Source: Cytophagaceae bacterium
Lineage (GTDB): Bacteria > Bacteroidota > Bacteroidia > Cytophagales > Spirosomataceae
Direction of reading: 5' to 3'
Assembly (NCBI GenBank): GCA_027486845.1
Contig: JAIXOL010000029.1
Location: forward strand, 1-64,000
Length of the DNA stretch: 64,000 nt
In this document: piece by piece, positions 1-64,000 of the stretch
How the letters are laid out: every line of letters starts with the position of its first letter
How positions within the stretch are numbered: the stretch's first letter is position 1
Program-made: the position numbers and the translations under genes
The notes under the pieces: generated by a model
Told to the model about the DNA's origin: nothing
Seen by the model: only the letters and a program-made list of their open reading frames with translations
Database searches by the model: none

Positions 1-8
1 ACTCAGTG

Positions 9-37
9 CTAAATATTCTCCTCGGACGAATATTTAG
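9..37 (-). terminator. Hairpin downstream of the first phosphoesterase gene
   Basis: A perfect 10-bp inverted repeat (CTAAATATTC / GAATATTTAG) with a 9-nt loop lies 36 bp past the stop codon of the minus-strand gene at 73-2871. There is no clear T-tract on the minus side, so termination is inferred from position and symmetry only. Confidence 0.45.
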
Positions 38-72
38 ATTTGTACTTTTCTTAGATTTTAAATCATCTTTGC

Positions 73-2871
73 TCATGTGATTGTCCCGTTTTGAGGGCAA
101 CCTATTTTAGGCAATGACAATTGTTTTTTCTTATCCTTTTTCTTTATCTTATTTTTCACTTTTTCTACTTTATCATCATCATCACGACGTTTTTGCATGG
201 TTTCGGTACGGTCAAGTTCTTCTGAACTGACAAAGAATTTCCAGTCAAATTTTTCATCAAATGGTGTTAAGGCTTTTTCTGGGTCGAAAATTCGGAGGTC
301 AGATTGGATGGCATTGTATGGAGAAAAATCTGGTTTGTCAGTAAAAATATCTGACATATCAGTTGCTCCGGCATCGTATTGATTTAAGTAAGGAATACCC
401 AAAATATGCCAAAAAGTCTTGAAAATACTACCAAAACTATAATGCACTTTACTTACGTAATCCTTTTTTGTATATGGCGAAGCTACCATCATTAAGCTAC
501 GGTGAGCATCAACGTGGTCAACACCTCCTTGCGGGTCGTCTTCAGTTACGAAAACCGCCATATTTTTCCAATAAGGGGTTTTCGATAAAAATTCAATTGT
601 GCGACCAACTGCCAAATCATTATCAGCCATGTAACTCGCTTGAAATGGAAAGCCAGCATGCGGACGTTCGCCCGTGCCGTGGTCATTGGGTAACATCAGT
701 GTAATTACTGATGGTAAATTGCCTTTTGACCAACGTTCATTAAATTCTTTCATAAATAAATCAGCTCTAAACTGGTCAGGAATTGCCATGTTATAAGTCG
801 GAAAAGTCTTTGAAGATTTATCAATCAATGGTGCTGGTAATGGATAATTTACAGTGTAAAGCTCTCCAATATATTTCATGGTACTATCGCTGAAAGCTCC
901 TGCCATTTCTACACCAAAACCAAAGTTATAAAAGTCGATTTTATTTCGTTCGAGATGCTCCCACATGCTGCCGCCTTCATTATAATCTTCTGGATAAATT
1001 GAGCCAGCCGAGCCATAAATTGCCAAATTTCCAGGAGCATTGGAGGTATCTCGCTGCGAAAGTTTACCGCCATAAGAAGCAGCAGTTTCGGTTTCGACCC
1101 ATTCATTTGGGTACGTATTTACGAGCCAACGATGCCCGTCAGCCGAAACGTCAGAATCACAGAAAAAATTATCGCTTATTGCAAAACGTTTCGCCAAGGC
1201 TGAATGATTAGGCATTACTCGTGCATCAGGAATCGTTTTGGTGCCTTTGCGATTAATAACTTTTACACCATTACCAAAACGTGCCAAAGTCGAATCACCA
1301 TCACCTTTTTTGTTTTGTCCGAAAACTTCATCGTACGTACGGTTTTCTTTGGCGATAAATACGATGTATTTAATTTCGTTCGAAGGTTTTTTATTGGTAG
1401 CAGGAATCGGATTTTTGCTTATTCGTGGGTCGATAAACTTAAAATTATTTTCTATAACTACCTTCGTTTCAGATTTAAGCTGTTCATCGCTTGGAATATC
1501 AATCACCGAAACCAAACCTTTCATCAGACCGCCAATATAACTACCTTCAGCCCCCATTTTGAAGTTTTTTCCGCCATTTGGACCACTTCCAAAGCCTTTT
1601 GCATTCGCAACTATGAGTTTTTTTCCATCATTGCTCACTTTTAATTTAGAAGGAAACCAACCCGTTGGAATATGTCCGACTACTTCAAGGCTTGCTACAT
1701 CAATTACAGCGACCGCATTTATGCCAGATTCGGCAACAAAAAGGCGTTTTTGGTCAGGCGAAAGCGTAATACCAAAAGGAATAATTCCTCGCAAATTTCC
1801 GAGACGTTTATCAATCGAAAGTGGAATGTTTTTCAAAACTTTTCCACCTTTTATATCAATCACCGAAATGCAATCATTATTGCCATTACTTACAAAAACA
1901 TAGTCGTTGGTAGCCACAACCGAGTTTGGACTACTGCCACCAACTGCAGGAAAATCTTCAATCATTTGTCCAACCAAGAAACCAGTTTTTATCTTTGCGG
2001 TCGGTTGAGATGATTGAGTCGGATAAATCCAAACTGAGAAAGATTCGGGAGCATTTGGGTCGCCAAGAGCTGGAATACCATTAGCGGCATCACCTTCGAA
2101 CATTTCTTTAGATCCATATTTTGTTGAAGGAAATTTGTGAGCAGTTCCTTTGATATTTTTTGGGTCTAAATCAGTAAATCTTTTATATTCAAAAACACCA
2201 ACATTTGCCACTACAACGTTTTTTTCGTCGGGTGTAAGTGTAATTCCGAAAGGATAACGACCCGTTGGAATATTCTGAATGATTTTTTCTGTATCTACAT
2301 CAATTACTGCAATTCGGAATCCAATTTGGTCAACAACATAAATCGTTTTTCCATCTTTGGTCATAACCATATCGCCCAAATACCCATGTCGATAATCAGC
2401 TTCATTAGTTTTTATCGCACAATTAATATTGCCCTTCAACTTACCGGTACTGACATCATATTTGAAAATTTTGTTTGATTGTCCGCCCGAAACATAAACC
2501 GTTTGATTATTTGGACTGATTGCCAAACCCATGAAACAGGCTTCTAAAATTCCTTCATTATTTTTTGATCCTTCAGGAACTTGAATGGTTTCTGGATTGG
2601 CCGAAAGTATATTTTTAATGATAGAAATCGAAAACGGACGAATACCAGAATTTGCTGTAATTGCCGTGTTTCCGTCTGGACTTAAAACCAAACCATAGGG
2701 GTGTGGAGCGGTTGAAATTTGCACACCTCTTGGTGTAATAATACGCCCATTAGGAATGATAGTTTTACCTGTTTTGTCTATTTTGGCTGGGGTATTTCCC
2801 GCAGGAGCTTCAATGACAACTTGGGCTTGAATAGCAAACGGGATTGCTAATAATAAGATAAGTTTTTTCAT
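73..2871 (-). CDS. Secreted beta-propeller / phosphoesterase protein (YncE-like plus alkaline phosphatase superfamily)
   Basis: This 932-aa protein begins with a signal peptide (about residues 1-16). A seven-bladed-type beta-propeller follows at about 55-465, with YVTN/YncE-like repeats such as PFGITLTPDEKNVVVAN. A C-terminal phosphoesterase domain (about 500-870) has the family signature KENRTYDEVFG at 508-518, a DVSADGHRW segment near 574-582, and a metal-site-like EDD..GGVDHVDAHR block. The fold belongs to the alkaline phosphatase superfamily; the substrate (phosphoester or phospholipid) cannot be read from sequence. The last 45 residues are unusually charged (RRDDDD, then lysine-rich). 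It is a paralogue of the gene at 4998-7442, and each lies directly downstream of a TonB-dependent receptor gene. Annotation as a bifunctional YncE/alkaline-phosphatase-like protein is firm; the physiological role is inference. Confidence 0.88.
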   Translation of the reverse strand: MKKLILLLAIPFAIQAQVVIEAPAGNTPAKIDKTGKTIIPNGRIITPRGVQISTAPHPYGLVLSPDGNTAITANSGIRPFSISIIKNILSANPETIQVPEGSKNNEGILEACFMGLAISPNNQTVYVSGGQSNKIFKYDVSTGKLKGNINCAIKTNEADYRHGYLGDMVMTKDGKTIYVVDQIGFRIAVIDVDTEKIIQNIPTGRYPFGITLTPDEKNVVVANVGVFEYKRFTDLDPKNIKGTAHKFPSTKYGSKEMFEGDAANGIPALGDPNAPESFSVWIYPTQSSQPTAKIKTGFLVGQMIEDFPAVGGSSPNSVVATNDYVFVSNGNNDCISVIDIKGGKVLKNIPLSIDKRLGNLRGIIPFGITLSPDQKRLFVAESGINAVAVIDVASLEVVGHIPTGWFPSKLKVSNDGKKLIVANAKGFGSGPNGGKNFKMGAEGSYIGGLMKGLVSVIDIPSDEQLKSETKVVIENNFKFIDPRISKNPIPATNKKPSNEIKYIVFIAKENRTYDEVFGQNKKGDGDSTLARFGNGVKVINRKGTKTIPDARVMPNHSALAKRFAISDNFFCDSDVSADGHRWLVNTYPNEWVETETAASYGGKLSQRDTSNAPGNLAIYGSAGSIYPEDYNEGGSMWEHLERNKIDFYNFGFGVEMAGAFSDSTMKYIGELYTVNYPLPAPLIDKSSKTFPTYNMAIPDQFRADLFMKEFNERWSKGNLPSVITLMLPNDHGTGERPHAGFPFQASYMADNDLAVGRTIEFLSKTPYWKNMAVFVTEDDPQGGVDHVDAHRSLMMVASPYTKKDYVSKVHYSFGSIFKTFWHILGIPYLNQYDAGATDMSDIFTDKPDFSPYNAIQSDLRIFDPEKALTPFDEKFDWKFFVSSEELDRTETMQKRRDDDDKVEKVKNKIKKKDKKKQLSLPKIGCPQNGTIT

Positions 2872-2900
2872 TATTGTAGGGGGTAGTTAATTTGGTTTAT

Positions 2901-2934
2901 AAATAGCGTTGGGTTTGCAAACCCAACGCTATTT
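2901..2934 (-). terminator. Strong palindromic hairpin between receptor and phosphoesterase genes
   Basis: A perfect 34-bp palindrome (half-site AAATAGCGTTGGGTTTG) fills the gap between the end of the minus-strand receptor gene (2959) and the start of the next minus-strand gene (2871). It is most easily read as a terminator or attenuator for the upstream receptor transcript. Confidence 0.65.
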
Positions 2935-2958
2935 AATAAGTAAAATGGCATGGAATTA

Positions 2959-4959
2959 TCAAATTTCAACATTCAAAGTTAACCATAAACTTCTTCCTAC
3001 ACCATTAATTCCAGAGCCGTGAGTACGGTAATCTTTATTAGTAAGGTTTTGGGCAGAAAGATTGATATTCAGCCATTTATACTCGTATCCGCTATAAATG
3101 TTAATAATCTGCCAAGCTGCAGTTCCACTTTTACCGATGCGGTTATCGTCTTTATCGCCTTGTGCGAGGCGGTCTTGTTTTGAGGCAAAAAGTAATTCGG
3201 GACGAACAAAGAAATTGCTCTTGCGGTATTCCAAACCAAAACGACCGTTGAGTGGCGGGATTCGTCTCATTGGCTCATTTTTCGTAATGTTTTGTCCATA
3301 AGTGTATGAAACGCCACCGTAAGTTTTCAATTCTTTGTTAATTAGCCCCTCAAATTCGACCTCGAAGCCTTTGATATTGGCTTTTTCTATATTTTCTTTT
3401 TGATAAACATTATAACCATTAATGACTTGATTTGGCACTTTTACACGAGCAATCAAATCTCTTAAATCGCTGTAATAAAGGGCTGTTGTTGCCGAGAAAC
3501 GGTTGGTTCGGAATTTATAACCCAACTCATAATTATTAGATTTTTCAGGTTTTAGATTATTAGTTGGTAATTCGTATCTAAAATCTACGATGCCAAGTGT
3601 ACCTAAATCATCCACATTTGGCGTACGGAAACCTGCATTATAAGAAGTATAAATATTTGATTTTGAGCCAATTAGGTAAGCAATCGAAACATTTGGCACG
3701 AGTGCTTGCGGCCTTAGATTTGTTTTGCCGATGGTTTCGTCAGGAACAATAATCGAAAAACCATTATAACGAAGCCCTGCCGAAAATTGCCAATGATTTT
3801 GGGTAAATTGATGCAACGAATAAAGCGAATAATTTAAGAAAGTTGAATTGTTTGGGTAAAGGCCACGCAAAATTTTCGGAGCTTCCGATGAAGTAGGAGA
3901 GGCTGGGGCATCAATTTTTGAACTACGCACTAAATCATGATAAATTTCAATACCCGAATTGGCTGTCCATTTTTCTGAAAACTCAGAAGAAATATTAGTT
4001 GTCAATCCTTTTGTATAAACTTTATCTGTTTCTTGAATCAATCTTGTTGAACCTTTCTTTTGGCTTTTTCTGCCTTCATAAGTCATTTGTAATGAACCAA
4101 TGACCGAAACTTCACTCAATATTTTGGACGCATTTTTTTGGTTAAATTTTACGTAAGAAAGATTTCGTCTTTGAGGCTGAAATTCATTAATTGCGAAATT
4201 TTCCAACACAACTTTATGGTAAATAGGTACATCTTTAGCTTCAAAATATTGGTGAGCCATTGTCAATATTCCTTTTCCGAGTTTTAGCTTGGCTTTTAGA
4301 TTTCCCATTTGCTCATCATACCCCGAAGGTGATTGACGGCCAGTAAGTTTTCCTCCAACCAAATCACCAAAATTTCGGTAGCCAAAACTTCCTGAAATTG
4401 CCAGTTTTTCGCCACCATAATTCAATTCGCCACGAGCAGTTTGTTCCATTCCTTGCGTAGCGATTCGACCTAAAAGATTGAGTTTCAGTTTACTACCAAA
4501 TTCGGGTTCGGCCGTAAAAACTTGTATCGTTCCACCCAAAGCATCTGAGCCGTATTGCACCGAGCCACCACCTTTCAGTACTTCAATTTTTTCAATCGAA
4601 AATGGGTCGATTGTATTAAAATATTGATTTGGACCATAACGGAAAGTACTGTTACTTAGGCGAATACCATCCACCAAAAGTAAAGTTTGATTACCGGTAA
4701 GTCCACGCACAAAAGGTGAGCCACCGCCATGATTGGTTTTCTGCACAAATACGCCATTTACGCCCATCAAGGCTTCAGGAATTGTTCGTGGAGCATAGGT
4801 TTTAAGGTATTTTTTATTCAAAACCTTAATACTATTCGGTGTCTGAAACTCTTGATTAGCCGAGCGATTGGCCGTAATTACGACCTCATTCAATAATTCT
4901 ACTTTACTCGAATCAGTTGATGGGTTTAATAAAAAACTGTATAAAAAGAGTAGTTTCAT
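2959..4959 (-). CDS. TonB-dependent outer-membrane receptor (haem/siderophore/cobalamin type)
   Basis: A 666-aa TonB-dependent receptor. A TonB-box-like EVVITANR segment near residue 25 is followed by a plug domain (about 30-150) with the usual VDGIRL and IEVLKGGGSVQYGSDALGG motifs, then a 22-strand-type barrel ending in hydrophobic NVEI. FRTPN at 444-448 and a following TNNLKPE resemble the FRAP/NPNL pair known from haem receptors, but no heme-ligand histidine can be assigned with confidence. There is no N-terminal carboxypeptidase-like domain, unlike SusC proteins. The N-terminus (MKLLFLYSFLLNPSTDSS) is a short, poor signal peptide, so the true start may differ. It lies between two phosphoesterase genes on the same strand, 38 bp after the one at 4998. 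The ligand is unknown. Confidence 0.85.
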   Translation of the reverse strand: MKLLFLYSFLLNPSTDSSKVELLNEVVITANRSANQEFQTPNSIKVLNKKYLKTYAPRTIPEALMGVNGVFVQKTNHGGGSPFVRGLTGNQTLLLVDGIRLSNSTFRYGPNQYFNTIDPFSIEKIEVLKGGGSVQYGSDALGGTIQVFTAEPEFGSKLKLNLLGRIATQGMEQTARGELNYGGEKLAISGSFGYRNFGDLVGGKLTGRQSPSGYDEQMGNLKAKLKLGKGILTMAHQYFEAKDVPIYHKVVLENFAINEFQPQRRNLSYVKFNQKNASKILSEVSVIGSLQMTYEGRKSQKKGSTRLIQETDKVYTKGLTTNISSEFSEKWTANSGIEIYHDLVRSSKIDAPASPTSSEAPKILRGLYPNNSTFLNYSLYSLHQFTQNHWQFSAGLRYNGFSIIVPDETIGKTNLRPQALVPNVSIAYLIGSKSNIYTSYNAGFRTPNVDDLGTLGIVDFRYELPTNNLKPEKSNNYELGYKFRTNRFSATTALYYSDLRDLIARVKVPNQVINGYNVYQKENIEKANIKGFEVEFEGLINKELKTYGGVSYTYGQNITKNEPMRRIPPLNGRFGLEYRKSNFFVRPELLFASKQDRLAQGDKDDNRIGKSGTAAWQIINIYSGYEYKWLNINLSAQNLTNKDYRTHGSGINGVGRSLWLTLNVEI

Positions 4960-4997
4960 TGTTTAATAATTATACTTTTTTAGTGATTGTGTTCTTC

Positions 4998-7442
4998 TTA
5001 ATCTTCTTCGCCATCTTCTTCCTTCAATACTAAAAAAGCACTTCTTTTTGGAGCAGGCATTGAGCTTTTTAGTCCTTTTACAGATTGCCAAACAATTTGA
5101 CTAAACTCTAAATCATTAATCAAATCGGGTTTTGATAAATCAAACTCAGCTGATTTGATAGAATTTCTATTGACAGCCACATTTCGCTCATCCAAATTAA
5201 TATTATTTTTACGAGCTATAAAAGGCTGATTATTAGGCGTTTTACTAAAAGAACGCCACATTGGAGTAGCGGCAGCATCGTATTGACTCATCGGTGGAAT
5301 TCCTAAAATTAATTCCATTGTGCGTAGCATACTCGATGTTGAATACATGGTATGATCAACGTATCCACGTTTTACAAATCCACCCGCAACATAGGCCGTT
5401 GAGCGATGGGCATCTACGTGGTCAGAGCCGTTTTGAGCGTCGTCTTCCAAAATAAATATGACTGATTGTTCCCAAATACCCGATTTTGAAAGATGCTCTA
5501 CCAATTTTCCAACTGCTAAATCATTATCCGCAACCATTGCTTCGGTGGTTGGCATTCCAACTCTAGCTCCTGCAGTGTGGTCGTTTCCGAGGCGAATAAT
5601 ATTTAAATTTGGCACGCTATTTTTTGTCAATAAAGAATCAAAATCAGCTTTCCAAGCTTCAAAACGAGTAACATCTTTGATAGAAAGATTATAAGATGGA
5701 TATTTCAAACTACAATTGTTTTTAAGATTTGGTAGTTTCATTCGTTGTTCAGTAAATTCACCGTAAGACCTAAAACTTACACCTGCACGTTGAGCATAAT
5801 CCCAAATAAAACCATTTTTAGGGTGTGCAATATCTCTGCTTCCCTCGTAGTCATAAGTACCACCACGACCACCGTAGCTTGTTACCCATGTTTTTTCTAC
5901 ATAGTCATTGGCATAAGCAGCCATTGACCAGTTGTGTCCATCGGCACTTACTTCGGCATCTACATAAAAATTATCAAGCAAAACAAAATCTTTCACTATT
6001 GCATGTTGATTGGGCGTAATGCGTTCAGGAAACAAACAAAGTGTTGTATCGCCATTTCCACCTTTTACATCACCCAAAACTTGGTCATAAGTACGGTTTT
6101 CTTTGATGACATAAAAAACATATTTGATGGGCGATTTTTGACCTAATTTTGTTGGAATCGGATTGCCTTTTTCGCCTTCACTTTCTTTTTCTTTGGTCTT
6201 GCTGTATGGAGTATTTTCATAAACTATTTTTGAATAATCGGCTAAAGTCTTTTCATCAGGAAAATCAAAAATAGAAAGCGTTCCTTTAAATAAACCTCCA
6301 ATATACTGCGTACCTCGAACTGCTTCAGGGTTTGCTCCTTTAAACTGTGCACTCTTTGAGCTCACTGGATTTGGCCCATTTGGATTGGCCGAAGAAGAAA
6401 GTCCTTTGCCATTGGTTACATAAATTTTATTACCGATAGTTTTGACAGAAGTTGGATACCAACCCGTAGGAATATAACCCAATGAGCGACTTTTTCCTTT
6501 GTCTTCTACCTCAAAAACGGCCAAGCAGTTATTATCGGCATTGGCAATGAATAATTTTTCTTCATCTTCACTTAAAGCAACGCCATTTGGAGTCGAGCCA
6601 ACGGGTGAGTCTGGATAAAGCGAGCAAGAAAGCGTTTCGATGCGTTGTTTTAGTTTTGTATCAATCACCGAAACTGTATTGTCATTTCCATGCGAAACAT
6701 ATAAGTACTGACCATCTTTGGTCAAAACCATGTCGTTCGGATTTTTATCAACGGCAATTTCATCAACGAATTTTGAAGCCACAATATCATAAATCAATAC
6801 CTTTGCACCACCCCAAAGCGAGATATACAAAAGGTTTTTATCGGACGAAAGAATACAAGTATATGCTTCGGCAGCAAGCGGTATTTTTTTCAAGATACTT
6901 TTTGAAGCAATATCAAGCTGATAAAGTGTATTATTATCTTTTGCAACAACAAAAATATGCTTTTCAGTCGCACAAAGTCCTGCTGGTGAGACTTTTACAG
7001 GCCAAGGTTTGTCCAAAACAATTTCGCCATCTTTTTGCAATTGATTGTTTTCGATTTTATAAATATTGATTTTATTATCGTTTCCTGCTGATGCGTAAAG
7101 GTATTTTTCATCAGGGCTAAAAGCTAAACCTAACCACGATTTTGCGATTGTTTCATCATCTAAAACAGTCTCGGTGGCAGCATCAATTAAGGTTATACTT
7201 TGAGTGCTTTGCCCATTGTTTGTAACGGCCAAATACTTTTTTGAAGGAGAAACTACTAAATTTAATGGTAAATCTTGCAATTTTAGACTTTTACCTATTG
7301 GCGTCAATGACCAGCCATTAGTGAGTTTTACTCTTTTTAAACCCAATTTTTCGACGGTAGAAGAATTATTGTCGTTCGGTTTTTGATTCTTACAGCCTAT
7401 GATAAGGCTCAAAACCACCATAATTATGGCGAAGTTTTTCAT
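4998..7442 (-). CDS. Beta-propeller / phosphoesterase lipoprotein (YncE-like plus alkaline phosphatase superfamily)
   Basis: The open frame extends to 7481, but the start at 7442 is preferred because it gives an ideal lipoprotein signal (MKNFAIIMVVLSLIIGC, lipid-accepting Cys17). The mature protein (814 aa with signal) has an N-terminal YVTN beta-propeller and a C-terminal phosphoesterase domain with KENRTYDQVLG, EVSADGHNW and EDDAQNGSDHVDAHR motifs. These are the same three blocks as in the paralogue at 73-2871. As a lipoprotein it is probably anchored to the outer membrane or cell surface, while the paralogue looks soluble. It is followed after 38 bp by a TonB-dependent receptor gene, consistent with cotranscription. 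A terminator-like hairpin separates it from the upstream receptor gene. The catalytic substrate is not known. Confidence 0.87.
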   Translation of the reverse strand: MKNFAIIMVVLSLIIGCKNQKPNDNNSSTVEKLGLKRVKLTNGWSLTPIGKSLKLQDLPLNLVVSPSKKYLAVTNNGQSTQSITLIDAATETVLDDETIAKSWLGLAFSPDEKYLYASAGNDNKINIYKIENNQLQKDGEIVLDKPWPVKVSPAGLCATEKHIFVVAKDNNTLYQLDIASKSILKKIPLAAEAYTCILSSDKNLLYISLWGGAKVLIYDIVASKFVDEIAVDKNPNDMVLTKDGQYLYVSHGNDNTVSVIDTKLKQRIETLSCSLYPDSPVGSTPNGVALSEDEEKLFIANADNNCLAVFEVEDKGKSRSLGYIPTGWYPTSVKTIGNKIYVTNGKGLSSSANPNGPNPVSSKSAQFKGANPEAVRGTQYIGGLFKGTLSIFDFPDEKTLADYSKIVYENTPYSKTKEKESEGEKGNPIPTKLGQKSPIKYVFYVIKENRTYDQVLGDVKGGNGDTTLCLFPERITPNQHAIVKDFVLLDNFYVDAEVSADGHNWSMAAYANDYVEKTWVTSYGGRGGTYDYEGSRDIAHPKNGFIWDYAQRAGVSFRSYGEFTEQRMKLPNLKNNCSLKYPSYNLSIKDVTRFEAWKADFDSLLTKNSVPNLNIIRLGNDHTAGARVGMPTTEAMVADNDLAVGKLVEHLSKSGIWEQSVIFILEDDAQNGSDHVDAHRSTAYVAGGFVKRGYVDHTMYSTSSMLRTMELILGIPPMSQYDAAATPMWRSFSKTPNNQPFIARKNNINLDERNVAVNRNSIKSAEFDLSKPDLINDLEFSQIVWQSVKGLKSSMPAPKRSAFLVLKEEDGEED

Positions 7443-7468
7443 GTTGTTTATTTGTTTAAAAAAGTGAT

Positions 7469-7498
7469 AGAGCCTGACCAAATAAATGGTCAGACTCT
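7469..7498 (-). terminator. Rho-independent-type terminator after the Oar-like receptor
   Basis: An inverted repeat AGAGcCTGACCA / TGGTCAGaCTCT with a 6-nt loop is followed on the minus strand by a T-rich run. It lies 33 bp past the stop of the gene at 7531-10719 and just before the start of the phosphoesterase lipoprotein gene. Confidence 0.65.
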
Positions 7499-7530
7499 GT
7501 TTAGGGTTTAATTATAGAGTTTATGTAATG

Positions 7531-10500
7531 TTAAAATGAGTATCTTAAACCTAATTGAATTCTCCAAGGATTACCGCCCGCTGTTGAAAGTTTTCTACCA
7601 GCCCCTGACTCTACACCATAGGTATAGTTTTTGGTAGCTTGGTCGAAAGTGTTCATTGTAAGCAAGTTGATATTTCCATGATTATACGAAACACCTTTAG
7701 TTTTATCCAATAAATTCATAAAATTAAAACAATCTGCTGAAAATCCTAACTTATGATTTTTATAAAGTGTAATATCTTTGGTGAGACGTAAATCTAGCGT
7801 ATAATAAAAAGGATTTACACCACCATTTCTTTGAGCTACTTTGCCAACACTTTTCGTGATATAATCTTTTACACTTTGCGTTACATCAGGGTTTTCCAAA
7901 AGACCTTTGATACCATTTCTAACTGTTTCAGGAACAGCCGAATTATTTGGGTCAAAAACAAAAGCCAAGTCGTTTGTTAGCACAAAATCACCATTGATAC
8001 TTTTATTTCCACCAACCAAAAACGAGTAGCGAGTTCCACCAACACCATTAAAAACAGCACCGAGTTGGAAACCTTTCAAAGTTGGTGAAGCAGCACTAAC
8101 AACTAATTTATCGCTAAATTGGAAATCAGAAGCAGCAACAGTTCTATCTCTTGGGTCATCAGCAATAGCACGAAATGTTGAAGTATTGGCCACACAGCAG
8201 TCAAAAGAAGTATTGTCTTTTGTATCGTTTCTAGTGTAACTTACAGTAAAATATCCATCTGTTCCGAGTTTCATGCTTGCGTCAAAAACTACCGCCATTT
8301 GGTCTAATTGACCCGAAGATTCTAATTCCAAAACTCTACCTACATCAGTTGCTTTTCTGCCTTTTGTCCAATCGGTTGAGCCGTTGGCTGGAATAGTATT
8401 TGCTGGCACAAAAACGCCACGATTTCCTTCGTTGCTGAGCGTAAAGTATGGTTGGTCAACGATATTTCTGTCATAATAAACATAATTGTTGATGGTTTTC
8501 GACCATAATAAATTCACGCCTGCTCTAAATCTTGAATTAAAAAAACGGTTATAAGATAAGTTTAATTTGAAAATACTCGGTACTTGAAAATCATCAGAAA
8601 CAGCATTAATAGTTGAAATATAGCTTTCACCTGGCTTGATTCCTGGCGTTGTGGCTGGGTTGTTGCGATACGAAACAAAATCTGCTTTTGGAACTGCTGC
8701 TCCCGAAACATCAATCGAACCTACGATTGTACCACTGTTTTGAATATTATTCAACTGTAAATAAGAAACTGGCTGTGCCGAGAAAATTCCACCACCGAAT
8801 TTAATCAAATCCTTTTGGCGACCTTGCACATCCCAAGTTAATTGAAGTCTTGGTTGGATATTATTAAAATCGGCTAAAGAATTGGTTGTTTTTATGCCTA
8901 ATTTATTTTCCGTTGTTGCGTTTGCATCGCCTTGTTTAAAGAAAACCGTTGCATCATAACGCAAACCTGCCATTGCCGAAACGTTTTTAAATGGCTGAAA
9001 ATCAACCTGTCCGAATACTGAAAAATCTAATAATGATTGCTGAACAGCTGGGTTCGATAAGGGTACTTCACGGGCAAAGCGGCTTGCTTTATTATCAATA
9101 AAATCTTGTAAACTTGCATAGAAGAAGCGACCATTCATTTCGTTTACAATCTTAGAATCTAAGAAAGTAAGCATGTTATCAGTTCCGAATTTAAAATTCA
9201 AACCGCCTTTTCTCCAATAAGTTGTATTTGCCAAATGGAGCGTTTTGTCGTTGGCGTATTCTGTACCAAATCTTTGACCACCAAACTGTACAGTTCGAGT
9301 CTGTGATGCAGTAGGATTTGTTGCAGTAGGAATGACCGAGCGAACCGTTATAATTGCACGAGGAATATTTTCTAAAGGTAAATCTGAACTTACAATATAA
9401 TTACGCTTAACGGTTTGGTATTGAAATTTCAATTCGTTTGTTACGTCAGGTGCGAGAGCCGAACGCAAAGAAACCAAAGCACTATTTTCACGAGTTTTGT
9501 ACCCGACATAAGATTCTAAAAGATTGACATTTGAATTATCGTTTATCGAATTCGGAGCATACCAAGTTGTAAGATTATTACGGAAAGTCAATTTGTTTTT
9601 ATCGTTTAATTGCCAATCTAAACGCATAAACAAAGCATTTGCTTCGGTTTCTCTAGAAAAGTCGCCATATTGTGGCGTATTTTTCATACCATATTTTTGT
9701 CTTGCCACTTCAATCACTTTCTCTAAATTGATTTTAGTGATACCAAAGTTTTGTTCTTGTGTTGCATCAAAAACCGGAGCGATTTGAAAAGGAATTGTTT
9801 CGTTTTGGCGATCCAAAGCCACAAAATAGTGTAATTTATCTTTGATTATTGCTCCACCTAACGAAAAACCATATTGTTTTTGGTTGATATTAGTAGTTCT
9901 TGGCGTTCCATTTGCATTAAATTTACTGTTCATTGGAAACAATTCATTACCAAAAAGTCTTGCTTTACTTGCTCTTTGGTAGAAAAACGCCGAACCTTCC
10001 ATTGTATTCGTACCATTTTTTGTAACAGCATTGACCGAACCACCACCTTGGCGACCTTGTGTTACGTCATAATTGTTTGTTGAAACTTGGTATTCACGAA
10101 TTGCCTCTTGTGAAATCGTGTATGGGCCATTACCAACTGCTCCATTGGTGTACATATTTCGGGCGTTTGCTCCATCCATCGTTACGTTAGTCGATGAAGT
10201 ACGCTGTCCACTAAAACTTCCATTTCGGCCTTGTAATGGCGAAAGGGCGGTTAAAGCCGTAAAGTTTCTACCTTCCATTGGAAGTTGTTTCATCTGTAAA
10301 GCTGTCACGGCAATTGCTGCACCGGCTCTTTCAGTTTCTTTATTGACAAAAGAATTAGCAGAAACCACAACTTCGGATAAAGTTGTATTTGAAATCATTA
10401 ATTTGGAATCAATTTTCAGTCTATCTCCTTGATTAAGTGCATAATCTGAAAACTTTTGGGTTTGATAGCCCACAAACGAAACCGTAATTGTATAAGGTTT

Positions 10501-10719
10501 GCCGAGCGGAAGTTGTTGAAGTTGAAACTCACCATTTACGTTGGTAAGTGTACCAGTCTGAAAACCAGTTGATTCGTTGCGGACACGAACCGAAGCCCCT
10601 GGAATTCCTTGGCCTTTTTCGTCTTTAACTACACCAGCAATTGTGGCATCAGTTCCTTGCGAAAAAGCATTAAAGCAAAATAAAAATCCAATTAAAATGG
10701 AAAGCAGAGTTTTTTTCAT
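7531..10719 (-). CDS. TonB-dependent receptor with carboxypeptidase-like N-terminal domain (Oar-like)
   Basis: A 1062-aa outer-membrane protein. A signal peptide (about 1-21) is followed by a CarboxypepD-regulatory-like beta-sandwich (about 25-110, IAGVVKDEKGQGIPGASV), a SEVVVSAN TonB-box-like segment, and a plug with TNVTMDGANARNMYTNG. A long barrel ends in QLGLRYSF. The plug is of the Oar type (MEGRNFTALTALSPLQG) rather than the SusC type, and no SusD partner is adjacent. Oar-like receptors are known in myxobacteria and Bacteroidota and are linked to import or export of large substrates; the ligand here cannot be predicted. It heads the minus-strand run of receptor and phosphoesterase genes, but a strong hairpin at 7469-7498 suggests it is often transcribed alone. 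Confidence 0.87.
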   Translation of the reverse strand: MKKTLLSILIGFLFCFNAFSQGTDATIAGVVKDEKGQGIPGASVRVRNESTGFQTGTLTNVNGEFQLQQLPLGKPYTITVSFVGYQTQKFSDYALNQGDRLKIDSKLMISNTTLSEVVVSANSFVNKETERAGAAIAVTALQMKQLPMEGRNFTALTALSPLQGRNGSFSGQRTSSTNVTMDGANARNMYTNGAVGNGPYTISQEAIREYQVSTNNYDVTQGRQGGGSVNAVTKNGTNTMEGSAFFYQRASKARLFGNELFPMNSKFNANGTPRTTNINQKQYGFSLGGAIIKDKLHYFVALDRQNETIPFQIAPVFDATQEQNFGITKINLEKVIEVARQKYGMKNTPQYGDFSRETEANALFMRLDWQLNDKNKLTFRNNLTTWYAPNSINDNSNVNLLESYVGYKTRENSALVSLRSALAPDVTNELKFQYQTVKRNYIVSSDLPLENIPRAIITVRSVIPTATNPTASQTRTVQFGGQRFGTEYANDKTLHLANTTYWRKGGLNFKFGTDNMLTFLDSKIVNEMNGRFFYASLQDFIDNKASRFAREVPLSNPAVQQSLLDFSVFGQVDFQPFKNVSAMAGLRYDATVFFKQGDANATTENKLGIKTTNSLADFNNIQPRLQLTWDVQGRQKDLIKFGGGIFSAQPVSYLQLNNIQNSGTIVGSIDVSGAAVPKADFVSYRNNPATTPGIKPGESYISTINAVSDDFQVPSIFKLNLSYNRFFNSRFRAGVNLLWSKTINNYVYYDRNIVDQPYFTLSNEGNRGVFVPANTIPANGSTDWTKGRKATDVGRVLELESSGQLDQMAVVFDASMKLGTDGYFTVSYTRNDTKDNTSFDCCVANTSTFRAIADDPRDRTVAASDFQFSDKLVVSAASPTLKGFQLGAVFNGVGGTRYSFLVGGNKSINGDFVLTNDLAFVFDPNNSAVPETVRNGIKGLLENPDVTQSVKDYITKSVGKVAQRNGGVNPFYYTLDLRLTKDITLYKNHKLGFSADCFNFMNLLDKTKGVSYNHGNINLLTMNTFDQATKNYTYGVESGAGRKLSTAGGNPWRIQLGLRYSF

Positions 10720-10746
10720 GAGTTATGAATGCGATTGTTTCAGCTG

Positions 10747-10754
10747 CAAAACTA
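10747..10754 (-). promoter_or_regulatory. Candidate -7 promoter element for the Oar-like receptor
   Basis: On the minus strand the sequence TAGTTTTG matches the Bacteroidota -7 consensus TAnnTTTG and lies 28 bp before the start codon at 10719. No TTG -33 element is seen at the expected 19-21 bp, so support is partial. Confidence 0.35.
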
Positions 10755-10872
10755 CTCACCCCATGTAAAGCCATTATTAGTTAATGATTGTCAAAGCGTT
10801 AAAAAAAAATCTAAAAAGGAATTAAATTCGTGAAATTTCTTAACATCCATAGTTAAGCTTTTATCCACTTGA

Positions 10873-11100
10873 AACAGATTAAAAGAAAATATTTTAGCTA
10901 CAACCGAGTTATTTGCACATAACCCAATGATGAAAACGCTTGAAAAACTCGGATTTAAACATTACGGGATTCCATGGAAAAGTATTTGGCACGATGACAC
11001 AATTGGGGTATTTCTAAAGTTTAAGAAGGGCCGTTTTAGCAATATCCCGGTTTTAGAAGCTACGGCTAATAGAGTTTATAAAGTAACCGATGGAAATTAA
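10873..11100 (+). pseudogene. Fragment resembling the C-terminal end of a GNAT acetyltransferase
   Basis: The frame is open from just after a stop at 10870 to TAA at 11100. Its first ATG is at 10927, which would give only 57 aa. Translation upstream of that ATG continues in a natural-looking way (ILATTELFAHNPMMKTLEK then LGFKHYG), which suggests the 5' part of a gene has been lost. The NPM...LEKLGFK..G pattern recalls the acetyl-CoA-binding end of GNAT enzymes. This is a recollection of the pattern, not a search result. It sits alone in the 0.9-kb gap between the receptor and xylanase genes. It could also be a genuine small unknown gene. Confidence 0.3.
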
Positions 11101-11316
11101 GTCCTATTTCAGAATAATGAATCCAGCCTGCTAAAAATTTGCTGTTAAATAGAAATTATTGTACTATTCTTAGATTTTAAAAATATTTAATCTATATTTT
11201 TGTATTTATTAATAAAAAAAAGGTCTTCGAAAATCCCATATAAACCCTAAAAATTGAACGTTTTTATTAATAAATTGCCTATCGTAAACGTAATCGGTTG
11301 TTTTTATTGCCGTTTA

Positions 11317-11333
11317 TGTGTCAAAACGACACT
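11317..11333 (+). promoter_or_regulatory. Weak AraR-like palindrome upstream of the xylanase genes
   Basis: TGTGTCAAAACGACACT shares the 17-bp TGTGT..n..ACAC(A) architecture of the stronger sites at 22941, 23748, 23868 and 36390, with one mismatch in the last position. It lies 315 bp before the xylanase start, far for a simple repressor site, so its role is uncertain. Elsewhere in this gap a TAGTTTTG element at 11540-11547 fits a -7 consensus but lacks a -33 partner. Confidence 0.35.
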
Positions 11334-11647
11334 TTTAATTTGCATTTTAAATTTCTACACTTACATTCGCTTATAAATTCAAATATTCATAAATTTCTCA
11401 TTTGAAGATTCTGTGTTAAAAATTGTATTTTTCACATAAGTTTAATGTTTTGATAAATGAGTGAAAATAATTTAGATACCCAAAAAACAATTCAAACGAA
11501 GCATATTTTATAAAAATAATAGAATAGGTTAATAAATTTTAGTTTTGTTTCATACATATTCTAACGTTTGTACCTTAAAGACGTTAGATTCTTTCTTGAA
11601 AAACTCGAATATTCCATTTTTAAATTGCCAAATAACTAGTAAACCCG

Positions 11648-12751
11648 ATGAAACACATTTTAATTCTTACGTTAGTTTTAGGAGTAATTTTATTCTCAAA
11701 TTTCACATTTCAATCGACGAGCGATAATCCAAAATCCTTAAAAGATACCTTCAAAAAAGATTTTTTGATTGGTACGGCTCTTAACAACTCTCAAATCGAT
11801 GAGAAAAATGCGGTTGTAAATGACTTAATCAAAAAGCAATTCAATGCCGCCACACCCGAAAATATTATGAAATCGGCATTAATTCATCCAAAATGGGACA
11901 CGTATAATTTCACGATGGCCGATAAGCTGGTAGAATATGGTGAAAAAAATAACATCAAAATAAATGGTCATACCTTGATTTGGCATAGTCAGCTTCCAAA
12001 CTTTATCAGAGGCATTAAGAGCAGTGATTCTATTCGTACATTCTTCACTGACCACATCAAAACAGTTGCGGGACGCTACAAAGGCAAAGTTTTCTCGTGG
12101 GATGTAGTAAACGAAGCACTAAACGAAGACGGAACACTCCGAAACTCAGTTTTCTTAAAACATTTAGGCGAAGGATATTTGGTCGATGCCTTCCGTTTGG
12201 CACAAGAGGCATCTCCAAAAACTGAATTATATTACAATGATTATAACAATGAAAAGCCAGCCAAACGTGCAGGATGTATCAAATTAATCAAGAAAATTCA
12301 AGAATCAGGAGCAAGAATTGATGGTGTAGGTATCCAAGGACACTGGCACGTAGGCAAAATTCCATTGAAGGATATTGAAGAGAGTATTCTTGAATATTCG
12401 GCCTTGGGATTGAAAGTTATGTTTACAGAGTTAGATATTGAGGTTTTAGAAAGAAACTTTCAAGGTGCTGATGTAAGCCAACGAATGGCTAATAGCCCCG
12501 AAATAAACCCATATACAAATGGACTTCCTGAGAATGTACAAAAACAATTAGCTGATGACTATGAAGCCCTATTTAAGTTATTCTTGAAACATAAAGACAA
12601 AGTTACTAGAGTAACTTTTTGGGGTGTAAATGACGGTGTTAGCTGGCTAAACAACTGGCCCGTACGTGGACGAACGAGTTACCCATTACTTTTCGATAGA
12701 AACAATCAACCAAAACCTGCATATTTTAAAGTAGTTGGTTTGAAAAATTAA
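11648..12751 (+). CDS. GH10 endo-1,4-beta-xylanase, secreted
   Basis: A 367-aa glycoside hydrolase family 10 protein with a hydrophobic signal segment at about 5-22. It cleaves internal beta-1,4 bonds of xylan. The fold is visible as a TIM barrel with NGHTLIWHSQLP near residue 107, WDVVNEAL with the predicted acid/base Glu156, and FTELDIEVL with the predicted nucleophile Glu261. The C-terminal FWGVNDGVSWLNNWP block is typical of the family. The length equals a bare catalytic module with no carbohydrate-binding domain. The first gene of a plus-strand cluster, it is followed after 44 bp by a small secreted protein and then by an esterase, and that set ends at a hairpin at 14117-14153. Its product xylo-oligosaccharides fit the GH43 enzymes nearby. 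Confidence 0.93.
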   Translation: MKHILILTLVLGVILFSNFTFQSTSDNPKSLKDTFKKDFLIGTALNNSQIDEKNAVVNDLIKKQFNAATPENIMKSALIHPKWDTYNFTMADKLVEYGEKNNIKINGHTLIWHSQLPNFIRGIKSSDSIRTFFTDHIKTVAGRYKGKVFSWDVVNEALNEDGTLRNSVFLKHLGEGYLVDAFRLAQEASPKTELYYNDYNNEKPAKRAGCIKLIKKIQESGARIDGVGIQGHWHVGKIPLKDIEESILEYSALGLKVMFTELDIEVLERNFQGADVSQRMANSPEINPYTNGLPENVQKQLADDYEALFKLFLKHKDKVTRVTFWGVNDGVSWLNNWPVRGRTSYPLLFDRNNQPKPAYFKVVGLKN

Positions 12752-12795
12752 TAAAATTAAATTACTAAAGAATCAACCTCAATTTAAAAAAAACA

Positions 12796-13134
12796 ATGAA
12801 AAAACTATTCGTATTGTTCTTCATGCTTTGCGGCATGGCAGTATTTGCTCAAACAAACCCAATTGATGGCAATTGGAAAGGTTCTCGTGAAACTCCAAAC
12901 GGTACATTTGAAATCGAATACACCTTTAAAGTGGAAGGAGATAAGCTTATTGGTACTTGGAAAACACAATTTGGTGAAACCAAAATTGAAAACGGTAAAG
13001 TAGAAGGAAAGAAATTTTCTTACAGTATTTCGTTCAATGATATGACGATTAGCAACACTGGCGAACTTATCAGTAATGACGAAATCGTTACAAAAAACGA
13101 AAGAGGCGAAATGAAATTGAAACGCGTGAAGTAG
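12796..13134 (+). CDS. Small secreted beta-rich protein of unknown function
   Basis: A 112-aa protein with a clear signal peptide (MKKLFVLFFMLCGMAVFAQ). The mature part is about 93 residues of alternating short strands: NWKGSRETPNGTFEIEYTF, then GDKLIGTWKTQFGETKIENG. It recalls small lipocalin- or calycin-like beta-barrel proteins that often accompany hydrolases in Bacteroidota. No catalytic motif is visible. It lies 44 bp after the xylanase and 31 bp before an esterase, so it is probably cotranscribed and exported with them. A role in binding or chaperoning a hydrolysis product is conceivable but not shown. Confidence 0.75.
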   Translation: MKKLFVLFFMLCGMAVFAQTNPIDGNWKGSRETPNGTFEIEYTFKVEGDKLIGTWKTQFGETKIENGKVEGKKFSYSISFNDMTISNTGELISNDEIVTKNERGEMKLKRVK

Positions 13135-13165
13135 ATTAAAATATCAAATATAAATCAATCAAAAA

Positions 13166-14098
13166 ATGCAATTGAAAATCAAAAAACTGTCTAAAATTTC
13201 GGTACTTTTCTGTTTATTACTGAATTCATCCCTAATCTATGCCCAAGATGGCACTATTTATCCTTTAGAAACACCAAAAGAGCCTAACGCTATACCTTTA
13301 AATACTGGTGGGGTAGAAAATCAGCCTGCCTCAGAAACATGGTTTAAACAATGGGGTGACCCAATGGCTCGCAATATAACTAAGGCTACATTAACCCCAT
13401 TTATACCAAAAAAAGGAATGGCAAATGGTGCCGCTGTAATAGTAGCACCAGGTGGTGGTTTTAGTTGGTTATCAATGGGTAACGAAGGTTGGGAAGTGGC
13501 TGAAGCCCTCAATAAAAAAGGGATAACTGCCTTTGTACTTAAGTATCGGTTGAATCCAACTCCTGATAAATTGGAAGATTTTACTGCATGGATGAACCGA
13601 CCACGTACTCCTGCACCAGCGGCAACAGGTGCAACCCCACCACCAGCTCGCAATTTAGATAATCAATTAACCGATGCTGAAGCTGCCTATGCCATGATTA
13701 TAAAAAATGCAAAGGAGTGGGGGGTAGATACCGATAGAATAGGAATGATAGGATTTTCAGCAGGGGCTGGCCTTACTATGCATGCAACACTACACTCGAA
13801 AACTATGAAGCTTGCATTTATTGGTCCTATTTATGGTGGAATGGGATCTGTTGAAGTACCCAAAAATGCTCCACCCATGTTTTGTGCTATTGCTTCGGAT
13901 GATGGCCTATTTAGAGGTCAATTTGGCGTGATTGAATCATGGCACAAAGCCAAAGTGCCTGTAGAATTTCATTTATATCAAAATGGAGGGCATGGTTTTG
14001 GACTTGGCAATCCCAACCGTACCAGTAATAAATGGTTTGATTCGTTTGCTTATTGGTTAGAAGTTAATAAATTTTTGATACCCAAAACCACAAACTAA
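13166..14098 (+). CDS. Secreted alpha/beta hydrolase, probable acetylxylan or related carbohydrate esterase
   Basis: A 310-aa alpha/beta hydrolase with a signal peptide (about 1-26). An oxyanion-hole-type APGGGFSWLS lies near 94. The nucleophile elbow GFSAG has Ser198, a candidate acid is Asp245/246, and the GGHGFG motif supplies His276. A proline/alanine-rich insertion (PRTPAPAATGATPPPA, about 146-161) interrupts the fold. Such enzymes of the BD-FAE/acetylxylan-esterase kind deacylate decorated xylan. Its position, third in a set with a GH10 xylanase, supports a role in xylan debranching, but the acyl group (acetyl or feruloyl) cannot be read from sequence. A hairpin at 14117-14153 ends the set. 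Confidence 0.82.
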   Translation: MQLKIKKLSKISVLFCLLLNSSLIYAQDGTIYPLETPKEPNAIPLNTGGVENQPASETWFKQWGDPMARNITKATLTPFIPKKGMANGAAVIVAPGGGFSWLSMGNEGWEVAEALNKKGITAFVLKYRLNPTPDKLEDFTAWMNRPRTPAPAATGATPPPARNLDNQLTDAEAAYAMIIKNAKEWGVDTDRIGMIGFSAGAGLTMHATLHSKTMKLAFIGPIYGGMGSVEVPKNAPPMFCAIASDDGLFRGQFGVIESWHKAKVPVEFHLYQNGGHGFGLGNPNRTSNKWFDSFAYWLEVNKFLIPKTTN

Positions 14099-14116
14099 GG
14101 TTAATTATACTTTTCC

Positions 14117-14153
14117 AAAACCTCAAGTATGGCTCATTCATATTTGAGGTTTT
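14117..14153 (+). terminator. Terminator after the xylanase-esterase gene set
   Basis: A 15-bp stem (AAAACCTCAAgTATG / CATAtTTGAGGTTTT, with one G-T pair) and a 7-nt loop, followed by TATTTATT, starts 18 bp after the esterase stop codon. Confidence 0.75.
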
Positions 14154-14398
14154 ATTTATTAAATCAAGCAAAACATGTGTAAAACATCAATATTATTGGC
14201 TAATTTATATGGCAATTTTAAGTTTCTAGGCTTGAAAGAATGTCCAAAAAATGGCTTGGCAAAAACTCAATCAAGCACTTATTGGCTTTCAACGCTTTAC
14301 GTGAATAATTGCTACGATGATAAAAGTTGGTTTCCAATAAATAGCCTGAAAGAAATTTCACTTTAAAAACTTTTCAATCATTAACCTAAAAATCAATT

Positions 14399-15163
14399 AT
14401 GACCAATAGACCAAAATTCTTGTTGCCAATTCTTAGTTTTATTATTTTAACAATAATTCAAATAAATGGCATTTCAGTTTTTGCACAAGGGCCAGGCTCT
14501 GGGCAAAGAGTTGCTCCTTCACTTCCTCCGATTCCAATAAAAGGAGACACAACTCACACCTTAAATAGACATTTTATAAGTGCTTCAGCAACTCCAAAAG
14601 CCCCTGATAATAAAGGTTTTATCCAACGTTGGCTTGTGCTTGAGCCGGTAAAGAAAAACATTGCTCGAAACAATGTTATTACCGATAGCTACCTCAAAAC
14701 TAATTTTTCGGCCGATAATTTCTCGAACAATTATAACATCATTCCTAAAAATAATGAAACTGTAAAAATTGGTGATCAGGAACTAAAATGGCATGCTTTA
14801 GATAGTAAATCATTCAACTTTAATTTATATAACTTTACATATGCCCTAAATAAACCAAAGTTTGGTATTCTGGTTTGGCTCGTCACGGTAATCAATTGTC
14901 CTGAAGAAATTCAAAACGTTAGAATGTCGGCGGGATGCAATTCTGGAAGTATGTGGTGGTTAAATGGTCAGGAAGCGATGGTACTTTCTGGCGACAGAGA
15001 TATGATTGCAGATAATGTAACTTCTCAACGTTTGACCCTTAAAAAAGGAAAGAATATTATTCGTGGGGCTGTAATTAATGGCCCGGGAATGGCCAATTTC
15101 GCCGTTCGTTTTTTAAATGAAAAAGGTGAGCCAATCAAAAACTTCACAACCAGTTACAAATAA
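14399..15163 (+). CDS. Secreted protein of unknown function with a galactose-binding-like beta-sandwich
   Basis: A 254-aa protein with a long N-terminal hydrophobic signal (about 10-30, ending in VFAQ). The C-terminal part (about 170-245) reads like a jelly-roll beta-sandwich of the kind found in sugar-binding accessory domains: VRMSAGCNSGSMWWLNGQE, RLTLKKGKNIIRGAVINGPG and NFAVRFLNEKGEPI. The middle contains WHALDSKSFNFNLYNFTYAL. No catalytic residues are evident. It lies 95 bp before a GH43 enzyme and after a terminator, so the two probably form a transcription unit. A carbohydrate-binding role is inferred from fold impression and context only. I do not recognise a named family. Confidence 0.7.
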   Translation: MTNRPKFLLPILSFIILTIIQINGISVFAQGPGSGQRVAPSLPPIPIKGDTTHTLNRHFISASATPKAPDNKGFIQRWLVLEPVKKNIARNNVITDSYLKTNFSADNFSNNYNIIPKNNETVKIGDQELKWHALDSKSFNFNLYNFTYALNKPKFGILVWLVTVINCPEEIQNVRMSAGCNSGSMWWLNGQEAMVLSGDRDMIADNVTSQRLTLKKGKNIIRGAVINGPGMANFAVRFLNEKGEPIKNFTTSYK

Positions 15164-15257
15164 TATACATTTTAAAATTGACAATATTATAAAATTATCC
15201 ACTCCGAAAACTCCTCAATCAAAAGATAATTTCGAGCGGTATTTAAAGGAATATTAA

Positions 15258-16700
15258 ATGAAAAAAATTAAAATAACCTGCATAATTAGCTTATTGGCAT
15301 TGTCGATAGTACAAATATCAATGGCACAGGTCGGCCGACCTTTTATTCATGACCCTTCGACTGTTACCGAGTGCGAAGGTAAATATTATACATTCGGCAC
15401 TGGTAGTGGTGGATTAATATCGAATGATGGTTGGACGTGGCATGGCGGTGGCGTAAGACCCGGTGGCGGAGCAGCCCCAGATGTTATCAAAATTGGCGAC
15501 AGATACCTTGTAATATTCGGAGCAACTGGTGGTTCACCCAATCATAAAGGAGCTATTCTGACCATGTGGAACAAGACACTTGACCCAAAATCACCTAATT
15601 TTAAATATTCTGAACCTGTTGTTATTGCTACTTCTGATGGTTACGAAGAATGCGACGCCATTGACCCTGGTGTTATGTTAGACCCAACTACTGGACGCCT
15701 TTGGCTGACTTATGGTACTTATTTTGGCTTTACTCGCCTCATAGAGTTAGACCCAAGAACAGGAGGCCTTAAAAAAGGAAATAAACCTGTAGATGTTGCG
15801 ATTGTATGCGAAGCAAGTACTTTGGTTTATCGAGATGGTTGGTATTATCTACTTGCCACGCATGGTAGTTGCTGCGATGGTGCCAATTCAACTTACAATG
15901 TAGTGGTGGGTCGTTCAAAGAAAATTACTGGCCCTTATATTGATAATGTAGGTAGAAGTATGTTGGAGGGTGGTGGAAAAATGGTAGTAGCTACCCGTGG
16001 AAATTTGTTTGGTCCTGGGCATTTCGGACATATAATCCTTGAAAAAGGAGTTGAAAAAATGTCTATCCATTACGAAGCAGATTTAGAGCAAGGAGGTCGC
16101 AGTGTTTTAGGCATACTTCCAGTCGTTTGGAAAGATGGATGGCCTGTGGCTGGAGAAAAATTTAAAGAAGGTGCTTACGAAATTGAATCTGTTAGAAGAG
16201 GGTACGCCTTAGAATTGGCTGTTGATTTTACAAGAATGGCAAACGCACCACGTGGATTTAATCAGCCTAACAATGAACCAATTAAACCTGTTTCAGCCCA
16301 GCAAATAGCAGATGTTATAAAAGACTGGTCAACTGGCAATCTGAATTTACGAATAGGTGATTATATGTCCCGTCCGCATCAAAAATGGACAATTACCGAT
16401 GCTCCTGATTCGACAGGTTATTTGGGTGGACCTTATTACAAAATTGTTTTGGCTGGAACAAACCGAGCTTTAGCTGCAACAGCCAATGCAGAAGTTATAA
16501 CAGTTCCAGAATTTACAGGCTCTGCCGAACAATTATGGAGAATCGACCAACTAATTGATGGTACTTTTAGAATAATGCCGAAAGTTGTGCCAAATTCTAG
16601 AAAGATATTAGCATTAGTTTCTTCGGGCGATAGCACACCGACATTAGCAGAATTTGATTTTAACAGCGATAACTCTAAATGGAATTTTAAGTTGCCGTAA
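15258..16700 (+). CDS. GH43 arabinanase/arabinofuranosidase-like enzyme with C-terminal ricin-type lectin region
   Basis: A 480-aa secreted protein with a signal peptide (about 1-23). The five-bladed GH43 propeller shows the three expected acidic residues: Asp32 in FIHDPSTV (general base), Asp136 in CDAIDPGV (pKa modulator) and Glu185 in VCEAST (general acid). After about residue 370 a beta-trefoil-like tail follows (QKWTITDAPDSTGYLGG, YKIVLAGTNRALAA, EQLWRIDQLIDGTFRIMP), resembling a ricin-type/CBM13 lectin. GH43 enzymes with this kind of N-terminus act on alpha-1,5-arabinan or arabinoxylan side chains. The cysteine pair in HGSCCDG is unusual. The gene is followed by a bidirectional hairpin at 16720-16746. 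Exact specificity is unresolved. Confidence 0.86.
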   Translation: MKKIKITCIISLLALSIVQISMAQVGRPFIHDPSTVTECEGKYYTFGTGSGGLISNDGWTWHGGGVRPGGGAAPDVIKIGDRYLVIFGATGGSPNHKGAILTMWNKTLDPKSPNFKYSEPVVIATSDGYEECDAIDPGVMLDPTTGRLWLTYGTYFGFTRLIELDPRTGGLKKGNKPVDVAIVCEASTLVYRDGWYYLLATHGSCCDGANSTYNVVVGRSKKITGPYIDNVGRSMLEGGGKMVVATRGNLFGPGHFGHIILEKGVEKMSIHYEADLEQGGRSVLGILPVVWKDGWPVAGEKFKEGAYEIESVRRGYALELAVDFTRMANAPRGFNQPNNEPIKPVSAQQIADVIKDWSTGNLNLRIGDYMSRPHQKWTITDAPDSTGYLGGPYYKIVLAGTNRALAATANAEVITVPEFTGSAEQLWRIDQLIDGTFRIMPKVVPNSRKILALVSSGDSTPTLAEFDFNSDNSKWNFKLP

Positions 16701-16719
16701 TTTAAGTAAAGACAAAATA

Positions 16720-16746
16720 AATAGTCGCATCACAGGTGCGACTATT
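16720..16746. terminator. Bidirectional terminator between convergent genes
   Basis: A perfect 10-bp stem AATAGTCGCA / TGCGACTATT with a 7-nt loop lies between the stop of the GH43 gene (16700, plus) and the stop of the glycosidase-like gene (16752, minus). Symmetry and position serve both strands. Confidence 0.8.
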
Positions 16747-16751
16747 ACACT

Positions 16752-18902
16752 TTACTTTTCAAATACAGTTTTTTTGGCAATTTCGATATCATTTGCTACG
16801 GCGGGTCGTAAAATGTGCCAATGGAAACGAAGTACTTCATTTTGTTCTTTGGTGTTTCCTGCTTGTTCGGTAAAATGTACCAAAGGCATATCATTATAGA
16901 TTGGTTTTGTAATTGTTATTACCTCATCCCAGAATTTAAGTGCGGTTTCCAAATGCATTATTGCCTTTTGTTTGTTCTGCAAATCGCCTTTAGCTCGATA
17001 AGTTTGTAAATAAATACCTCCTCTGATTTTTTCAGCATAGTATAGACCAAGATACGCCCATGTGCGTACATCTGCCACTTCATACATGAGCATATTATTA
17101 TTTTTAGTATTGATATTTTTTACTAACTCCAATGCTTTTTTACAATCATTTTCCAACATTTCGGCCAATATCGGTGGTGTTACTTTTCCTGCTTCAATAC
17201 TTCCATTATTGGTTTTTATTTTTACGAAATCGGCAATAGAAACAAAACTTGGCTCCGTAACAGGTTGTTCAATTTGTCGGATAATATCAATATAGCTAAC
17301 AGTTTTGTCTTTCAATGATAAAAAACCTTCGCTATATAAACTAAAATCCCAAGTAAAATCAAAAGACGAAGCAAGTCTAAGCGGTGTTTTACCCGCTAAT
17401 GAACTGGCAGTAAGTAAGTTTTCTCCATCTTTTCCGTATCTACGTGTAAACTCGGCTTGAAATACTGAATCAGGTGTATTAGGGTTGTAAAGCAATCTAC
17501 CCCACAATTTATAAAATAGCCATTGACGCTCGAAAGCATATTTCCAATCAACTTTTATATCAGATTTTGTAAAATAATCTTTCGCAGGAATATAGGTTTC
17601 CGAACCAATGGTATAGCCTCCAACATATTCTTGACTATTTTCTTTGATATGGCTTCTTATAAAATCCGGCACACCCCATCGTAGGCAGAAAAAATCCTCG
17701 TTCCGAGCCGTCCAAGTAACTTTATAAGTCTGTGGTTTGGGTACAAAATAGGTATCAAAAAGTTTTCCTCCGTGTACTTTTACAAGCGTTGGAGTGGAGT
17801 GTGCGTGCGACCAATTGTATTTAAAATCTGCCCAAATTGGTTTTTCTATAAAATCCATTTCACCTTCTTCATCGATAGCTCTTCTTGTCAATCGCTCGGT
17901 TTCAATGCTGGTGGGTCCTAACGAACCCGCATTACTTGAAAACGGTATGCGATGAATCAATTTACACTTTCTACCTGACATTTTCATGCCTTCGATGATA
18001 GTTTCTTTCATCCAATCCTCACGTTGCTGAGGTGTCATACCGCCCATTCCTTCTCCCAAAGTAAGACCAAATCCTGTAAGTTCGGGGTATTCCTGTAATA
18101 CTTGGGCAACGCTTTCATGGGTATAACGTTTAATGATGCTTGAAGTATCTCCTTTTACAAAAAAATTATGTTCGAGATTATCCATAGCCACATTATGGGC
18201 TTTAGAAAATTCTGGACTCACGAAAATATTAAACGGCACCAAATAGGTCTCTATTTCTCGTTCTTTAGCCATTCGCAAAATACCATGAAAAAGCGTTTGC
18301 CATTCTTTCATTTCAGCATCGGAAAAAGGGGATGCTTCTGGAAAATTTTTGGCACGAATCATATACACATACGGATGTAAGTTCCAAAGACTCAAGATAT
18401 TAAAGCGATTTTCAGCCATCATATCCAAAAACGCCTCCCAGTATTTTATGTCCTTACAGGTTTCTTGATGTAAATCTAAGGCATAACTGTGGCGATAGGT
18501 GTCGTAAGGTAAATCAAACTTTATTGTACGATAAGGATATTTTGCTTTTTCTTCAAAAGCCTTAATTTTATCTAAACCAACACCGTTTCTGATATTTTCG
18601 CAGACAGCAAGTGAGCCGTAAATCAAGCCTCTTGTATCACCCCCAACAATGCTTATGGTAGTTTTGTCGGTTAAAACCCCAAAAGATTCAGGTTCATATT
18701 TACTACCATCTATTTTAAAAATAATAGTAAACTTTGAGGTAGTATTTTTCACAGCATACCCTTTCTTGCTCAGCATTTTTTCGAGCATACGCATAGAATA
18801 GGTAGTTTTTGAAGCATCTAATGACGAAATAAATTTCACTGATTGCGAGAAACCTTTGCCATGAAATGTAAATAAAAGGAGTAATAAATAAAGTTTTTTC
18901 AT
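16752..18902 (-). CDS. Secreted glycoside-hydrolase-like protein with GH20/GH67-type N-terminal domain, family not recognised
   Basis: A 716-aa protein with a signal peptide (about 1-19). Residues about 20-120 have the alpha-beta layout of the GH20b/GH67 N-terminal domain (TTISIVGGDTRGLIYGSLAVCENIRNG). They are followed by a TIM-barrel-like segment beginning KYPYRTIKFDLPYDTYRHSY, with GFGLTLGEGMGG near 270 as a plausible catalytic strand end. The C-terminal third is helical. The architecture recalls alpha-glucuronidases, which would fit removal of glucuronic acid from xylan, but I do not see the standard GH67 or GH115 motifs. It is convergent with the GH43 gene and has its own promoter-like sequence at 18992-19023. 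Uronidase activity is an inference; another glycan role is possible. Confidence 0.65.
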   Translation of the reverse strand: MKKLYLLLLLFTFHGKGFSQSVKFISSLDASKTTYSMRMLEKMLSKKGYAVKNTTSKFTIIFKIDGSKYEPESFGVLTDKTTISIVGGDTRGLIYGSLAVCENIRNGVGLDKIKAFEEKAKYPYRTIKFDLPYDTYRHSYALDLHQETCKDIKYWEAFLDMMAENRFNILSLWNLHPYVYMIRAKNFPEASPFSDAEMKEWQTLFHGILRMAKEREIETYLVPFNIFVSPEFSKAHNVAMDNLEHNFFVKGDTSSIIKRYTHESVAQVLQEYPELTGFGLTLGEGMGGMTPQQREDWMKETIIEGMKMSGRKCKLIHRIPFSSNAGSLGPTSIETERLTRRAIDEEGEMDFIEKPIWADFKYNWSHAHSTPTLVKVHGGKLFDTYFVPKPQTYKVTWTARNEDFFCLRWGVPDFIRSHIKENSQEYVGGYTIGSETYIPAKDYFTKSDIKVDWKYAFERQWLFYKLWGRLLYNPNTPDSVFQAEFTRRYGKDGENLLTASSLAGKTPLRLASSFDFTWDFSLYSEGFLSLKDKTVSYIDIIRQIEQPVTEPSFVSIADFVKIKTNNGSIEAGKVTPPILAEMLENDCKKALELVKNINTKNNNMLMYEVADVRTWAYLGLYYAEKIRGGIYLQTYRAKGDLQNKQKAIMHLETALKFWDEVITITKPIYNDMPLVHFTEQAGNTKEQNEVLRFHWHILRPAVANDIEIAKKTVFEK

Positions 18903-18991
18903 AAACTTTTATTCTTAAATTGCTTTAAGAGTGTGTTTTGGAATTTGTTAAAATTGTATTAAAACGAGAATCGGTGTAACTTCGGTTTAAT

Positions 18992-19023
18992 CAAAACTAA
19001 AATAATTGAAAAATAAATTTCAA
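18992..19023 (-). promoter_or_regulatory. Bacteroidota-type promoter for the glycosidase-like gene
   Basis: Read on the minus strand, TTG (19021-19023) is followed by 21 bp and then TAGTTTTG (18992-18999). This matches TTG-N19..21-TAnnTTTG. The predicted start site is near 18986, giving a leader of about 85 nt. Confidence 0.55.
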
Positions 19024-19024
19024 G

Positions 19025-19797
19025 AATTAACGGCACAGACCGTCCTGCGGATTCTCAATGGTAAGTTATTGAGAAAATACTTAATGACCAAAGAAAGCGT
19101 AAGCATTGTTTAAGAACGATTTTAAATGTGATATTTTTCATAAATAATACGAGTTTCCAATGGCGAAATTTGGACAGCATATCCACCATGGGAAACTTTA
19201 TCACTCCACTCAATTAAATGTATTTGGTATTTGGGAAGAAATTCTTGATTCACTAGTAAAAAAAAAAAAAAAAAGAGGACACTCCAAGTTTATTAGCTAT
19301 TGATAGTCAGTCTGTTAAGATTTTTCAGTTCATCAGCCAAGAAACAGGCATTGATGGTGGCAAAAATGTAAATGGACGAAAACGAGCGATACTAGTTGAT
19401 ACTTTAGAATTTACCCTTTTCAATTAAGGTTACTGCCATAAACATTTCAGATAAACAAGCAGGCATATTAGCCTTAGATTTATTAAAAGGCAAAGTACCA
19501 AGATTTTAAAAATAAGAGCAAATCTGGTAAAAAAAACGCATTTCAAGAGCATGTAGAAGTAAATTATAAATGGGAAGTAGAAATTGTACAAAATCTAGAA
19601 TCAACCAAAGGGTTTATTTCACAAAAAATCATTGGCAAGTGGAAATCAGACCGTAGAAGCGGAAGCCTTGTTTGGTTAAATCGGGCGGCATTCCGCTTTA
19701 GGAGAAGATTATTTCGGGATGTGGAAAAAACGATACTTTAGGCAGAGGCTATGTTAAAAATTGCTTTTATCTCATTCATTATCAATAAGTTATAATT
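19025..19797 (+). mobile_element. Decayed IS5-family transposase
   Basis: Conceptual translation in shifting plus-strand frames recovers ordered blocks of an IS5-family (IS1031/IS427-like) transposase: RKRKHCLRTILNVIFFI, then FGIWEEILDSL, then LLAIDSQSVKIF and GIDGGKNVNGRKRAILVDTL, then KVTAINISDKQAG, and finally FRRRLFRDVEKT. At least three frameshifts and several stops separate them, and a run of 17 A residues (ending near 19275) marks one break. The DG(G)K..GRKR..VDT signature is diagnostic of the family. No intact inverted terminal repeats or target duplication could be delimited. The copy is non-functional and fills the gap between the glycosidase-like gene and araA. Confidence 0.82.
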
Positions 19798-19810
19798 CCA
19801 AAACATACTC

Positions 19811-21301
19811 TCATTTGTAAAAGAATTCATTAAGTTTCAATTCATTTTTCAAACCTCGAATTTTGGTATCTTTATCAATCACCACTAACTCAATATCAAG
19901 CATTTCAGCCAAATCTTCAATATATTCGGTAGTTAGATTTTGGCTATAAACTGTATGGTGGGCTCCACCCGCCAAAATCCATGCTTGCAAACCAACTTCC
20001 ATACTTGGTTGTGGTTTCCATAAGGCACGAGCTGTTGGCAGTTTCGGGAAAGATTCAGTTACTTCAACCGCTTCTACTTCATTGACTATCAAACGGAAAC
20101 GATTTCCTAAATCAATCAACGAAACATTTAAAGCTTGCCCCGAAGAAGCATTGAAAACTAAGCGAACAGGGTCTTCTTTTCCGCCAATTCCAAGCGGATG
20201 CACTTCACAATTTACTTTATGAGCAGCAATTGTTGGACAAATTTCGAGCATGTGCGACCCCAAAACCATCGCATTAGCTGGGTCGAAATGATACGTATAA
20301 TCTTCCATAAATGAATTTCCTCCTTTCATTCCACTTGCCATAACTTTCATAATATGCACCATAGCCGAAGTTTTCCAGTCGCCTTCACCACCGTAGCCGT
20401 AGCCTGCTGCCATCATTCGTTGTGAACCGATTCCAGGAAGTTGACGCATTCCATGAAGGTCTTCAAATGTATTGGTGTACGCCGAATAACCACCATCTTC
20501 TAAAAATGCTTTTAAACCCAATTCTATTCGAGCAGCTTCAAAGAGCGAACTTCGTTTTTCTCCATATTTAGTCAAAGAAGGCATTAAAGTGTAAGTATCT
20601 TCATATTCTTGCATCAATTTTCCAATTTCAGCATCCGAAATTTGATTGATAACCTGCACTAAATCACCTACGGCGTGCGTATTTACCGAAAAACCAAACT
20701 TCATTTCTGCCGAAACTTTATCGCCATCAGTTACGGCTACTTGTCGCATATTATCTCCAAAACGAACCACCTTCATGGTTTGCATTTTGTATTTTGCTAC
20801 CGAAACACGAGTCCAAACATTGATTTGTTCGAGAACCAAAATTGCCTGCCAATGTCCAACAACAACTTTACGATTCATTCGCATTTTTGTCATGATATGC
20901 CCAAATTCACGGTCGCCATGAGCCGATTGATTTAAATTCATGAAATCCATGTCAATCTCATTATACGGAATATCACGGTTGAATTGCGTATGTAGATGCA
21001 ACAGTGGAATTTGCAAAGCTGTAAGCCCACGAATCCACATTTTGGCAGGCGAAAATGTGTGCATCCAAGTAATTATACCTACACAGTTTGGAGCAACATT
21101 AGCTTCTCGGCAAATTTGCAGAATTTCATCAGATGTTTTTACAACTGGCTTAAATACAACCTTTACAGGTATTTGAGGCGAATTATTGAAGAAATCAGCA
21201 ATGATTTTTGAATGTTCATCAACTTGACGAAGCGTTTCTTCTCCATACAAATGTTGGCTACCTGTTACAAACCAAACTTCAAATTGTTTTAAATCAAGCA
21301 T
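19811..21301 (-). CDS. araA: L-arabinose isomerase
   Basis: A 496-aa cytoplasmic enzyme that converts L-arabinose to L-ribulose. It begins MLDLKQFEVWFVTGSQHLYGEE, the typical AraA start, and contains WMHTFSPAKMWIRGL, the QFNRDIP..IDMDFMNLNQSAHGDREFG block and ALWKPQPSMEVG near the end, all well conserved in the family. The length matches full-size AraA. Its ATG overlaps the araB stop by 8 bp, indicating translational coupling in an araBA order. The operator-like palindrome at 22941 before araB would control both genes. A decayed IS element lies just downstream. No araD-like epimerase gene follows. Confidence 0.96.
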   Translation of the reverse strand: MLDLKQFEVWFVTGSQHLYGEETLRQVDEHSKIIADFFNNSPQIPVKVVFKPVVKTSDEILQICREANVAPNCVGIITWMHTFSPAKMWIRGLTALQIPLLHLHTQFNRDIPYNEIDMDFMNLNQSAHGDREFGHIMTKMRMNRKVVVGHWQAILVLEQINVWTRVSVAKYKMQTMKVVRFGDNMRQVAVTDGDKVSAEMKFGFSVNTHAVGDLVQVINQISDAEIGKLMQEYEDTYTLMPSLTKYGEKRSSLFEAARIELGLKAFLEDGGYSAYTNTFEDLHGMRQLPGIGSQRMMAAGYGYGGEGDWKTSAMVHIMKVMASGMKGGNSFMEDYTYHFDPANAMVLGSHMLEICPTIAAHKVNCEVHPLGIGGKEDPVRLVFNASSGQALNVSLIDLGNRFRLIVNEVEAVEVTESFPKLPTARALWKPQPSMEVGLQAWILAGGAHHTVYSQNLTTEYIEDLAEMLDIELVVIDKDTKIRGLKNELKLNEFFYK

Positions 21302-22931
21302 TATTTTCAGTGTATTTTCCTAAAATTTGATATTTGGCATATAATTTCTGGTAAACTTCAACATAAGCTGCACGTGGTTCGTAACGAGCATCAAAGCCCG
21401 AACCCATCGCTTTCTGTGCATCTTGAAGATTACTATAAACGCCCGCTGCAACTGAGGCATTCATTGCTGCACCCAAAGCACAGGCTTGGTCGGAACTTGC
21501 CACCTTTATTGGCATATTTAGCACATCCGAGAGTGTTTGCATTACATATGGTGATTTCTTCGCAACTCCACCAATGGCAATTACTTGCTTAATTGGCACG
21601 CCTTCACTACTAAATCTATCAACAATTGCCTTAGATCCGAAAGCCGTTGCTTCTACAATCATTTTAAAGATTTTTATGGCATCTGTGCCCAAATTTAACC
21701 CCATGAATGCCGCTTTTAACTCATGGTTCGCATCAGGAGTTCGTCGTCCGTTAATCCAATCAGTTGCTACTGGGTCATTTTCTGAAATGGGTAGGAGAGA
21801 AGCCTTATCTGATAAATAAGGAATTAGTTTTTGTGAAAGCTCTTCGGCGGCTTTTTCGCCTAAAAGTTCACGCACAGGTTCGGTGAGAACACTTTGAAAC
21901 CACGCATAATAATCACCATAAGCCGATTGTCCAGCTTCCATACCGAGCATATTCGGAATGATAGAACCATCAACTTGCCCACAAATACCTTTGATAAGTA
22001 AATGACCGATTTCCTCAGTAGGAGCAATGAGCATATCGCAAGTAGAAGTACCCATTACACGTACAAAATCATACGGCTCAATTTCAGCACCAACTGCTCC
22101 CATATGACAATCAAAAGCCCCAACACCTATGGTTACATCATCAGAAAGGCCTAATTTCATTGCCCATTCTGCTGAAATTTTGCCCATTGACTCATCAGAA
22201 GTATAGGTATTTCTGAAAAGTCTATCACGTAAACCAGCCAAAAGTGGGTCTAGTTTTTTGAAAAAATCTTCTGATGGAAGTCCTTCAAATTCTTCGTGCC
22301 ACATGGCTTTATGACCTGCAGCACAGCGAGAACGTTTCATCGTGAGTGGATTTGTATCGCCAGTCAAAACAGCTGAAATCCAATCACAATGCTCCACCCA
22401 AGAGAAGGCTTTTTCACGAATACTTTTATCTATTCTAAGTGTTCGCAGAATCTTTGCCCAATACCATTCAGAAGAATAAATTCCACCTACATATTTTGTA
22501 AAATCAACGCTCCAACTACGTGCCAATCGATTGATTTCTTCGGCTTCAGCGTTGGCAGTATGGTCTTTCCAAAGAATAAACATACCGTTTGGATTCTCTG
22601 CAAATTCAAGCAACATCGCCAAAGGTGTTCCATTCATGTCGACAGCCACAGGCGTAGAACCCGTTGTATCAATCGAAATTCCAACGACATTTTTCTTGAT
22701 TTCGGTTGAAAGATTTTCTAATGCTCCATTTACGGCACTTTCAAGCCCTTCAATATAATCAAGGGGATGTTGTCTGAATTGTGAAGTTGACGGATTGCAA
22801 TACAAACCCTGTTTCCAACGCTTATAATAATGTACGGATGTGCCCACATTTTCACCAGTTTGGGTATTTACAACCAATGCACGTACCGAATCTGTTCCGT
22901 AATCAACTCCTATTGTGTATGTACTCTTCAT
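21294..22931 (-). CDS. araB: Ribulokinase
   Basis: A 545-aa FGGY-family sugar kinase that phosphorylates L-ribulose to L-ribulose 5-phosphate using ATP. The N-terminal phosphate-binding strand is visible as GVDYGTDSVRALVV (about 8-21). SIDTTGSTPVAVD lies near 87-99, and the C-terminal FGGY-type region is visible as FGSKAIVDRF followed by VIAIGGVAKKSPYVMQ. Length and motifs fit AraB rather than xylulokinase or glycerol kinase. It is the first gene of araBA and overlaps araA by 8 bp. A 17-bp AraR-type palindrome begins 10 bp upstream of its start codon, which suggests derepression by arabinose. Confidence 0.95.
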   Translation of the reverse strand: MKSTYTIGVDYGTDSVRALVVNTQTGENVGTSVHYYKRWKQGLYCNPSTSQFRQHPLDYIEGLESAVNGALENLSTEIKKNVVGISIDTTGSTPVAVDMNGTPLAMLLEFAENPNGMFILWKDHTANAEAEEINRLARSWSVDFTKYVGGIYSSEWYWAKILRTLRIDKSIREKAFSWVEHCDWISAVLTGDTNPLTMKRSRCAAGHKAMWHEEFEGLPSEDFFKKLDPLLAGLRDRLFRNTYTSDESMGKISAEWAMKLGLSDDVTIGVGAFDCHMGAVGAEIEPYDFVRVMGTSTCDMLIAPTEEIGHLLIKGICGQVDGSIIPNMLGMEAGQSAYGDYYAWFQSVLTEPVRELLGEKAAEELSQKLIPYLSDKASLLPISENDPVATDWINGRRTPDANHELKAAFMGLNLGTDAIKIFKMIVEATAFGSKAIVDRFSSEGVPIKQVIAIGGVAKKSPYVMQTLSDVLNMPIKVASSDQACALGAAMNASVAAGVYSNLQDAQKAMGSGFDARYEPRAAYVEVYQKLYAKYQILGKYTENNA

Positions 22932-22940
22932 ATTTATTTA

Positions 22941-22957
22941 TGTGTTTTTTTGACACA
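22941..22957. promoter_or_regulatory. Predicted AraR operator of araBA
   Basis: TGTGTTTTTTTGACACA has the TGTG-N9-CACA layout shared with the sites at 23748, 23868 and 36390. It lies 10 bp upstream of the araB start codon, where a bound repressor would block initiation. Assignment to AraR is by repetition and context. Confidence 0.65.
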
Positions 22958-23026
22958 ATTGTTATACTCTTTAAATGCCATAAGTAGTAAAATTATGGCA
23001 ATTCCTTTACTAAAAATATTCAAATT

Positions 23027-23725
23027 TTATCTCATGGAATCAGAAATAAAATAATGAAAGGCATTAAATTTACTTTGGTATTTTTCTTTATCAAGCTTGT
23101 AAAGGATTGCCTTCTTGGTTGTCGAATTCTGATTTTTTTCACCAGTATCTATCAAAAGATTAGTTGATAGAATTTTACGACTAAAATTTCTTCGGTCAAG
23201 TGGTGAATCATAAATGGCCTCGTAAAGTTTTTGCAGTTGCGGTATTGTAAACTGTTCGGGTAAAAGCTCAAAACCAATTGGATGCAATGCCGCTTTGTAT
23301 CGAAGTTCTTCCAATGCTAAATCAACCATTTGATTATGGTCGAAAATCAGATTAGGCCGATTTTTTAGGTCAACCCAATAAGCGTTTTGAGCTTTGGCCG
23401 AATCTTGGTTGTGTGCATGAATATTGATTAAGGCAAAAAAACAAATTGAAAGTGTACGTTCTACAGGATCACGGTTTACTTTTCCGAAAGTTTTAATTTC
23501 TTCAAAATAAATATCTTTTAAACCTGTCAAATCATACAAAATACGGTTTGTTGCCACCTCGAGGTCTTCTTCTTCTTCCAAAAAACCACCCATTAACGAC
23601 CATTTCCCTTGTTCTGGTTCAAAATTTCTTTTAATCAGAAGTAGCTTGAGTTCTTCGCCATCGAAGCCAAAAACAATACAATCAAGAGCAACAAGGATTC
23701 GGGTTGAATGAGGATATTTATTCAT
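23027..23725 (-). CDS. araR: Nudix-family transcriptional regulator, AraR (NrtR-like)
   Basis: A 232-aa protein with an N-terminal Nudix-like domain (about 5-140) and a C-terminal winged-helix domain (about 150-225, with IPQLQKLYEAIYDSPLDRRNFSRKIL). The Nudix box reads GGFLEEEEDLEVATNRILYD: the spacing is kept, but the catalytic REUxEE glutamates are replaced (RILYDL), so hydrolase activity is unlikely. Nudix-related AraR regulators of L-arabinose use are established in Bacteroides, where the domain senses arabinose. Position between araBA and the hemicellulase operon, plus repeated palindromes before these units, supports this assignment. Two palindromes upstream of its own start suggest autoregulation. 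Confidence 0.88.
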   Translation of the reverse strand: MNKYPHSTRILVALDCIVFGFDGEELKLLLIKRNFEPEQGKWSLMGGFLEEEEDLEVATNRILYDLTGLKDIYFEEIKTFGKVNRDPVERTLSICFFALINIHAHNQDSAKAQNAYWVDLKNRPNLIFDHNQMVDLALEELRYKAALHPIGFELLPEQFTIPQLQKLYEAIYDSPLDRRNFSRKILSTNLLIDTGEKNQNSTTKKAILYKLDKEKYQSKFNAFHYFISDSMR

Positions 23726-23747
23726 TTTTTAATGTTTTACACAAATT

Positions 23748-23764
23748 TGTGCAAATATTACACA
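23748..23764. promoter_or_regulatory. Predicted AraR operator close to the araR start
   Basis: TGTGCAAATATTACACA fits the shared 17-bp palindrome and lies 23 bp before the araR start codon. An adjoining overlapping palindrome (ACACAAATTTGTG) may give a second binding register. Confidence 0.62.
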
Positions 23765-23786
23765 TACTATTATTTTATTAAATAAA

Positions 23787-23815
23787 ATTCGTGAAAATCA
23801 ATGATTTTCACGAAT
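23787..23815 (-). terminator. Terminator of the GH95-to-GH51 operon
   Basis: A perfect 13-bp stem (ATTCGTGAAAATC / GATTTTCACGAAT) with a 3-nt loop is followed on the minus strand by a T-rich stretch. It lies downstream of the GH51 stop and upstream of araR, separating the hemicellulase operon from the regulator gene. Confidence 0.75.
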
Positions 23816-23867
23816 AGAAATATTTTTAGACTGTCTTTAATTATCAAAACTTATAACAACATTTAAT

Positions 23868-23884
23868 TGTGTAAATTTAACACA
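23868..23884. promoter_or_regulatory. Predicted distal AraR operator
   Basis: TGTGTAAATTTAACACA is a 17-bp TGTG-N9-CACA palindrome lying 46 bp past the GH51 gene and 143 bp upstream of araR. It could pair with the site at 23748 across the terminator hairpin. Confidence 0.58.
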
Positions 23885-23929
23885 ATTATTTTAGATTAAA
23901 AAAAACTGATGAGTATTTTTTAAGCAAAA

Positions 23930-25471
23930 CTACTTAGTTGCTTTTAAAACAATAACAGAATATGCTGGAATTGTGAGTTTTAATACACCTTTCTCCAATT
24001 TTGCTCCAGAAAAATCTTTAACCAATACCTTGTTTGGCTGCTCAAAAGTATTGTGGTCGCTTATGCTTGCTGATGCCAATATCTGCCCCGAAACTTTTGA
24101 GAAATCTTCACCTCTAAGATTGATTATAACTTCATGCGATTTGCGATAATCAATATTTGTCAATGAAATATTCAAAGCTCCCGAAGCATCTTTTGAAGCC
24201 GACGAATTTACCGCTATCAGTTTTTTACCATTAAATTCATAAGTGGGCGACTCGATACTCATCGGTACGAGTGTGGCATCTTGATGCACATTATACATTT
24301 TCATTACATGAAATGTAGGCGTTAGCAACATTTTTTCTTCGTTTGTCAGAATAACTGCTTGCAAAACATTGACGATTTGAGCTAAGTTAGCCCCACGAAC
24401 ACGGTCAGCATGATTATTAAAAATATTGAGTGTCAAACCTGCAATCATGGCATCACGCATGGTATTTTGTTGATATAAAGCTCCTTTGCCTTCGGCGTCA
24501 GTTTCGTACCAACCTCCCCATTCGTCCACAATTAAATCAATTTTTTTCTGTGGGTCGTATTTGTCCATGATGGTGCTATGCTTGGTTATGAATTCTTCCA
24601 TTTTCCAAGCTTCATCCATTGTTTTGAAATATTGAGTTTCTGTAAAACCAACCGATGGGCCTTTTGTCTCTTTCCAACTCAAAACCGAATAATGGTGCAA
24701 TGCCAACGCCGACATCATGTTGTGCGGAATGTTTTTCATTAAAGTTTCTGTCCAAGCAAAATCGTTGCTACTTGCACCTGATGCTACTTTATAAAGTTCA
24801 GACTCAGGTGTGATATCTTTCATAAAAGTGGCATATTGACGATAAATATTGGCATAATAATCAGCAGTCATATTACCACCACAGCCCCAAGCCTCATTAC
24901 CAACGCCCCAAATTTTCACATTCCAAGGCGTTTTACGACCGTTTTGTATCCGTAAGTCTGACATTGGGCTTCCTGTTGGCTGATTTACGTAGCTCACCCA
25001 GTCGGCCAAATCTTTAACGGAGCCACTGCCTACATTGCCAGCTAAATATGGTTCTGCTCCGATTTTTTCGCAAAGATCAAGAAAATCGTGTGTTCCAAAA
25101 CTGTTATCTTCTGTTACGCCACCCCACCAAACATTCACCATTTTCGGGCGTTTTTCTTTCGGACCTATACCATCTTTCCACTGATAAGCATCGGCAAAAC
25201 ATCCTCCTGGCCAACGTAGATTTGGGACTTTGAGGTCTTTGAGGGCAGCAATTACGTCGTTACGTACACCAGCCGTATTCGGAATTTTGGTATTGCCTTC
25301 ACCAACATACATTCCGCCATAAATACAGCGACCCAAATGCTCGGCAAAATGTCCGTAAATGTGTTTACTGATTTTAGTTTTTGCCAAATCCGTGTTGAAC
25401 GTGATTTTGGTTTGGGCTGTTGCAGTTAGCACAAAACAGCCTGCGATAAATGATAAGATTATTTTTTTCAC
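23930..25471 (-). CDS. GH51 alpha-L-arabinofuranosidase, exported
   Basis: A 513-aa enzyme that removes arabinofuranosyl side chains from arabinoxylan or arabinan. It has a signal peptide (MKKIILSFIAGCFVLTATAQ), so unlike many GH51 enzymes it is exported. The catalytic pair is visible as WGVGNEAW (acid/base Glu193) and LIVDEWGGWYE (nucleophile Glu317). LRWPGGCFADAYQWKDGIGP near 86-105 and the C-terminal all-beta domain are typical. It is the last gene of the minus-strand hemicellulase operon, 18 bp after the esterase gene, and is followed by a terminator and araR. Its product L-arabinose is the likely inducer sensed by AraR and the substrate of AraA. Confidence 0.94.
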   Translation of the reverse strand: MKKIILSFIAGCFVLTATAQTKITFNTDLAKTKISKHIYGHFAEHLGRCIYGGMYVGEGNTKIPNTAGVRNDVIAALKDLKVPNLRWPGGCFADAYQWKDGIGPKEKRPKMVNVWWGGVTEDNSFGTHDFLDLCEKIGAEPYLAGNVGSGSVKDLADWVSYVNQPTGSPMSDLRIQNGRKTPWNVKIWGVGNEAWGCGGNMTADYYANIYRQYATFMKDITPESELYKVASGASSNDFAWTETLMKNIPHNMMSALALHHYSVLSWKETKGPSVGFTETQYFKTMDEAWKMEEFITKHSTIMDKYDPQKKIDLIVDEWGGWYETDAEGKGALYQQNTMRDAMIAGLTLNIFNNHADRVRGANLAQIVNVLQAVILTNEEKMLLTPTFHVMKMYNVHQDATLVPMSIESPTYEFNGKKLIAVNSSASKDASGALNISLTNIDYRKSHEVIINLRGEDFSKVSGQILASASISDHNTFEQPNKVLVKDFSGAKLEKGVLKLTIPAYSVIVLKATK

Positions 25472-25489
25472 TTTATTTCTAAATTGGTT

Positions 25490-27412
25490 TTACTTAAATA
25501 ATAACTGAGAGAACAAATATATGTCATGTCGCCAAACTGGCCAAGTATGACCGCCAGCATATTCACTATAATGGTATTTTATTTCCATTTCATCCATTTT
25601 TTTCATCATAATTTGGCAATTTGCGTGAGCAATGTCTTCTTTACCACCTTGCGAAATCCAAAACTCTTTGATGTTGGCATTGATTTTATCTTTGTTTGTT
25701 TTCATAAATTCATACTGTGGGTCTGAAAGTTTGGTATTATTTGCCCACCAACCCGAACTGAAAACCCCTAGATAATTGAACAAATCAGAATTGCGAACAC
25801 CTGCATGCAAAGTTTGTAAACCACCCATCGAAAGGCCTGCCAAAGCTCGATTTTTGGCATCGGTCATGACTCTATAATTTGATTCCACAAATGGAATCAC
25901 GACATTTTTTAGTTCATTTTCAAATTGATTGAGTTGTTGAATGCCAAATCCTGCTACACCACCGCCACCGCCGTAGAAATTACCATCAACCATCACAATT
26001 ATCATTGGCTTAGCTTTGTTTTCAGCGATAAGATTATCTAAAATCAAATCAGTTTTTCCTTGAGTCGCCCAACCACGTTGGTCTTCGCCACCGCCGTGCA
26101 AAAGATACAAAACTGGATATTTTTCAGTTGATTTATCATAACCTGCTGGGGTATATAAATTCATTTCTCGCCAAGAGTTAGTGGCTTTTGAGAAGTACTT
26201 TTTGATTCGGATATCGCCATGTGGAACATCTTTCAAGGCATAAAAGTTACCTTCTTTGTATGGGATTTCTATGCCACTTGCCATGCGGCTCATACCATAA
26301 AAAGTTTCGCTAGCTGGGTCAGCTACGGCTAGGCCATCAATTAAGAGTGAATAATAATGAAACCCACGACTGATTGAATCGGTTGTCACGCTCCAAAATC
26401 CACTGGTGTCTTTTATCATGTCATATTTTTTGCCCAAATCTATTTGCACTTTTTGAGCTTCTGGAGCTTTTACTTTGAAAATTACTCGATTATCAGGTAA
26501 AATCTGTGGGTATTTTGCATTACGGATATTGCTAACGGCTGGTGTTCCGAGTACTGAGTATTTGGTAAACGTACTTGGATTTATAGGCTTAAATAAAAAC
26601 TGCGAAAACATATAAAGTCCGTTTTTCCAAACTTTAAAATCGTGTCCTCCAGCTTCTAAGTAATAAATATGAGGGACATTGTTTTCGTACATATAATCGT
26701 GCGTACGTTTGCTGAATGTTATTAATCCATCGGCATCGCCACAAGAAATGAAAAGTAACTTCAATTTCTTTTTTGCTTCTTCGGGATTTGGCATTAACTC
26801 TTTCGGCACTCTGGTATTTGGTGCAGAAGAAAATCCCCCAACCCACGAAAATTTATCCAAATTTCCCAAACCAAAATTAAGTGATTGACCACCACCCATC
26901 GATAAACCCGCAATTGCTCGATTATCCTTATCGGTAAGTGCAGGATATGTTTTTTCTATAAATGGAATTAAGTCATTCAATAGGTCTTTTTCAAAAGTAG
27001 CAAACGCTTGGACTTTGTCGGGAGCCATGATATTTCCTACTGAGCGGTCATCTTTCATAGCACGACCATTTGGCATCACGACAATCATTGGTTGTATTTT
27101 TCCTTCTGCGTAAAGATTATCCAAAATGTTCTGTGGATTTGCTCCTTTAAACCACTCTAAATGGTCACCACCAATGCCATGAAGTAGATAAAATACAGGA
27201 TATTTTTTCTTTTTATCGTAGTTTGGCGGCGTATAAACCAATGTTTTACGAGTACTTCCTACGGTTTTGGATTCGTAAAGCACGGTGTCAATTTTTCCTT
27301 TGGCTATGCCCATTTTTTCTTGTTCATAACCTTTTGGCATTTCTTTTTCCATTTTTTGTGAGAAAGAAATGAAACTGCACAAAATCAAGAAAGCTAATAT
27401 GAAATTTTTCAT
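25490..27412 (-). CDS. Double-headed esterase with two CE1/esterase-D domains (feruloyl esterase-like)
   Basis: The open frame reaches 27463, but the start at 27412 is preferred because it begins a proper signal peptide (MKNFILAFLILCSFISFSQ). The 640-aa product has two alpha/beta hydrolase domains of the Esterase D/CE1 type. The first has AGLSMGGGQS (Ser171 counted from this start), and the second has AGLSMGGLQT near residue 520. They are separated by an E-set/CBM48-like segment with PQILPDNRVIFKVKAPEAQ and GFHYYSLLIDG. Each domain has its own late GGHDFKVW or GGHTWPVWR histidine motif, so both may be active. Such proteins release ferulic or acetyl groups from arabinoxylan. It lies 18 bp before GH51 and 78 bp after a related single-domain esterase. 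Confidence 0.87.
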   Translation of the reverse strand: MKNFILAFLILCSFISFSQKMEKEMPKGYEQEKMGIAKGKIDTVLYESKTVGSTRKTLVYTPPNYDKKKKYPVFYLLHGIGGDHLEWFKGANPQNILDNLYAEGKIQPMIVVMPNGRAMKDDRSVGNIMAPDKVQAFATFEKDLLNDLIPFIEKTYPALTDKDNRAIAGLSMGGGQSLNFGLGNLDKFSWVGGFSSAPNTRVPKELMPNPEEAKKKLKLLFISCGDADGLITFSKRTHDYMYENNVPHIYYLEAGGHDFKVWKNGLYMFSQFLFKPINPSTFTKYSVLGTPAVSNIRNAKYPQILPDNRVIFKVKAPEAQKVQIDLGKKYDMIKDTSGFWSVTTDSISRGFHYYSLLIDGLAVADPASETFYGMSRMASGIEIPYKEGNFYALKDVPHGDIRIKKYFSKATNSWREMNLYTPAGYDKSTEKYPVLYLLHGGGEDQRGWATQGKTDLILDNLIAENKAKPMIIVMVDGNFYGGGGGVAGFGIQQLNQFENELKNVVIPFVESNYRVMTDAKNRALAGLSMGGLQTLHAGVRNSDLFNYLGVFSSGWWANNTKLSDPQYEFMKTNKDKINANIKEFWISQGGKEDIAHANCQIMMKKMDEMEIKYHYSEYAGGHTWPVWRHDIYLFSQLLFK

Positions 27413-27490
27413 GTGAATAGATTTTTGTAATGCATTGTTTTTAAACGATTTAACCAAACCCATCTACTTTTGAGATGATTATACTGATTT

Positions 27491-28609
<1,119 letters not shown>

Positions 28610-28770
28610 TTATGGATTGAATATTGATTTTTATTTAAATAATATTGCCAATGTTTCATTTAGGTATTTATTCACGTTCATTCAAGTATGCCCACCGTCA
28701 GTTACGTAGTTGGTTTTATCAGGATTTGATATGATATTGGTAAGGCATCACATTTGTGATTAGGTCAGTT

Positions 28771-29652
28771 TTAAAGAATTTTATTTCGTTCCATCCAATC
28801 AAAAAGCGGGTTCATCCAACCTTTTTGGCGAAATATAAATCCGTGGTCACCTTTCGGAAAAATGTGCATTTCTACTTCCACTTTGTTTTTGCGTAATTGC
28901 TCAAAATAAGAGATACTATTGTCCACATCAACCACTTTATCGTCGGCGGCGTGGGTTAGCCAAGTAATTGGCGTATTGGCTTTTACTTGTAAATCATTAG
29001 AAAACAAGTCTTTATCTTCTTGCAAAGGATTTTTGCCAATTAAAGCATCACGAGAACCGCCATGCGTAAGGGCATCTTGCATCGTAATTACTGGATAAAC
29101 CAAAATCTGAAAATCAGGTCTAAGATTAGTATTTGGTAAATTTTCTATATATGATTTTTCAAAATGCGTGGCGGCTGTACTTGCCAAATGGCCACCCGCA
29201 CTGAAACCCATTATACCAATTTTATTTTTATCAATTCCGTATTTATCGGCATTTTCACGCAAATATTTTATTGACTGCTGCACATCTTGCAACGGTCCGA
29301 TTTTCTTATCTAGCATGATTTCATCGCTTGGTAGGCGATATTTTAACACAAATGCAGAAATTCCTTTTTCTGCCAAACTTTTAGCTGTGTTGAGTCCTTC
29401 TCCATTATATACAATTACTCCATAACCACCGCCAGCAATCACAATTATGGCAGTACCGTTAGGTTTTTCGGGCTTTATGAATTCGAGTGTCGGGTTGGTA
29501 ATTCCTTTGAATAACCCTTTGTCTGCCCCTGTTTCGGTAACAGTTGACGGCTTGGAATTTGGTACGCCATTTGGATATAAATTGATTTTCTCCTGAGAAA
29601 AAGCTGAAAATCCACAGAAAAGTGCGGTAATTATTAATAATTTAGTTTTCAT
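28771..29652 (-). CDS. Secreted alpha/beta hydrolase, probable acetylxylan esterase
   Basis: The frame is open to 29673, but the start at 29652 (MKTKLLIITALFCGFSAFSQ) gives a clean signal peptide; both are possible. The 293-aa product has an oxyanion segment VIAGGGYGVI and a nucleophile elbow GFSAGGHLAST. An aspartate in ADDKVVDVD and a histidine in FPKGDHGF complete the triad pattern of the BD-FAE/acetylxylan esterase-like hydrolases. It lies 21 bp after the SASA-type esterase gene, or directly abuts it with the longer start, inside the hemicellulase operon. Together with its neighbours it gives the operon at least four esterases, pointing to a heavily acylated substrate. Confidence 0.84.
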   Translation of the reverse strand: MKTKLLIITALFCGFSAFSQEKINLYPNGVPNSKPSTVTETGADKGLFKGITNPTLEFIKPEKPNGTAIIVIAGGGYGVIVYNGEGLNTAKSLAEKGISAFVLKYRLPSDEIMLDKKIGPLQDVQQSIKYLRENADKYGIDKNKIGIMGFSAGGHLASTAATHFEKSYIENLPNTNLRPDFQILVYPVITMQDALTHGGSRDALIGKNPLQEDKDLFSNDLQVKANTPITWLTHAADDKVVDVDNSISYFEQLRKNKVEVEMHIFPKGDHGFIFRQKGWMNPLFDWMERNKIL

Positions 29653-29673
29653 TTTTTCAAGAAATATTTCCAT

Positions 29674-30546
29674 TTATTTTTTTGAATATTGTGTTAAGGC
29701 TTCGGCATACCGTTTGCCAAACTCACGCACACCTGCTGAGTCGAAATGTAAACCATCTTTGGCAGCAGAAAGACCAATGGACGAAACTACAATGGCTTTA
29801 GGAATTGATTGCGGAAGTGTTGCAATGATTATATTATGGCTGGCACATTTGCCTCCTTGCTCCACGGCCACCATTTCACCAGCTAACAGAGGAATAGAAT
29901 TTGGGGCAATACCTAAATCTGCTAAAATGTCATCATAAATTTTTTTTACTTGAGTTGGCCAAGTTTTATCGCCAGTATTCGACTCGCCTTGATGAAGCAA
30001 AATTCCTTTAATTACCCCTGATTTTTGGGCAATTTTTGCCATTTCAATTAATCTTTCATAAGGATTTCCGCCGTAAGAATTAGCCATGTTTATCATCCAA
30101 GGCCTTTCTTTGGCCGATGAATCAAGATAGGTTTTATATTTTACTTTATCAAAAATTTCAATTTTACTTCCTGCCACCGCTACATGAACCAAGCCGAGAG
30201 ATTGATTTTGAGGCATATTCTGAATCATAGTTCTACCAAAATAATCGGCTGGCGAAAGGCGAGTATCACAACGGCAGAGTGGCGGTTTAGCCGTGTACCA
30301 TTGTCCTTTTTTACGTTCCAGTTTTGGACAATCTAAGGCCTCCAAAATTTTGAAACGACTGTCAATATATGCAGTATCTTGAGCTTCTATACGAGCTGCA
30401 CCTTCCATATTTGACTGACCAATACAGAGATAAATATGAAAATTAGGGTCTTGGGCGAAAGAATTGCCTATCAACATAGATAAGCTAATTAAAAGTAGTA
30501 ATTTTTTCAAAGTTTTAGTTAGAGTTTTATTTTTCTGTAATTTCAT
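29674..30546 (-). CDS. SGNH-type carbohydrate acetylesterase (CE6/SASA-like)
   Basis: The open frame starts at 30600, but the ATG at 30546 is preferred because it opens a signal peptide (about 1-32, ending NSFAQ). It also reduces the overlap with the upstream GH43 gene to 20 bp. The 290-aa product has the block-I motif CIGQSNMEG with nucleophile Ser45, a LLHQGESN block, and a C-terminal DGLHFDSAGVREFG with the Asp-x-x-His dyad. These are the signatures of the SASA/DUF303 family, which includes CE6 acetylxylan esterases and sialate O-acetylesterases. The xylan setting favours CE6-like deacetylation. The 20-bp overlap implies translational coupling with the GH43 gene. Confidence 0.85.
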   Translation of the reverse strand: MKLQKNKTLTKTLKKLLLLISLSMLIGNSFAQDPNFHIYLCIGQSNMEGAARIEAQDTAYIDSRFKILEALDCPKLERKKGQWYTAKPPLCRCDTRLSPADYFGRTMIQNMPQNQSLGLVHVAVAGSKIEIFDKVKYKTYLDSSAKERPWMINMANSYGGNPYERLIEMAKIAQKSGVIKGILLHQGESNTGDKTWPTQVKKIYDDILADLGIAPNSIPLLAGEMVAVEQGGKCASHNIIIATLPQSIPKAIVVSSIGLSAAKDGLHFDSAGVREFGKRYAEALTQYSKK

Positions 30547-32098
30547 CTTTAATTCTGAAATAATCAAAGTCGGCAAAGCCGCCAATATTTTTAGTTGCAT
30601 AATTGAAAAGGCTAAATCTATACCCCATAAAATGCGGTAAGGTATATGGCATTTTCTGAGGTTCTCCTATCCTAGTCCATAATTTTCCGTCGAGACTATA
30701 AAAGAAATGAGCAATGTCAACTCGGTCTTTGAAATTACATTCAGCTTTGAGGAAAACGGTATTTTGTGCCATCGAAACTTTCTCAATTTCAACAGCTTTG
30801 CCTGCTCTTGTGCTTACCATAATAATTGATTTTGAACCACTTTCAATTTTTACGCCCACAAATCCATAATTTTTTTGAAGTAAACCCAATCCCGCTATGT
30901 CACCCTCTTTCATTTTTGAGGCATCTAAAACAATAGAACCTGTACTTTCGGACCCAATAGTTCGTTGCGTAAGTGTATTTTTTGCCGATACAAAAGAGGT
31001 ATCAATTCTACCAGTTTTTAGTCGAAGAAACCCTTTTCGTTCTGAAACTGACCAAAGCGAATTATCTGGATTATGATTCCATTGCCAAACCAAAGGCAGA
31101 GCAGCTTCTCCCTTTTTTCGATAAAACTCATCTGAATTTACAAGATTTGGTATCAAACTTTTATTGGCTGGAAGGTTCAAAGTCATTGGCACTTTTCCAT
31201 TTTCACCCAAAACTGGCCAACCGTCTTTCCACTCAACAGGCACTAAATACGGGATTCTTCCCACGCCGCCATTATCACGAAAAAGGTACGAAAGCCAACG
31301 TCCATCTGGCGTGTCAATCAAGCCACCTTGAGCTACACCTAAATCTTGTAAACCAATTTTCCCTTCCCAAGGGCCAGTTATTTTATCGGCACGGTGAATG
31401 ATTACTGTTCGCATCCCACCTCGTGGCCAACAGATATTGAACAGATAATATTTGCCATCTTTTTTGAAAAGCTGTGAACCTTCTGCCCCAAGCATGATTT
31501 TATCACCCGCGGGAACGGACGCGTTTTCTATTAAAACTTTTTCTTCGACTCTATCAGCTATTCCACTCAAATCTGACTTTAATTCCAAAATTTTGAGTTT
31601 GCCAACTCCATAAATCATATACACTTTACCATTATCATCGAAGAAAATGGTGTGGTCGTGGTAGGCTGGTTTAAATGTTTTTTCTTGCCAAGGACCTTTG
31701 ATATTTTTTGCCGTATAGATATGCATTTTGCCAGACGTGGCGGCAAAAGTGCTTACCATAAATTCTCCATTATGATAACGAATGCAACTAGCCCAAGAGC
31801 CTCGACCATAGGTATTTTGACCATTATTGAGATTCATGGCATCGTTTTCTACCAATCTATCATAACAATAACTTTCCAGCTTCCAGTTTACCAAGTCTTT
31901 TGAACTCATTATCGGCAAACCTGGACTCATGTGCATGGTGGTGCTACTCATATAATAAGTATCGCCCACACGAATCATCGACAAATCAGGCACATCTGCA
32001 TGGATGACAGGGTTGATAGCCATCTGCTTTTGGGCAAAGCTTTCTTCGCCCAAAAGCAGACTGATGAACGTTATGATACCCAATAATTTACTTTTCAT
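30527..32098 (-). CDS. GH43 beta-xylosidase/arabinofuranosidase-like enzyme (first of two in operon)
   Basis: The frame is open to 32173, but the ATG at 32098 gives a signal peptide (MKSKLLGIITFISLLLGEESFAQ). The 523-aa product has a GH43 propeller with the base Asp38 in ADVPDLSM, a second acid in AYHDHTIFFDD and the predicted acid Glu in LGAEGSQLF. A C-terminal beta-sandwich of about 200 residues follows, as in subfamily-12-like enzymes. The GSWASCIRYHNGEF segment is typical of the exo-acting group. It overlaps the downstream acetylesterase by 20 bp and follows the other GH43 by 76 bp. The likely role is trimming arabinose or xylose from oligosaccharides; the exact bond cannot be stated. Confidence 0.86.
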   Translation of the reverse strand: MKSKLLGIITFISLLLGEESFAQKQMAINPVIHADVPDLSMIRVGDTYYMSSTTMHMSPGLPIMSSKDLVNWKLESYCYDRLVENDAMNLNNGQNTYGRGSWASCIRYHNGEFMVSTFAATSGKMHIYTAKNIKGPWQEKTFKPAYHDHTIFFDDNGKVYMIYGVGKLKILELKSDLSGIADRVEEKVLIENASVPAGDKIMLGAEGSQLFKKDGKYYLFNICWPRGGMRTVIIHRADKITGPWEGKIGLQDLGVAQGGLIDTPDGRWLSYLFRDNGGVGRIPYLVPVEWKDGWPVLGENGKVPMTLNLPANKSLIPNLVNSDEFYRKKGEAALPLVWQWNHNPDNSLWSVSERKGFLRLKTGRIDTSFVSAKNTLTQRTIGSESTGSIVLDASKMKEGDIAGLGLLQKNYGFVGVKIESGSKSIIMVSTRAGKAVEIEKVSMAQNTVFLKAECNFKDRVDIAHFFYSLDGKLWTRIGEPQKMPYTLPHFMGYRFSLFNYATKNIGGFADFDYFRIKDEITEK

Positions 32099-32174
32099 AT
32101 TTCGAAAAATCTTTTCAGATATGGTTTTTAATACCATTATTATTGTAAAAAACCCTTTAATCACAATTATCAAA

Positions 32175-33845
32175 TTACTTCAAAACCGCATCATTGCCAC
32201 TATATTTCAAATACTTAAATGTTGCGTTATTATCTGATTTTTCGCCATTTGAAGTGGCGTACATCGCGTATACACAACCTACAAAGCCACCTGAAAACTT
32301 CGTAGAAAGGTGCTTTCCGTCTTGATTCTCAGCCAAAACTTTGAAATCTTTGCCATTTTCAGAAATAGCAAAATCGCATTTGTCACCTTTTGTAGCTATA
32401 CGCAAAACTAATTTTCCGTTTCCGATTGGCAGGGTATTAATTAATTCTACCTCTTTTTTGCGGTGAACACTCTTGTATAATTCTACCTGTGATTTACCGT
32501 CTTTGATAGATTTTGCCAAAAAGTAAAAATGGCTTTCGTCTTGATATATTACTAAACCCGCCTTCTCTTTTTCTGATTTCGGCGAAAAATTAAGTTCGGT
32601 TTCTGCTGAGCTTGTTAAATGTTGCTGACGCTTGCCTACAAATGATGGATTACCCAATTCAGTAATCGTTTCGGGTTTTAGTTTAAGCGTTAGTCCATTT
32701 TTAGAGGTTTTAAATGAACTACTATCCACTGTTCGCAAGTGCATCATCGAAAGATCAAGGCCTTTATCAAACTTCATGGTATAAGAAAAATTGCCATTTT
32801 GAGGCAATGCACCTTTTTGTTTTACTTCTTTGATGTTGGTTTTGTATTTATATTCGATGACTTTTTCACCGTGTTCAATCATCGGCCAGTCGTTTACCCA
32901 AGTAAGAGGAGCAATAAACATTTCACGACCAGTATTGTAATAATCGCCTTCGTAGGGGCGAACTGCTAAGAAAATTGAATACCAATTACCGTCTGGGCCT
33001 TCGATAAATTGAGCGTGTCCAGCCGAAGTAATTGGATTTGGTCGGTCGGCTGGTAAACCTCTTTGGGTCAACACCGGATTTCCTTCATAAGGCACATAAG
33101 GGCCCCAAATATCTTTGCTACGCAAGGCTACTTGTGAGTGATTAACCGAAGTTCCGCCTTCGGCACAATATAAAATATACCAATCGTTACGTTTCAAAAT
33201 GTGTGGCCCTTCTATCCAAACTGGTTTTTTTGTAATGTCTACACCGCCATTTATCAATTGCTTTTTCTCGCCAATAGTTTTTAAGTTTTTGTAATCAAAT
33301 TCATACATTTGCACCGTTCGGTGGCCAGGATAAAGTGGCTTATTATCAGGTGCATCACTGTTGTAAGTTACATAAGCTTTATCTGTTGCTTCATCAAAAT
33401 AAATGGATGGGTCAATTCCTCTTACTTGACTCATTTTTACAGGATTACTCCATGGACCTGCTGGATTAGTCGCAGTTACAACAAAGTTTCCGTCATGGTC
33501 AATATCGGTACAGGTAACGTAGTAAATTCCTTTGTAGTAGGTTATTGCAGGAGCAAAAAGTCCACGGCTCATACGCTCGCCCATGAAATCCATCTGTAAT
33601 GGTCGGGTAATTACATTCCCTATTTGTTTCCAGTTTTTCAAATCTCGGCTATGCATGATGGGCAAACCTGGAAAATATGAAAACGTAGAATGTACAGAAT
33701 AATAATCTGCTCCTACTTTTACGATGCTTGGGTCAGGGTAGAAGCCGGTTAAGATTGGATTAGTTAGCGTTACTTGTGCAGCGGCAACATTCATCGAAAA
33801 CCATAAAAAGGCTATGCCACAAATTTTTAATACTGTATTTAACAT
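32175..33845 (-). CDS. GH43 beta-xylosidase/alpha-L-arabinofuranosidase
   Basis: A 556-aa protein with a signal peptide (about 1-23). The GH43 catalytic residues are visible in FYPDPSIV (Asp38), RGIDPSIYFD and WIEGPHILKR. An ADRPNPITSAGHAQFIEGPDGNWYSIFLAVRP stretch is strongly conserved in subfamily 1 and 10-12 beta-xylosidases. The C-terminal beta-sandwich (about 340-550, with HFYFLAKSIKDGKSQVELYK) matches the GH43_C2 type. It lies 27 bp after the GH95 gene, clearly in the same operon. It probably releases xylose or arabinose from xylo-oligosaccharides made by the GH10 enzyme. It is only distantly similar to the next GH43, so the two likely have different targets. Confidence 0.89.
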   Translation of the reverse strand: MLNTVLKICGIAFLWFSMNVAAAQVTLTNPILTGFYPDPSIVKVGADYYSVHSTFSYFPGLPIMHSRDLKNWKQIGNVITRPLQMDFMGERMSRGLFAPAITYYKGIYYVTCTDIDHDGNFVVTATNPAGPWSNPVKMSQVRGIDPSIYFDEATDKAYVTYNSDAPDNKPLYPGHRTVQMYEFDYKNLKTIGEKKQLINGGVDITKKPVWIEGPHILKRNDWYILYCAEGGTSVNHSQVALRSKDIWGPYVPYEGNPVLTQRGLPADRPNPITSAGHAQFIEGPDGNWYSIFLAVRPYEGDYYNTGREMFIAPLTWVNDWPMIEHGEKVIEYKYKTNIKEVKQKGALPQNGNFSYTMKFDKGLDLSMMHLRTVDSSSFKTSKNGLTLKLKPETITELGNPSFVGKRQQHLTSSAETELNFSPKSEKEKAGLVIYQDESHFYFLAKSIKDGKSQVELYKSVHRKKEVELINTLPIGNGKLVLRIATKGDKCDFAISENGKDFKVLAENQDGKHLSTKFSGGFVGCVYAMYATSNGEKSDNNATFKYLKYSGNDAVLK

Positions 33846-33872
33846 TGTAATCTTTGTTTAATTCGTTAATTT

Positions 33873-36329
33873 TTAAAGTGATAAAGTAATGATTTGTCCT
33901 TTTTGCGTAGAAATATCGTAAAGTTTGGTTTCTTTCAAACTCGGCACTTTTATGCTCGCTTTTTCTGAAATAACAGGCTTGGCGGTTTCGTCTAAATGAT
34001 AAAAAGGGTTAGAATTTGCACCTTTTGCCTCTTTTAGTTTTGTGCTATTGCTTTCTTTCAATTCATTTGGCGTACGCAGTCTTAGATTTCCTCCAAGGTT
34101 CGATTTTACGACCAATTTCACCAATTTGGTATCTTTCCATTGCATTTCTACGATTTCAAAACCTCCGATTGCTTTTAGTCCCGAAATTTTCCCCGAAGGC
34201 CAAACATCTGGCAAGGCAGGAAGTAAATGAACGGCACCATCACTGCTCTGCATCAACATTTCGGTAATACCCGAAGTACAGCCGAAGTTTCCATCAATCT
34301 GAAAAGGTGGGTGAGCATCAAAAAGATTATTGTATGTACCGCCCGCACCACGCTCGTTGCCGATTGGCGTTAATTGATTTTGAATCAATTTGTAAGCGTG
34401 ATTTCCATCTTGCAGTTTCGCCCACCAGTTTACTTTCCAGCCCATACTCCAACCTGTTGAGACATCACCACGGTAAATCAAAGAGTTTTTGGAAGCTTCA
34501 AAAAGTTCGGGTGTTCTATATGCCGAAATCTGATTCGATGGATAAAGTCCGTAAAGATGCGAAATATGTCGATGTTGGTCTTTTGGATCGTCAATATCAT
34601 CCAGCCATTCTTGCAATTGATTATGTTGGCCGATATGCATTGGCGGTAATTTATCCCTTAATTTTTTGAGAGAATCAACAAATGCGGCATCTTTTTTAAG
34701 AATCTGAGCGGCATTAATAGCTTTACTAAAAACATCGAAAACTATTTGATTGTCCATCGTTACTCCCGCATCGAGCGAAGAACCATCGTGGGCTGCAGGG
34801 GCATTTTCGGGAGAATTGCCTGGATTAACGACCAACCAATTGTTTTTTTGTGGATGTTCAATCAAAAAATCAACATAAAATTGTGCAGCTCCTTTTAGAG
34901 CTGGATACGCTGAAGCTAAAAATGCTTTGTCGCCAGTGTAAAGATAATGCTCCCATAAATGTTGGCTTACCCAGCCACCGCCAGCTGTCCACATTCCCCA
35001 AAAAGCTCCGTCGATAGCTCCAGTTGCTCGCCAAATATCAGTGTTGTGGTGAGCCATCCAGCCTTTCGCACCGTACATATCTTTGGCGGTTTTCTGTCCA
35101 GTTATTGAAAGTTCTTGCACCATTTTCAAAAACGGCTCATGTAACTCCGAAAGATTTGTTTTTTCGGCCGGCCAATAATTCATTTCAGCGTTAATGTTGA
35201 TGGTGTATTTACTATCCCACGGCGGATTAATTCTATGATTCCAAATACCTTGCAAATTGGCAGGTTGCCCGCCAGGTTGCGAAGACGAAATCAATAAATA
35301 TCGCCCAAACTGATAATACAAGGCCACCATTTGTGGGTCGTTGGTATTTCTAAAATTCCGTAGGCGTTCGTCAGTTGGTAGTTTAACCAAGTTAGTTTCT
35401 CCTAAATCAATTTTTACACGATTGAATAATTTTTGGTAAGCCGTAATATGTGCGTTTCGTAGCGAATTGTAAGTTTTAGAGTACGCTTTGTTTAAATAAT
35501 CAGCGGCTCGTTTGTTTTCGTCACCACTTAAATCTTGATAGTTGTTGAAATTTGTAGCTATTGAAATGAAAATTGTAGCAGAATTTGCTCCTTTCACAAT
35601 CAAAGATGTATCAGTTGATTGAATGCTACCACCTTCTAATTTTATTCGAGCAATTCCCTTAAACTCAACCATACCTTTTACGGATTCATGGTCACTTGTT
35701 GTTCCCGAAATTGTCAAATCTTTTGCAGCTGTTGTAGCAATCGTTTTTCTTTTTTGTGGGGAAGAAATATTGGCGTTAAAGGACAAATATCCCGCCTTAC
35801 TGGCAGAAATTTTCATAATAATGACTCTATCTGAAAGCGAAGCAAAAGCTTCACGAGTGTAAATCACATCACCAACTTGGTAACTGGTTTTTGAAATGGC
35901 TTTTTCAATGTCTAATTCTCGGTAATAGTTCGTAAAGTTTTCATGTCCATCGAAAACTAAATTTAGATTTCCGACGGGTTCAAATTTTTGTCCGTGCGAA
36001 GTTTTGGTGATTATGGCCTGATTGGCCAATTTTTCAGCCTCTTTGTGGTTTCCTTCAAAAATCAGCTTTCTTATTTCAGACAATTTTTCAAGAGCCAGTG
36101 GATTATCGTTTCTGTTGGGGCTTCCACTCCAAACTGTATGCTCGTTAAGTTGAATTATTTCTTTTTCTACATTTCCATAAATCATCGCACCCAAACGGCC
36201 ATTGCCAATTGGTAAAGCATTTTCCCAAGTATTAACTGCTGCTTGTTTGTACCAAAGTTTCAGTGAAGTTTGAGCTTGAGCAAACTCTAATAATAATACA
36301 AAAAATACGAGGAGAAACTTTTTTTCCAT
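33873..36329 (-). CDS. GH95 glycoside hydrolase, exported; possible alpha-L-galactosidase or alpha-L-fucosidase
   Basis: An 818-aa GH95 enzyme, full length for the family, with a signal peptide (about 1-19). Family blocks are clear: ENALPIGNGRLGAMIYGN near 37-54, LNEHTVWSGSPNRND, QGIWNHRINPPWDSKYTININ, HHNTDIWRATGAID, NPGNSPEN, HRHISHLYGLYPSNQIS and FQIDGNFGCTSGITEMLMQS. GH95 contains alpha-1,2-L-fucosidases and alpha-L-galactosidases; the latter are known in Bacteroides xylan loci, where they act on L-galactose caps of complex glucuronoarabinoxylan. The present hemicellulose context makes that reading attractive, but it is inferred. It is the first gene of the operon. A promoter and an overlapping AraR-type palindrome lie at 36390-36435. 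Confidence 0.9.
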   Translation of the reverse strand: MEKKFLLVFFVLLLEFAQAQTSLKLWYKQAAVNTWENALPIGNGRLGAMIYGNVEKEIIQLNEHTVWSGSPNRNDNPLALEKLSEIRKLIFEGNHKEAEKLANQAIITKTSHGQKFEPVGNLNLVFDGHENFTNYYRELDIEKAISKTSYQVGDVIYTREAFASLSDRVIIMKISASKAGYLSFNANISSPQKRKTIATTAAKDLTISGTTSDHESVKGMVEFKGIARIKLEGGSIQSTDTSLIVKGANSATIFISIATNFNNYQDLSGDENKRAADYLNKAYSKTYNSLRNAHITAYQKLFNRVKIDLGETNLVKLPTDERLRNFRNTNDPQMVALYYQFGRYLLISSSQPGGQPANLQGIWNHRINPPWDSKYTININAEMNYWPAEKTNLSELHEPFLKMVQELSITGQKTAKDMYGAKGWMAHHNTDIWRATGAIDGAFWGMWTAGGGWVSQHLWEHYLYTGDKAFLASAYPALKGAAQFYVDFLIEHPQKNNWLVVNPGNSPENAPAAHDGSSLDAGVTMDNQIVFDVFSKAINAAQILKKDAAFVDSLKKLRDKLPPMHIGQHNQLQEWLDDIDDPKDQHRHISHLYGLYPSNQISAYRTPELFEASKNSLIYRGDVSTGWSMGWKVNWWAKLQDGNHAYKLIQNQLTPIGNERGAGGTYNNLFDAHPPFQIDGNFGCTSGITEMLMQSSDGAVHLLPALPDVWPSGKISGLKAIGGFEIVEMQWKDTKLVKLVVKSNLGGNLRLRTPNELKESNSTKLKEAKGANSNPFYHLDETAKPVISEKASIKVPSLKETKLYDISTQKGQIITLSL

Positions 36330-36389
36330 TGATTTCTGGATAGATAAAAGGATTGAAAATAATTATATCTGACTACAATCAAAACATAA

Positions 36390-36406
36390 TGTGTCAATAT
36401 AACACA
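36390..36406. promoter_or_regulatory. Predicted AraR operator of the hemicellulase operon
   Basis: TGTGTCAATATAACACA matches the 17-bp palindrome found before araB and araR. It overlaps the last two bases of the -7 element and covers the predicted transcription start, the classical position for a repressor site. Confidence 0.68.
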
Positions 36407-36435
36407 AATTTAATTTATTTTAAATTTAAGCCAAA
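36405..36435 (-). promoter_or_regulatory. Promoter of the GH95-to-GH51 operon
   Basis: On the minus strand TTTG (36432-36435), a 19-bp spacer and TAAATTTG (36405-36412) match the Bacteroidota housekeeping consensus TTTG-N19-TAnnTTTG exactly. The predicted start near 36399 leaves a leader of about 70 nt before the GH95 ATG. Confidence 0.7.
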
Positions 36436-36865
36436 TAAATTGGAAGAAAAAAAGATTTTATTTTGTATTTCTAATTTGAAAGTTCTGATTAAAAAATCTT
36501 AAGGTTTTTGTAAACTTAAAATGATATTTTAAGACACGAATTTTTGAAAAAATAATGAATTAAATAATGCTTTAAAAACTAGAACAGACCGCAAAAAGCT
36601 GCTTATGCTAAAGTCTATTTATTAATTATTAGAGATTTGGACTTTTTAGTAAATCTTAGGATTTTTGTCAATTTCTGTTTGAGAAATAGGGAATAATTGT
36701 AATTTATTTGCTTAGAAATGATATAATGGGTCAACTGATGGTTTTTTTTTTTGCTATCTTTGAACAAAGGTCTTTTTATGTATCTCTTTTAACAGTTATA
36801 CCAAAACTAAAGTCAGTAGTCAAACTATTGACACTTTCTACAATTCGTTAATAATAAATTAGTAC

Positions 36866-37179
36866 GTGTACATCCAAAAGAAAATTTTAATCTACAAATC
36901 AATGGTTTCCGAAACAAACGCAACCCAAAAAGACTTTTCGGCCATTTTATTCCAAGATTTATTTTCAGATGATAAGAAAATAGGGGTAATGAGAGAAGAA
37001 ATTTATGAATTATCCTCTTGTGTGGTAATTAACGATGGAAAAGGGGATTTTCACTAACAAAAATCCCTTGTCAAGCCCAATAATCACCTGTTTTTTCAAT
37101 TATTCTAGAAGATTTTAATGCTGATGGTTATGTAAATTTTTTATTACTAGAAAACTTTTTTTCGAATGAAGCTAATTAA
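36866..37179 (+). pseudogene. Remnant of an FG-GAP/VCBS-repeat surface protein
   Basis: Two consecutive frames carry recognisable C-terminal VCBS/FG-GAP repeat text. The first (to 37057) ends SSCVVINDGKGDFH. After a frameshift a second piece reads SPVFSIILEDFNADGYVNF followed by LLLENF, up to TAA at 37179, with an in-frame stop just before SPVF. In intact relatives these pieces are continuous (NDGKGNF ... EDFNGDGY.D.L). Only the extreme end of a much larger gene survives. No upstream part was found, so the gene was truncated before decaying. Confidence 0.6.
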
Positions 37180-37274
37180 GGTTGTGTAAGATATTATCAA
37201 GCTATTTTTGTAATTTATTATTTGTTATATAATTTATGTTATGTTAAATAACAAAAGCGTCATAGTTTATGTAT

Positions 37275-37451
37275 TTAACCTCTCTTACAAATCTGATATT
37301 TATTCCAATAAATTTCACTTATTTCGTAACTCATAAAAGAATTATCAGTCCTTATTTTTAAAGTTGATGATTTGTTTGAAAAATCAAGCACTATTCTCTC
37401 AATTGTATTTTCTGGAATGCCAAAGCTAATTTCAAATTCAAAAAAATCAGT
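37275..37451 (-). other. Unidentified 58-codon open frame, probable gene remnant
   Basis: A minus-strand frame bounded by stops reads naturally (FFEFEISFGIPENTIERI, then VLDFSNKSSTLKIRT). It has no start codon before Met40. It lies among pseudogenes and most likely is the tail of a lost gene. I do not recognise the family. From 37452 to about 38033 I see nothing coding. Confidence 0.25.
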
Positions 37452-38033
37452 TTAACAAAAAAAGCCTAAAATCGCCAAATTTGCTTTGAATCAACGACAA
37501 GTTTTTTTGAGTGGATAATCACCATTTCAAAATAAATGTTTATATAAAAAACTTTATACTGATGTTACAATACTAACTATACATTTTTAAAATAAATTCT
37601 GATTTTTTTAACAGTTTCACCCTTGAAAATTTGTGCCGTAATTTATATTGTCAAATACTCATTTTCAAGGGCTATCTATATATTTTAAAACCTTCCAACT
37701 AGAATCGGTTTTAAATCCCCCCTCTCCTACTTCGGTCAGTTTAATAGTATTTCCTTTCAATTATGTATAATATTTTACTTTTCCAAAAAAATGAAATCTA
37801 CCTTATATTGTATTCAAAGTCATTGTTATAAATGAATCAACTATGAACCTAAATTAGGATTTTCAACTATAATTTTTTCGTAATTTAGGATGAAAAAAAA
37901 TGGTTAAAAATTTGTGTTCATCAAATTCGTTCAAAACCTAAAACGGCTAAAACAGGTAAAAGCATATAAATATTCAAGTAAATTCATTTTTACTTTTTAG
38001 CGGCATTGCACAAATATTTACTTCAATAAAAAA

Positions 38034-39557
38034 ACGCTTACTTTATCAGCAACTTTGACCAACTTTGCTGGATCTGCACAATCAATAGAGATTATTTCTA
38101 TTGGAGGTGCCGACAATTTTTCAGCCATTTTGGATTTATAATCAACTACCAAAGGATTTTTGATACCTCGTACGACCAATGCTCAAATGAGGGCTATTCA
38201 AAACCAAGCACAAGAACTTCTTGCGTTTTGTACCGATTATGGTACAAGTAGCGATTATTATTTTTATAAAGGTTCGGCATAGGTGGCTCTAGGTTCCCTT
38301 ACTGTTTCGTTCTCCACTACTGTTGGACCTTTATGCTCAAGTACTTGTAAAAACGGTGCAACTTTTACCAATGGCGTGTTAAGTCTGGTACTGGCCAATG
38401 TGGATAATCCAGGAATAGTTACTAAAAATGCTCAAACAATTGTAGGTGTTAAAACATTTTCAGCTGCTCTTGTTCTATCAACTGCTACAGTCTCCTAGGC
38501 CTTACTTACAGATGCCAATAAAAATGTAGTTTCAAATGCTTTAACTGGAATTGGAAATGTAGTCATTAGTAATGCTTTCACTGGTACTGAAAATGGCTTT
38601 ACAAAATCATTGATAGCTTTAGCAAATATTGATAATACAACTGATTTAATAAAACCTCTTTCTACAGCAACACCAACGGTTTTAGCAAATAAAGTAGATA
38701 AAGTATCAGGATTAATTAACACTGCTGAAATAACAAAACTTGGTAACCAGTCGGGTACTACTACAGGTGACCAAACCTTGCCAACCCTGTCAAGCTTAGG
38801 AGCAGTTTCTTCTAATTTAGAAATAACTTGTGTAACGCATACTCAAATAACCCATGATGCCAAAGGTTTGGTAACAGGAGGTATAGCTGCAGCCACCAAG
38901 AAAATTATGTTTCAGATACTTAACTAGCGGAGTTAAATCAAATTAAGCAACTGCAAAGTTATTCAAATGTTACAGATGCCGATAGTAATAGTTATAAAAC
39001 AGTAAAAATTGGTAATCAGACATGGATGGCTGAATATTTGAAAATAACAAGATATAAACTTGGAAATACGAATATATCGCAAAATTTGCCTGCTAATTAC
39101 TTGATTTTTAACACAACCGGAGCTTGCCGCCTATTATATTGCAAATAATGCTGTTTATGGTTTTTTGCATAACCTTGCATCCAATGAATAACACCGATGG
39201 TCTTCGTCCCGAGGGTTGGTGTGTGCCTTCCAATGATGATTTGAATATATTAATATAGCCCTTGGGAATGTCATCCTTGTAGGCGGTAAGCCAAAATTTA
39301 TAGGGTTCGATGATTATACTATCACCAATTGAAAAGTAACAAATACAAGCGGCTTTTCGGCACTGCCGGGTGGTTACCCTATCAGAACATCAGGTGCGTA
39401 CGAATAAATTGGAGAAATTGCTTATTTATGGAGTGCTACTGGAAACTCTGGCACCACTGCCTAATTCCGTGGTTTGCAATACAACAGCAATAACATTTCT
39501 GTTGACAGTTCTGCTATTAAGTTCAATGGTTTTTCCGTTCGTTGCATCAAAAATTAA
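38034..39557 (+). pseudogene. Broken FISUMP-domain (Fib_succ_major) surface protein
   Basis: Reading through stops and frameshifts recovers a whole protein in order. An N-terminal tail-fibre-like module comes first (STTKGFLIPRTTNAQMRAI, then YFYKGSA-stop-VAL, where relatives have a tryptophan). Low-complexity coiled text with NTAEITKLGNQSGTTTGDQT and HDAKGLVTGG follows, and then the FISUMP domain: [54 protein letters not shown] and the terminal NGFSVRCIKN. At least four in-frame stops and several frameshifts are present. The first stops look like C-to-T or G-to-A transitions (CAA to TAA, TGG to TAG). Intact relatives are secreted or surface proteins of unknown role in Bacteroidota and Fibrobacteres. 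Confidence 0.75.
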
Positions 39558-39789
39558 ACCGTTTAATTCTTTTTTTCTAATAAAGACATTTAAACCTGCA
39601 AAGTGGTCGTTTTATAAAAGAAGTAAATAAGCAATATCGTTCCCTCTAGGTCCTCGGCAAATGACTCCGAAGGAATTGTAATATCAAACTTGACTCGTCC
39701 TAAATTAGTTTACAAGCATAAGTAAAAATCCTGATGTAGGTTTACAGTTGATTTATTATAATTATTCTTCAATTATCCTTTCAATTTTC

Positions 39790-40492
39790 CGCTAAGTAAA
39801 TGAGATTGATTGAGAGTTATAATAGCAATACTTATTTTTTAGAATTCCGTTTTCCTATACAGCAACGGTTCGTCGTTCGATTACATTTTCCAAAGATTCT
39901 ACATCTTGTGTCATCCTACTTTCTTTGAAAATTTTCCCTTATGCTTACATTCTCTTTGTAACAATATTCAATTCCATTGTCTGACTAATGAATTAGGTTT
40001 TATATAATTTTTGACAGAGCAGATTTATTATTGACATTTTAAAGGCTTCTGCCGAACTAATTGTCAAAAGATTATCCGCCACACGATAGCCAACATTTTT
40101 TTTTGAGTAAGTGTCAGTGATGAGTGTAATATACCCATTTCCGATTTTCGTTTCGAAATAGGTGATTTCAGTAATGGATATTTGATTAGGCTTTATTGCA
40201 TCTATTCTTTTAATTTTGTTAGTTATTTTCCTAGTCAATAAGTTGAATAAGTGGTTTGATCTTTTTTTATTATCGTAAGTATCTCATTCCTTGCCAAAAT
40301 TTTAAATTGTTTATCTTGCCTATTTTTATTTGATGTTTGACCATAAATATTTTAAGCATTCTGTATAGCTTCTGTGTTCCAATTAAATGTTATCTTTTTT
40401 GAATCGTTATTACCTCTTGTCTGAGCAATACTTCTTTGATATGATAGTCGTGTTCTCTCCATCAAAGTTGATGGTTTTACTTTATGCTTCAT
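39790..40492 (-). mobile_element. Decayed IS3-family transposase (orfB)
   Basis: Minus-strand translation gives pieces of an rve-type integrase: DKQFKILARNEILTIIKK, then IDAIKPNQISITEITYFET followed by GYITLITDTYSKKNVGYRV, and after another break MTQDVESLENVIERR and NGILKNKYC. The PNQ...DITY...Y..L.TD.YS pattern is that of IS3-family orfB, with the first catalytic Asp of DIT changed to Glu (EIT). Stops and frameshifts show it is inactive. Terminal repeats were not found. Confidence 0.7.
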
Positions 40493-41828
40493 GCCAAATC
40501 GTCCCAAATATACTACTATCTTGTGATTTCATTTCATATTTCTTAGCTATATAGCAGATTTTGTTTCATTGCTATTCAATTATTTTAACATACACGTCAC
40601 TTAAAATTTTAATCGTAATGTAACTTGTGTCGGAGGTATCATTACACCTTGGTTGTTTTGTTTCTTGCCACCTCTATCCATTGCCTTGTTTTAACCTATT
40701 TTAAGACAAGTCAAGCTACAATTCCTTTGAATTGTTCTACCAACCTATATATGATGTATTAATTTTTTAATACAATATTAGCCTCATCCCCTATCCAGTT
40801 TTTTTTAAATAATTTACTTTTAGAAACATTGTACTTAAAATTACACCTTCAATATTTTGGATTAATAATAAATTTATCTGTGCTTTTTTTATTCACAATA
40901 CAAATTTATTTTTTCGTTCAAATTTTAAATTACATTTCGTTTGATTTTTATCATCAAATTGGACAATAATTTGTATTCAACTTATGTATATATTTATTTT
41001 TGTCACCTTTATTAATAATTATGTTCGCTGCAAAGAATTAGTAGAAAAATTATAATCTCTTTGCTTTATATCAATGTTTTTTGATATTTTTTTACATTCC
41101 ACTAATAATTCTAACCTTTGTTTGAAAAATTAAAATTTTTAATCCCTTTATAAAAGAGAATAATATAACTTATTTTATGTTCTCTTTTTATGTCACTTGC
41201 TTGTAATTTGACATAAATTCGGTTTTCAAATTATTGGAAAATTGTTTTACAATGTTACTTTTTAGTTTAATCGCCTTTATTATTTTATCTTTTTGGTAGA
41301 ATTAATGTATTCTCCTACCCTTTTTAATTATAAAGGCTTGTTTTTTAAATTCATATATCAATTTTCCGTGTTTTATGTTAATTGAATTTATTATAACACA
41401 TTAAGAATTTTTGTGTTTATCATTAATTGTTTTTTTATCAATTGTTTTTGTTCCAGCAATTTTTATGTTTTTCTTCTTGTATATTTTTTTTGCAAAAAGT
41501 ATCAATTTGATGTTATGCTTTTTGTATTATCGTAATACTTTTTATTTTCGTGTAAGTTATTTTTATAGTTGAATTTTGATATATCTGGTACTTGAATTTG
41601 TAATATTTAATAGTTAAGAATGATTTGATTAGTAGATTGTAAAACTTTTCAATACTTGTTTATTGCTTATATCAATCTATATTTAAAAGTTGTTCATATT
41701 TTTAAATCATAATACTATGTCACTCTATTAATTTATAAACTAAAATAAATTCTTTATTAGTTTTGTTTTGGCACCTTTTAAATGTTTTCTGTCATAATCG
41801 TTAATTGCTTGTGCAATTAAATGTAAAT
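40493..41828. other. AT-rich stretch with no recognisable gene
   Basis: Very AT-rich DNA of about 1.3 kb. I see no frame with natural protein composition, no clear repeats and no RNA gene. It is probably decayed sequence or the 3' flank of the partition operon. Confidence 0.5.
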
Positions 41829-42611
41829 CTATATTCTGCGAATAATCCCCATTTTTTCTGCTTGCAATAATGTTATTTGGATACGATATTCTAGTCCAAT
41901 TTCTTCATTTGGGTTTTGTCTTATTTCTTTCCAGATTTCAACCAAATTATTTTTGATTAACCATCTTCCGTTTATTTCTACACTTATATCCTCTAATTTT
42001 GCTTTCGAAACTTTAGATCGTATTTTTTTAAGAATGTTTTCTTTTATTGATTCATCTGTTGTATCAACTGGTTTATGCACTTCTTTTATTATATTTGTGA
42101 GTAAGTTTGTATGTTCAGTTATCATTTTTGCTGTTATTGCTTTTCCTGTATTTAGGCTTTCTTCTACTATACTTCGCCAAACCTGAAAACGCAGCGTAAT
42201 TGGTATTTGGGCTAAAGCATTTGCATGAGATTCTTTCGAAGGTAATAAATTAGGTTTGTCGGAAATTTCCGACAAATTATTTTCCGACAATTGATGTACA
42301 ATTTCGGCAGCACCCATTAATTCATACGCCCGCTGTCTTTTTAATTGCCAACGGTCTTTACAATATGCTTCAAAAGTTGTAAAAGATTCACGGTATAATT
42401 TATTGTTTTTAATTTCAAAAAGTGCATTTCCAACTTCAATAAAGGTTTTTAATCCTTTTTCAATGATTTCTTCATAGGCATTTAAAGTTAATTTCTCATC
42501 GCTACTTAAAATTGAAATTTCGGTTGTTTCTTCATCAATTGAAATCAATTGATGAATTGGTTCAGCGTGTAAATCACGAAGTAAATCATTACTAAAATTC
42601 TTCTTTGCCAT
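41829..42611 (-). CDS. Partition-operon partner protein (ParB-position, DUF3102-like)
   Basis: A 260-aa cytoplasmic protein encoded 11 bp after parA on the same strand, the position normally held by parB. The central part (about 48-110) contains FIEVGNALFEIKNNKLYRESF, then TFEAYCKDRWQLKRQRAYEL, a helix-rich motif found in phage and plasmid proteins of the DUF3102-like group. No ParB/Srx or canonical HTH motif is obvious. The N-terminus (DLHAEPIHQLISIDE) recalls the short arginine/partner region that contacts ParA. A centromere-binding role is inferred from position. It could alternatively regulate the operon. Confidence 0.7.
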   Translation of the reverse strand: MAKKNFSNDLLRDLHAEPIHQLISIDEETTEISILSSDEKLTLNAYEEIIEKGLKTFIEVGNALFEIKNNKLYRESFTTFEAYCKDRWQLKRQRAYELMGAAEIVHQLSENNLSEISDKPNLLPSKESHANALAQIPITLRFQVWRSIVEESLNTGKAITAKMITEHTNLLTNIIKEVHKPVDTTDESIKENILKKIRSKVSKAKLEDISVEINGRWLIKNNLVEIWKEIRQNPNEEIGLEYRIQITLLQAEKMGIIRRI

Positions 42612-42622
42612 TTCGAGTTAAT

Positions 42623-43369
42623 TTAAATATTTGTTTGTTCCAAAATTTCAATACATAGACTTTCAAAATCCTTGGCTCCTCTTGACTCTGGAGCATACTC
42701 AAAAATACTTTGAGCAAACGCTGTACATTCCATCAATGAAACATCTTGACGGATTTGTGTTTTATACAATTTAACATTCGGATTTGAAAGAAGTTTACTA
42801 TATACCATTTGTCCAAATTTTGTTCGAATGTCAAATTTGTTAAGTAATATTCCTCCTAAATCTAACTTTGGATTCATACGCTTTTTTATCTTTAAACTCA
42901 ATTGTAATATTTCGTCTAAACCTACATAAGCAAAGTTTTCACCTTGCATTGGTACAACAAAGATATCACTAGATACGAGTGCATTAACTGTAAGCGAACC
43001 TAAACTAGGTGGACAATCAATTAATACAAAATCGTAATTCTTTCCTTCTAATTGTTCATGCAAAAAATAGCCACTATCGGGTTCTGAATTTATTCTATAT
43101 TCATAACTCAATAAGGTTCTGCTAGCAGGAATAATGTCAAAATTTCGTGTCTTGATTACTACACTTTCAAAATCGGTTTCACCAACTAGCAGCTCGCCAA
43201 TATGTCTTCCAGATATATTGGCACCAGCAGCAACACTCAAATTACATTGAGCATCTAAATCAATTAAAAGCACCTTCTTCCCAACAGAGCTTAATGCTGC
43301 ACTCAAATTTAATGTTGTTGTGGTTTTGCCTGTACCACCTTTATTGTTTGTAATTGATATAACTTTCAT
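42623..43369 (-). CDS. parA: ParA-type partition ATPase
   Basis: A 248-aa MinD/ParA-family ATPase. The deviant Walker A motif NNKGGTGKTTTT (signature Lys10, Lys15) opens the protein. The family's DLDAQCNLS follows, then FVLIDCPPSLGSLTVNALV (Walker B) and GILLNKFD. There is no N-terminal DNA-binding extension, so it is a short ParA of the type Ib/Soj style. It would drive segregation of a low-copy replicon together with the protein encoded 11 bp downstream. A short imperfect palindrome (CCCAAAAAT...ATTTTTAGG) just upstream may be an operator or centromere element. With the nearby Rep gene and iterons it marks a plasmid backbone. Confidence 0.92.
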   Translation of the reverse strand: MKVISITNNKGGTGKTTTTLNLSAALSSVGKKVLLIDLDAQCNLSVAAGANISGRHIGELLVGETDFESVVIKTRNFDIIPASRTLLSYEYRINSEPDSGYFLHEQLEGKNYDFVLIDCPPSLGSLTVNALVSSDIFVVPMQGENFAYVGLDEILQLSLKIKKRMNPKLDLGGILLNKFDIRTKFGQMVYSKLLSNPNVKLYKTQIRQDVSLMECTAFAQSIFEYAPESRGAKDFESLCIEILEQTNI

Positions 43370-45026
43370 TTGATATTATTAAGCAGGTTTATATTTCCCA
43401 AAAATAACATTTTTAGGAGAAATAAAACATTTTAATTAGGTAAAAATGATTATATAATGGATAGTTATAAGTTTTTTAATATTTAAAATATTATTGAATT
43501 ACACTTTTTCAAAATATCGCTTAAATTTGCACCATAACCAATGATAGAAACTGTTATTATAAAAAATTAATTGCTTATAAACTAAGTAACAGTCCATTTA
43601 TTTTCAATTATGATAAAACCCATTTTTGAAATAAAAAGAGATGAAAAAACAGTAATCCTAAAAATATATTATATCAAAAATGAAAATTACGGAGTTACAA
43701 GTTGGAATGTTTATAACATTTAATTTGCCATTTCTTATAAAAAAAGACGACAATAAGACTTACTTACAAATTTAGTAATGTGAGAATGTCGATGGAATTT
43801 TAATAGGATTTTATCAAACAACACTTAGACTACAACATCTAAAAATATACAGATAATGAAATAGTTAAAGTTATTCGAAAATCTCACTACCAGATATCCA
43901 AGTAAAATAAAAAATAAAGGAAGTAAGTTGATAACAGTTTCATAGAACAATAGAGATTGTAAGGACTAAAATAGGACTGACAATTAAACATAAGATTACG
44001 AAATTATCTACAGATTAATGAAACTAACAGAAATGAATTCTTGAGAATTAAAAACATTGGTAGCAAAAGATTTAAAGGATTAATCGATATTGGTCAGATA
44101 ATGCAAGAAACTGTGGTATTGATTTATATCATAAGCGAACCTTGGTTTCTAAATTACAAAGCGAACCGATTGATTTTGTTTAAGCGATTTGCCCATTAAT
44201 TATCTATAATTCATTAAGCTTTTTAATGCTTATTGTAAATCATTAATATAGGGTGAGAGAAAGTGAAATTACAAAGTAAAATACGAATTTGGAGAAGATA
44301 TCCACAAATATACACTAGGATATCAAAAAAAGAATAAGCCTTACAAAAAGGTAATGAAAAAGCAAAAGATAAAAATGAAGCAGCTTTTATGAAATTTGAT
44401 AAATTACAGATGTAAGTACATATTCTTTTTTTTGAATTAGGTGTTGCATACGATAAATTGTAATAATTGAATCAGCTATTGATAAATCTATTGAATGCTA
44501 GGCATAATGTATATTTTGAGATTTTGATAAGTGTTTTTATTTAACTTGTTAGTTCGAATTATTGATTCAATTGATTTTGGGATTTTCATTTGGGCAGGTT
44601 TTATAAAAAATATTTTTGAATGGGTAGGTATATTTTGAATGATAAATTATTGCCAATTGCAGCAGGAATTTACACAACTGTTAAATCTAAATACATCGAG
44701 GTATTTAGATTTAGGGTATAAATCGTTCAACTACCCAAACAGCTTTAACATTATTTGCCTTTTGTACATTGATGGAAATTAATTTAAAACATAAAAAAAT
44801 ACTTGAACCTACTTTAAAAAGTACAGAGAATAGAAAGTGGTAAGAATATGTCTCAAATTAGAATGAAAAATCAAAAAGTGAAAACAAAATAAGTATATGT
44901 TAATGTTTTTTCAATATTAATTATGTTTCTCAAAAATCAGAAATTATTAATCAAATATTATTCATAAATATATATTTTGTATTTTTATATTATTCAATTA
45001 TATTTATGTGTGTTTATTTGTAGTTA
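43370..45026. other. AT-rich intergenic region upstream of the replication module
   Basis: About 1.7 kb between parA and the iteron region with no supported gene. A 37-codon frame at 43610-43723 and scattered short frames look like old debris. The only clear structure is the hairpin at 44682-44713. The region may contain the centromere, but no repeated site was identified. Confidence 0.5.
44682..44713. repeat. Perfect 13-bp inverted repeat in the plasmid-like region
   Basis: TAAATCTAAATAC and its exact complement GTATTTAGATTTA flank a 6-nt loop (ATCGAG). No gene ends nearby, so it is not an obvious terminator; it could be a protein-binding or replication-related structure. Confidence 0.6.
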
Positions 45027-45042
45027 GGTAACAGTTTGTAAG
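45027..45042 (+). repeat. Outlying iteron copy
   Basis: GGTAACAGTTTGTAAG differs by one base from the iteron of the main array 331 bp downstream and has the same orientation. Confidence 0.6.
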
Positions 45043-45372
45043 AGATTTAATAATAAATAGTAAAAGATTTCTGTAATGTTTATCCAGAGAGGATATTTAC
45101 CCAATCTTAAGCGTTTAAATTCGAGATTAATATAATTACCGCCACCCCAAACCTTCTTTTGTTTTATTTTTTCTTGATTTTCTTTCTTTTTTTCATTTGA
45201 TTCAAGAGTTTTTCGTTGGAATGAAAAGTTTATTAACATATAAACACTAATAGATTATTAAATCAAAATTATATTTTAATTGTAATATCAGATTTAAAAG
45301 ATTTATAGATACTTTGTAGATAATTGTCCATGTTCATAACTAATTGACAGGTAGATGCTTATGTGGTAATAA

Positions 45373-45542
45373 GGTAACAGATTGTAAGAAATATGGGGTA
45401 AAAAAGTAACAGATTGTAAGAATAAGGTAACAGATTGTAAGAATAAGGTAACAGATTGTAAAATTTACAGTAACAGATTGTAAGGAATAAGGTAACAGAT
45501 TGTAAGGAAATTAAACAAGTAGAAACCTTACAATATGTTACC
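45373..45542 (+). repeat. Iteron array of a plasmid replication origin
   Basis: Six direct copies of a 16-bp unit (GGTAACAGATTGTAAG, with end variants) start at 45373, 45405, 45426, 45447, 45469 and 45491. Spacing is 32, 21, 21, 22 and 22 bp, about two helical turns, so the bound proteins lie on one face. An inverted copy (CTTACAATATGTTACC, 45527-45542) stands just before the rep gene and probably acts as the autoregulatory operator. Direct iterons plus an inverted operator copy are the classical layout of Rep_3-type theta origins. Confidence 0.88.
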
Positions 45543-45599
45543 TTATTGATAAAAAATATTATATTTGTGGATAACTCAGTTGTAAACGACTTAGAAAAT

Positions 45600-46706
45600 A
45601 TGAAAAAAAAGCAAGAACCAACTTTTGAATCTCCACAAGAAGTTGTACTTGTCGATAAGGGCCTTTCGAGCAAAGAAACAGATGTTGCAAGAGTTGTTAA
45701 TCATATTGACCAGATAAGAAAGTATTTTGACTTGCATCAAGAAAAAATACATTTATTGTTTGTTGCTCAATTAAAATCGCTACAAGGAGAAAATTATGAT
45801 TCGGCCAATTTGAATCCTGATAATCTTTACAAATTAAGTTTCCACTTGGGAGATAATCTACAAGTTGACAGAGAGCGTATTAGAAAAGCTTTAGATGATA
45901 TTACGAAGGTTCGATATCAGATTGAAGGTGTAAATCGTTTTGGGTATATTGTGCCATTCCCTTATGCCATGTTTGAAAACAATACCATCACCCTCAAAAT
46001 TCAGGGTTTGGTGTTAAAACAATATTTAGATATTTCGAAAGGATACACCAATATTTTGATTGGGGAGGCTTTGAAGTTAGAAAGTGAATATTCTATTAAA
46101 CTTTTTACTAATCTTAATGCTTGGTTGAATTTAGGAGAAAAAGTATATGAAATTTCGTACCTAAGGCAGTTATTGGGTATGAATGAGCCTTTGTTTGAAA
46201 ATTATAAATTTGTGAATTTATATCTAAAAAGGTGTAAGAAAGAAATAGAAAAGAAAACAAGTCTAAGATTTGATTGGGAAATAAGCCATTATATAAGAGG
46301 GAAGAGGAAACCAATTGCAGAAAAAGTTAAATTTTCAATCACAACCGAAAATAGGCTAAAGAGACAATTAGAAATAAACTTTGAACAAGAAGCAAAGAAA
46401 ACAATCAGAGATGAAAAGAAATTACACACTGACGATACGATAAGCTATTACCTCAATGCCGAGTCAGTTGAAGAAAAGTGGCGTTTGCTTAATAATGCAA
46501 TCTCTAATTATGGATTTAAGCAAGATGAAAAAGACTATATTCTAACGAATGCTTTAAATCAAGAATTTATTTATAAATTCATGGAAGTCCATATTTATTT
46601 ACAATATGAAGGAATGCTTGCCTTAAAAGAACAACGTAAACCAACAATTGCCAATTTTACTGCTTATTTTCGTAAATCTATGAAAAACAGCGGATTTTGG
46701 CTTTAA
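45600..46706 (+). CDS. Plasmid replication initiator protein, Rep_3/RepB family
   Basis: An initiator of 368 aa from the chosen start. The frame is open from 45546, but the ATG at 45600 is preferred because a TATATTTG -7-like element at 45560-45567 would put the transcript start beyond the earlier ATG. The N-terminal winged-helix domain (about 20-150) contains KETDVARVVNHIDQIRKYFD and PFPYAMFENNTITLKI. A second winged helix includes YSIKLFTNLNAWLNLGEKVYEISYLRQLLGM and YLKRCKKEIEKKTSLRFDWE. Tandem winged helices are typical of the family, which binds iterons to open the origin. It lies 57 bp after the inverted iteron copy. A C-terminal extension of about 110 residues exceeds the minimal family length. 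Confidence 0.9.
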   Translation: MKKKQEPTFESPQEVVLVDKGLSSKETDVARVVNHIDQIRKYFDLHQEKIHLLFVAQLKSLQGENYDSANLNPDNLYKLSFHLGDNLQVDRERIRKALDDITKVRYQIEGVNRFGYIVPFPYAMFENNTITLKIQGLVLKQYLDISKGYTNILIGEALKLESEYSIKLFTNLNAWLNLGEKVYEISYLRQLLGMNEPLFENYKFVNLYLKRCKKEIEKKTSLRFDWEISHYIRGKRKPIAEKVKFSITTENRLKRQLEINFEQEAKKTIRDEKKLHTDDTISYYLNAESVEEKWRLLNNAISNYGFKQDEKDYILTNALNQEFIYKFMEVHIYLQYEGMLALKEQRKPTIANFTAYFRKSMKNSGFWL

Positions 46707-46789
46707 TGAAGCCATTTTATTGATGATTTGGTTATATGCTTAAACTTTCATTTTTTGAGTTTGTTCAACAGAATGATTAGCTTCTGGAT

Positions 46790-48910
46790 TCAAATTTTGG
46801 AGAGGTGTTTCTTATTCGTTTGTAAATCTTCATTCCAATTCTTGGTTATCGGTTTTTTGACTAGAAAATATTGTTTACCCTCACTAGCGATTTCTGAACG
46901 AATTTTCAATAAAATATCTAAGGCTTTTGTTAAATGACGACGGCTATTGCGTAAAGCAATTATGAAAGATGCATTTTCTTGATTAGAAACCCTTTCAATC
47001 ACCTTTACAATATCTTTGTCCAAAAAAGCACCGACATTTTTAATAATTTTATCAACTAAAGACTCAATTTTTTCATTTGCTGATTCTTTACTTTTCGGAA
47101 ACACAAGCTTTAAATGAGATTCAGTTTTTTTGAAGGCATTGGTTTCTTCTGTATTTTGGTTATTATTGACATTATCAATTCTGAATTTTATGTCATTTTC
47201 TGTTTTTAATAATGGGTGTTGTAAACCTCCAGCTAAGGTTGTGTTGAAATGTAAACCAGGGTTTGTGTTGTCCATCGCTAAAATGACCTCTGAATTATGT
47301 TTTTGAAGTACTTTATTGATAAACTCAATCTGTTTAGAAGATGGAGGTCCACCTGTTGAAATAAACAGATTATATTCGTGAGGCATGGGTATAAGTTGAG
47401 CAAAAGATAAGGCATCAATCGGACTTTCAGTAATAATCATTCTTTGGGCTTTTGCTTTGGAAAAATCAATATCATTATCTACTAAAGCCCTTATAATTGT
47501 AGTTGGCTGTAGGTTAAATTTTTGAATTAAGTTTTCTGATAAATATTGGGGATTATATGAAAACTGAAATTTTGTTATGTTATCTTTTTCTACTTTATGT
47601 AGTGCTCCCAAGGTGCCTGCTGCAATGGTTAAAGGGTGACCATTTAGTGTAGCATTGATATTTTTATCGGCTTTTAAAAGTTCATTTGACATCCAAACAC
47701 CATCAAATTTTGATCCGGAAAGATATATTTTTCCTGATTGTTTATCGACGTTTGAGACAAATTGGATGATAAAACTTGTTAAGCCAAATTCATTTCGCAT
47801 TGGAAAAGCTGTGTTATAAAAAGTCATACCCTGCGTTTCTTTCGACTCATAAGGTATATTATTAATTTGACCTAAAAACTCAGGTGCATAAATTATATTT
47901 TCGCTTAAACCACACTCTTTTAAGTAACTCGGTCGAGTATAAGCTAAAATTCGATTTTCTTCTCTAATGGCTTTTTCACGAAGTTTAGTTTGTTGTTCCA
48001 AATCTAATGGAATTAGTTTTTCAAACTCAGAGTCTTGGTATTTCCCCTTGGCATGATCTTTATTTATATTTGCAAAATTAGGTCTTACCGAAACCGCGTC
48101 AATTGTTGCAAGAATATCTGGCCAATAACAATCATACTCATTGAGTAGTAAATCGAGCAAAGTGCCTTTGTTTTCGGCATTATTTACATCGAAATAGCCT
48201 TTTAAAGCGTTATTCATAAAAACAACTATCTTGCTATCATTCGATTTTCTTGACCAAAGGTGTTGTGTTTTACCCCATTTTTTTATCTGTGGCTCATATC
48301 CTATATTTTCTAAAACAGCTTCTAAATCAACATTCTCTAAAATATAATTAAAGTCTTTTTTTGGAAAAACTTTCTTTAAAGATTTCTTAATATTCAAGAT
48401 TTTGCCATGCTCTCGCTCAAGGTTAATTAAAAACTTTTCTTTGTGAAAATTTTGTGATGCTTTGAGAGATTTATAAGTATTTTCAACGCTCAAAATTTTG
48501 GTATTTACGACACCAGCTTTACGTAATTCAGCATCAGATAATGCCTTATCGAAATCATCCTTTTGGAAATCAGGAATTGATAAAAAAACTTTAACCAAGC
48601 GGTTTTTCGTGAAACCGATACTTATGAATGGGCGATTAGGGTCGTCGAAATTTTGAAAATCAGCAACATTTTTTTTGAATGCTAATCGATTGGAATTATC
48701 CAAACCGAGACTTATGGCCTTTTTTATGGCTTCAAAGTTTTCGGGTGTTGATTTTACCCAAACCGAAATATCAGAATAGGGCAGGGTAGGGGAATAAGAA
48801 TTGGCAGCATAACTATCGAAGCCAATATATTTAACCTTCATTTTATTGAAAGCACCTAAAATATGTTGTTGCTCGGTAGTCGAAAAGTCAGATACTATTT
48901 TTGTGCCCAT
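46790..48910 (-). CDS. Toprim-domain protein of plasmid type, primase-related
   Basis: A 706-aa cytoplasmic protein. The C-terminal half contains a Toprim-like core: IITESPIDALSFAQL supplies the conserved glutamate, and VILAMDNTNPGLHFN corresponds to the DxD strand. The usual second Asp is Asn here (DNTNPG). A preceding GTLLDLLLN..CYWPDILATI block resembles the region next to DUF3991/Toprim in mobilisable-element proteins. The N-terminal 150 residues (FDSYAANSYSPTLPYSDISVW) are not recognised. Proteins of this kind occur beside Rep and Par genes on Bacteroidota plasmids and are thought to act in priming or mobilisation. It follows a 70-aa gene by 18 bp on the same strand. Confidence 0.72.
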   Translation of the reverse strand: MGTKIVSDFSTTEQQHILGAFNKMKVKYIGFDSYAANSYSPTLPYSDISVWVKSTPENFEAIKKAISLGLDNSNRLAFKKNVADFQNFDDPNRPFISIGFTKNRLVKVFLSIPDFQKDDFDKALSDAELRKAGVVNTKILSVENTYKSLKASQNFHKEKFLINLEREHGKILNIKKSLKKVFPKKDFNYILENVDLEAVLENIGYEPQIKKWGKTQHLWSRKSNDSKIVVFMNNALKGYFDVNNAENKGTLLDLLLNEYDCYWPDILATIDAVSVRPNFANINKDHAKGKYQDSEFEKLIPLDLEQQTKLREKAIREENRILAYTRPSYLKECGLSENIIYAPEFLGQINNIPYESKETQGMTFYNTAFPMRNEFGLTSFIIQFVSNVDKQSGKIYLSGSKFDGVWMSNELLKADKNINATLNGHPLTIAAGTLGALHKVEKDNITKFQFSYNPQYLSENLIQKFNLQPTTIIRALVDNDIDFSKAKAQRMIITESPIDALSFAQLIPMPHEYNLFISTGGPPSSKQIEFINKVLQKHNSEVILAMDNTNPGLHFNTTLAGGLQHPLLKTENDIKFRIDNVNNNQNTEETNAFKKTESHLKLVFPKSKESANEKIESLVDKIIKNVGAFLDKDIVKVIERVSNQENASFIIALRNSRRHLTKALDILLKIRSEIASEGKQYFLVKKPITKNWNEDLQTNKKHLSKI

Positions 48911-48928
48911 TTTAAATTATTTATGGAT

Positions 48929-49141
48929 TTAGCCAATTACTTCGGGGTCATTCAAATCGATATTAAATGTTCCATTTACCTCATCTTTATCTCCATATAA
49001 AAACTCTGTAAGTTCTTCTATAATTAGATTCCGCTCTTCGATGGGCCTGATAAACCATTTATTCGGTTCTGAAAACATCTCTGCTGGAACAACGGTATCT
49101 CCCTCAAAAGATAAGTCGAGTTGTAGAATCTCATCTTTCAT
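48929..49141 (-). CDS. Small acidic protein of unknown function
   Basis: A 70-aa, strongly acidic protein (MKDEILQLDLSFEGDTVVPAE... ending in NIDLNDPEVIG) encoded 18 bp upstream of the Toprim-protein gene, probably cotranscribed with it. No signal peptide, membrane segment or known motif is seen. Size, charge and position would suit a partner or inhibitor of the larger protein, but that is speculation. Confidence 0.6.
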   Translation of the reverse strand: MKDEILQLDLSFEGDTVVPAEMFSEPNKWFIRPIEERNLIIEELTEFLYGDKDEVNGTFNIDLNDPEVIG

Positions 49142-49409
49142 TAGATTAATGATATGTTTTTAAATTGAACCTTACTTTTAGAAATAAATATAAACAAATA
49201 ATATTATTACCAAAAATATTAATAAAATTTTATACTTTATCGAAATATAATTAAAGTTTATTGAAATTTATATTGGATAAATTAAAGGCTGTTTATTGTG
49301 AATATTTTTAAACTTTGTCTATCAAGATGCCTATTATACAAAAAAGTTGTTTTTTGGAGGGTATAAACAAATTTATTGAATGTTAAAATAGGGGAGAAGG
49401 GGGTAGGAG

Positions 49410-49796
49410 CTATTCGCTAAAATCAGGTATAAAAATATCTTCTTGTTTGGTTTCTTGATTTGAAGCAATTAATTCTGCTTTTGCTTTTAAAATTTTAAAA
49501 ACTTCAGGTGTAAAGATTTCACTAACAGGTACATTGTATTGGAAACAAACATCTAAAATTTGAACTAATGTTGCTAAGGTACCTCCTCCGTTGGCGAGAT
49601 GGCGGTAGATTAAATAATTAACTCCGAGAAATTCAGCACGTTTTTTTTCAAAATGTGCAATTTGCCTTGGGCTGATTGGATTACATTTTTCAGCATTTTC
49701 GATAATTTTTGTATCGATTTCTTTATGTAGTAGAGAAACAAATGCTTTATAAAATAACTCTTCTTTTTCTGAAACATCTTTTTTCTTTCTAGGCAT
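49410..49796 (-). CDS. Small plasmid-type protein, possible degenerate XRE-like DNA-binding protein
   Basis: A 128-aa protein starting with a basic patch (MPRKKKD). The central part (about 43-105, ISPRQIAHFEKKRAEFLGVNY, then ATLVQILDVCFQYNVPVSEIF) has the helix pattern of an XRE/Cro fold with the usual late VPVSEIF helix, but the recognition helix does not match well. It stands alone, 268 bp upstream of the 70-aa gene on the same strand. A regulatory role for the plasmid genes is a weak inference. Confidence 0.55.
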   Translation of the reverse strand: MPRKKKDVSEKEELFYKAFVSLLHKEIDTKIIENAEKCNPISPRQIAHFEKKRAEFLGVNYLIYRHLANGGGTLATLVQILDVCFQYNVPVSEIFTPEVFKILKAKAELIASNQETKQEDIFIPDFSE

Positions 49797-49808
49797 CTAT
49801 TTCTAAAT

Positions 49809-50042
49809 TTAGGAGTTTTTAAACATAATTAAATGTGGAATTGTTTCTTTGATTTGAATCATTTATTCTTATGTAAGCAAATCTCTATCTTCAATAATAT
49901 AAACGTAATTTTTTTGAATTACACATTTTTTTATTACCCATTTGGTGTGATTTTTAGCAAATTCTTCGCTTACAAATGTAGTGAAATCTTGGATAATTGG
50001 CAATTCTTGTAATGGATATTGAAGGCTATCAATTGTGTTCAA
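49809..50042 (-). pseudogene. Possible decayed small gene
   Basis: A minus-strand frame of 77 codons from a TTG at 50042 reads naturally at first (TIDSLQYPLQELPIIQDF, then TTFVSEEFAKNHTKWVIKKC). It then loses protein-like composition. Shifting frame by one base after the AAAAAAA run would give VIQKNYVYIIEDRDLL, so a single-base deletion in a homopolymer is plausible. No family is recognised and no ATG start exists. Confidence 0.25.
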
Positions 50043-50341
50043 ATGAAAAAGACAAATATTAACAGATTTGGACGAAAAACTTCGTTTTTAATTTAAAATT
50101 TTACGAAAAAACAATGACGAATTTTGTAGGTTTGTGTAATTTAACCAAAAATTCTAGTTTAAATAACCTTCACGTTAAAAATGAAAAAATCCTTTACTTT
50201 TTTAATTAACGATGACAATCCGATTGCTTGCAAATTTTAGAAAGCCTTTTATACACTTGAATAAAAGAATTATGATAAAACGGGTTTAAAAATATTTGAA
50301 TTCTTGGGAACGGAGATTAAAATAACAATAAAATAAACGGT

Positions 50342-51652
50342 ATGTTGAAGTTTTTGAACAAAAAATATCAAAAATATTTAAATATTGATCAACCCAAGTA
50401 TGAAGGTTTAATCGTTGCCCGTCAAATATGGATGGTTAAAGCTGCATTTTGGGCAGGAGGAGGTGTTCATTTAGTTTATGTCATATTTAATCTTTTAACT
50501 GACACTCCTAGAATAACACATAATCTATTTTCAATACTAATTAGTTGCGTTCCGTCTTATTATTTTCTAAAAAAGGGCAAACTGGAACATGCCTTTTTTT
50601 TTGCTTATTATCCAATTATTTTTATTCAAACCTTTGGAACTTATCAAGAAGTAAGCACAAACTTAAATGGTGAACTTGCTTTGATAGCTTATGCCACAAT
50701 TCCTGTTATTTGCTATAAATTACCCTACAATATAATCGGTATTATCATAAATTACATCTTATTCGTTTTTGTAAAAATTGCAAAATATCCTTTTCATTCA
50801 ATCACGCCTAACGAATTTATCAACGAGCTATTAATGGTGACCTGTATTTATGTAGCCATATTTTTAGCTGCTTATTTTTTTGAAATAGATTATAGAGTAC
50901 TGAAAGAAAATTTTAAAGAGTTGAACCTACGGAAACAAATCATTGAATCACAAGCGGAAGAACTGAAAATTGTAAATTCAACCAAAAATCGGCTTTTTAG
51001 TATCATTTCACATGACCTTCGTAGCCCATTAGCATCACTGAAAAATGTTATTCAATTAGCTGAGGAAGAACATATCAGTGTGCAAGAATTCAAAGAATTA
51101 TCCAATCATATCAAACAGAATGTTGATAATTTGAGTGGGATGCTGGAAAATTTATTGTTTTGGTCTCTTTCTCAGTTGGAAGAAATAAAACCAAATCTCC
51201 GCCCCTTTGATTTAGATTTAATTGTTGATGAAACATTATCCATTTTTAAAGAAAATGCTCTCCAAAAACAGATAGATTTAACTAAGCCTTCAGCGACAAA
51301 CTTGCAAGCTTATGGAGATGAATATCAAATCAGGACTATCATAATAAATTTAGTAAATAATGCACTAAAATTTACGCCACGACATGGAAAAATAATAATT
51401 GATAGTAATATCGAAGGACAATTTATCACACTAAAAATCATGGATTCAGGGATAGGTATGGAAAAAGATGAATTAATGCAAATTTTCAATAATCCAATCA
51501 TAAAAAGCGGTACGGCAGGTGAAACAGGCACTGGATTTGGTTTATTTTTATGTAAAGAATTAATTGAAAAAAATGGCGGAAAGATTGAAATTGAAAGTAT
51601 TATTGGCAAAGGAACAACTATTAATCTTTTTTTACCCCTAATGGTTAACTAA
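50342..51652 (+). CDS. Membrane sensor histidine kinase, copy 1
   Basis: A 436-aa sensor kinase. About six hydrophobic segments fill residues 28-182 (WMVKAAFWAGGGVHLVYVIF, HAFFFAYYPIIFIQTF, ELLMVTCIYVAIFLAAYFF and others), with almost no periplasmic domain. A short coiled linker leads to HisKA with the phosphoacceptor His224 (FSIISHDLRSPLASL). The HATPase domain has the N box IINLVNNALKFTP, the G1 box DSGIGMEKDE and the G2 box GTGFGLFLCKELIEKNGG, so it should be active. No response-regulator gene lies nearby. It is the first of two tandem copies. The signal is unknown; a membrane-embedded cue is suggested by the lack of an external domain. Confidence 0.88.
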   Translation: MLKFLNKKYQKYLNIDQPKYEGLIVARQIWMVKAAFWAGGGVHLVYVIFNLLTDTPRITHNLFSILISCVPSYYFLKKGKLEHAFFFAYYPIIFIQTFGTYQEVSTNLNGELALIAYATIPVICYKLPYNIIGIIINYILFVFVKIAKYPFHSITPNEFINELLMVTCIYVAIFLAAYFFEIDYRVLKENFKELNLRKQIIESQAEELKIVNSTKNRLFSIISHDLRSPLASLKNVIQLAEEEHISVQEFKELSNHIKQNVDNLSGMLENLLFWSLSQLEEIKPNLRPFDLDLIVDETLSIFKENALQKQIDLTKPSATNLQAYGDEYQIRTIIINLVNNALKFTPRHGKIIIDSNIEGQFITLKIMDSGIGMEKDELMQIFNNPIIKSGTAGETGTGFGLFLCKELIEKNGGKIEIESIIGKGTTINLFLPLMVN

Positions 51653-51752
51653 CATTCTTTAAATCCTCACATAATACACAAACCCAAGTTGTAAAAATGT
51701 TCGAATTCTTAGGTACAGAAATTAAAATAGCATTAACAATAAAAAAAACAGT

Positions 51753-53054
51753 ATGTTGAAGTTTTTGAACAAAGAGAATTTGAATATTGATCAACCCGAA
51801 TACAAAGGTTCAATTGTGGCCCGTCAAATATGGACGGTAAAAGCTGCATTTTGGATGGGAGGAAGTACGCAATTATTTTATGTCTTTAAACATCTTTTGG
51901 CTGACACTCCTAGAATACCGTACGGTATTTTTGCCATAATATTTGGTTTCCTTCCTTCTTATTATTTTCTAAAAAAGGGCAAATTGGAACATGCCTTTTT
52001 TTTTGCTTATTATCCGGCAATTTTTTCACAAACGCTTGGGACTTATCAAGTAGCAAACACAAACTTAAATGGAGAACTTGCCTTGATAGCTTATGCTACA
52101 ATTCCTGTTGTCTGCTATAAATTACCCTACAAAATAATTGGTATTTTTATAAATTACATCTTATTCGTTTTTGTAAAAATTGCAAAATATCCTCTTCATT
52201 CATTCACTCCTAATGAGTTTATCAACGAGCTATTAATGGTAACCTGCATTTATGTAGCCATTTTTTTAGCCGCTTATTTTTTTGAAATAGATTATAGAGT
52301 ACTGAAAGAAAATTTTAAAGAGTTGAACCTACGAAAACAAATCATTGAGTCACAAGCGGAGGAACTAAAAACCATAAATTCCACCAAAAATCGACTTTTT
52401 AGTATCATTTCCCATGACCTTCGTAGTCCCCTAGCATCGCTAAAAAGCGTTATACAATTAGTTGAAAATGAACATATTAGTGTGCAAGAATTCAAAGAAT
52501 TATCCAATCATATCAAACAGAATGTTGATAATTTGAGTGGGATGCTGGAAAATTTATTGTTTTGGTGTCTTTCTCAGTTGGAAGAAATAAAACCAAATCT
52601 CCGCCCCTTTGATCTAGATTTAATTGTTGATGAAACATTATCCATTTTTAAAGAAAATGCTCTCCAAAAACAAATAGATTTAACTAAGCCTTCAACGAAA
52701 AACTTGCAAGCTTATGGAGATGAATATCAAATCAGGACTATCATAATAAATTTAGTAAATAATGCACTAAAATTTACGCCACGACATGGAAAAATAATAA
52801 TTGATAGCAATATCGAAGGACAATTTATCAAACTAAAAATCATGGATTCAGGGATAGGAATGGAAAAAGGTGAATTAGTACAAATTTTCAATAATCCAAT
52901 CATAAAAAGCGGTACGGCTGGTGAAAAAGGCACTGGATTTGGTTTATTTTTATGTAAAGAATTAATTGAAAAAAATGGCGGAAACATTCAAATTGAAAGT
53001 GTCATTGGCAAAGGAACAACTATTAATCTTTTATTACCCCTAATGGTTAACTAA
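51753..53054 (+). CDS. Membrane sensor histidine kinase, copy 2
   Basis: A 433-aa paralogue of the kinase 100 bp upstream, three residues shorter because of a small deletion near residue 8. It keeps the six membrane segments, the phosphoacceptor His221 in FSIISHDLRSPLASL and complete N and G boxes (GTGFGLFLCKELIEKNGG). Most substitutions lie in the first 170 residues, e.g. IPYGIFAIIFGFLPSYYFL against THNLFSILISCVPSYYFL in copy 1. This suggests divergence of the sensing part with conservation of the kinase core. No partner regulator is adjacent, so both kinases may feed a regulator encoded elsewhere. Confidence 0.88.
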   Translation: MLKFLNKENLNIDQPEYKGSIVARQIWTVKAAFWMGGSTQLFYVFKHLLADTPRIPYGIFAIIFGFLPSYYFLKKGKLEHAFFFAYYPAIFSQTLGTYQVANTNLNGELALIAYATIPVVCYKLPYKIIGIFINYILFVFVKIAKYPLHSFTPNEFINELLMVTCIYVAIFLAAYFFEIDYRVLKENFKELNLRKQIIESQAEELKTINSTKNRLFSIISHDLRSPLASLKSVIQLVENEHISVQEFKELSNHIKQNVDNLSGMLENLLFWCLSQLEEIKPNLRPFDLDLIVDETLSIFKENALQKQIDLTKPSTKNLQAYGDEYQIRTIIINLVNNALKFTPRHGKIIIDSNIEGQFIKLKIMDSGIGMEKGELVQIFNNPIIKSGTAGEKGTGFGLFLCKELIEKNGGNIQIESVIGKGTTINLLLPLMVN

Positions 53055-53378
53055 TATTCTTTAAGTCCTGAAATAATGCACAAAACCTGTATTATATGGG
53101 ATTTATATTTTAACTGTTCAACTATTCGAGATTCTCTTCGGAACATATATGAGAAAAGTATAACAAATTTAGTCGTAGTTGGCGTTCGTTACTGGTACTT
53201 TTTTAATTTTGGTAAATTTTAAAACTAGGATTTTAAAAGAAAGATATTATTTACCTTCAGTCCAAAATAAATTAATTTTATATTAATAAATAAATGTAGA
53301 GTTAAGATGAGATTAATTGTTGCACTAGAGATTACAGAATAAAAAGGATTAAGACGGATAAGATTTTGCTCAATATGC

Positions 53379-53425
53379 ACATATTTCACAATATATAAAC
53401 GACCGTTTAAATTTTGTGAAATATG
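53379..53425. promoter_or_regulatory. Inverted repeat before the serine recombinase, possible res site or operator
   Basis: CATATTTCACAA (53379-53390) and its exact complement TTGTGAAATATG (53414-53425) are 23 bp apart, ending 34 bp before the recombinase start. Resolvases commonly bind paired inverted half-sites next to their gene. From 53091 to 53378 I see no gene or other structure. Confidence 0.5.
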
Positions 53426-53459
53426 TTATTTTTTTCTATTTTTATAAAAAAATCAGAGA

Positions 53460-54143
53460 ATGAGGTACATTGCCTATTATAGAGTTAGTACAAAAAAGCA
53501 AGGAGTCAGCGGCTTAGGTTTAGATGCTCAAAAGCAAACAGCGAATAATTTTTTGAAAGAGGGGGATTTGATAATCAAAGAATTTTTGGAAATCGAATCT
53601 GGAAAAAACAATCAGCGTCAGCAATTGGACGAAGCAATAAAATTTGCAAGAAATAATAAACACACTTTGTTGGTTGCCAAACTCGACAGGCTGAGTAGAA
53701 ATGTTTCATTTATATTTACACTTCGTGATAGTGGTGTTGATTTTGTTTGTGCTGACATTCCGGATGCAAACACACTAACGATTGGAATATTTGCTACCAT
53801 TGCTCAGCATGAACGAGAAATCATAAGTCGAAGAACAAAAGATGCACTAAAAGCCAAGAAACAAAAAGGTTTTAAACTCGGTTCACCTCAAAATTTAACC
53901 GATTTATCGAGGGTTCAAGCCATCAAATCTATTAAAGGGAATGCCATGAATAATGATCAATGGAAGACCGCATTACTACATATTAGACTACAAATATTTG
54001 AATTGAAAAATAGGGGAGAAAAGGTAACATATTTGGGTTTAAGTCGTCATTTGAATGAAAACTGCATAGAAACTCGTAATTTTTGTCGTTTTCATGCTGA
54101 GCAAATTAAAAGAGTTATGTTAAGAAATAATATCAGTAAATAG
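53460..54143 (+). CDS. Serine recombinase (resolvase/invertase family)
   Basis: A 227-aa small serine recombinase. The catalytic domain (about 1-135) has YYRVSTKKQG with nucleophile Ser10, GLGLDAQ, VAKLDRLSRNV with the conserved arginines, and FATIAQHEREIISRRTKDAL leading into the E helix. The C-terminal 90 residues replace the classical short HTH with a segment containing WKTALLHIRLQIFELKNRGE, then YLGLSRHLNENCIETRN, which resembles a recombinase-like DNA-binding region. It could resolve plasmid multimers or move DNA segments. An inverted repeat sits just upstream. It closes the plasmid-like block. Confidence 0.88.
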   Translation: MRYIAYYRVSTKKQGVSGLGLDAQKQTANNFLKEGDLIIKEFLEIESGKNNQRQQLDEAIKFARNNKHTLLVAKLDRLSRNVSFIFTLRDSGVDFVCADIPDANTLTIGIFATIAQHEREIISRRTKDALKAKKQKGFKLGSPQNLTDLSRVQAIKSIKGNAMNNDQWKTALLHIRLQIFELKNRGEKVTYLGLSRHLNENCIETRNFCRFHAEQIKRVMLRNNISK

Positions 54144-54630
54144 CTGAAAATCAGATAATTATATGATGTTTTTGCCATTTTTGAGTTTCTGAGAATTGAA
54201 TATCTAAAAATATTTGAAATATGACCTTAAATGTTCAATTTTTAGGGCGTTAAATTTGTCGAAAATTTGCTTATTTTTGGTATGTTTGGTTTAACAAAAG
54301 GGCTTTCAAAAATTAAAAACGTTCAAGTGCCGAAATAATGTAAGACTTTAAAATTCCATCAAAAATGACATTATATAGAATTTTGGCATCTGTGTTTGTT
54401 CAAACTAAAAATGTTGGGAAACATCAAATAGTTTAAATAAGAATGTAGATGAGTCGAAAAAAACATTTTATCTTCAATTTTTCGACAGAACGAGTCTCGT
54501 TTGGCTTATATCAGCCCAAATAATGATAAAAAGTAAAACCTTTTTGTTTTAGATTTCAGAAAATAAGGTGTCGGCATTTAAACGAATGAAAAAATAGTAT
54601 TATTTAAAAACTAAATATTAGGATTAATTC
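54144..54630. other. Intergenic region with no recognisable gene
   Basis: About 490 bp of AT-rich DNA between the recombinase gene and the sigma-factor promoter. I see no supported open frame, repeat or RNA gene in it. Confidence 0.5.
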
Positions 54631-54661
54631 TTGAAATTATAAAACTGTACGCATAGATTTG
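54631..54661 (+). promoter_or_regulatory. Promoter of the ECF sigma factor gene
   Basis: TTG (54631-54633), a 20-bp spacer and TAGATTTG (54654-54661) match the Bacteroidota housekeeping promoter consensus. The predicted start near 54667 leaves a leader of about 64 nt to the ATG at 54731. Confidence 0.68.
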
Positions 54662-54730
54662 TATCAGTAGTCATAATCAATTTTATCTATCAATAACTTA
54701 TAATTGGCATTTCTCCATTTTTCAAATGGT

Positions 54731-55354
54731 ATGACAAAAGACAAATTGACACCTTCCGAACACGCGGCTTTGTGGGATAATTTTCGCAATGGAAGCAAGG
54801 AAGCCTTCTCCCAACTATATGAGTTGTTTGCGGCTGACTTGTATAGGTATGGCTATAATTTGATTAGAAATAAACAATTAGTGGAGGATTGTCTTCATGA
54901 GCTTTTTATTCATTTGCATGCACATCGTAGTAAATTGGGGCCTACCGATAATATTCGCTTTTACATGTATCGTTCGTTAAGACGGAGGTTAACAGATAGC
55001 ATAACCAAACTCAATAAGTTTGATTCGGATGATTACATATTCGATAATGCTGAGTTTATGATTGAACCCCGCGAAAGCCAAATGATTGAGGAACAAACTT
55101 TGGAACGACAAAAACAAATGATTATTGCCGAACTAAATAAGTTACCAAAACGACAAAAGGAAATTTTGTACTTGGTTTACATGAAAGGGTTTACCTACCA
55201 AGAAGCCGCAGAAGCTATGGATATTACCATGAAAAGTGTGTATAATACAGTGAATGTGGCCTTAACAACCTTAAAAGGATATTTAAAGGATACTTTCAAA
55301 AAACAAGGTTTGCTGTTGGTTTTACTCTTTTTACAATATTTCTTCAAAAATTAA
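54731..55354 (+). CDS. ECF-type RNA polymerase sigma factor (Bacteroidota SusCD-linked type)
   Basis: A 207-aa sigma-70-family factor. The ATG at 54731 is preferred over the TTG at 54704 because it gives the usual N-terminus. Region 2 is visible as FSQLYELFAADLYRYGYNLI and VEDCLHELFIHLH, and region 4 as LPKRQKEILYLVYMKGFTYQEAAEAM with a MKSVYNTVNVAL recognition helix. The C-terminus is a hydrophobic tail (GLLLVLLFLQYFFKN), found in some Bacteroidota ECF factors and possibly membrane-associating. It precedes a FecR anti-sigma gene (46 bp) and a SusC gene with an STN domain, the complete trans-envelope signalling arrangement. It should transcribe the downstream susCD genes on substrate sensing. 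Confidence 0.92.
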   Translation: MTKDKLTPSEHAALWDNFRNGSKEAFSQLYELFAADLYRYGYNLIRNKQLVEDCLHELFIHLHAHRSKLGPTDNIRFYMYRSLRRRLTDSITKLNKFDSDDYIFDNAEFMIEPRESQMIEEQTLERQKQMIIAELNKLPKRQKEILYLVYMKGFTYQEAAEAMDITMKSVYNTVNVALTTLKGYLKDTFKKQGLLLVLLFLQYFFKN

Positions 55355-55400
55355 ATCATAAAAACGGGAAAAATATAAGCTAAGCTCGTTTAACAAAAAA

Positions 55401-56387
55401 ATGATTACTGAAATGAACTATGCATCTTTCAAGGTAGAAGAATTCTGTAAGGATACTGATTTTATTCGTTGGGTAATTTCTCCAACCGAGGAATCTAATC
55501 AGTTTTGGAATTCATTTATTGCAGCACACCCCAATAAATCTAAAGAAATCAATATTGCCACCGAATATATAAAAACTTTTCACTTTCAAGAGTTTGAACC
55601 AACTATAAACGACCTTACTAATCTAAAAAAAAGGATTTTAGAAGAAATTGAATCACCACTTGTTGTTGTAAATTGGTGGAGTCGCCCTGCGTATTGGGCA
55701 ACCGCAGCGGTAATATTAATGGTATTTTCGTTTGGAATATTTTTATGGAATCAAAAACCTACATCCTATCAAACAGCTTATGGTGAAGTCCAGAAAATTA
55801 GTTTACCCGATGGCTCGATTGTAACACTCAATGCCAATTCAACACTTAAATTAGCACCTAATATGAAAAATGAGGCAATGCGAGAAGTTTGGTTAGATGG
55901 TGAAGCCTATTTTGATATTGAAAAACTCAATGGTGTAAAATTTATTGTTCATACGCGAGAAGCACAGGTAGAAGTATTAGGTACAGAATTTAATGTTAGT
56001 ACCCGTCGGAAACAAACGAAGGTTATTTTGCACGAAGGAAAAGTAAAACTTCATACATCAAATGCCCAACCAATATTAATGAAACCTGGCGATATGGCCA
56101 CGGTTTCAGAAAAAAGTGAGCCTATTCAATTAAAAATGGTTCAACCAGACCAATATGATGTTTGGAGAGAATCTGTTGTTGTATTGGATGATAGAACCAT
56201 TTCAGAAATTGTAGAAATGATGGAAGATACCTATGGAATTGCCATACAATTTGAGAACCCACGGCTTTTAAACAAAAAATTAACAGGTAAACTAAGTTTG
56301 AAATCTACTGATGATTTTATTGAAAACCTCTCCACAATCTTAGACGTTGAGGTTGAAAAAACTGAAAAAGGGTACGTTTTTAAGTGA
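55401..56387 (+). CDS. FecR-family anti-sigma factor
   Basis: A 328-aa inner-membrane protein. The cytoplasmic N-terminus (about 1-93) would bind the sigma factor. One transmembrane helix follows (about 96-116, AYWATAAVILMVFSFGIFLW). The periplasmic part has the FecR domain (YGEVQKISLPDGSIVTLNA, then LDGEAYFDIEK and VEVLGTEFNVSTR) and a C-terminal DUF4974-like domain (AIQFENPRLLNKKLTGKLS). That part should contact the STN domain of the SusC receptor encoded downstream. Length and layout are standard for the family. The gene lies between the sigma factor and susC, on the same strand. Confidence 0.92.
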   Translation: MITEMNYASFKVEEFCKDTDFIRWVISPTEESNQFWNSFIAAHPNKSKEINIATEYIKTFHFQEFEPTINDLTNLKKRILEEIESPLVVVNWWSRPAYWATAAVILMVFSFGIFLWNQKPTSYQTAYGEVQKISLPDGSIVTLNANSTLKLAPNMKNEAMREVWLDGEAYFDIEKLNGVKFIVHTREAQVEVLGTEFNVSTRRKQTKVILHEGKVKLHTSNAQPILMKPGDMATVSEKSEPIQLKMVQPDQYDVWRESVVVLDDRTISEIVEMMEDTYGIAIQFENPRLLNKKLTGKLSLKSTDDFIENLSTILDVEVEKTEKGYVFK

Positions 56388-56500
56388 TAAGAGAAAAATT
56401 AAAAATTTTCAGAAAAAAGTGATAGAAAAACGGGAAAAGTAAGATTGCTCTCTGTTTGACAGTTGAATGAGTAATAAATCTTTTAATTTCCGTTTTCACT

Positions 56501-59500
56501 ATGAAAAAAACTCTCCTTCTTTATTTAACATTACTTCTGTTGTGTTTTTTTGGAGTTGAAGAATCTTACGCCCAATTTGCGTTTGCATCTAATCGACAAA
56601 ATCCTATATCACAGCCCCCACAAGAGCATGCAAATAGTGTTATTTTCTTACTCAATAGGTTAGAAATTATACACAAGGTCAACTTTGTCTATCAAAGAGA
56701 GTTAATCGAAGGCAAAACCTTGTCGATGTCTATCAATGAAAACGACAAATTAGAGAGTATATTAAAACGTATTTTGCCTCCAATGAACCTAACTTTTAAG
56801 AAATTGAAAGGTAGCGGTAGTTATACAATTCTTCCAATTAAAACCTCAAAAACTTCAGGTAATCAAATGGAAGAAGTTACTAATGCCAACAACAGTAATT
56901 CTATAGGTTTATTAGAAAAAAAACCTTTTGATTCGTCTCCGTCAACTACAATATTGGCTGCTTTTGAAATAAAAGGAAAAGTAACGGATTCAGAAACTGG
57001 CGAAGGACTTCCAGGGGTAAACGTAACTATCAAAGGTACGCAAAAGGGAATTACTACTGACCCAGTGGGCGTTTTTTCAATAAATATTCCCAGTAAAAAT
57101 GCTATTTTGGTTTTTAGCTATGTTGGTTACGAAGTTCAAGAAGTGACCGTGGGGAATCAAGTTTTACTTAATGTGATTTTGAAAACTGATAGCAAAACTT
57201 TGAATGAAGTGGTTGTAGTTGGGTTTGGTACACAGAAAAAGATAAATGCTACGGGTGCAATTTCGTCAATGGGAACAAAAGAATTGGTTCAATCTCCAGT
57301 GGCAAATATCAGTAATTCATTGGTTGGCCGATTGCCAGGTCTATTTGCTACACAATCTGGCGGAGAACCTGGGAATGATGGCTCAAAGATTCGTATTCGT
57401 GGTGTTGGAACATTTTCAGGTAATACAGATCCTTTGGTATTAGTAGATGGCGTGCAAGTAGATAATTATAATAATATCGACCCGAACGAAATTGAAACTG
57501 TCACGATTTTAAAAGATGCTTCTTCAACGGCCGTTTACGGTATTAGAGGAGCAAATGGTGTTTTGATTATCACAACTAAAAGAGGTAAAGCTGGCCCTCC
57601 GAAAGTTAGTTACACTTTCAATCAAGGCTTCAACTCTTTTACTGATATGCGTCAGATGATGAATAGTGCTGATTATGCTACACACTTCAATGACGCTTTG
57701 AAAGCAGATGCTTATGTGACAGGTGCATTATTTGTACCAAGATATACGCCCGAACAAATAGAATTGTATGCCAACGGTAAAGACCCAGTTTTCTACCCTA
57801 ATATGGACTGGGCGGATGTAATGTTCAAGAAAACATCGACGCAATCTCAACACAACGTTAATATCAGTGGAGGACAAAATAAAGTGCGTTATTTCGTTTC
57901 GGCGGGGTTTTTCAACCAAGAAGGTTTGTTTAAAGACACCAGAGATATCGTTGATGGTTTTTCGCCACAATCTATTTTTAGAAGGTATAATATTCGTTCA
58001 AACTTTAATTTTGAACTAACAAAACGCCTAAAAATGACACTCGACCTTTCTTCTCAAACAGAAATAAGAAGTGGAAATAATGGTACAAATACAGAGCGTG
58101 TAGTAGGAGATGTTTTTCGTGCAAGCCCTTTAAGTACACCGGGGGTAGTTGATGGGAAAGTTGTCAACATTTTTACTGGTTCACAAAATAACCCTTATGC
58201 GAGTTTGCTTTATCCTAACCTTGCAGGAGGATTAAAACGCTCGTACCGCAATTATCTTAACGGAAACTTAAGATTTGACTACGACCTTGGCTCAATTACA
58301 ACGGGTTTATCAGCTCACGGAAATATTGCTATCCAAACTTATAACGACCAAAGTGTAGTCAATACTAAAACCTTAATCACCTATTTAGCAGTTAGACTTC
58401 CCGATGGAACAATCAACTATGTGCCATCAACTACTGAAGCTCAATTTGGATTTAGTCAAAGTGGCACGTACAATCGTAGAATTACGGCTGAATTTGGCTT
58501 TGACTACAAAAGAAGTTTCAGAAAAAATAATTTGACAGGTTTATTGCTTTATAACCAACAAAAAACTTTTGATCCAGCTTTGGCGTTTTTAGTGCCCAAA
58601 GGATATCAGAGTTTTGTCGGTCGTGCTACGTATGATTATGACGGACGTTATTTAGCGGAAGTAAATGTAGGATATAACGGTACTGAAAACTTTGCTCCAG
58701 GAAAACGATTTGGCTTATTTCCTGCCTATTCATTGGGTTGGGTCGCATCGCAAGAAAAGTTTTTTCCTAAAAATGGATTTGTTAATTTCTTGAAAGTACG
58801 TGGTTCTTACGGTGAAGTTGGGAATGATAATATTGGAGGTACTCGATTCTTGTATCGTCCAACCAGCTATTCAACGTTTGGTAATGCTTACTATTTTGGT
58901 AATGTTGGCACAACTTACAGTGGTTTTACGGGAATAAGAGAAGGTGCAACAGGAAACCCAGATGTAACTTGGGAACGAGCAATCAAACAAAACATTGGTT
59001 TAGAAATGGGACTTTGGAAAGACAAAATAAAGTTATCAGCCGATGTATTTAGCGAAAAACGAAGTGATATTTTGGCAACTCCACAAACTATTGCCTCAAT
59101 CGTTGGGCTTTCGCAACCTGCTTCGAATCTTGGTAAAATGGAAAATAAAGGTTACGAAGGAGAGATTACTTTTATTGATAAAATAGGCAATTTTGGCTAT
59201 AGAATATCGGCAAATTATAGCTTTGCTCGTAATAAAGTTTTATTCAGAGATGAAGTTCCTAATAAATATGAATACCAAAACCGTACAGGACAGCGACTTG
59301 GACAAAACTTTGGATTGATTGTCGAAGGTATTTATAACACTTGGGACGAAGTAAATAGTGCAAGTCGACCGGTTTATACTTATTCAAATAATAAAATTCA
59401 ACCGGGTGATTTAATCTACAAAGACTATAATGGTGATGGTAAAATTGATGATTTTGACCAAGTGCCAATCGGTTATTCAAATGTTCCTGAAAAAACATTC

Positions 59501-59986
59501 GGAGCAACTTTGGGACTGAACTACAAAGGATTTGATGTGTCGGTTTTATTCCAAGGTGTAGGAAATATTTCGCATTATTATACAAGATTTCAAAGAGGTA
59601 CGGGCTATGGTCAAGCACCGCCCGAAGGTTCAGCGAATTATATGAACGAAAGTTGGACTCCTGAAAGATACGCTGCAGGTTTACCAATTAATTTTCCACG
59701 TTTTTCAGTAAATAGTAATCCAAATGGTGCAGGTTCTGCATTTTGGCTGGCCGATGCAAGTTATGTTCGTCTAAAAAATGCTGAAGTTGGATACAAGATT
59801 AAGGCAGGTGTTCTCAAGAAACTAGGGATAAGTTCGTGTCGAATATACGTAAACGCCAACAACTTATTTACTTGGAAAAATATGTACCCGGGTATTGACC
59901 CAGAAAATACGTCAACTGGAGATACAAATACCGAACCCTATCCTCTTGTGCGGACAATCAATACTGGTCTTAACCTTAATTTTTAA
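56501..59986 (+). CDS. SusC-type TonB-dependent receptor with STN signalling domain
   Basis: A 1161-aa outer-membrane transporter. A signal peptide (about 1-24) is followed by an STN domain (about 46-112, LNRLEIIHKVNFVYQRELI) for signalling to FecR. A CarboxypepD-like domain (about 156-230, IKGKVTDSETGEGLPGVNV), the TonB-box-like EVVVVGFG and a plug domain (to about 360, with LVLVDGVQVDNYNNIDPNE and ILKDASSTAVYGIRGANG) come next. The barrel ends GLNLNF. It pairs with the SusD gene 11 bp downstream to import a glycan or peptide fragment. STN plus upstream sigma/FecR genes shows substrate-dependent induction. No hydrolase is adjacent, so the substrate is unknown. Confidence 0.94.
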   Translation: MKKTLLLYLTLLLLCFFGVEESYAQFAFASNRQNPISQPPQEHANSVIFLLNRLEIIHKVNFVYQRELIEGKTLSMSINENDKLESILKRILPPMNLTFKKLKGSGSYTILPIKTSKTSGNQMEEVTNANNSNSIGLLEKKPFDSSPSTTILAAFEIKGKVTDSETGEGLPGVNVTIKGTQKGITTDPVGVFSINIPSKNAILVFSYVGYEVQEVTVGNQVLLNVILKTDSKTLNEVVVVGFGTQKKINATGAISSMGTKELVQSPVANISNSLVGRLPGLFATQSGGEPGNDGSKIRIRGVGTFSGNTDPLVLVDGVQVDNYNNIDPNEIETVTILKDASSTAVYGIRGANGVLIITTKRGKAGPPKVSYTFNQGFNSFTDMRQMMNSADYATHFNDALKADAYVTGALFVPRYTPEQIELYANGKDPVFYPNMDWADVMFKKTSTQSQHNVNISGGQNKVRYFVSAGFFNQEGLFKDTRDIVDGFSPQSIFRRYNIRSNFNFELTKRLKMTLDLSSQTEIRSGNNGTNTERVVGDVFRASPLSTPGVVDGKVVNIFTGSQNNPYASLLYPNLAGGLKRSYRNYLNGNLRFDYDLGSITTGLSAHGNIAIQTYNDQSVVNTKTLITYLAVRLPDGTINYVPSTTEAQFGFSQSGTYNRRITAEFGFDYKRSFRKNNLTGLLLYNQQKTFDPALAFLVPKGYQSFVGRATYDYDGRYLAEVNVGYNGTENFAPGKRFGLFPAYSLGWVASQEKFFPKNGFVNFLKVRGSYGEVGNDNIGGTRFLYRPTSYSTFGNAYYFGNVGTTYSGFTGIREGATGNPDVTWERAIKQNIGLEMGLWKDKIKLSADVFSEKRSDILATPQTIASIVGLSQPASNLGKMENKGYEGEITFIDKIGNFGYRISANYSFARNKVLFRDEVPNKYEYQNRTGQRLGQNFGLIVEGIYNTWDEVNSASRPVYTYSNNKIQPGDLIYKDYNGDGKIDDFDQVPIGYSNVPEKTFGATLGLNYKGFDVSVLFQGVGNISHYYTRFQRGTGYGQAPPEGSANYMNESWTPERYAAGLPINFPRFSVNSNPNGAGSAFWLADASYVRLKNAEVGYKIKAGVLKKLGISSCRIYVNANNLFTWKNMYPGIDPENTSTGDTNTEPYPLVRTINTGLNLNF

Positions 59987-59997
59987 GAAATTCGATT

Positions 59998-61797
59998 ATG
60001 AAAAAAATATTTTTATACTTTATTATTTGTTGCTTAATTTCTTCATCATGCAACAAAGACTTTTTAGACAAAGCTCCTGGCGTAGATTTAACAGAAAACA
60101 ATGTTTTTCTGAACAGAGCCAGTTTAGAAACTTTTATGGCTACTGTTTATCGATACAGTGTGCACTCAAACTTTCGATATAGAAACCAAGGTGATTTGCC
60201 TTTTTCTCAAGTAAATGGTACAGATTGTATTCATCCAAGCTCAAGTATCAGCGATGAAGGTGATGCTTCTGAAGCTGCTTTTGTTAATAATAATAGATGG
60301 AATGAAGGCACTGTACTTCCTGCCAATATTGTAAACGTGGAAGATTTTAGGTATCATATTCGTTGGATTGCCTTACGACAAATAAACTTGGTTATTAAAA
60401 GAGCCAACGAAGTGCCAGATGCAGACGACACCTACAAAAAACAAGTAGTGGCAGAAGTTAAGTTTTTAAGGGCATTAAACTATATGGAAATGCTTAAACG
60501 CTACGGTGGTGTTCCGATAGTAGATAAAGTATTTGATGCAGGTGTAAAAGCAGATATTCCACGAAGTTCATTTGAAGATTGTGTAAAATTTATCTTAAAG
60601 GATATTGATGAGGCTATTCCCAATTTACCCGTAGCCCATTCTGCTTCCCAAACAGGTAGAGCGACTTCAGTGGCAGCTTTGGCTCTAAAATCAGAAGTAT
60701 TATTATATGCAGCCAGCCCTCAATACAATACTACTACGCCAATATTAAGCATGGCAAATGCTGCTGATAACAAATTGATATGTTATGGCAATTTTGATAA
60801 TAATCGTTGGAAATTAGCTGCAGATGCATCAAAAGCAGCTTTAGATTTTGCTTTGGCAAATGGATACGGCTTAATTGATGACCCAGCAAATAGAAACCCT
60901 AAAGAATTAGATAACGGAACGGTCGGACCTTTAGGCAATTACCGAGTTTCTTGGGAAACAACAAACAATAAAGAAGCAATAATGATGTACCAAGGTGGAG
61001 CTGCATCTGCTGGCGGAATTACAAACATTGGAAATGCCCCTTTAACATTTTGGAACGCTGCTTGTTTTGGTTCATTTTGGAGTGGAATAAGTGTTCCACT
61101 TAATTTCTATAAAAAATATGAAAAATTAGACGGTTCACCTCAAACATGGGATGCCAATGGTGGTGCAGATTTAATAGCAAAATATGCTGAATTAGACCCT
61201 CGCTTTAAACAAACAATGGCCTATACTAATTCATATTACACTGCTCGTGACCCAATAGCTCAAATTTATAATGGTGGTAAAGATTATGTCAATTGTAAAG
61301 GTGGTGTTTGGTTAAGAAAATATATTCCAAGAAATGCCACTTCGGGAAATTTTGTCATGAATGATATAATATTTCGTGTAAACGAACTATATCTCAATTA
61401 TGCAGAAGCATTAAACGAAGCATCTGGCCCAGTGCAAGAAGCGTATGATGCAGTAAATGCTATCAGAATACGCTCAGGAATGCCGAATCTTCCAAAAGGA
61501 CTTACCAAAGAACAATTCAGACAGCGAGTAAGAAACGAAATTGCCATCGAAATGGTCAATGATGACCATCGTTTTTGGGATGTAAAACGTTGGTTAGTAG
61601 CTGAAGAAGAGGGTGTAATGAAGGGTAATTTTGAAGGTTTACAAATCACTAGGTCTGGTACTTCAACGGCAAATTATAAATATGCTTGGAAACCATACGT
61701 ATTTGAAACCAGAACATTCAATAAAAATATGTATTTACATCCTTTTCCTCAGAATGAAGTGCTGAAAGGCAACCTCATACAAAACCCAGGTTGGTAA
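59998..61797 (+). CDS. SusD/RagB-type substrate-binding lipoprotein
   Basis: A 599-aa outer-membrane lipoprotein. The signal ends at Cys18 (CCLISSSCNKDF). The family's opening CNKDFLDKAPGVDLTENNVF is followed by tetratricopeptide-like helices (IALRQINLVIKRANEVPD, EVKFLRALNYMEMLKRYGGVPIV). The C-terminal SusD block is visible as IFRVNELYLNYAEALNEA, then INAIRIRSGMPNLPKGLTKEQF, RNEIAIEMVNDDHRFWDVKRW and YLHPFPQNEV. It caps the SusC barrel encoded 11 bp upstream and binds the oligomeric substrate at the cell surface. It is long for the family (typically 500-550 aa), with insertions in the middle (about 250-330). Confidence 0.94.
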   Translation: MKKIFLYFIICCLISSSCNKDFLDKAPGVDLTENNVFLNRASLETFMATVYRYSVHSNFRYRNQGDLPFSQVNGTDCIHPSSSISDEGDASEAAFVNNNRWNEGTVLPANIVNVEDFRYHIRWIALRQINLVIKRANEVPDADDTYKKQVVAEVKFLRALNYMEMLKRYGGVPIVDKVFDAGVKADIPRSSFEDCVKFILKDIDEAIPNLPVAHSASQTGRATSVAALALKSEVLLYAASPQYNTTTPILSMANAADNKLICYGNFDNNRWKLAADASKAALDFALANGYGLIDDPANRNPKELDNGTVGPLGNYRVSWETTNNKEAIMMYQGGAASAGGITNIGNAPLTFWNAACFGSFWSGISVPLNFYKKYEKLDGSPQTWDANGGADLIAKYAELDPRFKQTMAYTNSYYTARDPIAQIYNGGKDYVNCKGGVWLRKYIPRNATSGNFVMNDIIFRVNELYLNYAEALNEASGPVQEAYDAVNAIRIRSGMPNLPKGLTKEQFRQRVRNEIAIEMVNDDHRFWDVKRWLVAEEEGVMKGNFEGLQITRSGTSTANYKYAWKPYVFETRTFNKNMYLHPFPQNEVLKGNLIQNPGW

Positions 61798-61908
61798 ATT
61801 TGATAAAGTAAAAAATATAAGTACCTAATTATTAAAATACTATATTGTTTGCATTTCAACCAACAAAATAATTATGGTTTATTTTTCAATCTGTTTTTAA
61901 AAAACAAT

Positions 61909-64000
61909 ATGAAACTAAAATATACAAAAAAAGTAGTTCTGATGTTAATCTTAAGTCTGTTTGCAAAACAATTTTTGCAAGCACAAAAGAGTACAATCAA
62001 GAATGCTCAAGTGTCAGATACTGTCGTGGTATCTCATTCAAATGCAGTAAATATCGGTTTTGGTACAAAACCTCTTGAACAAGTAACAAGTGCAATTTCT
62101 ACGATTCGTGGAGTGGATTTGGAAAAAAACTTTACTTTAAATCTAGGGAATACACTTTACGGACGTTTAGCAGGTTTCTCAGTTACGCAGGGAGGCTCAG
62201 AGCCGGGTGCATCTACACCTAATCTTTTTGTGCGTGGTATAAATACGTTCGGCGGTGCGAGCAATGCCCCTTTATATATCATTGATGGTTTTATTAGCAA
62301 TGGTTCGGGTACCGCAAATGCCTTCATACAATTAATGCCAGAAGAAATCGAAACGATTTCGATATTAAAAGATGCTTCGGCAACTGCTATCTATGGAGCA
62401 AGAGCGGCAAATGGAGTAATTTTAGTAACAACTAAATCTGGTGGCGAAGGCCCTCTAAAAATTTCATTTACTACTAAACAAGGTTTCAATCAAGCACAAT
62501 ACCTGCCTAAGTTTATGGGTGCGTATAACTATAGTGTGTTGTATAATGAAGCACTCAATAATGACGGCTTGCCTTCAAAATTTACTACGGCAGATTTGGA
62601 AGCCTATCAAAACGGTACAGACCCTGTTTTTCATCCTGACGTAAATTGGTATAATGAATTATTAAGAAAAACTGCACCCGTTTCAAACTATGACTTGACT
62701 TTCAACGGTGGTGATAAAAATGTAAGGTATTTTGTGATGCTCAACGCCTTGCAAAGTCAAGGATTATTCAAGAATTTTGGTGATTTAGATGCCGAAAGTT
62801 CTAATTCAAAGTATTCGAAGTACAATTTTCGTACAAACTTAGATATTTCATTGAATGCAAATTTATCGGCGGAATTCAAAATTGCAGGTTCGATTGAGCA
62901 AACAGATAATCCAAATAATTATACAACTGGAGGAACATTTAACTTATTACAAACTTTACCTCCAAATGTTTTTCCTGTGTATAACCCAAATAAAAGCTTT
63001 GGTGGCAACGCTTTGTATTCTAATCCAGTAGCGAATTTGCTATCAACTGGTTTTTATCGAAACAATTCTCGTACAATTTTGTCTTCATTGAAGTTTACCG
63101 AAAAACTTGACATGATTACTGAAGGTTTAAGTGCTTCAGCTGCGGTTTCGATTAATAATTATTTTGAATCAGGTTCAAGAAAATCTAAGCAATATCCTCG
63201 TTATTCAATTTCGAAAGGAGTAGTTGGAGATACACTGTATAGTCCTGTTATCGGTCAATTAACGTCTTTGAGTGGTGCAGAAGAAACGCTTGATCAATAT
63301 CGAAATACAATTATTCAAGCATTTTTGAATTATAAAAGAACTTTTGGCAAAAGCGATATTTCAGCTATGCTTATGTTCAATACCGATAATATTACTTTTA
63401 ATGGCCCTGCATCCGACCCATCTTCGCCAACAGCTAATTCAACCGACCCATATAAGCACAATGCAGGGGCTGGTCGTTTTACGTATGCTTATAACAATAA
63501 GTATATTGCCGAGTTTTCGGGCAGTTATATGGGAACTGAGATTTTTGCACCTAGTAAACGATACGGTTTCTTTCCGGCGGCATCACTTGGTTGGATTCTA
63601 ACAAATGAAGGTTTTTTCAAGAAAAATAAGACAATAAACTATCTAAAACTCCGTGGCTCTTATGGGCTTGTTGGAAATGATATTATTGCTTCACAAGGTT
63701 TATCTACCCGATATGCCTATACGCCAACATTTGGTGGTGGTGGCTACTTTTTTGGTACAGGAAACACCGCTGTAGGAGGTTTTGCCGAAAATGCCATTGC
63801 AAATCCAAACATAACATGGGAAAAAGAAAAAACGATGAATGTTGGTGTCGATGTTACGGTCTTCAATAATTTTGATGTTTCATTTGATTATTTTAACCGT
63901 GACCGCTACGATATTTTAGTAGCTTCGAATAGCACTACACCTTTGTTTTTAGGTATAGTAACTCCAAATTTAAATCAAGGAAAAACCAACAATAAAGGTT
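61909..64000 (+). CDS. Second SusC/RagA-like TonB-dependent receptor, cut by the window end
   Basis: A frame open from the ATG at 61909 to the last base (697 complete codons). The N-terminus has a signal peptide (about 1-25, LILSLFAKQFLQAQ). It then enters a plug directly: INTFGGASNAPLYIIDGFIS, EEIETISILKDASATAIYG and ARAANGVILVTTK. Both the STN and the CarboxypepD-like domains are missing, replaced by about 30 residues (VSDTVVVSHSNAVNIGFG). The barrel region begins with KISFTTKQGFNQAQYLP. It lies 111 bp after the SusD gene, so it probably belongs to the same operon, with its own SusD expected beyond the window. The absence of a carboxypeptidase-like domain is unusual for a SusC-type protein. 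Confidence 0.88.
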   Translation, partial: MKLKYTKKVVLMLILSLFAKQFLQAQKSTIKNAQVSDTVVVSHSNAVNIGFGTKPLEQVTSAISTIRGVDLEKNFTLNLGNTLYGRLAGFSVTQGGSEPGASTPNLFVRGINTFGGASNAPLYIIDGFISNGSGTANAFIQLMPEEIETISILKDASATAIYGARAANGVILVTTKSGGEGPLKISFTTKQGFNQAQYLPKFMGAYNYSVLYNEALNNDGLPSKFTTADLEAYQNGTDPVFHPDVNWYNELLRKTAPVSNYDLTFNGGDKNVRYFVMLNALQSQGLFKNFGDLDAESSNSKYSKYNFRTNLDISLNANLSAEFKIAGSIEQTDNPNNYTTGGTFNLLQTLPPNVFPVYNPNKSFGGNALYSNPVANLLSTGFYRNNSRTILSSLKFTEKLDMITEGLSASAAVSINNYFESGSRKSKQYPRYSISKGVVGDTLYSPVIGQLTSLSGAEETLDQYRNTIIQAFLNYKRTFGKSDISAMLMFNTDNITFNGPASDPSSPTANSTDPYKHNAGAGRFTYAYNNKYIAEFSGSYMGTEIFAPSKRYGFFPAASLGWILTNEGFFKKNKTINYLKLRGSYGLVGNDIIASQGLSTRYAYTPTFGGGGYFFGTGNTAVGGFAENAIANPNITWEKEKTMNVGVDVTVFNNFDVSFDYFNRDRYDILVASNSTTPLFLGIVTPNLNQGKTNNKG

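Follow-up and report, generated by a model that had tools for sequence, protein, structure and literature searches.

The window analysed here is the whole stretch of 64,000 bases of DNA, which is bases 1-64000 of contig C30 (181,394 bases) from a genome of 5.36 Mb in 82 contigs. Direct copies of the iteron GTAACAGATTGTAAG are located upstream of a rep gene on the forward strand, including iteron 1 (45374-45388), iteron 2 (45406-45420), iteron 3 (45427-45441), iteron 4 (45448-45462, one mismatch), iteron 5 (45470-45484), and iteron 6 (45492-45506). Their start-to-start spacings are 32, 21, 21, 22 and 22 bp, and therefore five of the six copies follow each other at 21-22 bp, in four intervals. 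Iteron 1 stands 32 bp upstream of the rest of the array, which is about three helical turns. An outlier copy (GTAACAGTTTGTAAG, one mismatch) was found on the forward strand at 45028-45042; it ends 331 bp before the first array copy (346 bp from start to start), and has counterparts in the two close relatives described below. An inverted copy with one mismatch lies on the reverse strand at 45527-45541, 35 bp from the last direct iteron, and ends 58 bases ahead of the rep start codon (taken as ATG 45600). It is a candidate operator of rep. The recount agrees with a preliminary description of this DNA, which had reported six direct 16-bp iterons, four at 21-22 bp spacing, an inverted copy ahead of rep (here 45541-45527), and an outlier 331 bp upstream.

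The number of these copies was compared with chance expectation. With up to three mismatches, the iteron matched the window ten times, and eight of the matches were at this locus; 100 shuffles of the window gave a mean of 2.31 matches and a maximum of 5. In the whole 5.36-Mb genome, nine matches with at most one mismatch were found, eight of them at the origin locus, whereas the control pattern (the iteron read backwards) matched once. The chain of copies at 21/22 bp comprises five copies, and the longest chain in 200 resampled sequences comprised two. The locus has the helically phased direct iterons beside rep that characterize a Rep_3 iteron plasmid (21, 21, 22 and 22 bp, plus 32 bp), and also an inverted iteron-related copy before rep, which is kept in both close relatives and may serve as the operator.

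An AT-rich block (45241-45329) adjoins the array on its upstream side and is a candidate unwinding element; the A+T content of 45241-45366 is 77.8%. This block had not been included in the preliminary description. A -7-like box (TATATTTG) at 45560-45567 on the forward strand is a candidate rep promoter, and is identical in both close relatives at the same place. The box fits TAnnTTTG, the consensus of the -7 promoter element of the Bacteroidota. Its position would put the -33 region of the rep promoter within or beside the inverted copy, where no good -33 element was recognized by eye. A scan for sigma-70-type promoters was uninformative (8 sites, with 6.0 expected). The -7-like box is overlapped by the sequence TTATCCACA (45566-45574, reverse strand), which is one of 12 matches to TTATNCACA on the contig and resembles a DnaA box. 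It is retained in one relative (L015) and one base off in the other (pEMTOL01), and is therefore a candidate only.

The rep gene (45600-46706, forward strand) is intact and encodes a replication initiator of 368 aa of the Rep_3 (PF01051)/RepE family. ATG 45600 is preferred to TTG 45546 as the most likely start, because the homology and the annotation of pEMTOL01 both begin there. The protein matched PF01051 with 35.3-38.6 bits (cut-off 22.4). A search of the PDB with the single Rep sequence gave no match, whereas a profile of 12 Rep relatives matched RepE (1REP, E 1.3e-27), the pi protein (2NRA, 2.7e-16) and 1HKQ (2.6e-5). The match to 1REP covers positions 1-234 of the 330 profile positions; 1HKQ is entered in the PDB as a replication protein. 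Judged by these matches, Rep is a family member with a predicted Rep_3 winged-helix domain. A structure prediction of Rep made without an alignment was discarded (mean pLDDT 34.8).

A Rep relative at E 1e-5 is encoded by 4 of 72,556 plasmid records, and the close one is pEMTOL01 (NC_018742.1, 190 kb) of Emticicia oligotrophica DSM 17448. In a scan of 84,980 genomes, which was pattern-based and could detect no more than close relatives, a single locus was confirmed, in Emticicia sp. EMPMRC01 (L015, JAFEIL010000560.1). Rep matches at E 0.001 or better occurred in 16 of 57 other genomes (10 from the genus, 25 from the family, and 22 from the order); one of them was at high identity, in genome G007, which is judged to be E. 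oligotrophica DSM 17448 itself. In a scan of viral contigs with the Rep alignment, 70 stretches fitted a pattern and none was confirmed. The L015 locus is similar to C30 in its origin and rep (99% aa identity), with 93.5% nucleotide identity across 5.3 kb; unlike C30, it is just a 5.3-kb MAG contig without visible surroundings. Plasmid pEMTOL01 shares with C30 the outlier, the array of six iterons (one of them decayed), the inverted copy and the -7-like box, and its proteins are collinear with those of C30 (aa identity 87.5% for Rep, 87% for ParA, 71% for the Toprim protein, and 88.5% for the resolvase).

The comparison with these two relatives showed which parts of the origin are conserved. 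The spacings in C30 and L015 are 32, 21, 21, 22 and 22 bp, then 35 bp to the inverted copy; in pEMTOL01 they are 32, 21, 43 (with one decayed copy in between) and 22 bp, and again 35 bp to the inverted copy. The distance from the outlier to iteron 1 varies, being 346 bp in C30, and 355 and 317 bp in the other two origins. The iteron bases of all eight copies are identical to pEMTOL01 at 111 of 120 positions, including 14 of 15 in the outlier, and the AT-rich block at 78 of 89 aligned bases. The spacers inside the array are identical at 35 of 62 positions, and the region following the outlier (45043-45240) at just 84 of 168, with 30 gaps. Thus, the iterons and the AT-rich block are the conserved parts of the origin. 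Between the rep genes of C30 and L015, there are 27 synonymous differences and 3 nonsynonymous ones (dN/dS 0.024); the dN/dS against pEMTOL01 is 0.023, with the synonymous sites near saturation. These ratios (about 0.02) mark a gene under strong purifying selection, and selection has therefore acted on rep until recently. Disruption of rep in relatives, which had been considered earlier as evidence against a plasmid-borne or plasmid-integrated locus, was not observed; its reading frame is open in both close relatives.

Phased arrays also occur upstream of related rep genes. A chain was defined as at least three 15-mers at 21/22 bp with up to three mismatches, and each region was compared with 60 resampled versions of itself. 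Such chains were present in 18 of 22 rep upstream regions but in none of the 1320 resampled ones; when C30, L015 and pEMTOL01 were left out, the proportion was 15 of 19. Loci were given for 19 of the 26 Rep matches outside the source genome. The 22 regions comprise 17 of these 19 located genome matches (two were dropped, as their upstream region was cut off), together with pEMTOL02 (two regions), pRUNSL01, L015 and C30. The arrays of L028, L029 and L031 have one common repeat and are not independent. Inverted copies were less regular than phased arrays across these genes. By this comparison, phased arrays are the usual look of such origins in the family, and the origin on C30 is an ordinary one.

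These results indicate that the locus is very probably the theta-replication origin of a Rep_3/RepE iteron plasmid, with a backbone in common with pEMTOL01. It adds a well-conserved member to the pEMTOL01 type of replicon, whose iteron, inverted copy and conserved distal copy can now be defined. No study of origins in Emticicia was listed in the part of the open-access literature that was searched. The iteron origin of a plasmid-type replicon proposed in the preliminary description is hence upheld, as a conserved origin of a known kind. Iteron-like arrays also act as centromeres or operators in other plasmids, and the repeats might in principle be another regulatory or partition array rather than an origin. 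This reading is very improbable, since the array stands directly upstream of a Rep_3 gene, in 21/22-bp phase and with an inverted copy, and since such arrays recur upstream of related rep genes.

The way such an origin would work can be proposed by analogy with known systems. According to two articles on iteron plasmids, replication is initiated by Rep monomers on direct iterons, repA is repressed by dimers of RepA bound to an inverted repeat, and origins are coupled through Rep on the iterons, by handcuffing (PMC4980987, PMC4857107). One of these articles also states that cooperativity is lost when the iterons are moved apart by half a helical turn (PMC4980987), which fits the 21/22/32-bp phase of the iterons on C30. 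If the origin is currently active, Rep monomers would bind the six phased direct iterons cooperatively, as in F and pPS10. Rep and the host DnaA might then unwind the adjoining AT-rich block (candidate 45241-45329), which would allow the helicase to be loaded. Autorepression of rep would follow from the binding of Rep, probably in dimeric form, to the inverted copy, which would cover the -33 promoter region of rep. For the outlier, a conserved copy 331 bp ahead of the array, titration or looping (handcuffing) are candidate roles. F (RepE/ori2) and pPS10 (RepA/oriV) are similar to C30 in having a Rep_3 initiator and direct iterons for Rep monomers, and pPS10 also in an inverted-repeat operator ahead of rep. 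The operator of F and pPS10 is a short half-iteron, whereas the inverted copy on C30 is a full-length iteron arm. C30 also differs from both in its conserved distant seventh copy and in its iteron sequence. The full-length inverted copy, the lack of a good -33 element, the base that is off in the DnaA-box-like site of pEMTOL01, and the varying distance of the outlier count against the proposed origin and mechanism.

The GC skew was also considered. The cumulative GC-skew minimum of C30 is at 43,304, near the iterons, and the gene direction switches there too. After correction for gene direction, the sign change was not significant over the whole of C30 (reached by 466 of 5000 shuffles and 9 of 103 rolls). 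When the test was confined to 45 kb on each side, none of 46 rolls and 460 of 5000 shuffles reached it; the same test on pEMTOL01 gave 54 of 5000 shuffles and 2 of 138 rolls. GC skew as proof of origin activity was dropped, because the gene direction changes at the same place.

The genes around the origin have counterparts on pEMTOL01. These include a ParA-type partition ATPase (42623-43369, reverse strand, 87% identity) and the gene downstream of it (41829-42611, reverse strand, 75%), which holds the ParB position by place only and whose product gave no family match. ParA and this presumed partner would segregate the element. On the other side of the origin are a Toprim-domain protein of 706 aa (46790-48910, reverse strand, 71%), a 128-aa protein without assigned function (49410-49796, reverse strand, 86%), and a serine resolvase (53460-54143, forward strand, 88.5%). 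The order ParA, neighbour, origin, Rep, Toprim, 128-aa gene and resolvase is that of pEMTOL01, so that rep, par, Toprim and resolvase are both homologous and collinear with this plasmid. The earlier suggestion that ParA and a Toprim protein mark a plasmid-type replicon is therefore supported by an architecture that matches a complete plasmid. Two tandem histidine kinase genes (window 50287-53087), 89.5% identical to each other over 1.4 kb, lie between backbone genes shared with pEMTOL01. On pEMTOL01 (NC_018742.1) and pEMTOL02 (NC_018749.1), kwaAB anti-phage genes are annotated beside similarly annotated transporter genes.

Unlike C30, pEMTOL01 has annotated genes from traG to traO between parA and rep, and it is typed as conjugative; the cargo also differs. 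No match to its tra and relaxase genes was found among the 113 ORFs of C30 (at least 80 aa), of which 9 matched anything on pEMTOL01. Two remnants were found within 36-56 kb of C30. One of them (44029-44703, forward strand) is a broken copy of a pEMTOL01 gene annotated as 'transposase', which on that plasmid occupies the second place behind traG, ahead of traK; the stretch 43991-44710 contains 20, 30 and 13 stop codons in its three forward frames. The other (49827-50033, reverse strand) is a remnant of a YWFCY-domain protein of pEMTOL01, with 69 aa and 57% identity. Without the conjugation genes between parA and rep, the element has probably lost the ability to transfer itself, and from its gene content it looks like a transfer-deficient derivative of a pEMTOL01-type plasmid. 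Coding density is low in window 36400-41800 (0.33 in the 5-kb bin from 35001 and 0.31 in that from 40001), where broken reading frames were noticed by eye, e.g. at about 38000-39600.

An arabinose/arabinoxylan catabolic locus (19811-36329, reverse strand) is located in the same window, with araA, a sugar kinase, an arabinofuranosidase, two GH43 genes, esterases and GH95. It shares 79-80% nucleotide identity with pEMTOL02 (NC_018749.1) of E. oligotrophica, a plasmid of 100 kb that has a ParA and two rep genes of its own. Plasmid pEMTOL02 is similar to C30 in its arabinoxylan locus and in a rep gene with its own phased array; however, its iteron is different, and no backbone protein of C30 matched there at E 1e-20. 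A partial match was found on pRUNSL01 of Runella (47 of its 107 kb compared). The 16.5-kb segment was matched in all ten congeners, with short matches only in G001. The G003 copy occupies 545-571 kb of a single contig of 5.18 Mb, and the 440 kb around it contain six tRNA genes. The G004 copy is on a contig of 691 kb; the 440 kb around it contain two tRNA genes, and the start of this contig is syntenic with the tRNA-bearing contig C69 of the source genome. The surroundings in G003 and G004 are thus apparently chromosomal. On the basis of these comparisons, the hemicellulose locus is a separate cargo with its own history, which moves independently of the replicon. The preliminary description had implied a plasmid-borne or plasmid-integrated hemicellulose locus, which is supported in part; the locus does share a contig with a plasmid-type origin, but it is not tied to this replicon, as seen from pEMTOL02 and G003. 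One arabinoxylan locus is hence found in three settings within a genus (apparently chromosomal, on pEMTOL02, and on a contig with a pEMTOL01-type origin), which makes the mobility of such loci testable.

Whether the replicon is integrated or free is about even. The backbone may be integrated, in which case the contig would be a chromosomal island and the origin a recent, intact passenger that is dormant or tolerated; this has an even chance. Nearly as likely is a free replicon, either a non-conjugative plasmid of 181 kb or more, or a larger secondary replicon to which C53, C67 and C16 also belong. The 181-kb contig gave no tRNA, rRNA or other Rfam match, as would suit a plasmid, though just about 1.2 tRNA genes would be expected on it (35 are listed in 5.36 Mb). 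The rep gene, the ParA gene and the iterons are intact and under selection, and a strongly constrained rep fits less well with an integrated copy. Moreover, both parts are plasmid-borne in E. oligotrophica, the backbone on a plasmid of 190 kb and the hemicellulose locus on one of 100 kb. On the other hand, the circularity check gave no exact end-to-end overlap of C30, and the tra genes are missing, which would be in line with integration. Synteny with ten congeners was examined for C30 104-124 kb, C30 19.8-36.3 kb, C67 20-38 kb and a control. C30 104-124 kb has an accessory gene content, with just single-gene matches (E 0.001), and C67 20-38 kb has little besides one 4-kb match of 95% identity in G006 (E 1e-60). 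In contrast, kilobases of the chromosomal control (20 kb of the tRNA-bearing contig C25) were matched in all ten congeners at E 1e-60, nearly completely and collinearly in G004, G007 and G008. These differences count against a chromosomal island. C30 144-164 kb and C67 1-20 kb matched no plasmid record ('near' mode), which is a slight point against a plasmid.

The contig ends favour integration to some extent. The last 93 bases of C30 recur at the start of C53 and again at its end, and also, in reversed orientation, at the end of C67. End overlaps of 119 bases join C30 with C53, and C53 with C67. Among the contigs compared, the right end of C30 overlaps only C53 and C67, via a repeat of about 145 bp that is common to the right end of C30, both ends of C53 and an end of C67, so either path leads from C30 to C67. 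C30 and C53 are 93% identical over their final 300 bases, which points to related loci in tandem. C67 and C16 both begin in arrays of one CRISPR-like repeat. They share 23 identical bases within a spacer, and the 66-bp period of the array is preserved when they are joined there. The path thereby reaches housekeeping-type genes on C16, including acs (TIGR02188, above the cut-off), a carbonate-dehydratase-like gene (243 bits, cut-off 251), a transporter of the sulfate-permease family, and a PG_1098/THUMP-type methyltransferase. Relatives of the methyltransferase occur on just 5 of 72,556 plasmid records, none of them from Emticicia, and no plasmid record has an Acs of more than 80% identity. However, 3133 plasmid records carry Acs relatives (the best 65% identical, in Persicobacter and Aureibacter), and one methyltransferase relative is on a 602-kb plasmid record of Bernardetia, so such genes can be plasmid-borne. 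C16 also gave no tRNA or rRNA match. The linkage to C16 therefore speaks for integration without proving it. None of the C16 genes was found near the hemicellulose locus of G003 or G004 at E 1e-15, and at 1e-5 just two common families gave weak matches; C30 could not be placed by comparing the starts of other contigs with these neighbourhoods for synteny. The more specific arrangement, with a complete origin and an intact initiator, selected until recently, sitting in the chromosome near a transferable hemicellulose locus, is possible but rather doubtful. If it were true, there would be a second replication origin in the chromosome, possibly active or conditionally active, and a trait that is plasmid-borne in a relative would have become fixed by the integration.

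The array on C16 (L081:1-3700) and C67 (L065:1-200) was named CRISPR-like by eye; it has 55 exact repeat cores on C16 and three repeats on C67, and many copies of the same repeat are present on C19. At the left end of C30, 119 bp are common to the start of the tRNA-bearing contig C75, with no continuation among the contigs compared. By eye, these bases (window 1-119) resemble the end of an insertion sequence.
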